In this document: positions 1 to 43,311 of the stretch, piece by piece
How positions within the stretch are numbered: the first letter of the stretch is position 1
Layout: every line of letters begins with the position of its first letter
Virus record (IMG/VR): IMGVR_UViG_3300010401_000017
Span: 1-43,311 of that record
Source: a virus
Reading direction: 5' to 3' (one strand)
Length of the DNA stretch: 43,311 bases
The notes under the pieces: generated by a model
The model's database searches: none
The model's input: only the letters and a program-made list of their open reading frames with translations
Told to the model about the DNA's origin: nothing
Position numbers and translations under genes: made by a program

Positions 1-123
1 CTGACGGAGGGAGATAAGAGTCTGGTGTTTCTCTACCTATCTCCGAGTCGCCGTCACCATAAGTCACTTTCTTATGAGCCGTTAAAGGAGTATCTTCATA
101 CTCAGTAAAACTTTCTTCATTTA
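1..123. repeat. Left copy of 123-bp terminal direct repeat
   Basis: Positions 1-123 are identical to 43189-43311. A membrane-protein gene on the minus strand reads through this segment in frame. Its ATG lies at 127, just outside the repeat, so physical ends here would cut the gene. I therefore infer a circular or permuted molecule of 43,188 bp with an assembly overlap rather than true terminal repeats. Confidence 0.95.
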
Positions 124-127
124 TCAT
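1..127 (-). CDS. 5' part of junction-spanning membrane protein gene
   Basis: This is the start of the gene that continues at 43188 and ends at 42665. The ATG at 127-125 is preceded by TAAGG as a modest ribosome site and by an in-frame TAA. It encodes MINEESFTEYEDTPLTAHKK and then continues VTYGDGDSE. Joined across the circle the protein is 216 aa. The part shown here is hydrophilic and acidic, probably a cytoplasmic N-terminal tail. The hydrophobic segments are described in the entry at 42665. Confidence 0.75.
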   Translation of the reverse strand, partial: MINEESFTEYEDTPLTAHKKVTYGDGDSEIGRETPDSYLPPS

Positions 128-141
128 CTTATGGCCTTATT

Positions 142-267
142 TTAGTTCTCATATAAATCCAAGATATTCTCCCGTATTGCTTCTTCAAACTCAGCAGGAA
201 GTGTCTCTTGGGACATAAACAAATCAAACATAAACTCTTGTAGAAACTCATCTTCGGTTAAATCCAT
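142..267 (-). CDS. Small acidic hypothetical protein (41 aa)
   Basis: An ATG preceded by AAAAGGAGAAATAAT, a strong ribosome site, opens a 41-codon frame. It is rich in Asp, Glu and Phe (MDLTEDEFLQEF...) and ends LDLYEN. It lies 1 base after the stop of the upstream 56-aa gene and 14 bases before the next ATG at 127, so all three are probably translated from one minus-strand message. No family is recognised. The acidic, amphipathic character would suit a small protein-binding inhibitor, but this is speculation. Confidence 0.6.
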   Translation of the reverse strand: MDLTEDEFLQEFMFDLFMSQETLPAEFEEAIRENILDLYEN

Positions 268-268
268 A

Positions 269-439
269 TTATTTCTCCTTTTCACTCGAAAGTTCTTCTA
301 ACTCTACGCCATATATTCTGTTCATTAGATATCGATAGTTTTTTTCGAGATCATTAACTCTTTCGGTTATATCGCCGTGTGACTCAATCACATATTCCTG
401 TAACTGTTCAAGAGTCCACTTAGGTCTTATCATTTCCAT
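269..439 (-). CDS. Small coiled-coil-like hypothetical protein (56 aa)
   Basis: The ATG is preceded by ACGGAGGAGTGAG, a strong SD embedded in the last codons of the upstream repeat-protein gene, so translation is probably coupled. The protein begins MEMIRPKWTLEQLQEYVIES and continues with a charged helical stretch (residues about 20-55) ending in Glu/Lys-rich sequence. It looks like a short helical protein; its function is unknown. The ACACGGAGGA segment at 445-454 also resembles a CsrA-binding sequence. Confidence 0.65.
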   Translation of the reverse strand: MEMIRPKWTLEQLQEYVIESHGDITERVNDLEKNYRYLMNRIYGVELEELSSEKEK

Positions 440-440
440 C

Positions 441-1721
441 TCACTCCTCCGTGTTGATTAGGTCATAATCTTCCATACGATAAGATCCATACGAATATTT
501 TCCACTCATCATATCCCATCCTCTCACAAATACATCTCCTTCCATCTTCCCACGCAAGACGGGATGTGAAATATCGTTTAATGAAATATATTCAGGAACA
601 AATTTTTTACCATGCTTAGTCCTACACGGCTTAAACGGATCGAACTTTTTCTCTTGCTTCGGCAACTCAGATTCGGGGACGTTTTTTAAAAAGAGTTCAT
701 CCCGGCTTTCATTGGCTTTACACTTTCCATCCTTTGTGTATTCGCCATAAGAATCTTTTCCGTCTTTATTAGTAAATAATACAAGTATTGGATAACGCTC
801 ATCCCTCATATTTGTACTGATAACTCTCACTGATTCTTCGGTTCCCATTTCTTTCCTGCGAACCGGCTTAGACCAATCTATTTTAGGCTCTGGTTTAACT
901 ACTTTCTTCAATCCGGAAAGTTCAGTCAAACATTCTTCTCCGCTATTAGCGATCACTAAACAATATGTAGCTTCTTCCGGGCCAATTCTACTTATTATAG
1001 CTCTACCAAAAGTAGAGCACTCCACATAGTCGCCAACTTTGAACTCTGGAACAGCTTTTGGTTTCTTTATGAGTTTCTTTAGATCGGATGTATTAGGTAA
1101 TCCCGGAAATCCATAGTCGTAGAATACCTTTACTACAATCCCATCAAAGAATTTTGAGATGTAGGTATCTTCTCTAATTTCTCCTTTATTTCCATATTTA
1201 TCTATTACTCGATCTCCGACCTTAAACTCAATTTTCTTCTTTCGGAGTTTTGTTAAGCAACGAGTCTCTATAAGGTTAGATGTGATACATGCTGAGTCAA
1301 GCTTAACAATAGCAAGATCTTTATTTCGATAGTGGAAACTGTCTATAGACCCTTTACCAAAAGCAGTCAGTACGCGATCACCGACTTTGAACTCGGCCTT
1401 CTTCTTACGGAGTTTTTTTAGATCGGCTACGTCATACGGGTAAATCTTCATCAAAAAATCTTTATCCCTACAAACCATAGCGCAGCCATCTAAAATATCA
1501 ATTATTTTACCTTTGTAATTTTTATCGTCTATGACTCGATCTCCAACATTGAATACGACTGGCTTCTTGACGAGTTTCGTCAGCTTATGCTCTTTCATGC
1601 ACTCTTCTTTTTCTCGCTCATCAAACTTAACCATATAAAGTTCTTCATTCATATCTTTTACAACCGTTCCTTTACCGCCATAGCTTCCAACCACCCTATC
1701 GCCCACCTTGAAGTCAGACAT
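441..1721 (-). CDS. Multi-repeat SH3-like (KOW-type) protein with two C-terminal phage modules
   Basis: The 426-aa protein has a modular design. Five N-terminal repeats each open with a (F/E)KVGDRV-type motif (near residues 4, 57, 111, 165 and 227), followed by a Gly-rich turn, a second strand and a basic tail such as LTKLVKK or LKKLRKK. This is the look of small SH3-like or KOW beta-barrels. Two related modules follow, each starting DWSKPVRRK or DPFKPCRTKHGKK. The same C-terminal module occurs in the genes at 9935 and 10302, and an SH3-like unit recurs at the end of the gene at 14078. Its role is unknown; array-type SH3 proteins commonly bind proteins or nucleic acid. The start ATG follows an AGGAG-containing segment. 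Confidence 0.8.
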   Translation of the reverse strand: MSDFKVGDRVVGSYGGKGTVVKDMNEELYMVKFDEREKEECMKEHKLTKLVKKPVVFNVGDRVIDDKNYKGKIIDILDGCAMVCRDKDFLMKIYPYDVADLKKLRKKKAEFKVGDRVLTAFGKGSIDSFHYRNKDLAIVKLDSACITSNLIETRCLTKLRKKKIEFKVGDRVIDKYGNKGEIREDTYISKFFDGIVVKVFYDYGFPGLPNTSDLKKLIKKPKAVPEFKVGDYVECSTFGRAIISRIGPEEATYCLVIANSGEECLTELSGLKKVVKPEPKIDWSKPVRRKEMGTEESVRVISTNMRDERYPILVLFTNKDGKDSYGEYTKDGKCKANESRDELFLKNVPESELPKQEKKFDPFKPCRTKHGKKFVPEYISLNDISHPVLRGKMEGDVFVRGWDMMSGKYSYGSYRMEDYDLINTEE

Positions 1722-1732
1722 CGATTTCTCCT

Positions 1733-2053
1733 CTAGATATTTATGTATTGGCCTTTATAGTAAATCTGTTCTACTTTTTTTGCTCCTTCATTATCTGAAA
1801 AGGAAATATGACAACCAGTTTTCTCCTTATCGTAATCATATTTAACGAATATATTTAGATGATGGTCTTCAAGAATTTTATTTATCTCCACTAGCAAATC
1901 TTTTAGTTTTTTTACATCTACCGGAATTATCTCCATTTCAATTTCACGTATTTCTTCTTCTAGTTTCCATCCATATTGTCGTGTGCTTTTTTGACATTCC
2001 TTTAGAAACTTTAGTCGATCTTCTAGTTTCTTATTTTGTTCTTCGTCAGACAT
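1733..2053 (-). CDS. Coiled-coil plus alpha/beta hypothetical protein, paralogue family member
   Basis: An in-frame ATG exists upstream at 2077, but the start at 2053 is preferred. It follows ACGGAGAAAAAATCT, a good SD, and overlaps the previous stop by 8 bases. The protein (106 aa) begins MSDEEQNKKLEDRLKFLKE, a charged helix. A second part contains a segment like LLVEINKILEDHHLNIFVKYD. The arrangement and the EIEMEIIP pivot match the next gene upstream (EILKIERALIP) and the gene at 3554 (RIEEIEEELSFP), so I read them as paralogues. No function is recognised. Confidence 0.75.
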   Translation of the reverse strand: MSDEEQNKKLEDRLKFLKECQKSTRQYGWKLEEEIREIEMEIIPVDVKKLKDLLVEINKILEDHHLNIFVKYDYDKEKTGCHISFSDNEGAKKVEQIYYKGQYINI

Positions 2054-2360
2054 AGATTTTTTCTCCGTCATATGCAATATAAAACAGACGTCCTATCTGA
2101 TAGGTTCTTTCATCCGTAATAAAATATATTGTTAAATCATCAGTATCATCATGAGATATATTCATCTTATTTTCTTCGAGAAAATCATTTAATTCATTTA
2201 GTATTATCGTAAGTTTATTTATGTTTGTAGGGATGAGAGCACGCTCAATCTTTAAAATTTCATCACAAAGCACCCCTGTTTCTTTATGAAGATCGAAGTG
2301 CCTCTTCTGCAAGATTTTTAACCTTTCTTTTAATTTCGTTTCTTTATCTGAGTCAGTCAT
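2046..2360 (-). CDS. Coiled-coil plus alpha/beta hypothetical protein, paralogue family member
   Basis: This 104-aa protein has a charged N-terminal helix (KLKERLKILQKRHFDLHKE), a pivot IERALIPTNINKL, and a C-terminal segment with ILNELNDFLEENKMNISHD followed by short strands. It shares length and layout with the genes at 1733 and 3554. The last codons overlap the start of the downstream paralogue, suggesting tandem duplication and coupled translation. The function is unknown. Confidence 0.75.
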   Translation of the reverse strand: MTDSDKETKLKERLKILQKRHFDLHKETGVLCDEILKIERALIPTNINKLTIILNELNDFLEENKMNISHDDTDDLTIYFITDERTYQIGRLFYIAYDGEKIYV

Positions 2361-2370
2361 TTTTTATTCC

Positions 2371-2856
2371 TTACCATTGGTAATTATTGTCAATTATATA
2401 AACTTGAGTATGTCTACGTAACCAATCCGATTCTTTTGGAGGAAGAATATCCTTGTGTATACCTCTTATGAAAGCTCTCCAACAAAAGCTATCCGACATA
2501 CAACCACGATGTTCATCTGCCTGATTAAATCGATGCCATTCTTTAGGAATTAGAAACCCATGTTTGAACTCGGTTAAAGGAGAACCGGATACCCAAACAT
2601 ACATCGGTAAGTCCAATCTACACATATCAAATCGTTGTATTCCATTTACACGAGGAACAAAATCAGTATGCCATCCAGGAATACAGGGAAATTGTCTTGG
2701 CATTAACATATGAACCTTAATATCCCAGGTAAAATCATGAACATTATCGGGAAAGGTATCTAGTACTTCTTTAATATCAGGCATCAACTCGATTGTTTTT
2801 TCATATGATGCTTGATGAATTCCACAGTGTTGCTTACTCCAATCGATGTCGTTCAT
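2371..2856 (-). CDS. Possible 2OG-Fe(II) oxygenase-like phage protein
   Basis: The 161-aa protein contains MPRQFPCIPGWHTDFVPR (residues about 52-69). The H63-x-D65 pair is preceded by a Pro/Gly turn, as in the facial triad of 2-oxoglutarate/Fe(II) dioxygenases. His108 or His116 could supply the distal ligand, and an Arg about 15 residues later (FIRG) could bind the co-substrate. Related short phage proteins with a GWH(C/T)DF signature exist but lack a known role. The gene overlaps the following gene's ATG by 4 bases. The enzyme assignment is an inference from motifs; a non-enzymatic cupin-like fold is equally possible. Confidence 0.5.
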   Translation of the reverse strand: MNDIDWSKQHCGIHQASYEKTIELMPDIKEVLDTFPDNVHDFTWDIKVHMLMPRQFPCIPGWHTDFVPRVNGIQRFDMCRLDLPMYVWVSGSPLTEFKHGFLIPKEWHRFNQADEHRGCMSDSFCWRAFIRGIHKDILPPKESDWLRRHTQVYIIDNNYQW

Positions 2857-3209
2857 TTCTTATCCCGTATTGATTCCAAGTATTCTTCTTCTATTTGATA
2901 GACCAATTTCTCCAGTTCATTTTTGTCATGTTCATAATCTTCTTCTGGGCTGCAAGTTCCTATATCCGCAAGATGACATTCTGTTTCAGGTGTCATGATA
3001 TATTGCCCTCCTTTCCATCCTTCAAATGTCCTTTGTATACACCACGTCGCCATCTCTATCATATAACCTATTGCGACCCTATTATCATATTTCTGAAATG
3101 CTAGTTCATCATAGAAACCGCGATATGAATGAGGGTCACTAATTGCCACTGATGGAACAAAATTTGGATCAATATTTTTCAGTCTGTGGATAAGATGATC
3201 AAGTTTCAT
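2853..3209 (-). CDS. Conserved phage hypothetical protein (DPHSYRGFYDE family)
   Basis: The 118-aa protein carries AISDPHSYRGFYDELAF (residues about 23-39), later a TFEGWKGGQYIMTPET segment and a Glu-rich C-terminal helix. I recognise the pattern S/DPHSYRG..E(L/V)AF followed by GYKGG-like sequence from uncharacterised small proteins in enterobacterial phages. The function is unknown. It overlaps both neighbours by 4 bases, consistent with one operon. Confidence 0.7.
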   Translation of the reverse strand: MKLDHLIHRLKNIDPNFVPSVAISDPHSYRGFYDELAFQKYDNRVAIGYMIEMATWCIQRTFEGWKGGQYIMTPETECHLADIGTCSPEEDYEHDKNELEKLVYQIEEEYLESIRDKK

Positions 3210-3433
3210 TTCTTCTCCTCTTCATTCTCATATTTCTCCATCATCTTTTCTATGGCATCATCTTCTTTAAGGATAAGAGAAAGTATGTTGTCAAATCTCT
3301 TGCAAGACTCTTTTGGAAATACGGTCTTTTTTAAAACATTTCCGTTAGATAGCATATTCCGACTATAGAGAATGATAGTACTTATCTCGCGAAGGAAAGC
3401 ATATTTCTTGGCATTAGAATATTTTTTTTTCAT
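3206..3433 (-). CDS. Small basic helical hypothetical protein (75 aa)
   Basis: The ATG follows AGGAAGTCAA. The N-terminus is Lys-rich (MKKKYSNAKKYAFL), then a helical stretch with ILYSRNML and an acidic end (EKYENEEEKK). There is no recognised domain. Its end overlaps the start of the 118-aa gene by 4 bases, which supports it as a real gene in the minus-strand operon. Confidence 0.6.
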   Translation of the reverse strand: MKKKYSNAKKYAFLREISTIILYSRNMLSNGNVLKKTVFPKESCKRFDNILSLILKEDDAIEKMMEKYENEEEKK

Positions 3434-3470
3434 TTGACTTCCTCTTTACTCAATCTCTCCTTAATAGTTA

Positions 3471-3557
3471 CTATGTATTAGTTTCCCATCCCTGTAGAAA
3501 CTCTATTCCGTGCTTCTTTAATTGCTTACTCTCAAAATATTGTTTTATATTTCTCAT
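3471..3557 (-). CDS. Very small hypothetical protein (28 aa)
   Basis: The ATG overlaps the TGA of the upstream 122-aa gene as ATGA, a common coupling signal in this genome. The product starts MRNIKQYFESKQLKKHG and ends GWETNT. No function is recognised. The overlap is the main support; its size makes it uncertain. Confidence 0.4.
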   Translation of the reverse strand: MRNIKQYFESKQLKKHGIEFLQGWETNT

Positions 3558-3922
3558 TTTTCATACTCGATATCTGATATACGATGGGAATTATCCTTTG
3601 AATTTGTTAGATCTATGAAATTCCAATCAGAGTCATGAGTGGAGTCATATCCTACTTTTAAGTAATATCCATTTTCCGAAAGAATCCCGTTTATCTGGTT
3701 CATAACCTCTTTCATTTTTATCTTTTCAGGAAAACTTAACTCCTCTTCAATCTCTTCTATCCTTCTCTTAAGTATTTTAATCCTCTCAAGTAGCTTTACA
3801 TTTTCAACATCAAGATCAATCTTTACTTTCTCTAATTTCTTTGTATTACAATTAGACTCTTTAATGCGTGAGTCCAGTTCATCTTGATATAATTTTAGCT
3901 CTTTCTTTAGCTCGTCATTCAT
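3554..3922 (-). CDS. Coiled-coil plus alpha/beta hypothetical protein, paralogue family member
   Basis: The 122-aa protein has a long N-terminal charged coiled coil (residues 1-70, ending ILKRRIEEIEEELSFPEK). A compact C-terminus follows with VMNQINGILSENGYYLKVGYD. Layout and pivot match the genes at 1733 and 2046. The segment ILSENGYYL also resembles VILSRNGCIL near the end of the adjacent upstream gene. The function is unknown. Confidence 0.75.
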   Translation of the reverse strand: MNDELKKELKLYQDELDSRIKESNCNTKKLEKVKIDLDVENVKLLERIKILKRRIEEIEEELSFPEKIKMKEVMNQINGILSENGYYLKVGYDSTHDSDWNFIDLTNSKDNSHRISDIEYEK

Positions 3923-4365
3923 TCTTCTATCCTGTGTTTTATATTCATCTTAAGAAGATTATTAACTTTCTCGTTTTTTCTAAATCTAACAAAAATCCCA
4001 AGTCCAGAACCATCCAATATACAGCCGTTTCTACTTAGAATTACTTCTATATTATTTATCATGTGAGTAAGTTCAATATCTATCACTCTCTTAGTAAACA
4101 TTTTCACAAAATATTCTGGTGATTTTGATATACCAGGATCTTTCATTAACGAATCAATACTTTTCTTTGGCATTGAATGTTTCTCAAACTTATCCATATT
4201 TTCTGAATACTGCAAAATATAAGAGGGAGATTCCGCATGATTATAAGCGACACATACTTCTCCTTCTCCGCATGTCGTATCCCACCTCAAATTGTGCTTA
4301 TGGAAATATCTTTCTAGCCTATTGGCTACCGCTTTAAGCCTCTGTATGTTTTCTTCACTCTCCAT
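3919..4365 (-). CDS. Hypothetical protein (148 aa), first gene behind the 4471-4500 promoter
   Basis: The ATG follows TTAGGAGATTAGAAA, a strong SD. The protein begins MESEENIQRLKAVANRLERYF, has a central part with WDTTCGEGEVCVAYNHAE, and ends with a helix-strand unit (MINNIEVILSRNGCIL) similar to the C-terminal unit of the coiled-coil family next to it. No known domain is recognised. The 105-base leader upstream holds a small GCCG-GTGA-CGGC hairpin with a GNRA loop directly before the SD, which could modulate translation. Confidence 0.65.
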   Translation of the reverse strand: MESEENIQRLKAVANRLERYFHKHNLRWDTTCGEGEVCVAYNHAESPSYILQYSENMDKFEKHSMPKKSIDSLMKDPGISKSPEYFVKMFTKRVIDIELTHMINNIEVILSRNGCILDGSGLGIFVRFRKNEKVNNLLKMNIKHRIEE

Positions 4366-4470
4366 TTTCTAATCTCCTAATTGATAGGCCGTCACCGGCG
4401 CATTCATCTAAAACTAGAGTCTATGACTATAATTTTAGTTGGTACCCATGAACACACAGGCGACAGATTT

Positions 4471-4500
4471 ATATTAAAACATCTTTTAACCTAAAGTCAA
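4471..4500 (-). promoter_or_regulatory. Minus-strand promoter with embedded operator palindrome
   Basis: On the minus strand, TTGACT (4500-4495) and TAATAT (4476-4471) are separated by 18 bases. Within and after the spacer lies GTTAAAA-GATG-TTTTAAT (4490-4473), nearly identical to the operators at 6591 and 9315. The element overlaps the 3' end of csrA and would drive the leftward genes beginning at 4365. A repressor bound here would block RNA polymerase. The 68-aa HTH protein is the likely ligand (inference). Confidence 0.65.
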
Positions 4501-4677
4501 ATTTTTTTCTTGTTGTATTCTAAAATAAACTTCTTCTCTGTATATATTTATATCTCGGGGCGCATCAAATCCAATTCTAACTTGATGTCCTTTTATACCT
4601 AGAACTCTTACTTTTATTACTTCTTCATTTTTTAGTAAGTAAATAAGTTCGCCCACTCTTCTAGTAAGAATTAACAT
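4486..4677 (-). CDS. csrA: Phage-encoded CsrA/RsmA RNA-binding regulator
   Basis: The 63-aa protein starts [10 protein letters not shown], the signature of CsrA, and retains [29 protein letters not shown] and the key RNA-binding residues L4 and R47 (equivalent to R44 of E. coli). The beta1-beta2 loop carries about three extra residues ([10 protein letters not shown]), and the usual His before the key Arg is Tyr46. CsrA dimers bind GGA motifs in mRNA leaders and block or alter translation. I chose the ATG at 4677, which has GGAG six bases upstream, over the ATG 12 bases earlier. It overlaps the preceding gene by 17 bases and its stop lies inside the operator at 4473-4490. It could redirect host metabolism or time phage genes. 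Confidence 0.93.
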
Positions 4678-4873
4678 AGTAATCTCCATTTTCAGTTAAG
4701 TAATTGTTTAACAACACTTCCACTTTCTTGTACATATACATCTCCTTCAACTTCTCAATTGCAGCGCTTATATGCCGCAATTCTGATTTAGAAGCCGGAC
4801 AACGTGGATGATTCTTTAAGTACCATTCCATCGCTGACACCATTGTCATAGCTTCTTCTGTAGAGATATCCAT
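4661..4873 (-). CDS. Hypothetical protein upstream of csrA (70 aa)
   Basis: The ATG follows AAGGAGGGTTAT, one of the strongest ribosome sites here. The product is largely helical ([17 protein letters not shown], then [23 protein letters not shown]). No domain is recognised. It lies 14 bases after the annealing-protein gene and overlaps csrA by 17 bases, so the three are probably co-expressed. Confidence 0.7.
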
Positions 4874-4887
4874 ATAACCCTCCTTGG

Positions 4888-5637
4888 TTAAAGAAATGCC
4901 TCAGTATCTAATTCAATTTGAACTTTCTTGCTGTCTTTAAGCTTAATCACTTCTGCTAGAAAGTCAGGATCGTTCTTACAGATTCTCTGCGTATCTTTGA
5001 ATATTATTTTCAAATCATCCAAAGTGATACAGAGACTAATCGCATCCCTCACAGCTTCTTTCTCATCGTCAGTAAGCATCCGAGTTTCTACTTCTAGATG
5101 CTTTGGAGCAGCTTGAGTATCTCGAATTGCGCTCGAATAGGAAGTTGGAGAACTAACCACTCTTTCGGCAGATGGGATTGTTTCTATTTCTGTTTCATCT
5201 AAAACACCTAAACCCGCTATACTTAAAGTTGCTCGGCGTTTAGCTTTTGTCTCAGCTTTCATTAAAGCATTGGCAAGCGCATCACCCGACAGTCCTTTTA
5301 TAGAGACCGCACCGCTTGCAATATCAGCTCTCCCATCGGCTGTATTCGCGTGCGCAATAACAATATAGATATCATTAACAATCTTAGTTTCAATCTCTGA
5401 GATACTTATTTTTCGCAAACTTCTAAGTTGTTCTGTTGCATCTTTACGCGCATACAATGTTTCTTTTCCTTGCAACTTAATATAGTCAAAAGGGCGTGTG
5501 ACAGGATTAAGACCAAGCGCATTACATACATCTAAGTAATAAGCAGTTTTCTCGGCTGCTGTTAGTTTGCTTAAGTCACCTTGAATAACCACCTTATCGA
5601 AAGCTTCTTGATTGTATGCTTGCATTTCATTGCTCAT
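4888..5637 (-). CDS. Probable phage single-strand annealing recombinase (RecT/Red-beta-like)
   Basis: The 249-aa protein has two strongly patterned blocks. LGLNPVTRPFDYIKLQGK (residues 41-58) is followed by LYARKDATEQLR. Later LANALMKAETKAKRRATL precedes GLGVLDETEIE. This combination marks a widespread phage family placed by many annotators among recombination or ssDNA-annealing proteins. The order (LGL-P, then a Tyr/Arg-rich segment, then an Ala/Lys helix) resembles RecT, but I assign that from memory of the pattern rather than from an alignment. The C-terminal 80 residues look like a flexible linker plus a helical tail. The start is supported by ACAGGAGAAAAACT. Confidence 0.6.
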   Translation of the reverse strand: MSNEMQAYNQEAFDKVVIQGDLSKLTAAEKTAYYLDVCNALGLNPVTRPFDYIKLQGKETLYARKDATEQLRSLRKISISEIETKIVNDIYIVIAHANTADGRADIASGAVSIKGLSGDALANALMKAETKAKRRATLSIAGLGVLDETEIETIPSAERVVSSPTSYSSAIRDTQAAPKHLEVETRMLTDDEKEAVRDAISLCITLDDLKIIFKDTQRICKNDPDFLAEVIKLKDSKKVQIELDTEAFL

Positions 5638-5867
5638 AGTTTTTCTCCTGTTGGAATTGCAGATTTAAGTGTGTTCAATCTTTTAATATCTATATCATGT
5701 ATTAAATGACAGTTATGGAACTCTCTTTCTAATAAAATACTTTCTTTCAAATAATCACATAATTCTAACAAATAATTTTTCCAGGTCACATGTTTTACTT
5801 TCTCAAGATTATCATGATCTAGATCTAATATTTCTTTAACTTTAATAAAATCTGGTGATTTTTTCAT
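5634..5867 (-). CDS. Hypothetical protein (77 aa)
   Basis: The ATG follows AAAGGGAGAATTGT. The product is a mostly helical, charged protein (VKEILDLDHDNLEKVKHV, then LLELCDYLKESILLERE). It overlaps the next gene by 4 bases and the previous 42-aa gene by 4 bases. No family is recognised. Its position directly upstream of the annealing protein suggests an accessory role in recombination or replication, but nothing in the sequence proves it. Confidence 0.65.
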   Translation of the reverse strand: MKKSPDFIKVKEILDLDHDNLEKVKHVTWKNYLLELCDYLKESILLEREFHNCHLIHDIDIKRLNTLKSAIPTGEKL

Positions 5868-5992
5868 ACAATTCTCCCTTTTTGAAATGTGAACCCTCTT
5901 AGTTTAAGAAAATAACGACTTACTATTCCAACCCGTCTTCTTCCCAGCATTATCAAAAACAACTTTTCTTCACTACCCATATAGTCCTTCAT
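5864..5992 (-). CDS. Small basic hypothetical protein (42 aa)
   Basis: ATGA overlaps join it to both neighbours (ATG 5992 with TGA 5989-5991; its TGA with the ATG at 5867). The product, MKDYMGSEEKLFLIMLGRRR and a basic tail with YFLKLRGFTFQKGR, is strongly cationic in its second half. The double overlap makes it likely to be translated. The function is unknown; a membrane-surface or nucleic-acid-binding peptide would fit the charge. Confidence 0.5.
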   Translation of the reverse strand: MKDYMGSEEKLFLIMLGRRRVGIVSRYFLKLRGFTFQKGRIV

Positions 5993-6183
5993 GTCAACGC
6001 TCCTTTTAAAATATCTGAAAGCTCAGTATGACCTCTCAGTGTTGCGAACTTAATCGCTAACTCGATATACTCATTAAATCTCGTAGGTTTTCTGTCTAGA
6101 ATCATTTCTGCTGTTTCGATAAAACCATTCTCAGCACACATGACTAGAGCGCACCCCAGATTTTCTCTTTCACATTCTTTCAT
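5989..6183 (-). CDS. Small ankyrin-like repeat protein (64 aa)
   Basis: Two helix-turn-helix units are visible: ALVMCAENGFIETAEMILDR (residues about 12-31) and ELAIKFATLRGHTELSDIL (residues 41-59). Both carry the A..(G)..E.(A/S).(I)L spacing of ankyrin repeats. Two repeats are few for a stable ankyrin domain, so it may pack on a partner. It overlaps neighbours by 4 bases on each side. Ankyrin proteins mediate protein binding; a host target is possible but unproven. Confidence 0.6.
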   Translation of the reverse strand: MKECERENLGCALVMCAENGFIETAEMILDRKPTRFNEYIELAIKFATLRGHTELSDILKGALT

Positions 6184-6575
6184 AAAGATCTCTGTGAGTC
6201 GTACTGTTGTTCTAAAATTTCAGGATGTCTTTGTACCATCACCGGCCAATTCTCAACGACTTCTTTATCTAAAAGATTCTGTATTTTATCTTTATAGAAA
6301 TTAGCACCAGTCTTTTTCACTTCCTCGAGTAAATCAAACGCGGTATCTTTATCTTGATGAATAAGATATTGAGCCATTCGATATATCAAAGAGTTTTCAA
6401 AGTTATTGCCAACTTCCGGCGCTTCTCGTATAAAATCAATTTGGTTATCAACATTATCATCGATAAGCAAATAACCGGTTAAAATATCTTTATCTTCGGT
6501 ATTCATATCCTGATAATCATAAATTCCTTTTTCAAATAAGTAATGCACGCAATCTGATAGTGAAGTATCTTTCAT
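6180..6575 (-). CDS. First gene of the leftward arm, hypothetical (131 aa)
   Basis: The frame extends upstream to 6707, but the start at 6575 is preferred because AAAGGAGATTAAA lies directly before it and the upstream part covers the operator. The acidic protein (MKDTSLSDCVHYLFEKGIYD, later IDFIREAPEVGNN) is probably helical. The stretch MAQYLIHQDKDTAFDLLEE has a helical-repeat feel, as in the downstream ankyrin-like protein. The function is unknown. Confidence 0.65.
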   Translation of the reverse strand: MKDTSLSDCVHYLFEKGIYDYQDMNTEDKDILTGYLLIDDNVDNQIDFIREAPEVGNNFENSLIYRMAQYLIHQDKDTAFDLLEEVKKTGANFYKDKIQNLLDKEVVENWPVMVQRHPEILEQQYDSQRSL

Positions 6576-6590
6576 TTTAATCTCCTTTAA

Positions 6591-6608
6591 GTTAAAATAT
6601 GTTTTAAC
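6591..6608. promoter_or_regulatory. Operator palindrome before leftward early operon
   Basis: GTTAAAA-TATG-TTTTAAC is a perfect 7+7 palindrome with a 4-base centre. It lies immediately upstream of the SD of the gene starting at 6575, where a bound protein would block the leftward promoter or elongation. It matches 9315-9332 at 17 of 18 positions. I could not identify a convincing -35/-10 pair for the leftward promoter, although one must lie between here and about 6700. Confidence 0.7.
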
Positions 6609-6742
6609 CTGCTGCCCATAAAAAATCAGAATCGCTTCTGATGTAACCAATGTAACTCGGATTACACATGCTGTCTGTAAGCTATATCTGAAAGTGTTGT
6701 AAGCCAAACGCTCGGTTGTTTATTTCTTGAACAACTGAAATT

Positions 6743-6771
6743 TTAACAAAAAACATGTTTTACTCTATAAA
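6743..6771 (+). promoter_or_regulatory. Rightward promoter with variant operator
   Basis: TTAACA (6743-6748) and TATAAA (6766-6771) are separated by 17 bases. The palindrome AAAACATGTTTT (6750-6761) sits in the spacer. It shares the AAAA-N4-TTTT core of the other operators but has CATG at the centre and lacks the outer GTT/AAC arms. It is placed to control the HTH gene starting at 6784, consistent with autoregulation. A 6-base inverted repeat, GTTGTT/AACAAC, lies just upstream (6715-6735). Confidence 0.65.
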
Positions 6772-6783
6772 TATAGGCAATAT

Positions 6784-6990
6784 ATGAAAAAAAGCAATAT
6801 TAAACGACTTCGAGAAGAAATTAAGTTGACACAAGAGCAGTTTGCAAAAGAAATTGGTGTTTGCAAAATCAGTGTTTCTTATTACGAGTCTGGAAAAGTC
6901 ACCCCATCGGCACCTGTAATGTCGAGAATTATTAAAGTAGCTAAACGCTATAGAGTAACTATTACCCTCGATGAACTCCTTGGAAAATAG
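6784..6990 (+). CDS. Cro/CI-family HTH transcriptional regulator (68 aa)
   Basis: A single HTH_3/XRE domain spans the protein. KRLREEIKLTQEQFAKEIG leads into the recognition helix CKISVSYYESGKVTPSAP, and the C-terminus ends LDELLGK. At 68 aa it has no dimerisation or cleavage domain, so it is Cro-sized rather than a LexA-like CI. It is the first gene of the rightward arm, 12 bases after the TATAAA box. It is the obvious candidate to bind the GTTAAAA/TTTTAAC operators at 4473, 6591, 6750, 9022 and 9315. Confidence 0.85.
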   Translation: MKKSNIKRLREEIKLTQEQFAKEIGVCKISVSYYESGKVTPSAPVMSRIIKVAKRYRVTITLDELLGK

Positions 6991-6993
6991 CAT

Positions 6994-7953
6994 ATGAGAG
7001 AATGGTTTAAACACGATATCTATACCACAACTGACCCCAAAATAATCATCATTATGAGTGAGTTTGGGGGTATAGGATATGCCTTTTTCTGGCGGATTGT
7101 AGAGATGCTTTATGCATCCGACCGGGGTGATTTAGTCATTGATCAGACACTTATATTGTCTCTGGCTACTCAACTGAAAACCACCACTGAACACCTCAAA
7201 GATATCCTTAAACGCTTTATGGATCTGGATATTTTTACCCAGAATATTGTCAGCATGAGCCCTACAAAAGGAGATAAAATGAACGATGAAAGTGGGTCAA
7301 AAAGTGGGTCAAAACCCCCTAAAATGATCCAAAATGATCCGGATCATTTGGATCAAAAAGCGGATCATTTTCTGCAAAATGATCCGATAGTTTTGACCTC
7401 AAAAAGGGTCAAAGAAATTGTTATTGAAAAGACCAACAAATGGCGTCAGTACAAGGAAAATCAGGTTTTTCATGGGAAGGCAGGCGGTAGGCCAATTGAA
7501 CCCATGAAAGTTGGGTCAAAAGGGTACGAAAGCCAAGAAGTAGATTTAAAAGATAATAATAAAGATCTTAGATCTAAACAACTGAAGAGTAATATTATAA
7601 AAATAAGATCTAAAAAACATTGGTCAAATTTTGAAATTTTTTGGAAATTTTACCCGAAGCGGGTGGCCAAACTCATCGCAGCAAAAGTTTGGTCACGAAA
7701 GCATCTCGACGACAAGTTAGAAATTATTTTGGACGATCTCAAAAAACGAAGCTCGGATGAAAGCTGGCAAGCCGGGTACATTCCCAACCCTTCGAATTAT
7801 CTCAACAACGAACGTTGGACAGACGAACCGCAAAAACCAATTCGACCGAAAAAAAAATTAGCCGATGAACTTTTTGAAAAAAACTTCAAAATCGCTTTTG
7901 GTGAAAAACCGCAATTTCAAAATGGGCGAGTAATCACAGCGGAGGAAGCATGA
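6994..7953 (+). CDS. Phage replication initiator (lambda O-like organisation)
   Basis: The 319-aa protein has three parts. An N-terminal winged-helix-like domain (residues 1-90, WFKHDIYTTTDPKI and FFWRIVEMLYASD) resembles the N-terminal domain of Lin1244-type (DUF4373-like) initiators. A low-complexity middle (residues 100-140) is encoded by a dense repeat cluster. A C-terminal domain from about 205 carries the usual FEIFWKFYPKRVAK, IPNPSNYLNNERW and DE ending of phage O-like replication proteins. It should bind its own iterons and recruit the helicase loader encoded next. It overlaps that gene by 4 bases. Confidence 0.8.
   Translation: MREWFKHDIYTTTDPKIIIIMSEFGGIGYAFFWRIVEMLYASDRGDLVIDQTLILSLATQLKTTTEHLKDILKRFMDLDIFTQNIVSMSPTKGDKMNDESGSKSGSKPPKMIQNDPDHLDQKADHFLQNDPIVLTSKRVKEIVIEKTNKWRQYKENQVFHGKAGGRPIEPMKVGSKGYESQEVDLKDNNKDLRSKQLKSNIIKIRSKKHWSNFEIFWKFYPKRVAKLIAAKVWSRKHLDDKLEIILDDLKKRSSDESWQAGYIPNPSNYLNNERWTDEPQKPIRPKKKLADELFEKNFKIAFGEKPQFQNGRVITAEEA
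7291..7403. repeat. Iteron cluster inside the initiator gene: probable replication origin
   Basis: Two tandem 12-mers AGTGGGTCAAAA (7291-7302, 7303-7314) are followed by AAAATGATCC at 7321, 7331 and 7376. Inverted copies GGATCATTT occur at 7341 and 7362. Further GGGTCAAA copies occur near 7397 and 7513. The DNA turns very AT-rich at about 7540-7640. Repeats in the middle of the initiator gene followed by an AT-rich stretch are the lambda ori design. The encoded protein is low-complexity here (SGSKSGSK, then IQNDPDH and LQNDP), as expected if DNA function constrains it. Confidence 0.75.
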
Positions 7954-8720
7954 CAGAGTCACAAGCACGTAACATCGCATTGCTATTCGTGAAGTTTCAA
8001 ACGCTTTGGCGCGAGAAGTGGACGCGAGACATCACAAGCGAAGCATATGAGGCTGAATTGAAAGAGACTTGGGTTTCAGCGTTGCGCGGATTATCGGGAC
8101 GTCAAATCGAAACGGCAATCGACGAATGCAGGAAAAATTATTCTTGGCCAGTAACTCCCGCAGATTTTCGTTGTCTTGCGATTGGTGCGCCAAATCACAC
8201 AGCCGCATGGCAAGCCGTTCTCAAAAACGATTTCTCAAATCCGTACGTGAAATTTGCTTACGACAAAGTCGGCAGTTGGGATATTAAGCATCGTGACGAA
8301 AAGACCGCGAGACAGAAATTTATGTCCGATTACTCGGAATGTACAAAAAATAACCAACTCCAAGAATCTATTTTTAAGGCCATTTCTAGCTCGGAAAAAG
8401 ATGAGCCGCTATCATTGGGTTCAGGAGATGGTTTTAACGCAACACAAGAGCTCACAGAGTCAAACAGAGCCATTTCTGATGTGCTTCGAAAGCTATATTG
8501 TCAAGATTTAGAAGAACCAATCAAAAAAGATGAACTGACCGTTCAAAATTTAAACAGCAAAGAAATCTTTGATTGTTCAGATGAAGAAACCAAAAAAAAG
8601 TATTTACTTTCTCTTTCATTAGCTGACGCCAATAAGCTTTCAAAAGAAGATAATTTAATCTGGTGGCAATTGGACGGTGAGAGACGCTCTCATCAAGAAT
8701 TTTTACGCATGAGAAAATAA
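7950..8720 (+). CDS. Putative helicase loader / replication protein P-like
   Basis: The 256-aa protein follows the O-like gene with a 4-base overlap and a GGAGG site. Its N-terminal 90 residues carry W..KWTRDITSEAYEAELKETW, LSGRQIETAIDECR and YSWPVTPADFRCLAIG. This pattern recurs in phage replication P proteins, which load host DnaB at the origin. The second half is Asp/Glu/Lys-rich and less patterned. No Walker motif is present, as expected for P-type rather than DnaC-type loaders. The name rests on position and on the WP.TP..FR signature. Confidence 0.65.
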   Translation: MTESQARNIALLFVKFQTLWREKWTRDITSEAYEAELKETWVSALRGLSGRQIETAIDECRKNYSWPVTPADFRCLAIGAPNHTAAWQAVLKNDFSNPYVKFAYDKVGSWDIKHRDEKTARQKFMSDYSECTKNNQLQESIFKAISSSEKDEPLSLGSGDGFNATQELTESNRAISDVLRKLYCQDLEEPIKKDELTVQNLNSKEIFDCSDEETKKKYLLSLSLADANKLSKEDNLIWWQLDGERRSHQEFLRMRK

Positions 8721-8721
8721 A

Positions 8722-8994
8722 ATGAAAGAATCTATAATTTTAAGCAGCAAATGTAATGACGAAGAAAATGCGAGAAACTTTTATGATATTTTGAAATCAC
8801 GTTTATCACAGCGATTAGAAACAACGATATCTTTTCAGTATGTCGAAGAAATATCAGAAGAGTATCTGAAAATAATGATTAGTGATTTGCTAAAGTACTT
8901 TTCAATCTACACTATCAACGCGTATGTATTTTTTGATGCTATAACACTAGAGCAAAGTGAAAGTGTATTACGAGTCTTATATCCGCATGTTTAA
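8722..8994 (+). CDS. Hypothetical protein, possible STAS-like fold (90 aa)
   Basis: It starts 1 base after the P-like gene. The order of strands and helices (SIILSSKCNDEENARNFYD, then ETTISFQYVEEISEEYLK, then a helix and AYVFFDAITL) resembles small STAS-like domains (compare DUF4325). In those the I.F..V..IS..(F/Y)L segment is typical. No catalytic residues are evident. The fold is suggested, not established, and the role is unknown. Confidence 0.6.
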   Translation: MKESIILSSKCNDEENARNFYDILKSRLSQRLETTISFQYVEEISEEYLKIMISDLLKYFSIYTINAYVFFDAITLEQSESVLRVLYPHV

Positions 8995-9008
8995 AAATTT
9001 AAATAAAA

Positions 9009-9037
9009 TCGACATGTCAGAAAAACATGTTTATTCA
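9009..9037 (+). promoter_or_regulatory. Candidate promoter with operator-like palindrome
   Basis: TCGACA (9009-9014) and TATTCA (9032-9037) are 17 bases apart, both weak matches. The spacer contains AAAACATGTTTA (9022-9033), close to the operator core at 6750. The layout repeats that of the other operator-promoters. It would serve the gene starting at 9054. Confidence 0.5.
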
Positions 9038-9053
9038 ATCGACAGGTGAAAAT

Positions 9054-9302
9054 ATGAAATTTTATAAAAGTAAAGAAATTGAAGGTGTAACTTTATACTT
9101 AAAATCCAATCTTCCTGAGAAATTAGTCTCTGTAATAAAAAACTCTGAAGGAAAATTTTATTTAGGGGAAAGTGTTGGTGAGTTTTTGCAACTTATTCAA
9201 TGGGGTGATAATTACTTTAACTTGGTTGAAGCCTACACAGAAATATCTAAAGAAGAGTTTGATGAAGTTTTTAACCAACTTGAGGAAGAAGATAAAAAAT
9301 AA
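9054..9302 (+). CDS. Hypothetical protein (82 aa)
   Basis: I place the start at 9054, after CAGGTGAAAAT. An earlier in-frame ATG at 9027 falls within the operator-promoter and has no SD. The product, MKFYKSKEIEGVTLYLKSN, continues with short strands and an acidic C-terminus (EEFDEVFNQLEEEDKK). There is no known domain. It lies alone between two operator-controlled promoters. Confidence 0.65.
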   Translation: MKFYKSKEIEGVTLYLKSNLPEKLVSVIKNSEGKFYLGESVGEFLQLIQWGDNYFNLVEAYTEISKEEFDEVFNQLEEEDKK

Positions 9303-9305
9303 TAG

Positions 9306-9334
9306 TTGACAGATGTTAAAAGATGTTTTAACCT
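9306..9334 (+). promoter_or_regulatory. Operator-controlled promoter for the rightward accessory cluster
   Basis: TTGACA (9306-9311), a perfect -35, is followed after 17 bases by TAACCT (9329-9334), a weak -10. The perfect palindrome GTTAAAA-GATG-TTTTAAC fills 9315-9332. This is the clearest example of the operator family: bound repressor would cover both the spacer and the -10. It precedes the GGAG site and ATG of the gene at 9364. Confidence 0.7.
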
Positions 9335-9363
9335 GTGTTCATCAACTTCACGGGAGATAAAAC

Positions 9364-9618
9364 ATGAAAGCACTAGAAACAGTATTTGATCAGGTAGTTG
9401 GATTTAACGGTTACGAGCGCAGTCAATTATTCAAGAACTACTGCGCAAATATTATTGAAGATACAACACTTGAATTTTATGTAAGACGAAAGTCATCTGA
9501 GTTTCTAAGCTCGCTACGGGAAAAAGAAATATTCACAACAGTTGCCGCCATCAAAGCTGCAGTAACATGTGAAGATGAAGAGGATATTGATTATGTTAGA
9601 GATGCGTTCTTTGGATAA
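9364..9618 (+). CDS. Hypothetical protein (84 aa), first gene behind operator promoter
   Basis: The ATG follows CGGGAGATAAAAC. The mostly helical protein (MKALETVFDQVVGFNGYERS, later TTVAAIKAAVTCEDEED) shows no recognised motif. It lies 11 bases before the membrane protein gene at 9630. Confidence 0.65.
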   Translation: MKALETVFDQVVGFNGYERSQLFKNYCANIIEDTTLEFYVRRKSSEFLSSLREKEIFTTVAAIKAAVTCEDEEDIDYVRDAFFG

Positions 9619-9629
9619 GGAGAAAGACA

Positions 9630-9914
9630 ATGCGATTTTTTGAAAGTTCCTGTAAAAATGAAAATGTGGCACATGCGTCAAAGTTCTTCGATAAGAATCT
9701 TGCGAGATATTTTTTAGGTGGAATTGTCGTTGGTGTATTTCAATCTATTGCCGAACATAGAAGTTTTTCAGCCGCATTTCTAGCGGTTGGAGACGCGCTC
9801 GCATTTAGCTTAATTCTAAAATCTATTGAATATTTTAAGGAAGAAATAGATAGGATTAGAGCGAGCAGAGAAGAGGTAACACAGTTATTAACTTCTAACA
9901 CTCTGGTTCCGTAA
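9630..9914 (+). CDS. Small membrane protein, two helices (94 aa)
   Basis: Two hydrophobic stretches are visible: YFLGGIVVGVFQSIA (residues about 30-44) and SAAFLAVGDALAFSLIL (residues about 50-66), followed by a charged amphipathic tail. The size and hairpin topology fit class II holins, but no family match is recognised and it lies far from the lysozyme. It shares its first residues MRFF with the membrane protein at 41306; whether that is chance cannot be told. Confidence 0.6.
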   Translation: MRFFESSCKNENVAHASKFFDKNLARYFLGGIVVGVFQSIAEHRSFSAAFLAVGDALAFSLILKSIEYFKEEIDRIRASREEVTQLLTSNTLVP

Positions 9915-9934
9915 AAGTTAAAGGATAATAAATT

Positions 9935-10309
9935 ATGAATGAATACACGTTTCTGGTTGAGGAAGGATCATATGCTGATAAATGGTTAGTTGGATGTATC
10001 AGAGAGTGTCATCCGGGTATTTCACATTATTCTGTCGTAAAGAAAGAAAAAGAAATGCCGAAGTTCGATATCAGAAAGCCGATGAGGACGAAAGAAGGAA
10101 AGAAGAAAGCTATATTAGTCTACGATAACTTCTATTGCGTTAATTCTCCTGAGAGCAAATTTCTTGTAGTAATTAAAGGTCATTTCAATGATTTAAATGA
10201 TGCTTCAGTTATCTTTACGGAGAGTAGCACTCCGGATATCGAAACTTTTTCAAATGAATGGGAGCTAGAAAACATTCCCGAAGACGAAATGGAGGAAGAA
10301 AATGTTTGA
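9935..10309 (+). CDS. Protein with 'DxxKPxRTxxGKK' phage module (124 aa)
   Basis: The second half begins PKFDIRKPMRTKEGKKKA, then strands and ENIPEDE. This matches the two C-terminal modules of the repeat protein at 441 and both modules of the next gene. Such modules (first strand around KP.(R/T)T..G+K, end N(V/I)PE) are common in uncharacterised phage and prophage proteins. The N-terminal 40 residues are unrelated. It overlaps the next gene by 8 bases. Confidence 0.7.
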   Translation: MNEYTFLVEEGSYADKWLVGCIRECHPGISHYSVVKKEKEMPKFDIRKPMRTKEGKKKAILVYDNFYCVNSPESKFLVVIKGHFNDLNDASVIFTESSTPDIETFSNEWELENIPEDEMEEENV

Positions 10310-10718
10310 TCCAAAAAAACCGTTTACGACTAGAGATGGCAGAAAAGTAGAGATTATTTATGAAGGTGAATTCTCGCGTCCTACTGGTAGCTTCATTAAT
10401 GAATGCTATGCGGGATTTGTACTTTCAACTGACAAAGGAACTAGAGTTTTATGTTCTTGGGATAATGAAGGAAAGATATTCTCTGAACACTTTTCGCAAG
10501 CTGATCTAATTAACACTAACACCTTCGATATCTATGGCCGCTGTCGGACTACATGCGGAAAGAAAGCGAGGCTGATCTGTAGCGATCGCAAGTTATCTTC
10601 AGCACCCGAGTTAACTTTTATTTTTTTGATGGAAGATGGAAATGGAGATGAGTTTACAAATTCCTTTAATATATTTGGAACATCTTCACTTAATAACTAT
10701 ACGCTGGAGAACTATTGA
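10302..10718 (+). CDS. Tandem 'DxxKPxRTxxGKK' module protein (138 aa)
   Basis: Two modules are visible: FDPKKPFTTRDGRKVEIIYE (residues 2-21) and FDIYGRCRTTCGKKARLICS (residues about 77-96). Each is followed by beta-strand-like sequence. It is a paralogue of the preceding gene and of the C-terminus of the large minus-strand repeat protein. The start overlaps the upstream gene and uses AGGAAGAAA. The function is unknown. Confidence 0.75.
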   Translation: MFDPKKPFTTRDGRKVEIIYEGEFSRPTGSFINECYAGFVLSTDKGTRVLCSWDNEGKIFSEHFSQADLINTNTFDIYGRCRTTCGKKARLICSDRKLSSAPELTFIFLMEDGNGDEFTNSFNIFGTSSLNNYTLENY

Positions 10719-10921
10719 TGAGTGAAGAAAAAGAAAGACGAGAAGAAAGAATAATAAGGATTAAACAAAAAAATAATAAAGCTAAAAAGATAAACAATAT
10801 TTTTAAATATATTCTTGATGAGATTGATGATATTCATAAGAAGTTAGGTCATATTGGAAGTAATGTTAATTCGCTATACTCAATAATAGAAGAACATACT
10901 AAACATGAGAAATTATTATGA
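10718..10921 (+). CDS. Small charged coiled-coil protein (67 aa)
   Basis: I use the ATG at 10718 (GGAGA upstream) rather than the TTG three bases earlier. It starts MSEEKERREERIIRIKQKNN and remains Lys/Glu-rich, with an amphipathic helix ILDEIDDIHKKLGHIGSNVN. It overlaps both neighbours by 4 bases or less. No function is recognised. Confidence 0.6.
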   Translation: MSEEKERREERIIRIKQKNNKAKKINNIFKYILDEIDDIHKKLGHIGSNVNSLYSIIEEHTKHEKLL

Positions 10922-11319
10922 GTGAAGATTATTATAGATGTAGAAATCTTATCCATCTAAAGAAATTCTTAGAAAATGAGAATAAGACAATTTTAATGGG
11001 AATAAAAATATTTAATAAGTCGTCTTCTGATAAAACTTCTGAAAGAATTTGTAAAAAGATAGTTGATGGAAATAAAAATATTATTTGCGAGATTCAGTTA
11101 GAGTTAAGACGCTTAAAAGTAAATCTCAGGTTTAGAATGCATGAAGCTATAGCGGCTGGTTTTAAGTCTCATCCAGAAAAGGTAATGAAGGATTTTGATA
11201 TTTCCTACAAAGAAGGAATTCCTCAATCGCTTGGCGATCAGTGGTGGTTTATAGACTGCGAAAATCTTCCTGAAAAGTTACCTGATTTTTTGGAGTTTAT
11301 GGAATATGAGGGGACATAA
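10918..11319 (+). CDS. Hypothetical protein (133 aa)
   Basis: It is joined to the previous gene by an ATGA overlap and to the next by TAATG. The N-terminal part is helical and basic (CRNLIHLKKFLENENK). The C-terminal part has SLGDQWWFIDCENLPEKLPDF. No known domain is recognised. Confidence 0.65.
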   Translation: MSEDYYRCRNLIHLKKFLENENKTILMGIKIFNKSSSDKTSERICKKIVDGNKNIICEIQLELRRLKVNLRFRMHEAIAAGFKSHPEKVMKDFDISYKEGIPQSLGDQWWFIDCENLPEKLPDFLEFMEYEGT

Positions 11320-11516
11320 TGACTGAATATACGCGCGAATCTTCTAGAGATACGCTGAAAAGGGTAAGAAAAGAAATATTAGATATTCTTAAGAGAAACC
11401 ACATTAAGATGTATGTGAGAGATGATACACTTTCTTATTTTTTAGAGCTTCACATGTGGGATTTGGATAGAGCTCATTATCAGATAGATTTGTTGGAACA
11501 TGAGTATCATATTTAA
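11319..11516 (+). CDS. Small helical hypothetical protein (65 aa)
   Basis: TAATG overlap with the previous gene and a GAGGGG site. It contains RVRKEILDILKRNHIKMYV, a helix-strand unit loosely like the C-terminal units in the minus-strand coiled-coil family (for example INKILEDHHLNIFV). The similarity is suggestive only. Confidence 0.55.
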   Translation: MTEYTRESSRDTLKRVRKEILDILKRNHIKMYVRDDTLSYFLELHMWDLDRAHYQIDLLEHEYHI

Positions 11517-11610
11517 TTGAATGTTCTAGAATTAGTTAATTACGATAATAATAGGAGCAGGACTTACGAAGTAATATATAGCGAATATTATAATTGAGGG
11601 AGAGTGGTAG

Positions 11611-11850
11611 ATGAATAAACGAATTAAGAAATTAGATGTACCTATCCATTCAGTCTACATAGAAGATATTATCAATAGCAGCATTGATAATTTTGTTAGC
11701 CAATTATCTAGCAAACTCGCCTGTATTATTGGCATTGCAGTTGATGAATATGACGCGAGAAACCGAGTTGATTTAGCAATCAGAATTCTAGAGCAAACGA
11801 GATTAACGCTTTCTTATCATTTTGGAGAAATAATACCAGATGCAACCTAA
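11611..11850 (+). CDS. Hypothetical protein (79 aa)
   Basis: The ATG follows GAGGGAGAGTGGTAG. The 94-base gap upstream holds a TATAAT-like box at 11589-11594 but no good -35. The product (MNKRIKKLDVPIHSVYIEDI, later VDLAIRILEQTRLTL) is probably alpha-helical. It overlaps the next gene by 11 bases. The function is unknown. Confidence 0.6.
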   Translation: MNKRIKKLDVPIHSVYIEDIINSSIDNFVSQLSSKLACIIGIAVDEYDARNRVDLAIRILEQTRLTLSYHFGEIIPDAT

Positions 11851-12064
11851 GGAAAAAACTCAGCACGTTGAATGTTCAAACCTAGAACAACTTTACGAGG
11901 CAATGCAAGAACACTCTGGAACTCTACATATCCAATTATCTTGGTCTAAACTTTGTCCTGTGGGTTTTGAGAAAATAAAACAGTTTATTGAATATATCAA
12001 TGAAGTTACAGTGATTGATGTGTCTTTAATAGCGAGAGACGAAGGTGAGGAAAAAGATGAGTAA
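11840..12064 (+). CDS. Hypothetical protein (74 aa), possible STAS-like strand order
   Basis: The sequence has alternating strands and helices: TLHIQLSWSKLCPVGFEKIK, then VTVIDVSLIARDEGEE. It may be a small alpha/beta domain, loosely like the 90-aa protein at 8722. The acidic C-terminus overlaps the next gene's SD region. Evidence for function is lacking. Confidence 0.55.
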   Translation: MQPKEKTQHVECSNLEQLYEAMQEHSGTLHIQLSWSKLCPVGFEKIKQFIEYINEVTVIDVSLIARDEGEEKDE

Positions 12065-12347
12065 AAATAATCAAATTCATTTAGCAAAGAGCCTAATGAA
12101 GAAGTTTAACTCATTAAAATCATATGGGTCACAAATAGACTTCCTAATAAAAAACAAAGATTACTTTGTCTTGGTTTTAGATAATGATGAAATGTATATT
12201 AGATTCGATATAGAGGAAATGGATTTAACTCATGAAGAGTATGAACTTATGTACGATTTCTCAGGTAATTTTAAATATTGCGTGGGATTATCTGATGGTA
12301 TTTTTGTTATTCTGGATAGACTCGGAATAAAATCTGAAGTTGTTTAG
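12057..12347 (+). CDS. Hypothetical protein (96 aa)
   Basis: I choose the ATG at 12057, with GTGAGG upstream, over a GTG at 12045. The protein begins MSKNNQIHLAKSLMKKFN and then is rich in beta-like acidic segments (YFVLVLDNDEMYIRFDIEE). No known domain is recognised. It is the last gene before a 244-base gap. Confidence 0.6.
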   Translation: MSKNNQIHLAKSLMKKFNSLKSYGSQIDFLIKNKDYFVLVLDNDEMYIRFDIEEMDLTHEEYELMYDFSGNFKYCVGLSDGIFVILDRLGIKSEVV

Positions 12348-12416
12348 GCTAACTGAACGTTCATTCAACTTGCACTTTTACACGCACGCGCTCATTGAAG
12401 CGAAACAGGGTATTTT

Positions 12417-12500
12417 ATGGTTCACTGTAACGACGAAGAGTTTTTTCTAAGGACTAAAAATAGGTTAACAAGAATAGCGCATATGCGAGACGTAGTATAA
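12417..12500 (+). CDS. Doubtful 27-aa ORF in intergenic region
   Basis: ATG to TAA, encoding MVHCNDEEFFLRTKNRLTR and eight more residues. Only a weak CAGGG precedes it. It is the sole ORF of note in the 12348-12591 gap; it may not be expressed. Confidence 0.2.
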   Translation: MVHCNDEEFFLRTKNRLTRIAHMRDVV

Positions 12501-12510
12501 AAAGAGATTT

Positions 12511-12532
12511 CTTTGTTAATGAATTAACAAAG
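12511..12532. repeat. Perfect 22-bp palindromic site
   Basis: The arms CTTTGTTAAT and ATTAACAAAG flank a GA centre. The 2-base centre makes an RNA hairpin terminator unlikely and there is no T-run after it. It reads better as a dimeric protein-binding site. It differs from the GTTAAAA operators although both contain GTTAA/TTAAC arms. It lies 60 bases before the gene at 12592. Confidence 0.55.
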
Positions 12533-12591
12533 TTGCATTTCGAGAAGAAAGAGCACTTAAAAGAATCACTAAAAAACTCGGAGACTGACGG

Positions 12592-12957
12592 ATGATATCT
12601 GAAAATTTCAAAAAAGATTTAGAGTTAATTGCCGAGATTAAAAATAGTCTTATGGTTAAGTTTGTACGTTGTACGGAAGATATCTCGAAGATAATTGAAG
12701 ATCATAAGAAAAAATCATATCAGCTACAAATTGATGATGAGATCGAGTGCTTTTATCTTCAAGGTGGCTTCAATCACTTTGCGAGATTGTGTAATGAGCT
12801 GATAGATTCTTTCAATATTCTGCTGAACTTTCTTGGTAGCTTTGAACGAGAGGAAGCTTTCCATGATGCGTTAGAGAAATATGAAAAGTTCAAGAAAGCC
12901 GAAGATTCACCAGATAACATACTTAAGACAGAATTCAAATCGGAGACTTTGCATTGA
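12592..12957 (+). CDS. Hypothetical protein (121 aa)
   Basis: CGGAG lies ten bases before the ATG. The product is helical and charged (ENFKKDLELIAEIKNSLMVK, HFARLCNELIDSFNILLNFL). It may form a helical bundle. No family is recognised. The gene is the first after the palindrome at 12511. Confidence 0.65.
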   Translation: MISENFKKDLELIAEIKNSLMVKFVRCTEDISKIIEDHKKKSYQLQIDDEIECFYLQGGFNHFARLCNELIDSFNILLNFLGSFEREEAFHDALEKYEKFKKAEDSPDNILKTEFKSETLH

Positions 12958-13151
12958 TGGATAAAATGCGAGGAAGATTTATTAGTGATGTTGATCATCG
13001 TCTTGTTGAGTTTTATTCGTTGGAAGAGTTTAAGAGTAAGTGGTTAGCTGACGGTCATACTGAACAAGAATTAGAAAGCATAGAATTTGTTGAAAATGAA
13101 GTAAGAGAAACTGGGAAATATAGACTAATAGGTAGGATTGATAATGAGTAA
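12957..13151 (+). CDS. Hypothetical protein (64 aa)
   Basis: The ATG at 12957 overlaps the previous stop; a TTG three bases earlier is possible. The protein begins MDKMRGRFISDVDHRLVEFY and ends KYRLIGRIDNE. No motif is recognised. Its stop overlaps the start of the broken frame at 13144. Confidence 0.55.
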   Translation: MDKMRGRFISDVDHRLVEFYSLEEFKSKWLADGHTEQELESIEFVENEVRETGKYRLIGRIDNE

Positions 13152-13272
13152 ACCAATCGCTGTAAATGTAGATACGTGAGAGATTTTAGTATCTACTCGT
13201 GAAGATCTAATCTCTAAATCATTTCTTGAGGAATTCCTTGAGTACATTGAAAAACAAAAGAGAGAGGAGAGA
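13144..13272 (+). pseudogene. Short gene interrupted by an in-frame TGA
   Basis: ATG at 13144 (AGGATTGATA upstream) encodes MSKPIAVNVDT and then TGA at 13177. The same frame stays open afterwards (EILVSTREDLISKSFLEEF, then a Lys/Glu-rich tail) and runs without a stop into the ATG of the gene at 13273. The post-stop sequence has clear coding character. A nonsense mutation in a small gene is the simplest reading. Readthrough is not supported by any visible recoding element. Confidence 0.45.
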
Positions 13273-13470
13273 ATGAAACTAACATCAGAAGGAATACTAG
13301 TCACTATCGCTGCTGAACTCGATACGATAAAAGAGATATTGACGAGCAACTTAGGCTACATAAAAGACGTGGATGACGATACAGAAATGTTGGTTGGGAA
13401 TATCGAATCTATGATTGATATGGCTATTCGGACTAAATTTCAGATAGATAGAATTCTGGAGAATAAATGA
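13273..13470 (+). CDS. Helical hypothetical protein (65 aa)
   Basis: The ATG follows GAGAGGAGAGA. The product (MKLTSEGILVTIAAELDTIK, then helices with LVGNIESMIDMAIRTKF) looks like a small helical protein. It is in frame with the interrupted ORF upstream. It overlaps the next membrane-protein gene by ATGA. Confidence 0.65.
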   Translation: MKLTSEGILVTIAAELDTIKEILTSNLGYIKDVDDDTEMLVGNIESMIDMAIRTKFQIDRILENK

Positions 13471-13613
13471 TTATTTTGTTTATCCTTCTTTATATTACAA
13501 CTTGGTATGATCCGTCTATATTTGGATGTGATATTTCAACATTAATTCTTTCTGTTATTACAGGTTTAGTGATAGCAGAAAATATTCTAAATAAGAAAAA
13601 AATAGAGAAGTGA
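13467..13613 (+). CDS. Small membrane protein (48 aa)
   Basis: Joined by an ATGA overlap. Two hydrophobic segments, MIILFILLYITTW and ISTLILSVITGLVIAENIL, end in a basic tail NKKKIEK. It is probably an inner-membrane hairpin. The function is unknown; holin or superinfection-exclusion roles are typical for such peptides. Confidence 0.55.
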   Translation: MIILFILLYITTWYDPSIFGCDISTLILSVITGLVIAENILNKKKIEK

Positions 13614-13653
13614 CCAAATTAGCGACCATCGATAAAATAGTCGGAGACAATAA

Positions 13654-13893
13654 ATGAAAAAAACCTATTCTATCCATTTTGAGATATCAGGAAGAATTGA
13701 CTATCTTCAGCCTGAATTTGTTGTTGATAATGGAGCTCTCAATTTTATACAACAAGTAAAACAGCTTGGAGTGGCTTTAGGATTTCAGATTGAGGAAATC
13801 TATAATAGAAGTTTTATTGAACTAAATGAATCAGATAGAACACTGCTTCGTCTTCCTGAAAATATAATAAACGAGAAAGAAGGAAAGAAATGA
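13654..13893 (+). CDS. Hypothetical protein (79 aa)
   Basis: GGAG lies 7 bases before the ATG. The protein begins with a beta-like segment (KKTYSIHFEISGRIDYL), has a helix FIQQVKQLGVALGFQIEEI and a basic tail. No known family is recognised. It overlaps the next gene by 4 bases. Confidence 0.65.
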   Translation: MKKTYSIHFEISGRIDYLQPEFVVDNGALNFIQQVKQLGVALGFQIEEIYNRSFIELNESDRTLLRLPENIINEKEGKK

Positions 13894-14084
13894 CACCACA
13901 AACATCAATACTAATCCTTAGCTTGTGCGTTATAGGGCTTTCGATAGCAATTTATTTCATCAATGTTAAAATCAAAAGTCTCGATCTTGCGATAAGAAGA
14001 GCTCAAATGTTTGTGATAATCTCTTCTCCAGCTCTCAAGAAAGAATTCGATGAGTTTATTAAGGGAGAAGGGAAGCAATGCTAG
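13890..14084 (+). CDS. Single-span membrane protein (64 aa)
   Basis: The N-terminal hydrophobic segment SILILSLCVIGLSIAIYFI (residues 6-24) is followed by a charged helix (NVKIKSLDLAIRRAQ) and KKEFDEFIKGEGKQC. The N-out or N-in orientation cannot be told. It overlaps the next membrane protein gene. Confidence 0.6.
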   Translation: MTPQTSILILSLCVIGLSIAIYFINVKIKSLDLAIRRAQMFVIISSPALKKEFDEFIKGEGKQC

Positions 14085-14731
14085 AAACTATCTGCTTTAC
14101 AATAATTGGAATTGTGTTTTTTTGTATGGGGTTTATCGTATTCCATGCATCAATACAAACAGAAGGGGATAGGAACGATCTACTGGATAAGATAGAGAAA
14201 GAGAAAAATACCGAAGAAGAAGAGGATAAGCCTAAACTTACAAAAGATGAACTCGATAAAATATTTTCCGAAGAATCTTATATACATATTTTTAGTTATT
14301 TAGGAAATCACGAATTCTGTAAGATAGTCGAGAACAAGATGCATGTATTAAGAATACGAGATGATTGTTCAATACATTATAGAATAGAAGACATTGATAA
14401 AAATACTTTAAGAAGAATAAGTAAAAACGTACTGAAAATTGAGTTCTGTTTAAAATCTCATTATGATCTCTGGTTTAAAGAGTATACAGAAAAATTATAT
14501 GTCGGAGATAGGGTAAAGATAATGGTACCTTCAGTATATTCGAAGTATTCGTTCGTAAAGAACTTCTTGGAAAATAATCTAATACCACACGAACACTTAT
14601 CAGAAGGAAAAGTAGTAAACATTATAGACAAAGATACTTTCCCTACGGTTATTGTTAAGTTTGATAACTGGGCGGATAACATCGGAATGAAATACTCTTG
14701 TTTGGAGAAAATAATAAATGAGGATGTATAA
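14078..14731 (+). CDS. Membrane-anchored protein with C-terminal SH3-like domain (217 aa)
   Basis: An N-terminal helix ICFTIIGIVFFCMGFIVFHA anchors it. A charged linker (EKEKNTEEEEDKPK) leads to a middle domain. The last 65 residues start LYVGDRVKIMV and include a LSEGKVVNIID and VIVKFDNW unit, the same VGDRV...G.V..I pattern as the repeats at 441-1721. It thus links the two arms by domain sharing. Its function is unknown. Confidence 0.65.
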   Translation: MLETICFTIIGIVFFCMGFIVFHASIQTEGDRNDLLDKIEKEKNTEEEEDKPKLTKDELDKIFSEESYIHIFSYLGNHEFCKIVENKMHVLRIRDDCSIHYRIEDIDKNTLRRISKNVLKIEFCLKSHYDLWFKEYTEKLYVGDRVKIMVPSVYSKYSFVKNFLENNLIPHEHLSEGKVVNIIDKDTFPTVIVKFDNWADNIGMKYSCLEKIINEDV

Positions 14732-14926
14732 ATGAAAGAAAAAACCTTCTTTTCTTTAAAAAACATAGATCTTCTTTTGGATGTAATAATTAGAGAATTA
14801 TCAAATATTGACAAAGATGATTGCGAAACATTAGACCTTTATAATTATAAATATAACCATTTTTATCCATTAAGGAGAAGTATCAGAGAATTAAGGAAGT
14901 CAACAAATATAGAGTGGAAAGAATAA
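14732..14926 (+). CDS. Hypothetical protein (64 aa)
   Basis: GAGG precedes the ATG, which abuts the previous stop. The protein is helical with a Tyr/Asn-rich centre (YNYKYNHFYPLRRSI). No recognised domain. Confidence 0.6.
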   Translation: MKEKTFFSLKNIDLLLDVIIRELSNIDKDDCETLDLYNYKYNHFYPLRRSIRELRKSTNIEWKE

Positions 14927-14951
14927 TAAGACAATTGGAGAAAATAATAGA

Positions 14952-15263
14952 ATGATGTACGTATCGATAGGGTTTATTGAAGGCGCGATAGGTGTTGTAA
15001 TTGCGTGGGGTCTTTCGTTTATAATTGAATTTTTATGTAAGACCTATAAAAAAGTAAATAAACTTAAAATTAGAGATAACTATTTTAACTGTGTTCATGA
15101 TGGCAACATCAGAAGTAAAAGAAATAGTGATAAATTGATACAAGTGTCTTGTTTTACCTGTAACAAAGTGTGGGGAATTGAGGTTATAGGTGAAGAAGAA
15201 TTAACATTTGAATACCGAGATGAACTAAAAGACGCTCTTAAAGCCGCCGAAAAAGGAAAATAA
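14952..15263 (+). CDS. Membrane protein with zinc-ribbon-like segment (103 aa)
   Basis: The N-terminal helix GFIEGAIGVVIAWGLSFIIEFL is followed by a basic stretch. A segment then has C-x-H (NCVHDGN) and, later, CFTCNKVWGIEV. One CxH plus one CxxC could bind a metal as a small ribbon, a pattern seen in many phage proteins of unknown role. Two adjacent ATGs (14952 and 14955) are equally possible starts. Confidence 0.6.
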   Translation: MMYVSIGFIEGAIGVVIAWGLSFIIEFLCKTYKKVNKLKIRDNYFNCVHDGNIRSKRNSDKLIQVSCFTCNKVWGIEVIGEEELTFEYRDELKDALKAAEKGK

Positions 15264-15785
15264 ATGTTATTCATAAATGAAAAATTAGAATATCGCGAAT
15301 TTAAAATAATAAAAGACGGAAATGATAAAGTTAAAATAATTTGTCGTTACAATTTCCCTAATAAAGACCCTTCAAATTGGTTCTTTATTAAAAATCAAAA
15401 TGCAAAAATGTCTTATGAGTTCCAGTCTATAGGGGATGCTACTACTCAGCTATCGTTTATTGAAGGTCAAAACAGAATAGTTGAACTTTATGGAATTACG
15501 GAAGAAAGATTTAAGGACGACTCTATCTTTAAAAATAATGTAGAATATTTCAAAGACGAAATCTATGAATGGAGTCCATTTGAAGTAAAAGAATACTGTA
15601 TAGCAAAAACTATGCCCTATGGAGAAAGACGCCCGATTTATATTGTATTAGCGAGAAACCTTAATCCTAATACTCAAAAGATGAGTGAATGGAAAGATAT
15701 CTATACGGATGACTCTTATAACCGGTGCCAACAGTTTATAAAGACAAAGAAAAATCAATTTACCATCAAAGAAGTGTTAAAATAA
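15264..15785 (+). CDS. Hypothetical protein (173 aa)
   Basis: It starts right after the previous stop. The protein mixes beta-like segments (EYREFKIIKDGNDKVKIIC) and acidic helices (VEYFKDEIYEWSPFEVKEY). No known motif could be recognised. The end of the gene encloses, in another frame, the start of a small hydrophobic ORF. Confidence 0.65.
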   Translation: MLFINEKLEYREFKIIKDGNDKVKIICRYNFPNKDPSNWFFIKNQNAKMSYEFQSIGDATTQLSFIEGQNRIVELYGITEERFKDDSIFKNNVEYFKDEIYEWSPFEVKEYCIAKTMPYGERRPIYIVLARNLNPNTQKMSEWKDIYTDDSYNRCQQFIKTKKNQFTIKEVLK

Positions 15786-15844
15786 CAATCTATCTCATCT
15801 TTGTCACACTATTCTCAGCATTAGTCCTCTATATTCTCAAGTAG
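15725..15844 (+). CDS. Possible single-span membrane peptide with GTG start (39 aa)
   Basis: The frame starts with GTG soon after an in-frame TAA at 15719. It encodes a basic head (PTVYKDKEKSIYHQRSVK) and a membrane helix ITIYLIFVTLFSALVLYILK, the design of a small toxin or holin-like peptide. It overlaps the 3' end of the 173-aa gene by 61 bases and has no clear SD, so expression is uncertain. Confidence 0.35.
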   Translation: MPTVYKDKEKSIYHQRSVKITIYLIFVTLFSALVLYILK

Positions 15845-15858
15845 AACAAAGAATTTCT

Positions 15859-16080
15859 ATGAATAGATTTATAATATTATTAGTGGATAATTGGCAAATT
15901 TCTGTGTTTAATTATTTTGTATTTGTTACTCTGCTGACTACGCTTTTAAACGATTGCTGTGAAACAGGATATAGACGTTTAATCTTTAGGTCTAAACAAT
16001 TAATTCTTGTTTTAGTAATACCTATAATTGTTTATTTATTTTTATTACCATTTTTTCTAAAAGATTTGCAAATTATATGA
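15859..16080 (+). CDS. Membrane protein, two helices (73 aa)
   Basis: Hydrophobic segments VFNYFVFVTLLTTLLND and LILVLVIPIIVYLFLLPFFL flank a basic loop (YRRLIFRSKQ). This is the last accessory gene before the late promoter. There is no SD of note before the ATG. The topology fits a holin or exclusion protein, but there is no family evidence. Confidence 0.6.
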   Translation: MNRFIILLVDNWQISVFNYFVFVTLLTTLLNDCCETGYRRLIFRSKQLILVLVIPIIVYLFLLPFFLKDLQII

Positions 16081-16081
16081 T

Positions 16082-16109
16082 TTGACATTATCTCTTATAG
16101 AGTTATAAG
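16082..16109 (+). promoter_or_regulatory. Probable late promoter
   Basis: TTGACA (16082-16087) and TATAAG (16104-16109) are 16 bases apart, among the best sigma-70-like matches in the window. Transcription would begin near 16116 and give a leader of about 175 bases before the first virion-region gene. A second weaker pair (TTGACC 16228, GAATTA 16251, 17-base spacer) lies closer to the gene. No palindromic operator is seen here, in contrast with the early promoters. Confidence 0.6.
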
Positions 16110-16127
16110 AATAGTTAGTAGCAGAAA

Positions 16128-16193
16128 GACCTACATCACTAGGTCGGCCAATTCTTTGGCGGGAGTTTCCTCATCTTTTCTCACCGCCGAAGA
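16128..16193 (+). ncRNA. Structured untranslated leader before the late operon
   Basis: Two hairpins are readable. GACCT (16128-16132) pairs with AGGTC (16141-16145) around an 8-base loop. TCTTTGGCGG (16153-16162) pairs with CCGCCGAAGA (16184-16193) over 10 bp with one G-U and a 21-base loop. CTAGGTC (16139) could alternatively pair with GACCTAG (16230), giving two mutually exclusive folds. No ORF or T-run is present, so a simple terminator is unlikely. A regulatory leader, such as an antitermination RNA, is possible. Confidence 0.45.
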
Positions 16194-16292
16194 TCAGGTT
16201 TTCAATCTTGCCCCTATTGCATAAAACTTGACCTAGTTATATGCTACCTCGAATTAGTTTCCTATCCAGACGAAAATACAAAAGGATTGTAA

Positions 16293-16511
16293 ATGAGCGT
16301 CTCATTCACTCCAGAAGAAATACTTGCACTTTTTCCAGACAATACGGTCGAACTGACGATTGAACAAGTCATCGATGCGATTATGATTGAGAAAGAAATC
16401 TCTTCCGATGAAAGAGGGTTAGCGGATGCCTTATCGAATGCGATTCTCTGTAATCTCGTAAATAACGGCTCGCTTCTGATAACCGAAGATCAAAAATTCA
16501 AGAAGCCATAA
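16293..16511 (+). CDS. First gene of the late region, hypothetical (72 aa)
   Basis: The ATG follows AAAAGGATTGTAA. The protein starts MSVSFTPEEILALFPDNTVE, is helical and acidic, and ends DQKFKKP. No known domain is recognised. It ends one base before the next gene. Confidence 0.65.
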   Translation: MSVSFTPEEILALFPDNTVELTIEQVIDAIMIEKEISSDERGLADALSNAILCNLVNNGSLLITEDQKFKKP

Positions 16512-16512
16512 C

Positions 16513-16701
16513 ATGGATGAGAAAAAAGAAAAAGATGATCTGCTCGATGGAATACCGCGTTTGTGGTTAAAGAAAATAGGTCTTGGATTTCTTGTTACTA
16601 TGTTAGTAGTGGATTCACTGGCTTTACTGTTTCCTGAATTAAAAAACATTTCTCCCGCGCTCGAACGGGCAACTATCATATTACATCAACTTGCAAAATG
16701 A
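16513..16701 (+). CDS. Single-span membrane protein (62 aa)
   Basis: A charged head (MDEKKEKDDLLDGIP) precedes the hydrophobic segment IGLGFLVTMLVVDSLALLF, followed by an amphipathic tail. It is a candidate small holin because of size and position in the late operon, but lysozyme lies at the other end of the late region on the opposite strand. It overlaps the next start by ATGA. Confidence 0.55.
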   Translation: MDEKKEKDDLLDGIPRLWLKKIGLGFLVTMLVVDSLALLFPELKNISPALERATIILHQLAK

Positions 16702-17087
16702 CTAGTCCATCAAATTACAATCTTTGCCCACAGGCCATTCAAACAGGTTATCTCATCATGGAGAGTGGCGAAACACTTTCTCCTGTTTTTGATTGTGGCA
16801 CCCTTAACCCAGTGGCTTTAATATTTCCAACAAATACTGATACCCAAACATTTGGTATTTTTGATAATACCGCTCCCTTCACAGGGTATGCTGCGGAATA
16901 CTCCGCAGCAGTCGCGGATGCGACAGGCACAGTTGTGGCTTTTCAAGCAGCCGCTAATCGTAAAGTGTCGCTTGATACATCTATTGCACTCAGTATTAAC
17001 CGATTTCAGCTTTACTCAGCAACACCTCAGTCCCAAGACATTCAGATAACAGTTGTCATGGCGCCATTAGTTCAAGGAACATTTTAA
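16698..17087 (+). CDS. Beta-rich probable virion protein (129 aa)
   Basis: The protein is rich in Thr, Ala, Gly and small hydrophobic residues (LSPVFDCGTLNPVALIFP, then TGTVVAFQAAANRKVSL) and ends in strand-like segments. This composition is typical of small capsid or fibre-associated beta proteins. The position before two fibre-like genes supports a structural role. No family is recognised. Confidence 0.55.
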   Translation: MTSPSNYNLCPQAIQTGYLIMESGETLSPVFDCGTLNPVALIFPTNTDTQTFGIFDNTAPFTGYAAEYSAAVADATGTVVAFQAAANRKVSLDTSIALSINRFQLYSATPQSQDIQITVVMAPLVQGTF

Positions 17088-17314
17088 TGAAAGTTATTTT
17101 GTTTCAAAAAAAGACATATAACTGGCCACCACCGCCTCCACCCCCATTTGATAGATTAGACCACTGGGTGACTAATCTGGGCGATCAGATCATTACAAAT
17201 TTAGGCGATGAAGTGGTTGCAAAGATACATGTTCCTGATCCAGCAACTTATTTCACAGATAGTAGTGGCAATCAAATGGTCGATAGTAGCGGAAACAAAC
17301 TAATATTCTCATGA
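17087..17314 (+). CDS. Proline-run small protein (75 aa)
   Basis: The TAATG overlap couples it to the previous gene. It contains a run of seven prolines (residues 14-20), then repeats of the form TNLGDQIITNLGDEVV and SSGNQMVDSSGNKLIF. The proline run may form an extended linker and might need EF-P for translation. It is probably a virion accessory or fibre-adapter protein (inference). Confidence 0.55.
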   Translation: MKVILFQKKTYNWPPPPPPPFDRLDHWVTNLGDQIITNLGDEVVAKIHVPDPATYFTDSSGNQMVDSSGNKLIFS

Positions 17315-17321
17315 GGAAGAA

Positions 17322-18323
17322 ATGGCTAATACACGGATACATGAAGAGGCGCTCGCCCCAAGCATTACTAACACTATGTGCTTGGTTGGTGAAGATCCTA
17401 ATGTCAATACCAACACTACGTATAGATTCCCTCTTACTCAGATAGTAGATGGAACGACAGTAGCAGCTACTAGTGGTGTATACAAAGTAGTTACGACCGG
17501 TATTGTTGATGGAACCAGTATTGGAGTGACTTCAAATCTTGCGCATGTAAACACTTCTAATATAGTAGATGGTACAACCATCGGTGTTACGACAAATGTA
17601 GCTCATGTAAATACAGCAAATATTCTTGATGGTACCACTTTAGGTGCCACCGGTAGTTTAGCTCACGTTAATACATCTGCGATCGTTGATGGTACTACAT
17701 TAGCATTGACAGGAAATGTCGCTCATGTTGCAACCGCAGCCATCTTGGATGGCACGACTCTTTCAGCCACATCCAATTTAGCTCATGTGAATGCGTCCGC
17801 AATCGCCGACGGTACCACTATTACTGCTTCTGGAAATCTTCTAACCTCAAATAAAATATTCAAAGGGGGGGGCTTAGACTCTACGGGAACGGCTACCCAA
17901 TCGATTGCAGATAATACATCCGCTTATGTGGATTGGACTCACACAGATTTCGATATAGGTTCGGTATATACTGACTTGTCAGCTGACCGACTTCTTATTC
18001 CCGCAACAGGTTGGTACAGAATAAATGCATTTTTTAGCGCCAAACTTACGGGAGGAGCCGCCGGAACCTTTGGAGCTCTTATACAGAATTCTGGTACAAC
18101 TATTTATACATTTGGATATTATCTTACCGCTCTTACCCCAGTGGGTACTCTGTCTGTAATGCCATCAGCTTCAACTATTTTCTATTTGACATCAGGAACT
18201 GATCTTAAGGTTGCCGTCACAAATACCACTGGGGCGAGCGTGACAATTACAACGAGTGGCGCAGTCACTATTTTTCCTGCCCTTAAAATGGGCTCATTCC
18301 AGATAGAATATTTAGGAACTTAA
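17322..18323 (+). CDS. Fibre-like virion protein with 20-residue repeats and jelly-roll C-terminus
   Basis: The 333-aa protein has about seven tandem 20-residue repeats (residues 41-180) with consensus I(V/L)DGTT(I/L)..T.N.AHVNT. After a Gly-rich hinge (KGGGLD) comes a C1q/TNF-like beta domain (YVDWTHTDFDIG, then ATGWYRINAFF) ending QIEYLGT. The tail fibre at 37058 ends almost identically (QVEYLGS), and its C-terminal domain has the same GWYR segment. A repeat shaft with a trimeric jelly-roll tip suits a receptor-binding or decorating fibre. Its place upstream of terminase suggests a head- or neck-bound fibre. Confidence 0.75.
   Translation: MANTRIHEEALAPSITNTMCLVGEDPNVNTNTTYRFPLTQIVDGTTVAATSGVYKVVTTGIVDGTSIGVTSNLAHVNTSNIVDGTTIGVTTNVAHVNTANILDGTTLGATGSLAHVNTSAIVDGTTLALTGNVAHVATAAILDGTTLSATSNLAHVNASAIADGTTITASGNLLTSNKIFKGGGLDSTGTATQSIADNTSAYVDWTHTDFDIGSVYTDLSADRLLIPATGWYRINAFFSAKLTGGAAGTFGALIQNSGTTIYTFGYYLTALTPVGTLSVMPSASTIFYLTSGTDLKVAVTNTTGASVTITTSGAVTIFPALKMGSFQIEYLGT
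17442..17861 (+). repeat. 60-bp tandem repeat array coding the fibre shaft
   Basis: Units begin every 60 bases at 17442, 17502, 17562, 17622, 17682, 17742 and 17802 (the last incomplete). Each starts with AT(A/T/C) followed by codons for (V/L)DGTT. Third positions vary between units, so the protein rather than the DNA is conserved. A run of eight G (17865-17872) follows directly. Confidence 0.85.
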
Positions 18324-18324
18324 T

Positions 18325-19095
18325 ATGGCAGATATACAGATGCATGACTTCCCTCCGGGAAGTACTTTATTTTCGGATACAATAGTTCCATGTGAAAGTG
18401 GAAGTACCCCAACGGCCTATGAAACACAGAAGTTTTCATTGGGACAGTTGATTGACAATGTCACCATTACTCAAGATGGAAGTTTTAAGTATCAAGTAGA
18501 GACGGCAGCTATTATTGATGGAACGACAATACAAGAAACCGGCGGCCAAGCTCACGTTAATACTACTGATATCGTCGATGGCACGACTTTATCGGTTACT
18601 TCTAATATAGCAAGTGTTTTGGCCTCTGGAATTGTTGACGGCTCTACAACTATTGCATCTTCAAATAAGGTTGTCGTAAATACAGGTATTACAGATGGCA
18701 CTATTCCCCTTATTGGAACTAACAAGTCAACGGATCTTCTTAAGCCCTACTATTCCATAACTCCTAATTGTACCACGCTTCAGTTAGGCGGAGGGGCAAG
18801 CTCTACTTATAACGTAGATCTCTTTAACGGGTTTAGGTTCGGTAATATATTAGTGATGTTTGGTGAAATAAACGGAAATATTAGTGGGTCGCCTACTTCT
18901 CCATTTATCTTTAGTGTCGATTTTCCCACGATTAATACCGCCCCTCTCGTTTATGTTGGAGGAAATATACTTCCCGACTCAACTTTTATTGATGTGGGAC
19001 GCCAACCTTTCCAATCTTATTTTACGATAACTGCAGGATCTGTTATTAGTGGTACATGGGGCGCAAGTTTAATCTTATGGGCATACTTACCTTAG
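18325..19095 (+). CDS. Second fibre-like protein with the same shaft repeats
   Basis: The 256-aa protein has three to four repeats of the same 20-residue type (IIDGTTIQETGGQAHVNTT, IVDGTTLSVTSN, IVDGSTT). A different C-terminal beta domain then includes VDLFNGFRFGNILVMFGEI, ending LILWAYLP. It appears to be a partial duplicate of the preceding gene with an exchanged tip. It starts one base after the preceding stop. A role in host recognition or capsid decoration is inferred. Confidence 0.7.
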   Translation: MADIQMHDFPPGSTLFSDTIVPCESGSTPTAYETQKFSLGQLIDNVTITQDGSFKYQVETAAIIDGTTIQETGGQAHVNTTDIVDGTTLSVTSNIASVLASGIVDGSTTIASSNKVVVNTGITDGTIPLIGTNKSTDLLKPYYSITPNCTTLQLGGGASSTYNVDLFNGFRFGNILVMFGEINGNISGSPTSPFIFSVDFPTINTAPLVYVGGNILPDSTFIDVGRQPFQSYFTITAGSVISGTWGASLILWAYLP

Positions 19096-19116
19096 AACAT
19101 ATAAAATAGATTAGTT

Positions 19117-19581
19117 ATGGCTCGACAAACATTACTTACAAAAGAAATACAAGACTTGATTTGTGATTCGATAGCCGAAGATGAACATGGATTGAAGTGG
19201 CATTGCGAAAATACAAAAGGATTTCCATCATATCGTGCAATTAGAAACTGGTTGATTGATCCGAGATATAAAGAATTTCAGCGCTCCTATGATCTAGCTA
19301 AACAAGCGCAAGCTGATTTGATGGTCGATAAGATGATTGAGATTATCGATGATGTCCCTGTTAGAAAAGATGCTATTGATAAAGCTAAAGGGCAAGTAGA
19401 TACACGGAAGTTTATAGCCGCTAAGCTAAGACCTCGAAAATACGGTGATAGGACGTTTACGGGATACCTGGATAAAGATGGTGAGCCAACGGACATTACA
19501 CCTAAATACAATTATGGGGCGTTGGATAAAGAAGAGCTCGAAATACTTAAAAAGATTCTCGGTAAATGTGAGATTAAATGA
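19117..19581 (+). CDS. terS: Terminase small subunit
   Basis: The 154-aa protein lies directly upstream of the large subunit with a 4-base overlap. It has an N-terminal helix-turn-helix region (FPSYRAIRNWLIDPRYKEF, residues about 36-54), a central helix (MVDKMIEIIDDV), and the characteristic DKAKGQVDTRKFIAAKLRP followed by KYGDR. This ending is typical of Sf6-like small terminases, which bind the packaging site and form the ring that regulates the motor. Confidence 0.88.
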   Translation: MARQTLLTKEIQDLICDSIAEDEHGLKWHCENTKGFPSYRAIRNWLIDPRYKEFQRSYDLAKQAQADLMVDKMIEIIDDVPVRKDAIDKAKGQVDTRKFIAAKLRPRKYGDRTFTGYLDKDGEPTDITPKYNYGALDKEELEILKKILGKCEIK

Positions 19582-20996
19582 TAAATGTTTCACTCGAAGC
19601 CATTAATGCAGAACTAGCAAAAAGAAGCTTAAGTGAGTTCATCAAACAGGCATGGCATGTCGTTGAACCCGGAACACCTTATATTCATGGTTGGCATATT
19701 GATGCTATCTGTGAACATTTGGAAGCGGTAACCAATGGGCACATAAGAAATCTTCTTATTAATATGCCTCCGCGTCATGCAAAATCATTGATTGTCTCAG
19801 TATTTTGGCCAGTATGGGAATGGTTAGGAAATCCTAGTTGTAAATGGCTCTATAGTTCATACGGACAATCTTTGAGTACGCGTGATAGCTTAAAGTGCAG
19901 ACGTTTAATATTAAGTCCATGGTTTCAGCGAAATTATTCAAACTCATTTAAGTTAACATCTGACCAGCGGGCGAAAACAAGATTTGATAATGATCACATG
20001 GGCTACAGGATTGCAACATCAGTAGATGGAGCAGCAACCGGTGAAGGTGGTAATCGAATTGTAGTGGATGATCCACATAATGTGACAGAAGCAGATAGTA
20101 AAGCAGTCATGGAAGGAACGTTGTTATGGTGGGATGAGACGATGAGTACACGTCTTAACAATCCCAAGAAAGACGCTAAAGTAATCGTGATGCAAAGAAT
20201 GCGTCAAAATGATTTATCTGGACATGTATTAGAGCACGGCGGTTATGAGCATCTTTGTTTACCGGCTGAATATGAAGGATCAAAACATGTTACTTCTATA
20301 GGATGGAGCGATCCAAGAACAGAAGATAATGAATTATTGTGGCCAGAACGAATTGATAGGGCAACATTAGAAGATCTTAAAAGAACACTTGGGACAGCAT
20401 CTTCGGGACAATTGCAACAACGTCCAATGGACAAAGAAGGTGGAATTTTCAAAATAGAATATTGGAAATACTATCGAGAACTACCCAGCTTTTCTTATAA
20501 GTTACAGTCGTGGGATACGGCGTTTAAAGATGGGGAAGAGAACGACTACTCGGTGTGTACAACATGGGGTGTTACCGAAAATGAGTATTATATTATTGAC
20601 AGATATAAAGCAAAAATAAAATTTCCTGATTTAATTAGAATGTGTACATTGTTATACGAAGCACATAAACCCAACCTAGTCATTATTGAAGATAAAGCAA
20701 GCGGGCAAAGTTTAATCCAGTCAATAAAAAAAGAAACTAGGCTACCTGTTAAAGCCATAAAAGTAGACAGAGATAAAGTATCTCGGGCAAATGCAATTTC
20801 GGGAACTATTGAATGCGGAAAAGTTCTACTTCCTGAAAAAGGAACCTGGGTTGCGGATTATGTCGATAATATGGCGGTATTCCCGAATGGTGCGCATGAT
20901 GATGATGTAGATAGTACAACACAAGCATTAAACGAGTTGGTTCTGTATAAACGAAAAGATACACGTGTTACTTCCCTTAACTATTTCTCAAGGTAA
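19578..20996 (+). CDS. terL: Terminase large subunit (ATPase and nuclease)
   Basis: The 472-aa protein carries the packaging motor. A Walker A-like NMPPRHAKS lies at residues 62-70, and a Walker B-like RIVVDD at about 160-165. The C-terminal RNase H-like nuclease has SWDTAFKDG (D313), VIIEDKASG (E371) and AHDDDVD (residues 439-445) as metal-binding positions. The length and motif order match headful-type terminases, which would fit a circularly permuted genome. It overlaps the small subunit and precedes two Lys-rich small genes and the portal. Confidence 0.95.
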   Translation: MINVSLEAINAELAKRSLSEFIKQAWHVVEPGTPYIHGWHIDAICEHLEAVTNGHIRNLLINMPPRHAKSLIVSVFWPVWEWLGNPSCKWLYSSYGQSLSTRDSLKCRRLILSPWFQRNYSNSFKLTSDQRAKTRFDNDHMGYRIATSVDGAATGEGGNRIVVDDPHNVTEADSKAVMEGTLLWWDETMSTRLNNPKKDAKVIVMQRMRQNDLSGHVLEHGGYEHLCLPAEYEGSKHVTSIGWSDPRTEDNELLWPERIDRATLEDLKRTLGTASSGQLQQRPMDKEGGIFKIEYWKYYRELPSFSYKLQSWDTAFKDGEENDYSVCTTWGVTENEYYIIDRYKAKIKFPDLIRMCTLLYEAHKPNLVIIEDKASGQSLIQSIKKETRLPVKAIKVDRDKVSRANAISGTIECGKVLLPEKGTWVADYVDNMAVFPNGAHDDDVDSTTQALNELVLYKRKDTRVTSLNYFSR

Positions 20997-21001
20997 TCAC
21001 T

Positions 21002-21088
21002 ATGAAAAAGAAAAAAGTTGTTAAAAAAGTTGCTGCACCATCAACCAAAGCAATTAAATCTAAAAAACCTAAAAAGAAAGGAAAATAA
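21002..21088 (+). CDS. Very basic 28-aa peptide
   Basis: ATG to TAA, encoding MKKKKVVKKVAAPSTKAIKS and KKPKKKGK. Half of the residues are Lys. AAGG lies nine bases upstream, and the stop is one base before the next ATG. It may be a DNA- or scaffold-binding tail-like peptide. Its tight spacing between terminase and the next gene supports expression. Confidence 0.5.
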   Translation: MKKKKVVKKVAAPSTKAIKSKKPKKKGK

Positions 21089-21089
21089 A

Positions 21090-21299
21090 ATGGCAAAATT
21101 AAATGCTGCGGCAAGAAAAAAGATTCCTACTTCAAAATTTGCTTTGCCAGCAGAAAGAAAATATCCCGTTAATGATAAAGCACATGCAGTCAATGCAAAA
21201 GCACGCGCAACGCAAATGGTTAAGAAAGGTAAATTAAGTGCTGCTTCGGCCTCTAAGATAAAAGCGAAGGCTAATCGCGTAATAGGGAAATCAAAATAA
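21090..21299 (+). CDS. Conserved basic head-region protein (69 aa)
   Basis: I start it at 21090 (AAAGGAAAATAAA upstream); the longer frame from 21018 would overlap the previous gene and lacks support. The sequence KLNAAARKKIPTSKFALPAE and HAVNAKARATQMVKKGKLS belongs to a family often found beside terminase or portal genes in phages and prophages. Its function is not established; it resembles DUF6582-type proteins. Confidence 0.8.
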   Translation: MAKLNAAARKKIPTSKFALPAERKYPVNDKAHAVNAKARATQMVKKGKLSAASASKIKAKANRVIGKSK

Positions 21300-21302
21300 A
21301 CT

Positions 21303-22763
21303 ATGGATTTCTTAGACCTCAAATCACGATATCGAAAAGATGTAGACTATCCTGAACGCACATACGATCTGCAAATGTATCGTCGTGTTCTTGATGGGAC
21401 GCTTTACGATGTTTTGAAATATCCGTTTTATCAAAACTTTCATGATTTAGGTAGTCAGAGAGAACCTATTAGTTTGTCGGAGCGACGTCCATCCGTTCGT
21501 TATCGATTAGCAAAAGTTGTTGTTGATAATGTTGTCTCACTTCTGTTTGGTGAAGGACGTTTTCCTGTTGCAAATGTGAGTGATGAAAATACAAAAGATA
21601 AATTAGCACTAATAGAAAACGGAACTAACTTGCGTTACAAAATGATGCAGGCTGCGGTGAGTGGTTCCGTTGGAAGTGCGGCTATCTTTTTTCGGTTGAT
21701 TAATGGAAAGCCATTTTTTGATTGTTTGTATACTGAATATCTAACACCTACTTATAATCCCCAAGATCCCGATGAGCTCATTTCAGTCAAACAAAAATAC
21801 AAAATCAGTGGAAATGATCTAAAACTAAAAGGGTATGAGAATATTGTAAAAGATGAATCTTATTGGTTTGTTCGTGAATGGACATCCGAAGAAGAAATAT
21901 TTTATATGCCGTATAAAGTATCTGAAACAAAACCATCTATAAAAGTAGATAAAATACGGTCTATAAAACATGGGTTAGGATTTGTTCCTATTGTATGGAT
22001 GAAGACCCCTGATCCATTGAATGAAATTGACGGAATGTGCTTGTTTAAAGATGCCATTGATACGAACATCGAATTAGACTATCAGATGAGCCAAGCAGGT
22101 CGTGGTTTAAAATATTCTAGCGAACCACTTTTGTTGATCAAGAATCCTGCGCTTAGTATGCAAGGGGAGATTGTATTGGGTGGCGGAAATGTAATTGAAG
22201 TAGATGAAGGCGGGGATGCTAAACATGTAGAAATCTCGGGAAATGCTACAGAAGCCGTGATTGCCTACGCGAATACCTTACGTGAAATCATTTTAGAGAA
22301 TATTCATGGTAACCGTTCGCGCCCTGAGAAGATGACAACGGTTCAGTCCGGACGTGCAATGGAAATGATGAATCTGCCATTAGTATGGCTTGCTGATAAA
22401 CTACGTATTAGCTTTGGCGAGATGGGATTAAAGAAAGTATTTAAGATGTTACTGAAAGCAAATCAAACACAAGAGTTCATTATCTGTGGCGAACGTGTTC
22501 CAAAAGGAACATTAAAATACGATGAAAACATAAGTCTTAAATGGCCTCATTGGTTTGCAGCTACCGCCGATGATAGATTCAAAGAAGCCAATACGGTTAA
22601 GATGCTAAAAGATGCAAACATCATGTCTACCGAAACCGCGGTAGCAACAATCGCTGATGAATATGATATAATTGACATTGAGCATGAATTGGATAAAATA
22701 GAAGCAGATAAACAAGAATTAATGAATCAACAACCACAAATCAAAGAAGTTATTAATGCCTAG
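21303..22763 (+). CDS. Portal protein
   Basis: The 486-aa protein follows the terminase block. It shows portal features: an early segment DYPERTYDLQMYRRVLDGTL, RYRLAKVVVDNVVSLLFGEG, a central FVPIVWMKTPDPLNEIDG, and the helical SGRAMEMMNLPLVWLADKLR near residues 355-375. It would form the dodecameric channel at the capsid vertex. The length is usual for long-tailed-phage portals. No head protease gene lies between it and the capsid gene. Confidence 0.85.
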   Translation: MDFLDLKSRYRKDVDYPERTYDLQMYRRVLDGTLYDVLKYPFYQNFHDLGSQREPISLSERRPSVRYRLAKVVVDNVVSLLFGEGRFPVANVSDENTKDKLALIENGTNLRYKMMQAAVSGSVGSAAIFFRLINGKPFFDCLYTEYLTPTYNPQDPDELISVKQKYKISGNDLKLKGYENIVKDESYWFVREWTSEEEIFYMPYKVSETKPSIKVDKIRSIKHGLGFVPIVWMKTPDPLNEIDGMCLFKDAIDTNIELDYQMSQAGRGLKYSSEPLLLIKNPALSMQGEIVLGGGNVIEVDEGGDAKHVEISGNATEAVIAYANTLREIILENIHGNRSRPEKMTTVQSGRAMEMMNLPLVWLADKLRISFGEMGLKKVFKMLLKANQTQEFIICGERVPKGTLKYDENISLKWPHWFAATADDRFKEANTVKMLKDANIMSTETAVATIADEYDIIDIEHELDKIEADKQELMNQQPQIKEVINA

Positions 22764-22771
22764 GGGTATAC

Positions 22772-23320
22772 ATGTCAGAAGAAATGATTGAGACAGAGAT
22801 AGCGGATGCGTCTCCTGTGCTTGACTCAGAAACAGTAGACAGTAAGTACTTAGAAGATTTGAAGAAAGATAATATCAAATGGCGTACTCGCGCAAAAGAA
22901 AATCGCGATGCAGCGAAAAAATTTGAAGAAGTAGAAAGTAGATTAAAAGAAACCGAATCAAAAGCTGAACTTGCGATGAAGCAAGCATCTGAACACAGAG
23001 CATTAGCAGATAGACGATTGATTGATGCTGAGATAAAATCAGTCGCAACAGAACTAGGATTAAAGAAGTTGGAGTATGCAAAGTTGGCTGATTTGAATCA
23101 AGTCAAGTTAACAGATAGTGGTGATGTCCAAGGTGTGAGGGAAATGTTGCTTAATTTGAAAGCGCAGGATCCTGACCTATTTAAACTACCAACCACTTCC
23201 AATACTTCTTTTTCTCCACAAGAGATAAAACCAGTAGTTCAAAGCAATAACTTGTCTGATGTTAAAACAATGTCAGATTTTAATAGAGCTAAAGAAGAGT
23301 GGCTTCAGTCACTTTCTTAA
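22772..23320 (+). CDS. Head scaffolding protein
   Basis: The 182-aa acidic, coiled-coil protein (DLKKDNIKWRTRAKENRDAA, KFEEVESRLKETESKAELAM) sits between portal and major capsid, the standard scaffold place. A basic helical end (FNRAKEEWLQSLS) could bind coat protein. It has no protease residues. It would guide procapsid assembly and then leave. Confidence 0.8.
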   Translation: MSEEMIETEIADASPVLDSETVDSKYLEDLKKDNIKWRTRAKENRDAAKKFEEVESRLKETESKAELAMKQASEHRALADRRLIDAEIKSVATELGLKKLEYAKLADLNQVKLTDSGDVQGVREMLLNLKAQDPDLFKLPTTSNTSFSPQEIKPVVQSNNLSDVKTMSDFNRAKEEWLQSLS

Positions 23321-23393
23321 ATTTAAAAATCTTAATTGACGCGATGCAGTTAAGATAGAGTCCTTGTCCACAATCGCTTTTGGTACGTGATGG

Positions 23394-23419
23394 CCAAAGG
23401 TTTATTTATAAACTTTTGG
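23394..23419 (+). promoter_or_regulatory. Long hairpin ahead of the major capsid gene, touching its SD
   Basis: CCAAAGGTTTAT (23394-23405) pairs with ATAAACTTTTGG (23408-23419), one G-T wobble. The GGAG used as ribosome site (23418-23421) begins in the last two paired bases. The hairpin could protect the capsid mRNA 5' end or regulate its translation. TTGACG at 23336 may belong to a weak promoter upstream, but no -10 at proper spacing is convincing. Confidence 0.6.
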
Positions 23420-23430
23420 AGATTACTACC

Positions 23431-24789
23431 ATGTCTATCGCAAATTTTCCTGCGAATTTATCAATTGCAATTCAGCAAAACTACCTAAAACGCGCATTCG
23501 AACTTTCTTTGATGGCGGAATTGGGATATCGAGATTTAGCTTCCAAAGAAACATTTCTAAACAATATTGGTGAAACTATCACCAGAACGCGGCCTGGCTT
23601 ATTGGCTGCTGTAACAACCGCATTGAATCCTGCCTCTATTACTAACCTTGATGATGGCTTATCACCAACAACTTGGTCAGTGGAACAATATGTTCTCTCT
23701 ATCAACGAATATGCACAAACGATGGATTTGAACATCGTGGGTAATATGGTTGGTATTGCCGATCAGTTTGTTCAAAATGCTTCGCGACTAGGTGAATCTT
23801 CAAGACGTTCTTTGGACTTCTTGGCACGTAACACCTTGTTGAATGCCTACATGGGCGGAAATACACGCGTTACTGCAACTCTTGGCGCTCCTGGCGTTAC
23901 GATTGCTGTAGATGATATTCGTGGATTCCAATATGTGATCCCAACTTCTGGATCAGACACTGGTCGTCAAGTTCCCGTGAGCAACACTAACACAATGGCA
24001 GTTTCAGTTAATGGAACTACCTATACATTGGTTGCTGCAACTGCGGATGTTTCCAATACAACTACTGTTATCTTCCCAGGATCAAGCAGCGGAAACGGTA
24101 TCTCCGGCACATTAACATTCAGTGCTAACGTTTCTACTACTAATGGTACTGCAGGAAATGCTGTAGTCAGTGCATTCGCTCCAAGTGTTATTCGAGCAGG
24201 AAATGCTGCTACCACGAATGCACTTATCAGTTCCAATATCATTACCCTTAACGATATCCGTAAAGCGGTTACTGTTCTGCGTAACAACGCAGTTCCTGAT
24301 ATGGGAGAGGGTAATTATATGGCTATCGTTTCTCCTCAGACATTCCAAGAACTCTATCAAGATTCAGAATTCCAGATTCTGTTCCGTGGTACCGAGTTCA
24401 AGTCTCAGGAATACAGAAACTTCTGGGTATCTCAAGCGTTAGGCGTCAGCATTGCAGTAACAAACTTAGCGCCTATTCAAAGTTTGAACAGCTTGAATAT
24501 TCAACGTTCTATTATTGCTGGTAAAGACGTTCTTATCGAAGCTAAGTTTGCTGGAATGAAAGCGATTCTTGAACAGAAATATAGCGGGGAAATCCATGAT
24601 GTTACCGAAAAGAATGACGTCATGATGGTTACTCGTACACCGTTAGACCGTTTGAAACAAATTGTAGCTCAATCTTGGTTCTTCGTAGGGGGATGGACAG
24701 CTCCAACTGACCAAACGGCTAGCTCAACTTACATCCCAACAGCATCGAATGCTTACTACAAACGAGCTGTCATTATTGAGCATGCATAA
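23431..24789 (+). CDS. Major capsid protein
   Basis: I start at the ATG at 23431, right after GGAGATTACTACC; an earlier in-frame GTG at 23380 lies upstream of the hairpin and is unlikely. The 452-aa protein has MSIANFPANLSIAIQQNYLK, a central Thr/Ser/Ala-rich insertion (residues about 155-260) and a C-terminal part with DVMMVTRTPLDRLKQIV. Size, position after scaffold and its own 5' hairpin all point to the coat protein, likely with the HK97 fold. Confidence 0.82.
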   Translation: MSIANFPANLSIAIQQNYLKRAFELSLMAELGYRDLASKETFLNNIGETITRTRPGLLAAVTTALNPASITNLDDGLSPTTWSVEQYVLSINEYAQTMDLNIVGNMVGIADQFVQNASRLGESSRRSLDFLARNTLLNAYMGGNTRVTATLGAPGVTIAVDDIRGFQYVIPTSGSDTGRQVPVSNTNTMAVSVNGTTYTLVAATADVSNTTTVIFPGSSSGNGISGTLTFSANVSTTNGTAGNAVVSAFAPSVIRAGNAATTNALISSNIITLNDIRKAVTVLRNNAVPDMGEGNYMAIVSPQTFQELYQDSEFQILFRGTEFKSQEYRNFWVSQALGVSIAVTNLAPIQSLNSLNIQRSIIAGKDVLIEAKFAGMKAILEQKYSGEIHDVTEKNDVMMVTRTPLDRLKQIVAQSWFFVGGWTAPTDQTASSTYIPTASNAYYKRAVIIEHA

Positions 24790-25025
24790 TGTCAAAGAAA
24801 AAGAATGAGGTGGAAGGTGGTGATAACGATACGGTTTCACCACAAGTCACTGATGAAATAGGTGAGAAACAAGTGGTGGTGGAAATGCTAGAACCCTTTC
24901 TGTTGTTCGTCTCTGGTTATCAACCCAGAGGGGTTTATCTTCAGAAAGGGCAATCTATCTCACTAACCGAGCTCGATGTTCACAATTTAACTGTTCAAAG
25001 GGCGCAATTTAAAATAATTGAGTAA
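24789..25025 (+). CDS. Hypothetical head-tail region protein (78 aa)
   Basis: TAATG overlap with the capsid gene. The N-terminus is Lys/Glu-rich (MSKKKNEVEGGDN) and the C-terminus is more hydrophobic with YLQKGQSISLTELDVHNL. It could be a small head decoration or connector subunit. There is no family evidence. Confidence 0.6.
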   Translation: MSKKKNEVEGGDNDTVSPQVTDEIGEKQVVVEMLEPFLLFVSGYQPRGVYLQKGQSISLTELDVHNLTVQRAQFKIIE

Positions 25026-25030
25026 TTCTA

Positions 25031-25411
25031 ATGGCCTTTACATCCGTCGAGAAAGTTCAAATACGAAAGTATTGCGGGTATATGGCCTTTGGAAGTACGC
25101 CGATTCCTAACTTTGCGTGGCGATACAGTGTGAATTATGGAGATTTAGAGTTTCGAATCTCCAATATGTCTTCTGATGAAGAAGATCAGGTTAGGTCTGT
25201 ATTTTTAACCAATCTAATATTACTCGAAGCCGATATTCCCGCTACGAGAGACAATATTGATACGGCACAAGCGGCCGTGTGGTATCGGAATAAGAATGAA
25301 TTACGTGAAAGATGGGCAATTTACGATGATTGGCGAAGACGTCTATGCGATTTCATCGGATGTGAATGTGGGCCAGCATTAGTTAAGCGTGGCTTGAGGA
25401 TTGTGGCTTAA
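25031..25411 (+). CDS. Head-tail connector (head completion) protein
   Basis: The 126-aa helical protein (TSVEKVQIRKYCGYMAFG, then IDTAQAAVWYRNKNELRERW) has the length, helix content and position of the adaptor that sits below the portal. Small phage connectors often start with T..(E/R)..Q(I/V)R.Y(L/C)G, as here. It overlaps the next gene by TAATG. Confidence 0.65.
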   Translation: MAFTSVEKVQIRKYCGYMAFGSTPIPNFAWRYSVNYGDLEFRISNMSSDEEDQVRSVFLTNLILLEADIPATRDNIDTAQAAVWYRNKNELRERWAIYDDWRRRLCDFIGCECGPALVKRGLRIVA

Positions 25412-26052
25412 TGGATGGCATAAAAGCACAGTCGAAGATTTATAAAGGTTACGCCATAGCCGCCAAAAAAATAGGATTGGTATACAACCAATATCGTTCA
25501 ACAACTGGTATTGACCCGATAGTAATAGGAAATCTTATTTCTAGTACGTTCTACGCCAGTTTTAATGTGTCTTGGGATTACATGAAGGCCAGTAAATATG
25601 GGAATGCCATTTTCCAATGCGTGGCTGACGGGCGTGTTTTACAGGTAGGCGACTACTTAGTCGATTCAAGTAAGACATGGTTCATTATAGGAATGGAGCA
25701 CCTTCTTCCAATTCTAGCGGTTGAATGCAATGCAACCGCTACTATAGAACGGCCAACCCAGTCTACCGCAAAAGGATTTGTTGGCTATGCTGGGTATGTG
25801 CCAGGGAATGGAACAGTCGTAATGCAGAATATCCCTATTTCCTTGTTAATTGACGGAAGAGGTAGGGAAAACCCTAATAAACTTCCGATGGATTCGACAT
25901 GGGGAAGGTGGTTGATATTGATGCCATTTCTCGGAAATGTACAAATTAAAGTCGGCGATATGATGAAGGTTGGGACAGACCTTTACATCGTTGATAGCAA
26001 TGAATTAACAGAATTTGGATGGCGAATACGGGCTAAACGGACAATTGTGTAA
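25411..26052 (+). CDS. Neck / head-tail joining structural protein (213 aa)
   Basis: It lies between the connector and tail genes, coupled on both sides by TAATG. The protein is beta-rich (GRVLQVGDYLVDSSKTWFII, MMKVGTDLYIVDSNELTEFG). I have seen similar proteins in this place in myoviruses without an assigned name. It probably forms the stopper or neck ring (inference). Confidence 0.6.
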   Translation: MDGIKAQSKIYKGYAIAAKKIGLVYNQYRSTTGIDPIVIGNLISSTFYASFNVSWDYMKASKYGNAIFQCVADGRVLQVGDYLVDSSKTWFIIGMEHLLPILAVECNATATIERPTQSTAKGFVGYAGYVPGNGTVVMQNIPISLLIDGRGRENPNKLPMDSTWGRWLILMPFLGNVQIKVGDMMKVGTDLYIVDSNELTEFGWRIRAKRTIV

Positions 26053-26852
26053 TGGCTGATCTTTCGGATGTCTTAACAGCCCTAGGTAATCTGGTTCAAT
26101 CCTATGTGTATCCTAATGGCACCTCATCAGCTTCTGTAGCTGGGGTAGATATAACTATTGAAAGCGGCTGGCCGATTCCCAATTCATTGGATACGGCATT
26201 AGCAGCAGGAAAAGCGCACGTTTCTATTTTTCCAACGCCTGTTTCACATGAAACACCATTATTTTTAAGAGAATGGCAAACATCTTCTATAGCAACACCA
26301 ACATTAACAGCGGTAGTTGCGAGTAACACAATAACAATCGGTGGCACCGTTTCACTACCGCAAGCGGTTATGGCGGTAGTGAATGAGATTGGCTATTCAT
26401 ACCGCGTTGTTCTCGGTGATACGTTAACAACAATAGCAACGAACTTAGCGGCTTTAATCCCTAATGCGACGTCTTTTGGAGCCGTTATCACGATTACGAA
26501 TGTTCACAGTATTAGAACTTCCATCATTGTAGCGGCAGTTAACTCGATGGAAGTAAATAGGATGGAACAGTTTTTTTGGCTCATTATTCATGCACCAACT
26601 CCTGTGATCCGAGATGCCATTGGCCGAGCGTTGAATTCAAATTTTAGTTATTTGATTAGTTTTCCACTGGCTGACAATACGGTTGCTATGAACTGGGCGA
26701 TTAAAGATGACCCCACAGACCAGCTAGAAGAAACGAGACTTTACAAAAGAACGCTTCAGTTAAAAATAAGTTATCCAATAACTGTCACACAAAACACCAA
26801 TACCTTAGGCGACGTTTACGTCAATTCGATAGAGATACAACATGGCGATTAA
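26052..26852 (+). CDS. Probable tail terminator or neck protein (266 aa)
   Basis: The protein opens MADLSDVLTALGNLVQSYVY and continues with a Thr/Val/Ala-rich middle that includes a LysM-like hydrophobic patch (YRVVLGDTLTTIATNLAALI, residues about 117-136). This may be a short glycan-binding or structural segment. The location just before the sheath and the C-terminal (KISYPITVTQNTN) suggest a tail terminator. The identity is inferred from order. Confidence 0.55.
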   Translation: MADLSDVLTALGNLVQSYVYPNGTSSASVAGVDITIESGWPIPNSLDTALAAGKAHVSIFPTPVSHETPLFLREWQTSSIATPTLTAVVASNTITIGGTVSLPQAVMAVVNEIGYSYRVVLGDTLTTIATNLAALIPNATSFGAVITITNVHSIRTSIIVAAVNSMEVNRMEQFFWLIIHAPTPVIRDAIGRALNSNFSYLISFPLADNTVAMNWAIKDDPTDQLEETRLYKRTLQLKISYPITVTQNTNTLGDVYVNSIEIQHGD

Positions 26853-27012
26853 AAAACAAGGAAATGAGTTAGGTTACAAACTCGTCGTGCGTTCACCTTT
26901 TAATCATTATCAAAGAGGGGATGAGATTTTGGATGTAACTGAAATCAAAGCAATTCTGGAAAGTCCAGCCAGTCTTAGTGTGGTTAAGGTCTCTACTTCA
27001 ACCGAAGAGTAA
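26842..27012 (+). CDS. Small hypothetical protein before the sheath (56 aa)
   Basis: The ATG lies 11 bases inside the end of the previous gene. The product is MAIKKQGNELGYKLVVRSPF, then a segment YQRGDEILDVTEIKAILES. Small proteins like this occur between neck and sheath genes. Its stop lies 6 bases before the sheath ATG. The function is unknown. Confidence 0.6.
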   Translation: MAIKKQGNELGYKLVVRSPFNHYQRGDEILDVTEIKAILESPASLSVVKVSTSTEE

Positions 27013-27018
27013 AAAACT

Positions 27019-28581
27019 ATGTCTATTGTTTATCAGGGTACAACAAATTTAAACGTAGTAGGCATTCCTAATGCGTATGTTCAGATTGTTCCTCCTAATA
27101 TTCCTATTCAAGGCGTTGAAACCGATATCATAGGAATTGTCGGAACTGCGATAGGCGGCCCAACTAATTCTCCTTTTGTCGGGAGTTACCAAGATTGTTT
27201 GAATATGTTTGGTACTCCTCAAAATTCTACTTTCGATTTAATGACCCAAGCCATGCTTTGCAATATGCAAGGCGCAAACAACTTTCGTATTGTCCGTGTT
27301 ACAGACGGTACAGATGTAGCAGCTACTGTCAATTTGTTAGATACCGCACCCGCAACAGGAGCAGTTTTAACATCTAAGTATACTGGTACTTTAGGGAATA
27401 ATCTTCGTGCAGTTATCAGTGCTGGAACAAGCACTATTACTGGCACACTGACTTATAAGCTAACTGTTTATGTCCTAGGCGGCTTAACTGAGGTTTTCGA
27501 TAATATCGGTGGTACAGGAGCAACTTTTTGGACGAACTTAGTAAATGCGGTGAACTTAGGTCAATCGGGAATTCGGGGTCCGTCCAATTTAGTAGTTGCA
27601 ACCGATAGTACTGGAACGGCAGCTCCTGCATTGTCTTCTTACTCCTTGGCGGGAGGAACCACCGGAAACAGTGGTGTGACCTCTACAACCTTAATTGGTG
27701 CGGATGGTCTAACGCGCACCGGTATGTATGCTCTGCGAAATAGTGGAGCAAGTCTTGGACTACTTGCTGACTTAACCGATACGACTAAATGGTCAGTCGT
27801 TGATTCCTTTTCGCGTAGCACATTTATTTACTTTGGTCTTCCTGGTGCTATTGGACAGCAAGATACTATCTCTACGGCTGTCACTAATCTTCAGGGAGTT
27901 GGTATTGATGATCCGACCATTTTCGTGATGTTAGGAGATTGGTTATATTTCAATGATCCTTACAACAATATTACACGATTAGGAAGTCCTGCAGCTTTTA
28001 GACAAGGACTGTTGGCTAATCTTTTACCAAATGATTCTGCTCAAAATAAACCGCTATACGGAATAGTTGCTAGTCAAAAATCTCAGGAACACAAAAAGTA
28101 TTCAGATGCTGAGCTTTCTGCTCTTAATACAGGCCGTATTGACGTTATTGCGAATCCTGAGCCTGCTGGGAATATTTGGGCATCTCGCTTGGGGATTAAT
28201 ACCAGTAGCAATCCTTATTCTAATCGGGATAACTATCCTAGGATGAACTTCTACTTAGCCAATTCCATGCTTGGATTCTTGGGTAAATATATTGGTCGTC
28301 CTTACAGTGTGTCCCTTGTTGATCAAGCCAATGCTGAACTCAACTCGTTCTATCAACAACTACAGTCTTCTCAGATGATTGTTGGCTATAACGTGAAAAT
28401 GGATACACCTGATAAAGCGGGCACAAATAATCCACAAGCACGTATTGATCTTGGGTTTTTGCAAGCTGATATTCAAGTTCAATTAGCTGCAATCATCGTT
28501 AACTTTGTTGTGAACTTGGATGCTAATCAAGGTGTACAGATTTCTTTTACTACATCTCCACGAGCAGGTCTTAATCAATAA
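27019..28581 (+). CDS. Contractile tail sheath protein
   Basis: The 520-aa protein starts MSIVYQGTTNLNVVGIPNAY and carries sheath-type sequence: TDIIGIVGTAIGGPTNSPF, a beta-rich central insertion (residues about 100-200), and C-terminal NPQARIDLGFLQADIQVQLA. The presence of a sheath and adjacent tube gene makes this a myovirus. It surrounds the tube and contracts to drive injection. It contains many Ser/Thr/Gly residues in exposed insertions. Confidence 0.9.
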   Translation: MSIVYQGTTNLNVVGIPNAYVQIVPPNIPIQGVETDIIGIVGTAIGGPTNSPFVGSYQDCLNMFGTPQNSTFDLMTQAMLCNMQGANNFRIVRVTDGTDVAATVNLLDTAPATGAVLTSKYTGTLGNNLRAVISAGTSTITGTLTYKLTVYVLGGLTEVFDNIGGTGATFWTNLVNAVNLGQSGIRGPSNLVVATDSTGTAAPALSSYSLAGGTTGNSGVTSTTLIGADGLTRTGMYALRNSGASLGLLADLTDTTKWSVVDSFSRSTFIYFGLPGAIGQQDTISTAVTNLQGVGIDDPTIFVMLGDWLYFNDPYNNITRLGSPAAFRQGLLANLLPNDSAQNKPLYGIVASQKSQEHKKYSDAELSALNTGRIDVIANPEPAGNIWASRLGINTSSNPYSNRDNYPRMNFYLANSMLGFLGKYIGRPYSVSLVDQANAELNSFYQQLQSSQMIVGYNVKMDTPDKAGTNNPQARIDLGFLQADIQVQLAAIIVNFVVNLDANQGVQISFTTSPRAGLNQ

Positions 28582-28592
28582 GAGGAATTACC

Positions 28593-29027
28593 ATGGCATT
28601 AGACGGATTAATATCAGGCGCGTCGACACGACTTGTTATCAGCGATCCTGTAGAAGGAGTCATCCCAATTCTGTACTTGAAATCCTTCAGTGCACATGAA
28701 GGTTCTCGTATTGTTCCTGACATCTTAATGGATGGAACGGTAAGACTGCCTAAACTGTTTGAAACATGGCATGGTGATATTACTCTTGCTCGTGGAAACG
28801 CTGTCTTTGATAGTTACATTGCGCGCCAAGCCGCACTTTACTACACAACACAGAATGAAGTGTTAGCTAATCTTTATCAAACGATTACCGAACAAGATGG
28901 CTCAACCACACAGATTCAGTACAATCGTGTCCAGTTTGTGATCGAAAACGCAGGCGATTTCTCTGGAGCGGAAATCGTTAATTACTCCATCTCATGGATA
29001 GCGGCTAATCGACAGGTCATCACTTAA
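28593..29027 (+). CDS. Tail tube protein
   Basis: The 144-aa protein after the sheath (SD GAGGAATTACC) has the beta-rich layout of tube subunits (LVISDPVEGVIPILYLKSF, ... NRVQFVIENAGDFSGAEIVN). Length and order match P2-type FII-like tubes. It polymerises into the inner tube through which DNA passes. Confidence 0.85.
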   Translation: MALDGLISGASTRLVISDPVEGVIPILYLKSFSAHEGSRIVPDILMDGTVRLPKLFETWHGDITLARGNAVFDSYIARQAALYYTTQNEVLANLYQTITEQDGSTTQIQYNRVQFVIENAGDFSGAEIVNYSISWIAANRQVIT

Positions 29028-29028
29028 T

Positions 29029-29409
29029 ATGTCCGAAAATAAAGAAAGTAAACCTACTTCTAACAATATTTATGATGGAAAAGTTATCACAGATAGTTTG
29101 GGAAGAAAGTTAAAATTAAGAAACGCAGGGTTGTTAGATGGTATGGACTTGCGTGAAGCGTTAGGTACAAAGGTATCTCATCCCACAAACGAGCAGTTAG
29201 CAGATAGAAGTTTGTACATTTCCATGATCGATGATTTTCTTCTTTCTCAGCCTCCGGCTAATTATGCGGAGTTTCGAGGAAACATCAAGAGAATCGGTGA
29301 TGAGGGTTTTAGTGCACTCTTCAAGTATGAGATGGAATGTGCAAATAATAACGAAAATAAAACACCTGAAGAAATTCAGAAAGAGGAGATTGAGAAAGTA
29401 AAAAAATAG
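29029..29409 (+). CDS. Tail assembly chaperone, short form
   Basis: The 126-aa protein lies between tube and tape measure, the normal place of the lambda G-like chaperone. It has an N-terminal part (NNIYDGKVITDSLGRKLKL) and a helical body, and ends KEEIEKVKK just before TAG. The zero-frame ending GTA AAA AAA TAG forms the classical A-AAA-AAA slippery heptamer. The protein binds the tape measure during tail assembly in known phages. Confidence 0.85.
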   Translation: MSENKESKPTSNNIYDGKVITDSLGRKLKLRNAGLLDGMDLREALGTKVSHPTNEQLADRSLYISMIDDFLLSQPPANYAEFRGNIKRIGDEGFSALFKYEMECANNNENKTPEEIQKEEIEKVKK

Positions 29410-29588
29410 TTAGCCATGTACCACTGAGATATGCACTTCAATTGGTTAAACATGGCTTGTCTGAAGATACTGCCTTTTCGCTTAGTCCTTCCAGACGGAT
29501 TGCCTATAATATTATCTTCGCTGAAATTGAAAATAACCAACAGTTCAATTTCTCCACCATGAAATTTGAAGAAAGGAAGGAGGAATAA
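29029..29588 (+). CDS. Tail assembly chaperone, -1 frameshift fusion (G-T type)
   Basis: At 29400-29406 the message reads A AAA AAA in the zero frame. A -1 slip continues ATA GTT AGC CAT GTA and stays open for 60 codons to TAA at 29586-29588, one base before the next gene's coding start. The extension (VSHVPLRYALQLVKHGLSED ... KFEERKEE) has normal coding character and is otherwise an unexplained gap of 178 bases. The 186-aa fusion corresponds to the lambda gpGT product. The TAA overlaps the next ATG (TAATG). Confidence 0.88.
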
Positions 29589-30082
29589 TGAGAAACTTTA
29601 CCCTCGATACTTTCGTTCAACATCTTGAAGACGTCGTTGCATCTTATCCGGTACGTGAAAAACTATTCTTGAAAGAAGTAGGGCATCTTGTTGAGAATGA
29701 GGCCAAGAAAAAGATCGGCCATCTTCAACCTGGATGGCAACCGCTTGCCGCAGCAACTATCGCCGATAAAGAAAAGAAAGGATATGACTTTAATTCTGAT
29801 CATAATCCTTTATATCGTGATGGTACTTTATTGCATTCGATAAAGTCCGGTGTCATGGGAAAAACAGTTGTTGTTGGCTCCTCAGAAGATACCGCTGTAT
29901 GGCAAGAAATGGGAACACACGGAAAGCATCCTATTCCTGCGCGTTCATTTTTGGGTAGTGCAATGTTCGAATCAAAAAATAAAATTCAACTTGGCATGAG
30001 AGAGTGGTTTGAAAATACAATTCAAAATAAAAAAGTTTCTACGAATGAATTAAGAACGCACGTGGAGACCTATCAACCATGA
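29588..30082 (+). CDS. Virion morphogenesis / tail completion protein
   Basis: The 164-aa protein contains LENEAKKKIG-like LVENEAKKKIGHLQPGWQPL, then NPLYRDGTLLHSIK and GTHGKHPIPARSFLG. The set L.D(T/G)G.L..SI and H..IPAR.FLG defines the HK97 gp10 / phage virion morphogenesis family, involved in tail completion. Unusually, the gene is between chaperone and tape measure instead of upstream of the sheath. Confidence 0.85.
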   Translation: MRNFTLDTFVQHLEDVVASYPVREKLFLKEVGHLVENEAKKKIGHLQPGWQPLAAATIADKEKKGYDFNSDHNPLYRDGTLLHSIKSGVMGKTVVVGSSEDTAVWQEMGTHGKHPIPARSFLGSAMFESKNKIQLGMREWFENTIQNKKVSTNELRTHVETYQP

Positions 30083-31833
30083 TTGAAGCCTTTAAGATAG
30101 CCGCACTTCTCAATTTAGAAGGAAACTCTTTTACAAAACTAAAAGAGTTAATGGCTTTACTCAAGAAAACGCAACGGGAGTTTAAAAACCTCAATGCATT
30201 GACGAAAGCGCTTAATGTTAATTTGTCGGAAGGACGATTTAGCGATCCTTTTAGACGGCTTAATCAAAGTTTAGCGGTAACGGAACGACGAATGTCAGCT
30301 GTCGTGATGCAATCACGCGCGTTAAATAGAACAATGGAGAGCGGTTCTGTTGGAAACGCTGTTGAAGAAGGAGCAATTGCTGGCGCTGCATCCAAAGGAG
30401 CGTCTCGAGCTCGAAGACGCGGTAAATTTCATCACCATGCTAGGAGTCATTTCGATATAGGAGGGATGGGGATTACAAATAATGTTCCTCTAGGTGTTGG
30501 TATAGGTGCTGGATTAGTTGCTGGTGGGGCTTATGAAGCCTATCAGGCGGGTAGCGAATGGAGTAGGCAAGTGGCTCGGGTGAGAATGCAAGGATTTACG
30601 GGTTCTGAAGTAAATCAAGCAAAAGCATACGCAATGAATACCAGAATACCTGGTATCTCACATATTGAAATGATGGAAGCTATTCGCGACTCTGCGATGG
30701 CAACCAAAAGTATGCCGATGGCGTTAAAGCTAGCTAAGCCGATGGCAGAAATCCAGTATGCAAATTCTATTATTTACCATAAACAATATACTGGATCGCA
30801 AAGTAGTGCACTTATTAAGTACGCCGAAGCGCGTGGTGGAGGCGATTTAAATAAAACGGTTGGCGCATTAAATGAAGCCCAAAAGTTGATTTCTTTGTCC
30901 GGCGGAAACTTCGATCCTATTCAGTTAAGAGCCATGATGCGTCATGGAGCATTAGCATTACAACACGTTTCAAGTCTAGGCATGGCAGGCTTAGAACCTG
31001 TTGCCCAAGAAGTACAGGGAGCGACCGTAGGGACAGGTTTACAATCTTTAAGTTTAGAGCTTCTAGGCGGACATATCTATAAAAAATCAGCTGCAAATTT
31101 AGTACGAAGTGGTTTCGGTAAGTGGGGGAAAAGTGGATTTGAATTAAAAAGGAAATGGAAAAATTTATTAATGACAGATCCAGCGGAATTTGCTTTTGGA
31201 GTTCATGATACTCTTAAAGAACGCGGATACTCAGAAAAGCAAATTACAGAGTTTGAGACAAGAAATTTTGTAAGAACTGGTGGAATATTGGTCTCTCTTC
31301 TTAACAAGAATCGCTCAAAGATCATGCGAACCCGAGAATTGTATTCAACGGCATTTGGTATTAATGCTTCGGTTTCAGAAGCTGGTGGAATGCCTGGTGG
31401 CCAGATGAAGAACCTTTCTGCTGCATTTCAAGATTTCTCAACAGCGTTATGGAATTTATCTAAACCTGGAATTATAGATGGTATTAAAGCACTAACATTT
31501 TTGCTCAATCAGCTAACTAATGCATTAACTTTTCTAAAAAAACACAATATTTTACCTGGCGCAGGAAAAACTTTAGGAATGGCGGCTTCATCAGTAATTC
31601 CAGGTGCGCAAGGACTGTATTTGGAACATGATTTATACAATAAAGTGATATCTCATTTTGAAAAACCTAAAACTAATGATTCCGTTCATGTTCATTTTGA
31701 TCCTCATGAATTTCAGCATGCTGTTGCATCTGGACTAAACACGGCTGCTACAAAGCAACCAACAACAATAACAGGAATCAATTCATTTGAGACGCGATTT
31801 ACTTCTCCATTTAATGGTAATGGAGGATTCTAA
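30079..31833 (+). CDS. Tape measure protein (short)
   Basis: The 584-aa protein follows the chaperone block. It has an N-terminal coiled-coil region (LMALLKKTQREFKNLNALTK), a basic patch (SRARRRGKFHHHARSH, residues about 113-128), a Gly/Ala hydrophobic segment (GVGIGAGLVAGGAYEAYQAG) and a long helical body. Tape measures set tail length; at roughly 0.15 nm per residue this predicts a short tail below 100 nm (family knowledge plus arithmetic). Confidence 0.85.
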   Translation: MIEAFKIAALLNLEGNSFTKLKELMALLKKTQREFKNLNALTKALNVNLSEGRFSDPFRRLNQSLAVTERRMSAVVMQSRALNRTMESGSVGNAVEEGAIAGAASKGASRARRRGKFHHHARSHFDIGGMGITNNVPLGVGIGAGLVAGGAYEAYQAGSEWSRQVARVRMQGFTGSEVNQAKAYAMNTRIPGISHIEMMEAIRDSAMATKSMPMALKLAKPMAEIQYANSIIYHKQYTGSQSSALIKYAEARGGGDLNKTVGALNEAQKLISLSGGNFDPIQLRAMMRHGALALQHVSSLGMAGLEPVAQEVQGATVGTGLQSLSLELLGGHIYKKSAANLVRSGFGKWGKSGFELKRKWKNLLMTDPAEFAFGVHDTLKERGYSEKQITEFETRNFVRTGGILVSLLNKNRSKIMRTRELYSTAFGINASVSEAGGMPGGQMKNLSAAFQDFSTALWNLSKPGIIDGIKALTFLLNQLTNALTFLKKHNILPGAGKTLGMAASSVIPGAQGLYLEHDLYNKVISHFEKPKTNDSVHVHFDPHEFQHAVASGLNTAATKQPTTITGINSFETRFTSPFNGNGGF

Positions 31834-32444
31834 TGCCCGTTATTTTGCAACTTGGCGACATACAATTTTTAGATACTGAAATTCCATCGCGTATTAATTT
31901 TGCTGGTCATCAGATGTTGGGTGTCCACAAAATGATTGGCGGTCAACGGCAGATTGATGCAATGGGCGTGGATCCTGATGATCAAAGATGGCGAGGAATG
32001 TTCTTCGGGGAAAATGCTAAGTTTCGTGCACAATTTTTAGAGCAGATGGCGCAATCGGGACAAGTATATGGATTAACGTATGAAGGATTTTCTTATTCGG
32101 TTGTGATTCACTATTTCAAACCGCTATATGAAGCACCTTTTAAAATTCCCTATGAAATATCGGTCGTTATTCTAGAGAATTTAACAAACCCTATTAATGT
32201 TTTACCGCTTGCCAGTTACGATCAGGAAATACAAACGACATTGTTTGAAGCTTATAATATTGCATTGTTACTTCGAAATGATCCAATATCGGGAGCAATG
32301 GCTGCCGTGAATGTTGCAACGGAAAATGTGAACTTCAATGATGCCTCGTTGATAGAGCTTAATAATATTGGGGTGACTATACAGTCAGCTAGAAATGTTG
32401 TTACGACTCAGATTCAGCAATTAAGTCAGGAGATATTCGGATGA
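31833..32444 (+). CDS. Tail protein, P2 gpU-like
   Basis: The 203-aa protein after the tape measure has LQLGDIQFLDTEIPSRINFA, KMIGGQRQIDAMGVDPDDQR and WRGMFFGENAKFRAQFL. The (G)GQR.ID.(M)G.D...(I/W)W.G.F.G..A..R pattern is shared by gpU-like or circularisation-type tail proteins. They connect tail tube end and baseplate. TAATG coupling joins it to the tape measure gene. Confidence 0.65.
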   Translation: MPVILQLGDIQFLDTEIPSRINFAGHQMLGVHKMIGGQRQIDAMGVDPDDQRWRGMFFGENAKFRAQFLEQMAQSGQVYGLTYEGFSYSVVIHYFKPLYEAPFKIPYEISVVILENLTNPINVLPLASYDQEIQTTLFEAYNIALLLRNDPISGAMAAVNVATENVNFNDASLIELNNIGVTIQSARNVVTTQIQQLSQEIFG

Positions 32445-32749
32445 GCACTCCTGCTAATATATTGTCAGAACAAATGTTGCAATTAAATCAGATGTATCAG
32501 TTGCAGTATTTGCTGGACAAAAACATTAAAAATATTGATCTTATTATCAATGGCGGTAATGGAACTATCTTGACAGTATTGAACGCGGATTTATTTCAGC
32601 TAGCCGCTAAATATTATAGCGATTATAAGAAATGGACTGTGATAGCTGATGCAAATAATCTAGTGTCGCCATTGATAACAAGTTCAACACCAATGCAATT
32701 AGTGATACCGAAAAGCGGTCAAGATACCGGAGGAATAAGAGTTGATTAA
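32441..32749 (+). CDS. LysM-like baseplate protein, P2 gpX-like
   Basis: The 102-aa protein includes LNADLFQLAAKYYSDYKKWT followed by VIADANNLVSPLI. This is the phage tail X / LysM signature that binds the baseplate hub. It overlaps neighbours by a few bases. Such proteins link tail tube and hub. Confidence 0.8.
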   Translation: MSTPANILSEQMLQLNQMYQLQYLLDKNIKNIDLIINGGNGTILTVLNADLFQLAAKYYSDYKKWTVIADANNLVSPLITSSTPMQLVIPKSGQDTGGIRVD

Positions 32750-33866
32750 TAAAACTCCGTTTGTTCCTTCGGTTCGATTTCCGCGTGCTATCGTTCAGGT
32801 GAATGATGTCGGTATTAAGTATTTAGATGTTCGAATTGACACGAATGACTTTTCATCTGCTGATGAGTTTACTGTAAGTGTTCCACTCAATGGACAGCCA
32901 AAACCTTTTACATTTGGGTATTGGGGAAATGCGGCACAGTTTTTGATAAAGATTTATGTGGGATTTCCAACTAATCCACAACAGTTTACGCAAGATGAGT
33001 TGGAGTTGGTTTTTGTTGGTGAGGCTGATAATTGTTATGTCGATCCAGTCGCGGGTGTTGTGAGATTAGTAGGACGAGATTTAACATCACGACTTATTGA
33101 TAAGAAAACGACACGAAAGTTTTCGAGTTTAACTGCATCGCAATTAGCCACATTACTTGCGAATGAGAATGGGTTAACGCCCATCGTTACTCCTACTACG
33201 ACAACATTAGGAAGTTTTTATTTCTTAGATCAAACATTACTGAGTCGCACAGAAACTGAGTGGGATCTGCTGAACTCAGCAGCGACACAAGAAGGGTTCG
33301 TGGTGTATGTAGAAGCAGGTAATCTTATCTTTAAACCAAAACCTGTAATCCCTGGAAATCCCTATGTGATTTACTACAATCAGCCGACGAATACTTTTGC
33401 ATCTCCGGTTTCGAATGTAGAAAGAATTACTTTTGAACGCGATATGACTTTGGCGCAAGATGTTATTGTGAAAGTGCGTTGTCCTTATAGCAGTATGACA
33501 GGTAATGATTTCACCGTGATTGCGACGGCTCATAATACCTCGCGTTCCGAGTTGAAAGGTCTACCCACACCATCTGGCCATAAGCAGGTTTACACGTTTA
33601 TTAAACCTGGATTTACGAAACAACAAGCGTTGCAGTACGCCCAAAATGTTTTAAAGAATATTGCTCAACATGGAATAAAGATGTATGCCACACTTCCTGG
33701 CGATCCAATCTTTAAAAAAGATACGGTTGTACAAGTTCAAGGGACGGACAGCGATTACGATACCTATTATTACATGTCGAATATTTTGAGAACAATTAGA
33801 CCGGATGGTTTTAAGATGACGATTTCCACAAAAAATAGTCCAACCAATAGCGAGGTTGTCGTTTGA
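32742..33866 (+). CDS. Baseplate hub protein, P2 gpD-like
   Basis: The 374-aa protein starts at TTG (GGAGGAATAAGAG directly upstream), within the previous gene's end. It has a first barrel (RAIVQVNDVGIKYLDVRI), YVDPVAGVVRLVGRDLTSRL (residues about 94-113) and a mid region WDLLNSAATQEGFVVYVEAG, matching late-control D hub proteins. Together with the V-like spike it forms the baseplate centre. Confidence 0.8.
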   Translation: MINKTPFVPSVRFPRAIVQVNDVGIKYLDVRIDTNDFSSADEFTVSVPLNGQPKPFTFGYWGNAAQFLIKIYVGFPTNPQQFTQDELELVFVGEADNCYVDPVAGVVRLVGRDLTSRLIDKKTTRKFSSLTASQLATLLANENGLTPIVTPTTTTLGSFYFLDQTLLSRTETEWDLLNSAATQEGFVVYVEAGNLIFKPKPVIPGNPYVIYYNQPTNTFASPVSNVERITFERDMTLAQDVIVKVRCPYSSMTGNDFTVIATAHNTSRSELKGLPTPSGHKQVYTFIKPGFTKQQALQYAQNVLKNIAQHGIKMYATLPGDPIFKKDTVVQVQGTDSDYDTYYYMSNILRTIRPDGFKMTISTKNSPTNSEVVV

Positions 33867-34480
33867 GCGATCCGATGAATGCGATGCGAATGCATGCCGC
33901 AATGACGCAGAATTCGCGATACTTTTCTCAACTAGGTATTATTGCAGCCTATGATGAATCACGTCATATGGCTCAAGTTATTTTACAGACTTCATTTGAA
34001 GATGATCCACAACTTCAAACAGGATGGTTAAGGATTGCAACGCCTTGGGTAGGAAGTGGTTGGGGAATGTACAGTGCTCCTACTTACGGCAGTATGTGTA
34101 CGATTCATTACCAAGAAGGAAATATTAATACAGGATTTATTTCACTTTTTCTAAATACCGTTAATCAAGCGCCTCCTTCTGTTCCGCAAGGCGAGTTATG
34201 GATAGTTCATCAATCCGGCTCATCGATAAAGATGACAGAAGATGGACTGATTACAATTATTGGAAGCCCAAAAGTGGTTATTAATGGAACAAATGTTGAT
34301 ATCAATGTAACGGGTAAAGTTAATATTGAATCGGATTCTGATATGGAACTAAAAAGCCAAACAAAAATAAAAATAGATGCGCCGATGGTGGAAATTGGAG
34401 ATACACATACAATGCCAACACCATTATTACCATTGGTAAAACAGGGTGGTGCGCCTACAGTCAATGTGAAGGGTAGCTAA
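33863..34480 (+). CDS. Baseplate spike protein, P2 gpV-like
   Basis: The 205-aa protein begins with TTG (GAGG seven bases upstream), or alternatively the ATG at 33875. It has an OB-fold part with LGIIAAYDESRHMAQVILQT, TPWVGSGWGMYSAPTYGSM, and a beta-helix-like C-terminus (VVINGTNVDINVTGKVNIES). This is the puncturing spike of a contractile tail. The end has a HTMPTPLLP segment typical of a capped spike. Confidence 0.85.
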   Translation: MSDPMNAMRMHAAMTQNSRYFSQLGIIAAYDESRHMAQVILQTSFEDDPQLQTGWLRIATPWVGSGWGMYSAPTYGSMCTIHYQEGNINTGFISLFLNTVNQAPPSVPQGELWIVHQSGSSIKMTEDGLITIIGSPKVVINGTNVDINVTGKVNIESDSDMELKSQTKIKIDAPMVEIGDTHTMPTPLLPLVKQGGAPTVNVKGS

Positions 34481-34857
34481 TGATAGTTGATATTGACCAA
34501 ACATACGGAAACGATATTCAAGTTTCTTCTTCAGGAGATTTGAGAACTGTTTCTGGAAGTGAATTTGGTAAACAACGTATTATTCGACGGCTTTTAACAC
34601 CAACCGGCGCGTATATTTTTCATACAGACTATGGATGTGGCATTCAATTAAAAATTGGCGAGCCTCTAACAACAGCACTTTTTGAAGAAATAAAAACAGA
34701 TATTTACTCAAACATTTACAAAGAAAGTCGCGTAGCAAAAGTTCCAACGCCACAGATTGTTTTGCAAGAAATTTTTAATGGATTGCTATGTCAGATTACC
34801 TATACCGACACAGCAACTAATGAACTCGAAATCATTTCGTTTACGGTGACTAACTAA
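34480..34857 (+). CDS. Baseplate wedge protein, gp25/gpW-like
   Basis: The 125-aa protein has GNDIQVSSSGDLRTVSGSEF, QRIIRRLLTPTGAYIFHTDY and GCGIQLKIGEPL, all characteristic of gpW/gp25 wedge proteins. TAATG overlaps occur on both sides. It forms the inner baseplate wedge and starts sheath assembly. Confidence 0.9.
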   Translation: MIVDIDQTYGNDIQVSSSGDLRTVSGSEFGKQRIIRRLLTPTGAYIFHTDYGCGIQLKIGEPLTTALFEEIKTDIYSNIYKESRVAKVPTPQIVLQEIFNGLLCQITYTDTATNELEIISFTVTN

Positions 34858-36038
34858 TGCCTTTACCACTTAAAGACGCGGATAGTTTTACACGCGATCA
34901 AATTCTGGCAGTCCAGACAAAGTCCTCTGCATTAGTGGACTTTACACAAGGCTCAATTCTATTAGCATTAATAGAGAGCAACACGACCGCCTGTGGGTTA
35001 TTTTTGCAATCGTTAATTGAATATGTGTACGCTAAAACGCGATTAACGACCTCAACTGGTGTAGATGTTGATACGTTTGTTAATCCTTTTGGATTCTTCC
35101 GAAAAGCGGCCGTTCCTGCGAGTGGATTAGAAAGATTCTCACGATCCTCCTCTACCATTCAAGCGTTGATTCCAGTTGGAACACAAGTAAGTTCTCCCAC
35201 TTCAAATCAGAATTATAAAGTGACTTTGGATCTAACAAATCCACATTGGAGCCCTTCTCTAAATGCGTATGTGATTCTTATCGGTGATAACAGCATTGAT
35301 ATTCCTATTGAAGCCATTAATGCTGGCGTAATTGGGAATACGAGCGCAAATCTTATTACTGTTTTAAATTCTGGGATCATCGGCGTTGATACAGTCACTA
35401 ACCCATCTGCTCTATTAAGTGGTGAACCACAGGAAACAGATGCACAAGTCTTCGTGAGATTCCCAATTTATCTTGCTGGACTTTCTAAAGGATCAAAAGC
35501 GGCATTAGCATCGGCATTACTCAGTATTGCGAATTTAGAGCGCTACAATTTAGTTGAGAATAAAACCTTTCCGGATGATTTGACTCAACTTGGATACTTC
35601 TATGCCATTGTTGATGATGGAACAGGTGATCCTCCAACAGAACTAATAACCGCTGCAGAAACAGCAATGAATGTCACTCGCGGATTTACCATTGCGTATT
35701 CGGTTTATCCTCCGGCGATATTAGAAGTTGATATCGAATTAACGTTGACCATTACACCAACAGGCCAACAAGTCGATATTACTCAGAACGTTACTAACTC
35801 TATTACGCAATTTCTTTTTCAAGCAGGTATTGGAGGGCTATTGCCTTATTCAATGGTCGCTAATTTGGCATATGAATCATTGCCTACTAATAACCAGAGT
35901 GTGCCTAATACTACCTTTGCACGAGATCTGAATATATTGAATGTGACGTTGGTTACCGTGAACGGTGGAACGGCTGATTTACAAGCAACAACGAATGAGG
36001 TTCTGAAACTCGACTCTATTACTATTAACTATATCTAA
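34857..36038 (+). CDS. Baseplate J-like wedge protein
   Basis: The 393-aa protein carries DFTQGSILLALIESNTTACG, PAGTQV-like IPVGTQVSSPTSNQNYK, NAGVIGNTSANLITVLNSGI and GEPQETDAQVFVRFP. These are hallmarks of Baseplate_J proteins (TG.......E(S/T)D...R.R). It builds the wedge ring that receives the fibres. Confidence 0.9.
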   Translation: MPLPLKDADSFTRDQILAVQTKSSALVDFTQGSILLALIESNTTACGLFLQSLIEYVYAKTRLTTSTGVDVDTFVNPFGFFRKAAVPASGLERFSRSSSTIQALIPVGTQVSSPTSNQNYKVTLDLTNPHWSPSLNAYVILIGDNSIDIPIEAINAGVIGNTSANLITVLNSGIIGVDTVTNPSALLSGEPQETDAQVFVRFPIYLAGLSKGSKAALASALLSIANLERYNLVENKTFPDDLTQLGYFYAIVDDGTGDPPTELITAAETAMNVTRGFTIAYSVYPPAILEVDIELTLTITPTGQQVDITQNVTNSITQFLFQAGIGGLLPYSMVANLAYESLPTNNQSVPNTTFARDLNILNVTLVTVNGGTADLQATTNEVLKLDSITINYI

Positions 36039-36040
36039 AA

Positions 36041-36802
36041 ATGGCTATTGGTTCTCCCGACGATATTTACATCATTCTCAAACGAGAACTCGCACCGTGG
36101 TTCGGAGAAACCTTACCCACTAATATTGATGCGTTATTGCAAAACTATGTTTCGAGTGGAACTTTCAATTATAGCCAATATGGTTACATTGATTTACAGA
36201 CAAGAATTCAAACAGCAACTGGTGAAAATCTCGACAAGATATCTGTAGATTATTTTGGAGGAGAATTTCCTCGCCGAAACGGGCAAGGAGATTCGTCTTA
36301 TCAGAAGATGTTATTGGCATTTCTGATTTTGGAACGCGGTACACGTACCGGATTATCAAAAGCATTAACCGCTTTAACCGGGAATGTTCCCATCTTATTT
36401 GAGTTTTGGAATCCTTCAGATGCTGGCGCTTATAATATTTCTACTACTGCTTATGATATTTCTCAATATGGGGGAGGATTAGATGATTGGGCATATCAAG
36501 GATTTGCAGATGTTTATGTCTCTGCCGGTATTGGAATGGGATTTTACGGTGGTTTTAATGAAAACATTTTTCCGTACGATGAGATTGATATAGGCGCTTT
36601 CAACTTCTATGGAAGTGAATCCCTATTGGAAGATGTGGTGACGGATGATGATATTTATGCCGTTATTAATGCATTCAAATTGTACGGAACGGTAGTATGG
36701 ACACGAATTCATCGAGGAGAAACACCTCCGACGCTAGAGCAATTAACAGATTCGAATGGATTTCTTATAACAGATGATGATGGCGATATATTGATGGTGT
36801 AG
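36041..36802 (+). CDS. Baseplate/tail protein, gpI-like position (253 aa)
   Basis: After the J-like gene comes the usual place of gpI-like proteins, which attach fibres. The protein has MAIGSPDDIYIILKRELAPW, NLDKISVDYFGGEFPRRNGQ, and Tyr/Gly-rich segments (GMGFYGGFNENIFPYDEI) typical of interfacing beta proteins. It ends DDDGDILMV. The family is inferred from order and from G.(A/D).L(D/K).I....G...R.G..D..Y+ in its middle. Confidence 0.75.
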   Translation: MAIGSPDDIYIILKRELAPWFGETLPTNIDALLQNYVSSGTFNYSQYGYIDLQTRIQTATGENLDKISVDYFGGEFPRRNGQGDSSYQKMLLAFLILERGTRTGLSKALTALTGNVPILFEFWNPSDAGAYNISTTAYDISQYGGGLDDWAYQGFADVYVSAGIGMGFYGGFNENIFPYDEIDIGAFNFYGSESLLEDVVTDDDIYAVINAFKLYGTVVWTRIHRGETPPTLEQLTDSNGFLITDDDGDILMV

Positions 36803-36826
36803 CAGTATTTCTATAGGGAGGGCAGC

Positions 36827-37048
36827 ATGCCTACCACATTTAAAGTAAAAGATTATCCCATGATTCCGGTAACTCAAGTGAATACAGGAGGAGGAATGTC
36901 AACAATTGCAACGGATTCATTTAGTGCAACCACATCGACTTCCGTTAGATCGGTGACTTTTATAGTGCCAGCAAATGCAGCGTATCAATTTGTATCCAGT
37001 GGAGCAGCAACGAGTGCCATTACCAGTATTTATGAACTTACCTTATGA
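36827..37048 (+). CDS. Small tail-associated protein (73 aa)
   Basis: A GGGAGGGCAGC site precedes the ATG. The protein is Thr/Ser/Ala-rich (IATDSFSATTSTSVRSVTF) and beta-like. It may cap or connect the fibre that follows. No family is recognised. Confidence 0.6.
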   Translation: MPTTFKVKDYPMIPVTQVNTGGGMSTIATDSFSATTSTSVRSVTFIVPANAAYQFVSSGAATSAITSIYELTL

Positions 37049-37057
37049 GGAAATCTT

Positions 37058-38473
37058 ATGACAGATAGAGTTGCGGTATACCCAAGTGAAATCATCTATA
37101 GCTCTGACATGCTTCAAACTAATCGCTATCCTTATATTGGGGTGGGATGTTTAACAGATGCCATCCTAGGTTCTACTACTCAGATAAATGGATTTCCCTG
37201 TACAGCCCAAACCCCAACCCCCAACTTGAGTGTTAATGTGGGAGCAGGTGAGATTTACATACAACAAGCCGTAGATACCACAGCTTATCCTACTTCTGAT
37301 GGCGGTTTACCTGCTGATCCAAAACTCATCATGAAGCAGGGAATCTATCCCACGCTTACTAACTTTCCGTTAGCCGCTCCTGGAACAGTGGGGTATTCAA
37401 TTAACTATTTGATTGAAGTTGAATTTGATGAGCTCGATACAAACATCGTTTCGCGGCCTTATTATAATTCCTCTAATCCTTCATCTCCAGTATTTAATAA
37501 CGTAGCTACGGTTAGAAAAGATACTGCTGTTGTTACTGCAAAAGCCGGAGTTGCTGCAATTACGGGAACTCAGGTTACACCTGCACCAGATGCTGGAAAT
37601 ATAGGGATGTGGGTGGTTACTGTTGCTAATGGACAGACACAAATTACTTCTGGTGATATCAATCGCTATACAAATGCGCCTTTCATTATCGATAAACTGA
37701 AAGATAAGATAAGCCAAGAAGTGGCGGACAGGTTATATGAGAAAAGAAATTTCTATGTAGATAGCGGAACGGCTAATACTTATGTACTTACTCTTTCTTC
37801 GTTGTATGGAACCGCTCCCGCATACTATAATGGAATGAAAGGAAACTTCTTTGCGTTGGTTGGGAATTCTGGTGGTGCATCTACCGTTAACTTTGACGGA
37901 GTTGGTGCTGTAGCATTAGTTACTCCACAAAATACCGCTCTTCCCGCAAATGTTATTGATTCAGGTGACTATATAGAATCAGTTTATAAAGCATCTATAT
38001 CTAAGTTTGTGATGACTAATATCAAACCTAATGTAGATTCTGGAGTTTCTCTTATAGGCTTCTCAGCCAATGAAGTTTTTTCTCTAACAGGAGGAGTGGG
38101 AGAAAAGATACTTAGCTTTACATTGGTTTCTCAGACTTTTGATATATGGAATTCAGTAGATACGAGAATACAACCAACCTTGGCGGGATGGTACAGAGTA
38201 ACCGTTTCTATTAATGCTCTCACTGATACAGAAGCAGTCTTCTATCCTGTTAAGAATGGTAGTACAAGTGATTTTACAATATGTCAAACCACAGCAGCAG
38301 CTACTACTGTAGAAAGTCTAGTTACAGGATCGAACCTAATATATTTTGATGGAACTGATTGTGTGGAGATCTATGTTATTTCAGATCTTTCAGCAGGCGT
38401 TACTGTTTTAAAGCAACCAACTGGAATAGCGATTGATAGTACCTTTATACAGGTAGAGTATCTAGGCTCTTAG
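37058..38473 (+). CDS. Tail fibre protein with C1q/TNF-like tip
   Basis: The 471-aa protein has an N-terminal part with a conserved-looking attachment region (AVYPSEIIYSSDMLQTNRYP, residues 5-24), a PYYNSS(N)-containing middle, and a shaft-like part (NTYVLTLSSLYGTAPAYYNG). From about residue 340 a beta domain contains GWYRVTVSINALTD and ends FIQVEYLGS, nearly the same as in the fibre-like protein at 17322. It is the last gene of the rightward arm and overlaps the end of lysozyme by 4 bases tail to tail. Confidence 0.82.
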   Translation: MTDRVAVYPSEIIYSSDMLQTNRYPYIGVGCLTDAILGSTTQINGFPCTAQTPTPNLSVNVGAGEIYIQQAVDTTAYPTSDGGLPADPKLIMKQGIYPTLTNFPLAAPGTVGYSINYLIEVEFDELDTNIVSRPYYNSSNPSSPVFNNVATVRKDTAVVTAKAGVAAITGTQVTPAPDAGNIGMWVVTVANGQTQITSGDINRYTNAPFIIDKLKDKISQEVADRLYEKRNFYVDSGTANTYVLTLSSLYGTAPAYYNGMKGNFFALVGNSGGASTVNFDGVGAVALVTPQNTALPANVIDSGDYIESVYKASISKFVMTNIKPNVDSGVSLIGFSANEVFSLTGGVGEKILSFTLVSQTFDIWNSVDTRIQPTLAGWYRVTVSINALTDTEAVFYPVKNGSTSDFTICQTTAAATTVESLVTGSNLIYFDGTDCVEIYVISDLSAGVTVLKQPTGIAIDSTFIQVEYLGS

Positions 38474-38985
38474 TTCTCCCAAATCTTTGCCAGCTCAACC
38501 GGTGTCAAATACCGGTTGCGCCGCATCATTTCGGATAGTTCTTTTGCTCTCTTCCCAACATCTATATACCACTTACTTCTTAACATCTCGTGAGAAGCTT
38601 CTTCCCATCTAGCGTTATCTATATCGAGAATAAAGTTTCTGAATCCTATAAATGCTCTTTCTCCAATATTGAAAACCATATTGATGATGATATCTTTTCT
38701 GACATCACTTAAGAACTTGAACCATCCGTATTTCTGAAGAGACTTTTCTATTTGTTGAATATCATTATTGAGAAGATAATAGGCAGATTCCTTGGATATC
38801 TTGAGTGTTTCTAGATTCTCTAGTTGAGTTGGTGTGATGGCGAGCGTGCTTAACTCACCTTGTGAAAAACCACGATGCTCTATATTTCTTCCTATCCCAA
38901 TTGTCCAAATTCCTTTTGTGTCTTTGTATGCTTGTAATCGTAAACCTTCATGCCTTGCGAGTTGAGGAATGAGTTTTTCGTACAT
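38470..38985 (-). CDS. T4-type lysozyme (GH24 endolysin)
   Basis: The 171-aa protein has the lysozyme triad in order: RHEG (E13), YKDTKGIWTIGIG (D22, T28), matching E11, D20 and T26 of T4 lysozyme. Further segments AYYLLNNDIQQIEKSL, NMVFNIGERAFIGF and EMMRRNRYL fit GH24. It cleaves the glycan strand of peptidoglycan for lysis. No signal peptide is visible, so a holin should release it. The SD region is UUACAAGGAC, similar to a CsrA site. Its C-terminal codons include a hairpin (38497-38517). Confidence 0.93.
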   Translation of the reverse strand: MYEKLIPQLARHEGLRLQAYKDTKGIWTIGIGRNIEHRGFSQGELSTLAITPTQLENLETLKISKESAYYLLNNDIQQIEKSLQKYGWFKFLSDVRKDIIINMVFNIGERAFIGFRNFILDIDNARWEEASHEMLRSKWYIDVGKRAKELSEMMRRNRYLTPVELAKIWEN

Positions 38986-38990
38986 ATCTA

Positions 38991-39000
38991 GTCCTTGTAA
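38991..39000 (-). promoter_or_regulatory. CsrA-site-like SD of the lysozyme gene
   Basis: On the minus strand the sequence is UUACAAGGAC, six bases before AUG. It agrees with UACARGGA, the core of the published E. coli CsrA SELEX consensus. The AAGGA is also the ribosome site, so CsrA binding would compete with initiation. No hairpin displaying the GGA is obvious, which lowers the likelihood. Confidence 0.4.
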
Positions 39001-39002
39001 AT

Positions 39003-39179
39003 TTAAACTTGACTAAATATACCATCAAACATTCTATTAATCACATCTTGTGCCCAAATACATAGTAGAATCTCTCGATTATATTCATGAAGTCGATGGA
39101 GATTTTGGGGAAATGGAATAGCGTACTTTCTCGCATGTTCTCGCGCTTTTTGGATCTCTGTGAAATTATATTTTTCCAT
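39003..39179 (-). CDS. Small hypothetical protein (58 aa)
   Basis: It begins MEKYNFTEIQKAREHARKYA, then IPFPQNLHRLHEYNREILL, and ends WAQDVINRMFDGIFSQV. GGAG lies 11 bases before the ATG. It lies just upstream of lysozyme with 17 bases between them, and it is probably on the same message. No function is recognised. Confidence 0.6.
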   Translation of the reverse strand: MEKYNFTEIQKAREHARKYAIPFPQNLHRLHEYNREILLCIWAQDVINRMFDGIFSQV

Positions 39180-39194
39180 TCTACTTAATCTCCA

Positions 39195-39536
39195 TTAAAA
39201 TTTATCAAAAACTCTATATTTATCAGGTATTATTGAATATATCTTCCAAAACTCTTCTGCACTAATAACCTCATATCCATGATGAGTTTTTTGAAAAGTG
39301 TCTATTGCTTTTTTGTAATCCATGACAGAAGACTTGTGAGTATAGAAATGTTTCTCTGGTTTAGGCCATCCTGTTCTTTCACAGTCTTCACGACGCGCTA
39401 GATTTGTCATCATAATGTATTCTACATTTTCTGTGATGCAAACATACTTATCCGAGTAAGATTCGTATTCTACAAGTTCGTAAAATCCAATATCTTTATT
39501 CATTCTGTAGTACCATAACAGAGGTGACTTACTCAT
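39195..39536 (-). CDS. Hypothetical protein (113 aa)
   Basis: The ATG comes one base after the TGA of the upstream membrane protein gene. The product has YYRMNKDIGFYELVEYESYS and DYKKAIDTFQKTHHGYEVIS. There is no recognised domain. Coupled translation from the upstream gene probably compensates for the missing SD. Confidence 0.6.
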   Translation of the reverse strand: MSKSPLLWYYRMNKDIGFYELVEYESYSDKYVCITENVEYIMMTNLARREDCERTGWPKPEKHFYTHKSSVMDYKKAIDTFQKTHHGYEVISAEEFWKIYSIIPDKYRVFDKF

Positions 39537-39537
39537 A

Positions 39538-39714
39538 TCAGTCTAGAAAGTAATTAGTTATAAGGCAAAGAGGAATCAAAGCAAGCAAAAGACACATTCC
39601 CATATGAAGATCTCCAAACAATAGAAACACGATGGATGCGAAAGGAATTCCTATCCATGTATAAGTGATGATCCTTTCTAACTTTGATAGAATATATTCT
39701 TTTAGTTTCTTCAT
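39538..39714 (-). CDS. Two-helix membrane protein, holin candidate (58 aa)
   Basis: A basic amphipathic head (MKKLKEYILSKLERIITY) is followed by hydrophobic segments WIGIPFASIVFLLFG and MGMCLLLALIPLCLITNYF. The hairpin topology, small size and location two genes from lysozyme on the same strand make it the best holin candidate in the window. No family match is recognised. It starts seven bases after the previous stop. Confidence 0.55.
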   Translation of the reverse strand: MKKLKEYILSKLERIITYTWIGIPFASIVFLLFGDLHMGMCLLLALIPLCLITNYFLD

Positions 39715-39721
39715 TTATGGG

Positions 39722-40303
39722 TCACGGTATATAAAGGTTCGTAGGGTTATTTTTATGAACATCAAACTTATTGTCTGTTATATGTGAGAAGATCTTCATA
39801 TTAAAAGGAAGGGTTAATACATGATAACCTGACTTTGACGGTATAACTTTTATAATGCCTTTCGGATCCCTGCGGATCTCGTTGACAATATCAATTACTC
39901 CTTTTACTACATTGTAGTCTCTACTGTCGATATCTATTATCCAACTTTTGTCATCACCTGATGGTCTTCCACATGCTGAGTTATAAGCGCTCCTTACCCC
40001 ATGATAATTATCACAACTCAACTGTGACGAAATAATCTCCATTGTGTAAAGAGCGGTTTTCTTTAAACTTCTATGGTTAATGTTAATCATTACTCTTGCT
40101 TGAAATAGATTGGCTATTTCTTTCATTTCTTCCCAGTTTGATGATAAAGAGTCACAGTTACAAAGATAGTAAGATTTTATCAACCTATTATCATACTTTA
40201 AGTCGTTATTATCTTTTCTGCGTCTAATTATTTGACAGAAATAGAATGTATCCGGATTTTCGAAAGTTAAGAGTGGGTCAATTAGAGAATAGTTATCTAT
40301 CAT
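39722..40303 (-). CDS. Conserved phage protein with AEP-primase-like motifs (193 aa)
   Basis: The protein has WIIDIDSRDY (D124, D126), IPSKSGYHVLTLPF (S156 to H161), and FDVHKNNPTNLYIP at its C-terminus (D181). The order DhD, then S..(G)YH, then a further Asp resembles motifs I-III of archaeo-eukaryotic primases. The polypeptide is short for an AEP and lacks a zinc or helicase domain. I recognise the family from other phages, where it is called hypothetical. The function is inference. It overlaps the preceding lipoprotein gene by ATGA. Confidence 0.5.
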   Translation of the reverse strand: MIDNYSLIDPLLTFENPDTFYFCQIIRRRKDNNDLKYDNRLIKSYYLCNCDSLSSNWEEMKEIANLFQARVMININHRSLKKTALYTMEIISSQLSCDNYHGVRSAYNSACGRPSGDDKSWIIDIDSRDYNVVKGVIDIVNEIRRDPKGIIKVIPSKSGYHVLTLPFNMKIFSHITDNKFDVHKNNPTNLYIP

Positions 40304-40455
40304 TGGTTTCTCATGGTAGATCTAACAGCAGAATGTGCGGCATGCAGAGACATCGCCAGAGGCACAAGATATGTTTTATGATCAAAGTTCTCATCGGTAC
40401 AGCCAAGCATGAAAATACAAGCGACTATAACAGCTATAACTATTGGTAATTTCAT
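40300..40455 (-). CDS. Small lipoprotein (51 aa)
   Basis: A signal segment MKLPIVIAVIVACIFMLGC with a lipobox-like MLGC (Cys19) precedes a short mature part (TDENFDHKTYLVPLAMS). It would be lipid-anchored after signal peptidase II cleavage. An outer-membrane spanin is possible but the mature part lacks the usual Pro-rich stretch, and no inner spanin partner is evident. ATGA overlaps connect it to both neighbours. Confidence 0.6.
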   Translation of the reverse strand: MKLPIVIAVIVACIFMLGCTDENFDHKTYLVPLAMSLHAAHSAVRSTMRNQ

Positions 40456-40836
40456 TCGACAATCTCCGGTAGTTTATCAAGATATTTCATAAAGGCTTTA
40501 ATAGCATGGTCATATCCAAATCCTACGTACGCATAATAACCACTCCTTTTCATCATGTTAATCCAAATCTTCTGTTCTTCCTTTACTGAATTTAACTTTG
40601 TCCCTTCACGCTTTAACTCTAACCACATGCCATGATACCCGTTCATTGGATAAGCTAAAAAGAAATCGCAGACACCTTTCTTAACGCCCATGCGCTTTAG
40701 TTTCTTAGCTTCTAATGGATGCCGTGATCCGCCATTTGGAATATGGATAAGATAGTCTTTTAGAATTGGGTGAAGACGCGCAATAGTCCATTATTGCGAT
40801 ATGATCTTGCTCTTCAGTTGGGATTATTCTTGTCAT
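40452..40836 (-). pseudogene. VRR-NUC nuclease gene with single-base frameshift
   Basis: The frame from ATG 40836 encodes MTRIIPTEEQDHIAIMDY and then leaves the family pattern. Skipping one base at about 40782-40783 gives ARLHPILKDYLIHIPNGGSR, HPLEAKKLKRMGVKKGVCDF and ELKREG, the typical VRR-NUC holliday-junction-type nuclease. Catalytic D and E-x-K are intact in the second part (79 aa from its first Met). The extra base may be a sequencing error, a real mutation, or a recoding site. The 3' part alone lacks the N-terminal catalytic region. Confidence 0.8.
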
Positions 40837-41230
40837 TTCTTATCTGATTAAACTGGGCAAGTACTTCGGAGAATTGAAGCTCCATCATTCGAAACTTAGC
40901 TTCTAAATGATCAAGTTGTAACTTATATATATCTGCTCTTTCTTTCCCATATTTTAAAGTTTCAGAATTAACTTCTTGGACTACTCTTTTAATATCTACC
41001 AAAATAGGAATATTTTCTATGATTAGATCTTTCTCTTCAGTGGATTCTCCATTTTCATAAAATAATTCTACAATTTCTCCATATTTTCCATCTATCTTCA
41101 CTAAGAACTTAATAGACTCACAGTCTACGTATAAATCTTGTGGATATAATTTCATTATAAGAACCGCCCCATACTTATCTTTTTTATCTTTACTGTATGC
41201 AACTATTGGTGAATACCAATCAACCGCCAT
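40814..41230 (-). CDS. Hypothetical protein with C-terminal coiled coil (138 aa)
   Basis: A strong TTAGGAGCTTGTT precedes the ATG. The first half has beta-like segments (GAVLIMKLYPQDLYVDCESI), the second half is a helix (IYKLQLDHLEAKFRMMELQF). It overlaps the nuclease frame by 23 bases. No function is recognised. Confidence 0.65.
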   Translation of the reverse strand: MAVDWYSPIVAYSKDKKDKYGAVLIMKLYPQDLYVDCESIKFLVKIDGKYGEIVELFYENGESTEEKDLIIENIPILVDIKRVVQEVNSETLKYGKERADIYKLQLDHLEAKFRMMELQFSEVLAQFNQIRNDKNNPN

Positions 41231-41305
41231 AACAAGCTCCTAAATTAAAAACCGCCAAGGTTGCGCGACATCTTTTCAGATACTAAGCGTGACGGTTATA
41301 TTGAG

Positions 41306-41530
41306 TCATCTGGTATGTCTCTGTCTCTCGGCTATATCTATAAGAGGATTGCATATGGCCGCTATATAAGCTGTTAACAAAGAAGCTAATATCCCACAAA
41401 TTATAGATTGATAGACAGTTCTATAATCTAATTCTCCAAAGAGTATAGAATGAATAGCCGCTCCCATTGTGGCTGAAGCCGCTACCTCTGGAACTATTCT
41501 CAAACTCTCATTTTCTCTAAAGAATCTCAT
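41306..41530 (-). CDS. Two-helix membrane protein (74 aa)
   Basis: VAASATMGAAIHSILFG and IICGILASLLTAYIAAICNPLI are membrane helices, the second containing an IAAICNP turn. The C-terminus is charged (IDIAERQRHTR). It is linked to the upstream 44-aa gene by ATGA. It is another holin-like candidate, with no family assignment. Confidence 0.6.
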   Translation of the reverse strand: MRFFRENESLRIVPEVAASATMGAAIHSILFGELDYRTVYQSIICGILASLLTAYIAAICNPLIDIAERQRHTR

Positions 41531-41661
41531 CTTTTCTCCTTCTTCAATTTATCTGGATCTGGAAATTGCCTTTCTAAGTCTTCCTTGTTCTTATTACGCA
41601 ATCCCTCGAGTAATCTCGTAAAAAATGATGGTATTGATTCTGGTCTTTTATTGTCACCCAT
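41527..41661 (-). CDS. Small charged protein (44 aa)
   Basis: ATG after GGAGAGTGACTAAT. The product MGDNKRPESIPSFFTRLLEG continues with a very charged helix ending KLKKEKR. Its stop overlaps the next start by ATGA. The function is unknown. Confidence 0.55.
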   Translation of the reverse strand: MGDNKRPESIPSFFTRLLEGLRNKNKEDLERQFPDPDKLKKEKR

Positions 41662-41662
41662 A

Positions 41663-41815
41663 TTAGTCACTCTCCTGTTTCTTAATAATCAGTTTATTTC
41701 TTATTGCATTGTAAGAATGTTCTTTATATTCGTCTTTATCTGTATTCATTAACTTCTCTTTTTCTGACCATACAATTACAAGAACCAAAGCAACGACTGC
41801 TAATAGTGAAATCAT
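41663..41815 (-). CDS. Single-span membrane protein (50 aa)
   Basis: The ATG follows CAGGGAGGGAAT, a strong SD. The sequence MISLLAVVALVLVIVWSEKE is a signal-anchor helix and the rest is charged (YKEHSYNAIRNKLIIKKQES). It could be an inner-membrane spanin-like or accessory membrane peptide, but it is shorter than known spanins. Confidence 0.6.
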   Translation of the reverse strand: MISLLAVVALVLVIVWSEKEKLMNTDKDEYKEHSYNAIRNKLIIKKQESD

Positions 41816-41831
41816 ATTCCCTCCCTGGTTA

Positions 41832-41939
41832 TTACTCCTTATAAAGATATTTCAAGAAAATACAGAATATTACAATAACAGCAATCCATGCGGTTAATTC
41901 ACATAAAAAATGACAAACATTTTCCCCTATTTCAACCAT
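41832..41939 (-). CDS. Membrane peptide (35 aa)
   Basis: The frame encodes MVEIGENVCHFLCELTAWIA and VIVIFCIFLKYLYKE, mostly hydrophobic. It lies five bases after the previous stop and 16 bases before the next ATG. The SD is weak. The repeated pattern of tiny membrane genes here supports it. Confidence 0.5.
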   Translation of the reverse strand: MVEIGENVCHFLCELTAWIAVIVIFCIFLKYLYKE

Positions 41940-41944
41940 GATTA

Positions 41945-42139
41945 TTACTCAGCAGAAGGAGACCATGTTCCTAACTTCTTCCTAAATATTTCCCATTTTG
42001 AAGTAGACTCATCCAACAACGGATGAATCAATTTAAGCCTTTCAATTATTGGCTCTACTTCAGGATGGTCTATAAATGTAAGATTATTAATAATAAAATC
42101 AACTTCTTCTTTAATCATTTTCACTTTTTTTGTTATCAT
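41945..42139 (-). CDS. Hypothetical protein (64 aa)
   Basis: The basic start MITKKVKMIKEEVDFIINNL is followed by a helical EVEPIIERLKLIHPLLDE and a WEIFRKKLGTWSPSAE end. AAGGGGAAATAATG-like sequence is upstream. No known domain. Confidence 0.6.
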   Translation of the reverse strand: MITKKVKMIKEEVDFIINNLTFIDHPEVEPIIERLKLIHPLLDESTSKWEIFRKKLGTWSPSAE

Positions 42140-42156
42140 TATTTCCCCTTTCTAGT

Positions 42157-42654
42157 TTATTTTATCATGAGGTAAGGTCTTCTAACTAAACAGCATCCCT
42201 CTACTTTCTCTCCATCTTTTATAGCAATTCCTATTAATTTCTTATTCGGTGTTTTAGTGAAGTTGAAATACATGTCATCTATTCCTTCTTCATTTATTAT
42301 CTCAACAGATTCACGTCCATCGCATATCTTAATATTAAAACTAAAATCATCGGCTTTAATTTCGGAGATCTCCATTTTATGCATGTGAAAAACAACATAA
42401 TCTCTAAGATACTCAACTTTCTTCTCAAGAGCCTTTCTGCGCCGCTGGATTCTCTTTTCCACTTCTTTAACACTGTCTAATTCCGCTTCTAGATTGAGAA
42501 TATAGGCACATACATTTTTGGCTTTCTCCTTAAACTCACCTTCTGCTTTCTCCAATTTTTCAAGACAGTCCATTGCATCCATTTCATTCTCAAACCCTAA
42601 ATTATTCTCGTTGAGAAGAGATAAATACTTATCGGAAATCTTATAAAGTTGCAT
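42157..42654 (-). CDS. Siphovirus Gp157-family protein
   Basis: The 165-aa protein matches the Gp157 plan: LYKISDKYLSLLNENNLGFE, LEKAEGEFKEKAKNVCAYIL, a long coiled coil (EVEKRIQRRRKALEKKVEYL) and a C-terminal beta part ending VRRPYLMIK. In streptococcal phages Gp157 was linked to phage resistance when expressed by the host; in genomes it often accompanies recombination genes. The RBS is an AGAGGTGATG-type site. Confidence 0.85.
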   Translation of the reverse strand: MQLYKISDKYLSLLNENNLGFENEMDAMDCLEKLEKAEGEFKEKAKNVCAYILNLEAELDSVKEVEKRIQRRRKALEKKVEYLRDYVVFHMHKMEISEIKADDFSFNIKICDGRESVEIINEEGIDDMYFNFTKTPNKKLIGIAIKDGEKVEGCCLVRRPYLMIK

Positions 42655-42664
42655 ACATCACCTC

Positions 42665-43311
42665 TTAGAGTTTAGGAGAGATCATTAGTGCTTGCGTTTC
42701 ACATCCTTTATCTAAAATACGCTGTGTTAATGCTTCCATGGCTCTTCCTGTAAAGAATCCACAAATCGCCAATAAAGAGGCATCCCTTGATTTAATGGTA
42801 TTAAATAGATCGAGAGCTCCAATACTTAACCCAACACCTGTTGCTGTACATGAGCCTACAAATCTTGGAATAAACCCATAGTCAGAGAAGAATGTTTTAG
42901 GTTTTGACAAGAAAACGGTAGGAACATGGTTTAGAAATCTGCTTATCACGTATGGACATGCTGTATAGAGAAAAGAAGCACTAATATCATCCATAGTAGA
43001 TTTCTCTACTAACTCCGCTATTCCAAGTACCAACAAATATCCAAGTGCTGAGCTATGGAGAAAGTCTACCACTTCTTTATATACCGGCATTCTTAAATCC
43101 CTATGGATCCACGATATGGAACTTCCTCGCGATTCGTCTTCATCCGATGAAATGTTAGACTTCAAGATAGACTTATGAGGAAGTCGTGCTGACGGAGGGA
43201 GATAAGAGTCTGGTGTTTCTCTACCTATCTCCGAGTCGCCGTCACCATAAGTCACTTTCTTATGAGCCGTTAAAGGAGTATCTTCATACTCAGTAAAACT
43301 TTCTTCATTTA
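42665..43311 (-). CDS. Multi-span membrane protein, continues across the junction
   Basis: In the linear window the frame is open at the right end. A GTG at 43255 could start a 196-aa form, but across the junction an ATG (position 127) with SD gives 216 aa. Four hydrophobic segments are visible: ALGYLLVLGIAELV, ISASFLYTACPYVI, FVGSCTATGVGLSIGALDLF and LLAICGFFTGRAMEAL. It has a Ser/Glu-rich N-terminal tail (SNISSDEDESRGSSIS). The function is unknown; exclusion or membrane remodelling are possible. Confidence 0.75.
   Translation of the reverse strand, partial: NEESFTEYEDTPLTAHKKVTYGDGDSEIGRETPDSYLPPSARLPHKSILKSNISSDEDESRGSSISWIHRDLRMPVYKEVVDFLHSSALGYLLVLGIAELVEKSTMDDISASFLYTACPYVISRFLNHVPTVFLSKPKTFFSDYGFIPRFVGSCTATGVGLSIGALDLFNTIKSRDASLLAICGFFTGRAMEALTQRILDKGCETQALMISPKL
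43189..43311. repeat. Right copy of 123-bp terminal direct repeat
   Basis: Identical to positions 1-123. It contains the 5' part of the membrane protein gene but lacks its ATG by two bases, so the copy is cut by the end of the window. This supports reading it as an overlap of a circular assembly. Confidence 0.95.

Follow-up and report, generated by a model that had tools for sequence, protein, structure and literature searches.

The window analysed here is the whole of the 43,311-nucleotide stretch held in IMG/VR as virus record IMGVR_UViG_3300010401_000017. Because bases 1-123 are an exact direct repeat of 43189-43311, the record probably covers the whole genome (~43.2 kb), which has been opened at an arbitrary position. 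In that case, the genes on the minus strand at 38470-43255 and 269-7014 form a single leftward block, which includes the gene for a 426-aa protein (Table 1), here called the chain protein. The initial annotation gave this gene no strand; it lies on the minus strand. The nearest terminase among named phages is that of Roseobacter phage CRP-901 (49%), followed by those of Paracoccus phage Pkon1 and Aeromonas phage vB_AsaM-56 (both 42%). Assignment of a host by means of the terminase was dropped, as the nearest bacterial contig is only 38% identical, and a promoter scan was discarded since it gave fewer sites than were found in shuffled sequences.

Table 1. Positions of the chain protein, its units and modules, the other carriers in the window and the related proteins in other viral contigs.
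Feature	Position	Strand	Remarks
Window (IMGVR_UViG_3300010401_000017)	1-43,311
Chain protein, 426 aa: five predicted KOW/Tudor-type barrels and two KP modules	441..1721	-
Barrel unit 1, aa 3-54, DFKVGDRV...TKLVKK	1560..1715	-	AlphaFold pLDDT ~70-79
Barrel unit 2, aa 56-108, FNVGDRV...KKLRKK	1398..1556	-	low-confidence model
Barrel unit 3, aa 109-163, FKVGDRV...TKLRKK	1233..1397	-	low-confidence model
Barrel unit 4, aa 164-222, FKVGDRV...KKLIKK	1056..1232	-	low-confidence model
Barrel unit 5, aa 225-277, FKVGDYV...KKVVKP	891..1049	-	five predicted strands; pLDDT ~82-85
KP module 1, aa 279-357, most conserved part	651..887	-	pLDDT 87-95 over most
KP module 2, aa 358-426, divergent, motif FDPFKPCRTKHGKK	444..650	-	weak profile match
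CsrA homologue, phage-encoded	4486-4689	-	Pfam E 5.7e-20
124-aa acidic protein, one weak KP module (~aa 42-118)	9935..10309	+
138-aa protein, two KP modules (aa 1-73, 74-138)	10302..10718	+
217-aa protein, N-terminal hydrophobic segment and C-terminal VGDRV barrel unit (~14498-14722)	14078..14731	+
L003 barrel chain with zinc finger of the Lar restriction-alleviation type	9995-11017	+	Pfam PF14354, E 6.5e-12
L300 chain ORF, four barrels, ~99 extra residues and two KP modules	1006-2646

The barrel part of the chain consists of five tandem units of 52 to 59 aa, each of which starts with F(K/N)VGD(R/Y)V and ends in a lysine-rich linker (for example, LKKLRKK). Five VGDRV-type barrels had been described in this protein; all five were recovered, although VGDRV is exact in only four and the fifth reads VGDYV. 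Among the window proteins, VGD.V occurs only in the chain (five times) and in the protein encoded at 14078 (once). A profile built from the four-unit protein of another phage (L003) and its single-unit neighbour, containing no window sequences, found five domains in the chain (E = 1.5e-13), the next window protein scoring 0.16. The repetition was also apparent in the DNA of the gene, where a 17-nt stretch occurs five times at a spacing of 159 to 183 nt and a 50-nt linker repeat shows 70 to 80% identity.

A sixth barrel had been placed at 14078, fused to a membrane anchor. This unit matched the narrow L003 profile weakly (0.22) and a wider profile, from which it had been excluded, at 5.9e-5, whereas shuffling this protein 500 times gave 0.13 at best. 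The unit is thus supported, while the hydrophobic segment that precedes it is a predicted membrane anchor, as read from the sequence only.

The core of the KP module, KPVxTRDGRKxRI...PIVAL...DG...DLxNxPE, is present in module 1 of the chain and in both modules encoded at 10302 but is weak in chain module 2 and at 9935. A profile built from 29 other viral contigs confirmed two copies in the protein encoded at 10302 (full E 1.8e-17). It also found the two copies claimed for the chain (full E 3.2e-11), of which module 1 is strong (2.6e-9) and module 2 weak (domain E 0.37; pairwise z of 6 to 7 against the 9935 and 10302 copies). The single copy proposed at 9935 gave one weak match (0.0036), mostly over the KP motif. 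Its assignment is helped by pairwise z-scores of 6.6 to 9.0 against other window copies and by the counterpart of this gene in a related phage (L300; blastp 8e-4), which carries ITKPVRNKKGQR. The profiles of the modules, searched against the window and other phages, recovered both barrels and KP copies, bearing out the view that two domain families have been copied, fused and distributed among genes of both transcription directions. The barrel and KP profiles show no similarity to each other, and the possibility that KP module and barrel are one domain was rejected on these grounds.

The KP module is a widespread phage domain without a name, usually present once per genome. It has no family in Pfam or NCBIfam, but 18 of the 29 module sequences matched PHROG 4466 (function unknown). 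Proteins like those of PHROG 4466 normally comprise a single module in ~110 to 140 aa, and across viral contigs the module was found fused to different partner sequences. The window copies match the module profile; unlike the norm, the module is here doubled, fused and present in five copies. Five copies in one genome are unusual, since 20 of 22 KP-carrying viral records had one match each, although only the 10302 copies were scored in the window by this search, for which the remaining ones are too diverged, and divergent copies elsewhere could be missed. Two matches were found in G010, and in G015 a single module is split in two by a stop. No barrel units were detected at E < 0.01 among the 22 records. 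In contig L136, three KP genes lie near each other (1499-3823, minus strand), flanked by ORFs that are repeated almost identically, a pattern like that of a duplicated cassette.

The whole chain was modelled with AlphaFold, using an alignment that covered KP module 1 only; confidence is high for most of this module and for barrel 5, intermediate for barrel 1 and low for barrels 2 to 4. The predicted barrels, confidently modelled only in units 1 and 5, are of the KOW/Tudor-type SH3-like class, having a small five-stranded barrel with VGD.V in the first strand and G..V in the second. When the chain model was compared with solved structures by Foldseek, seven of the eight matches at E < 0.001 were chains of RNA polymerase II elongation complexes (E 1.2e-5 to 4.6e-4). 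These complexes contain Spt5/DSIF and, judging from the entries, the matched chains are presumably Spt5. The rmsd of these matches is 24 to 29 Å; the likeness of the barrels is therefore local and the overall arrangement is not shared. Tudor domains followed, among them PHF19 (TM 0.79 by target length, 2.5 Å), a match of the whole-chain model that is not tied to a particular barrel or module. Against viral models, the best matches were mostly uncharacterised phage proteins, one being annotated as ribosomal protein L21e. The unit profile, searched against the sequences of solved structures, matched mostly SH3-like barrels (L21e, L24, NusG, PcrA and SMN Tudor), each weakly and many of them related to nucleic acids or transcription. 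Profile and Foldseek searches thus agree with the SH3-like character proposed in the initial annotation and specify it as KOW/Tudor. A Pfam scan of the chain gave no family above threshold.

In the models, the four to five strands of KP module 1 and of both 10302 modules follow one another in the same order, although a KP-only model gave no significant Foldseek match among solved structures. The predicted structures of the copies are thus not unrelated: strand order, compared without superposition, agrees where confidence allows, units 2 to 4 and the second KP modules being poorly modelled.

The fusion of barrels to KP modules is a real and rare arrangement. No relatives of the chain were found in annotated phages and plasmids (tblastn) or in bacterial and archaeal genomes, and those in viral contigs are few: L300, L002/L003 and, as a more distant relative, L086 (four units in 496 aa). 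The L300 contig is syntenic with the window (replication protein 65%, lysozyme 73%, TerS 49%, CsrA 45% and the 6180 gene 62% identical). Its chain ORF lies at the corresponding point of the leftward block and, as in the window, combines barrels with two KP modules. It differs in having four barrels, which are diverged, and in the extra residues that separate these from the KP modules. Between the two phages, KP module 1 together with its exit linker (PESELPK.EKKFDP) is 60% identical (52/87 columns), with a pairwise z of 41 to 44 for the module. In contrast, barrel-to-barrel z ranges from below 0 to 13, so that the barrels are hardly alignable and show no consistent one-to-one pairing. KP module 1 is therefore constrained, whereas change in the barrel array is fast. 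No one-to-one orthology of barrels across phages emerged from pairwise scores or from a small tree, these domains being short. Counterparts of the 10302 and 14078 genes were not seen in the 12-kb right-arm stretch of L300 examined.

L002 and L003 carry one and the same protein, in which four tandem units are homologous to those of the window chain and joined by KKLVKK linkers (E 5e-15). Its C-terminus holds the Lar-type zinc finger in place of KP modules, and a single-barrel gene precedes the chain. This uncultured phage is of a different type, the portal and terminase of L003 differing from those of the window phage. The C-terminal head is best read as exchangeable, being a KP pair in the window and L300 and a Lar zinc finger in L003. 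On the minus strand of L085, a 208-kb phage contig, eight adjacent small genes (3257-5072) each encode a barrel start of the (V/D/S)GD type.

In the window, L003 and L300 alike, the barrel part is basic, with a pI of 9.1, 9.5 and 9.4, respectively; barrel unit 5 of the chain is acidic. Together with the fold class, this basic character suggests multivalent binding of nucleic acid, perhaps at the transcription machinery. The best explanation, which is put forward tentatively, is that the barrels form a basic array that would bind DNA or RNA at several points, possibly at transcribing RNA polymerase. KP module 1 would be a constrained head making a specific contact, probably with protein. In the other operon, the KP-only proteins and the barrel protein with the putative membrane anchor would be paralogues that carry the modules of the chain. 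What has been found is a rare fusion of known kinds of domain. As a rare family whose four or five barrels diverge fast and whose C-terminal heads vary, such phage proteins would offer a compact model of how phages build multivalent nucleic-acid or polymerase binders. The KP module, spread across many phages with no named function, gains its first structural and genomic context.

Among known phage proteins, T4 MotB, an early protein, offers a parallel. It has a predicted N-terminal KOW domain and a C-terminal OB-fold, binds DNA and alters H-NS-dependent repression; its C-terminal domain is common to the neighbouring paralogue MotB.1, whose N-terminus differs (PMC7827196). Like the chain, MotB is an accessory protein made by a phage, is basic (pI 9.2) and has a predicted barrel of the KOW type; in both, the C-terminal part is kept and the N-terminal part changes. 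Unlike the chain, it has one KOW barrel rather than five, and an OB-fold rather than a KP module. The barrel and KP profiles gave no sequence match to MotB; thus, the chain may work like MotB but is not MotB.

The reuse of domains had initially been taken to indicate binding to a common host target. As stated, this is not upheld. The barrel and KP families lack profile similarity and so do not amount to one shared binder; the KP module occurs generally in phages, mostly as a single copy; and the pI of the right-arm carriers (4.8 to 5.4), compared with 9.1 for the barrel chain, argues against one identical ligand. The KP head and the separate carriers may nevertheless share a partner. The acidity of these carriers and the spread of the KP module make simple domain reuse a serious rival: small domains of phages are readily duplicated and fused, and in each of the two operons the copies could have drifted to unrelated partners. 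This is a real possibility, though less likely than not. It fits with the occurrence of the module, in differing fusions, in unrelated viral contigs, with copying in other phages (the eight single-barrel genes of L085 and the three KP genes of L136) and with the presence in the operon of the chain of another duplicated family, the coiled-coil genes at 1733 and 2046. Retention of both the fusion and the right-arm KP gene in L300, as well as the unusual number of KP copies, is less easily accommodated. Confidence in the explanations overlaps because domain reuse and nucleic-acid binding are not mutually exclusive.

KOW, Tudor and SH3 barrels can also be protein-only binders and the ligand is therefore not fixed by the fold. 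The barrels might thus be a protein-binding scaffold, each SH3/Tudor-like unit gripping a short peptide within a single protein of host or phage origin. Sequences that vary as fast as these are expected of a host-facing interface. In addition, the unit profile matched PcrA and UvrD-type Tudor over most of the unit, which shares their pattern VGD.V...G.G.V...L.KL. The C-terminal Tudor domains of PcrA and UvrD bind RNA polymerase (PMC8318588, PMC5397179), and several units might by analogy provide avidity for such a grip. However, the PcrA matches are individually non-significant (E 0.03 to 0.05 for PcrA and UvrD-type Tudor), and PcrA and UvrD are helicases whereas the chain is a tandem array, in which a Pfam scan found no helicase motor family. 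The basic array with its lysine-rich linkers, common to three phages, favours nucleic acid, and the protein-binding scaffold is considered unlikely.

The eukaryotic elongation factor Spt5 is the best-known case of a multi-KOW string. Spt5/NusG factors resemble the chain in their string of KOW barrels and gave the best whole-model Foldseek matches. The chain could be a multi-KOW transcription or nucleoid factor of Spt5-like layout and separate origin, in which the barrels turn over fast from phage to phage, both in number and in sequence, while the head is kept or swapped. If so, one barrel array serves different heads. This reading is improbable. In contrast to Spt5/NusG factors, in which an NGN domain precedes the KOW domains, the chain gave no NGN or other transcription-factor domain in a Pfam scan up to E = 1, which also speaks against the best explanation; no polymerase-binding part was identified in it. 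A role in counter-defence, with the chain as an anti-restriction or decoy protein whose C-terminal head sets the defence target, is suggested by the Lar-type finger that replaces the KP modules in L003 and by the fast divergence of the barrels but is very improbable, as PADLOC gave no match to known anti-phage defence proteins, no direct link to any defence system was found and a Lar-like zinc finger in a phage does not necessarily target restriction.

The coiled-coil-like family adjoining the chain gene (1733-2077 and 2046-2360, minus strand) has further members in L300 (555-1106 and 3336-3683), where the CsrA homologue is also retained at the matching place (5838-6038). The family of the hydrophobic protein encoded at 42665-43255 (minus strand) occurs as two adjacent copies in the relative phage (L309, 2917-3690 and 3694-4389). 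Two neighbouring tail-fibre-like genes (17322-19095, plus strand) contain tandem VDGTTL...AHVNTS repeats, and in the relative phage the repeats of each gene match the counterpart of the other as well.
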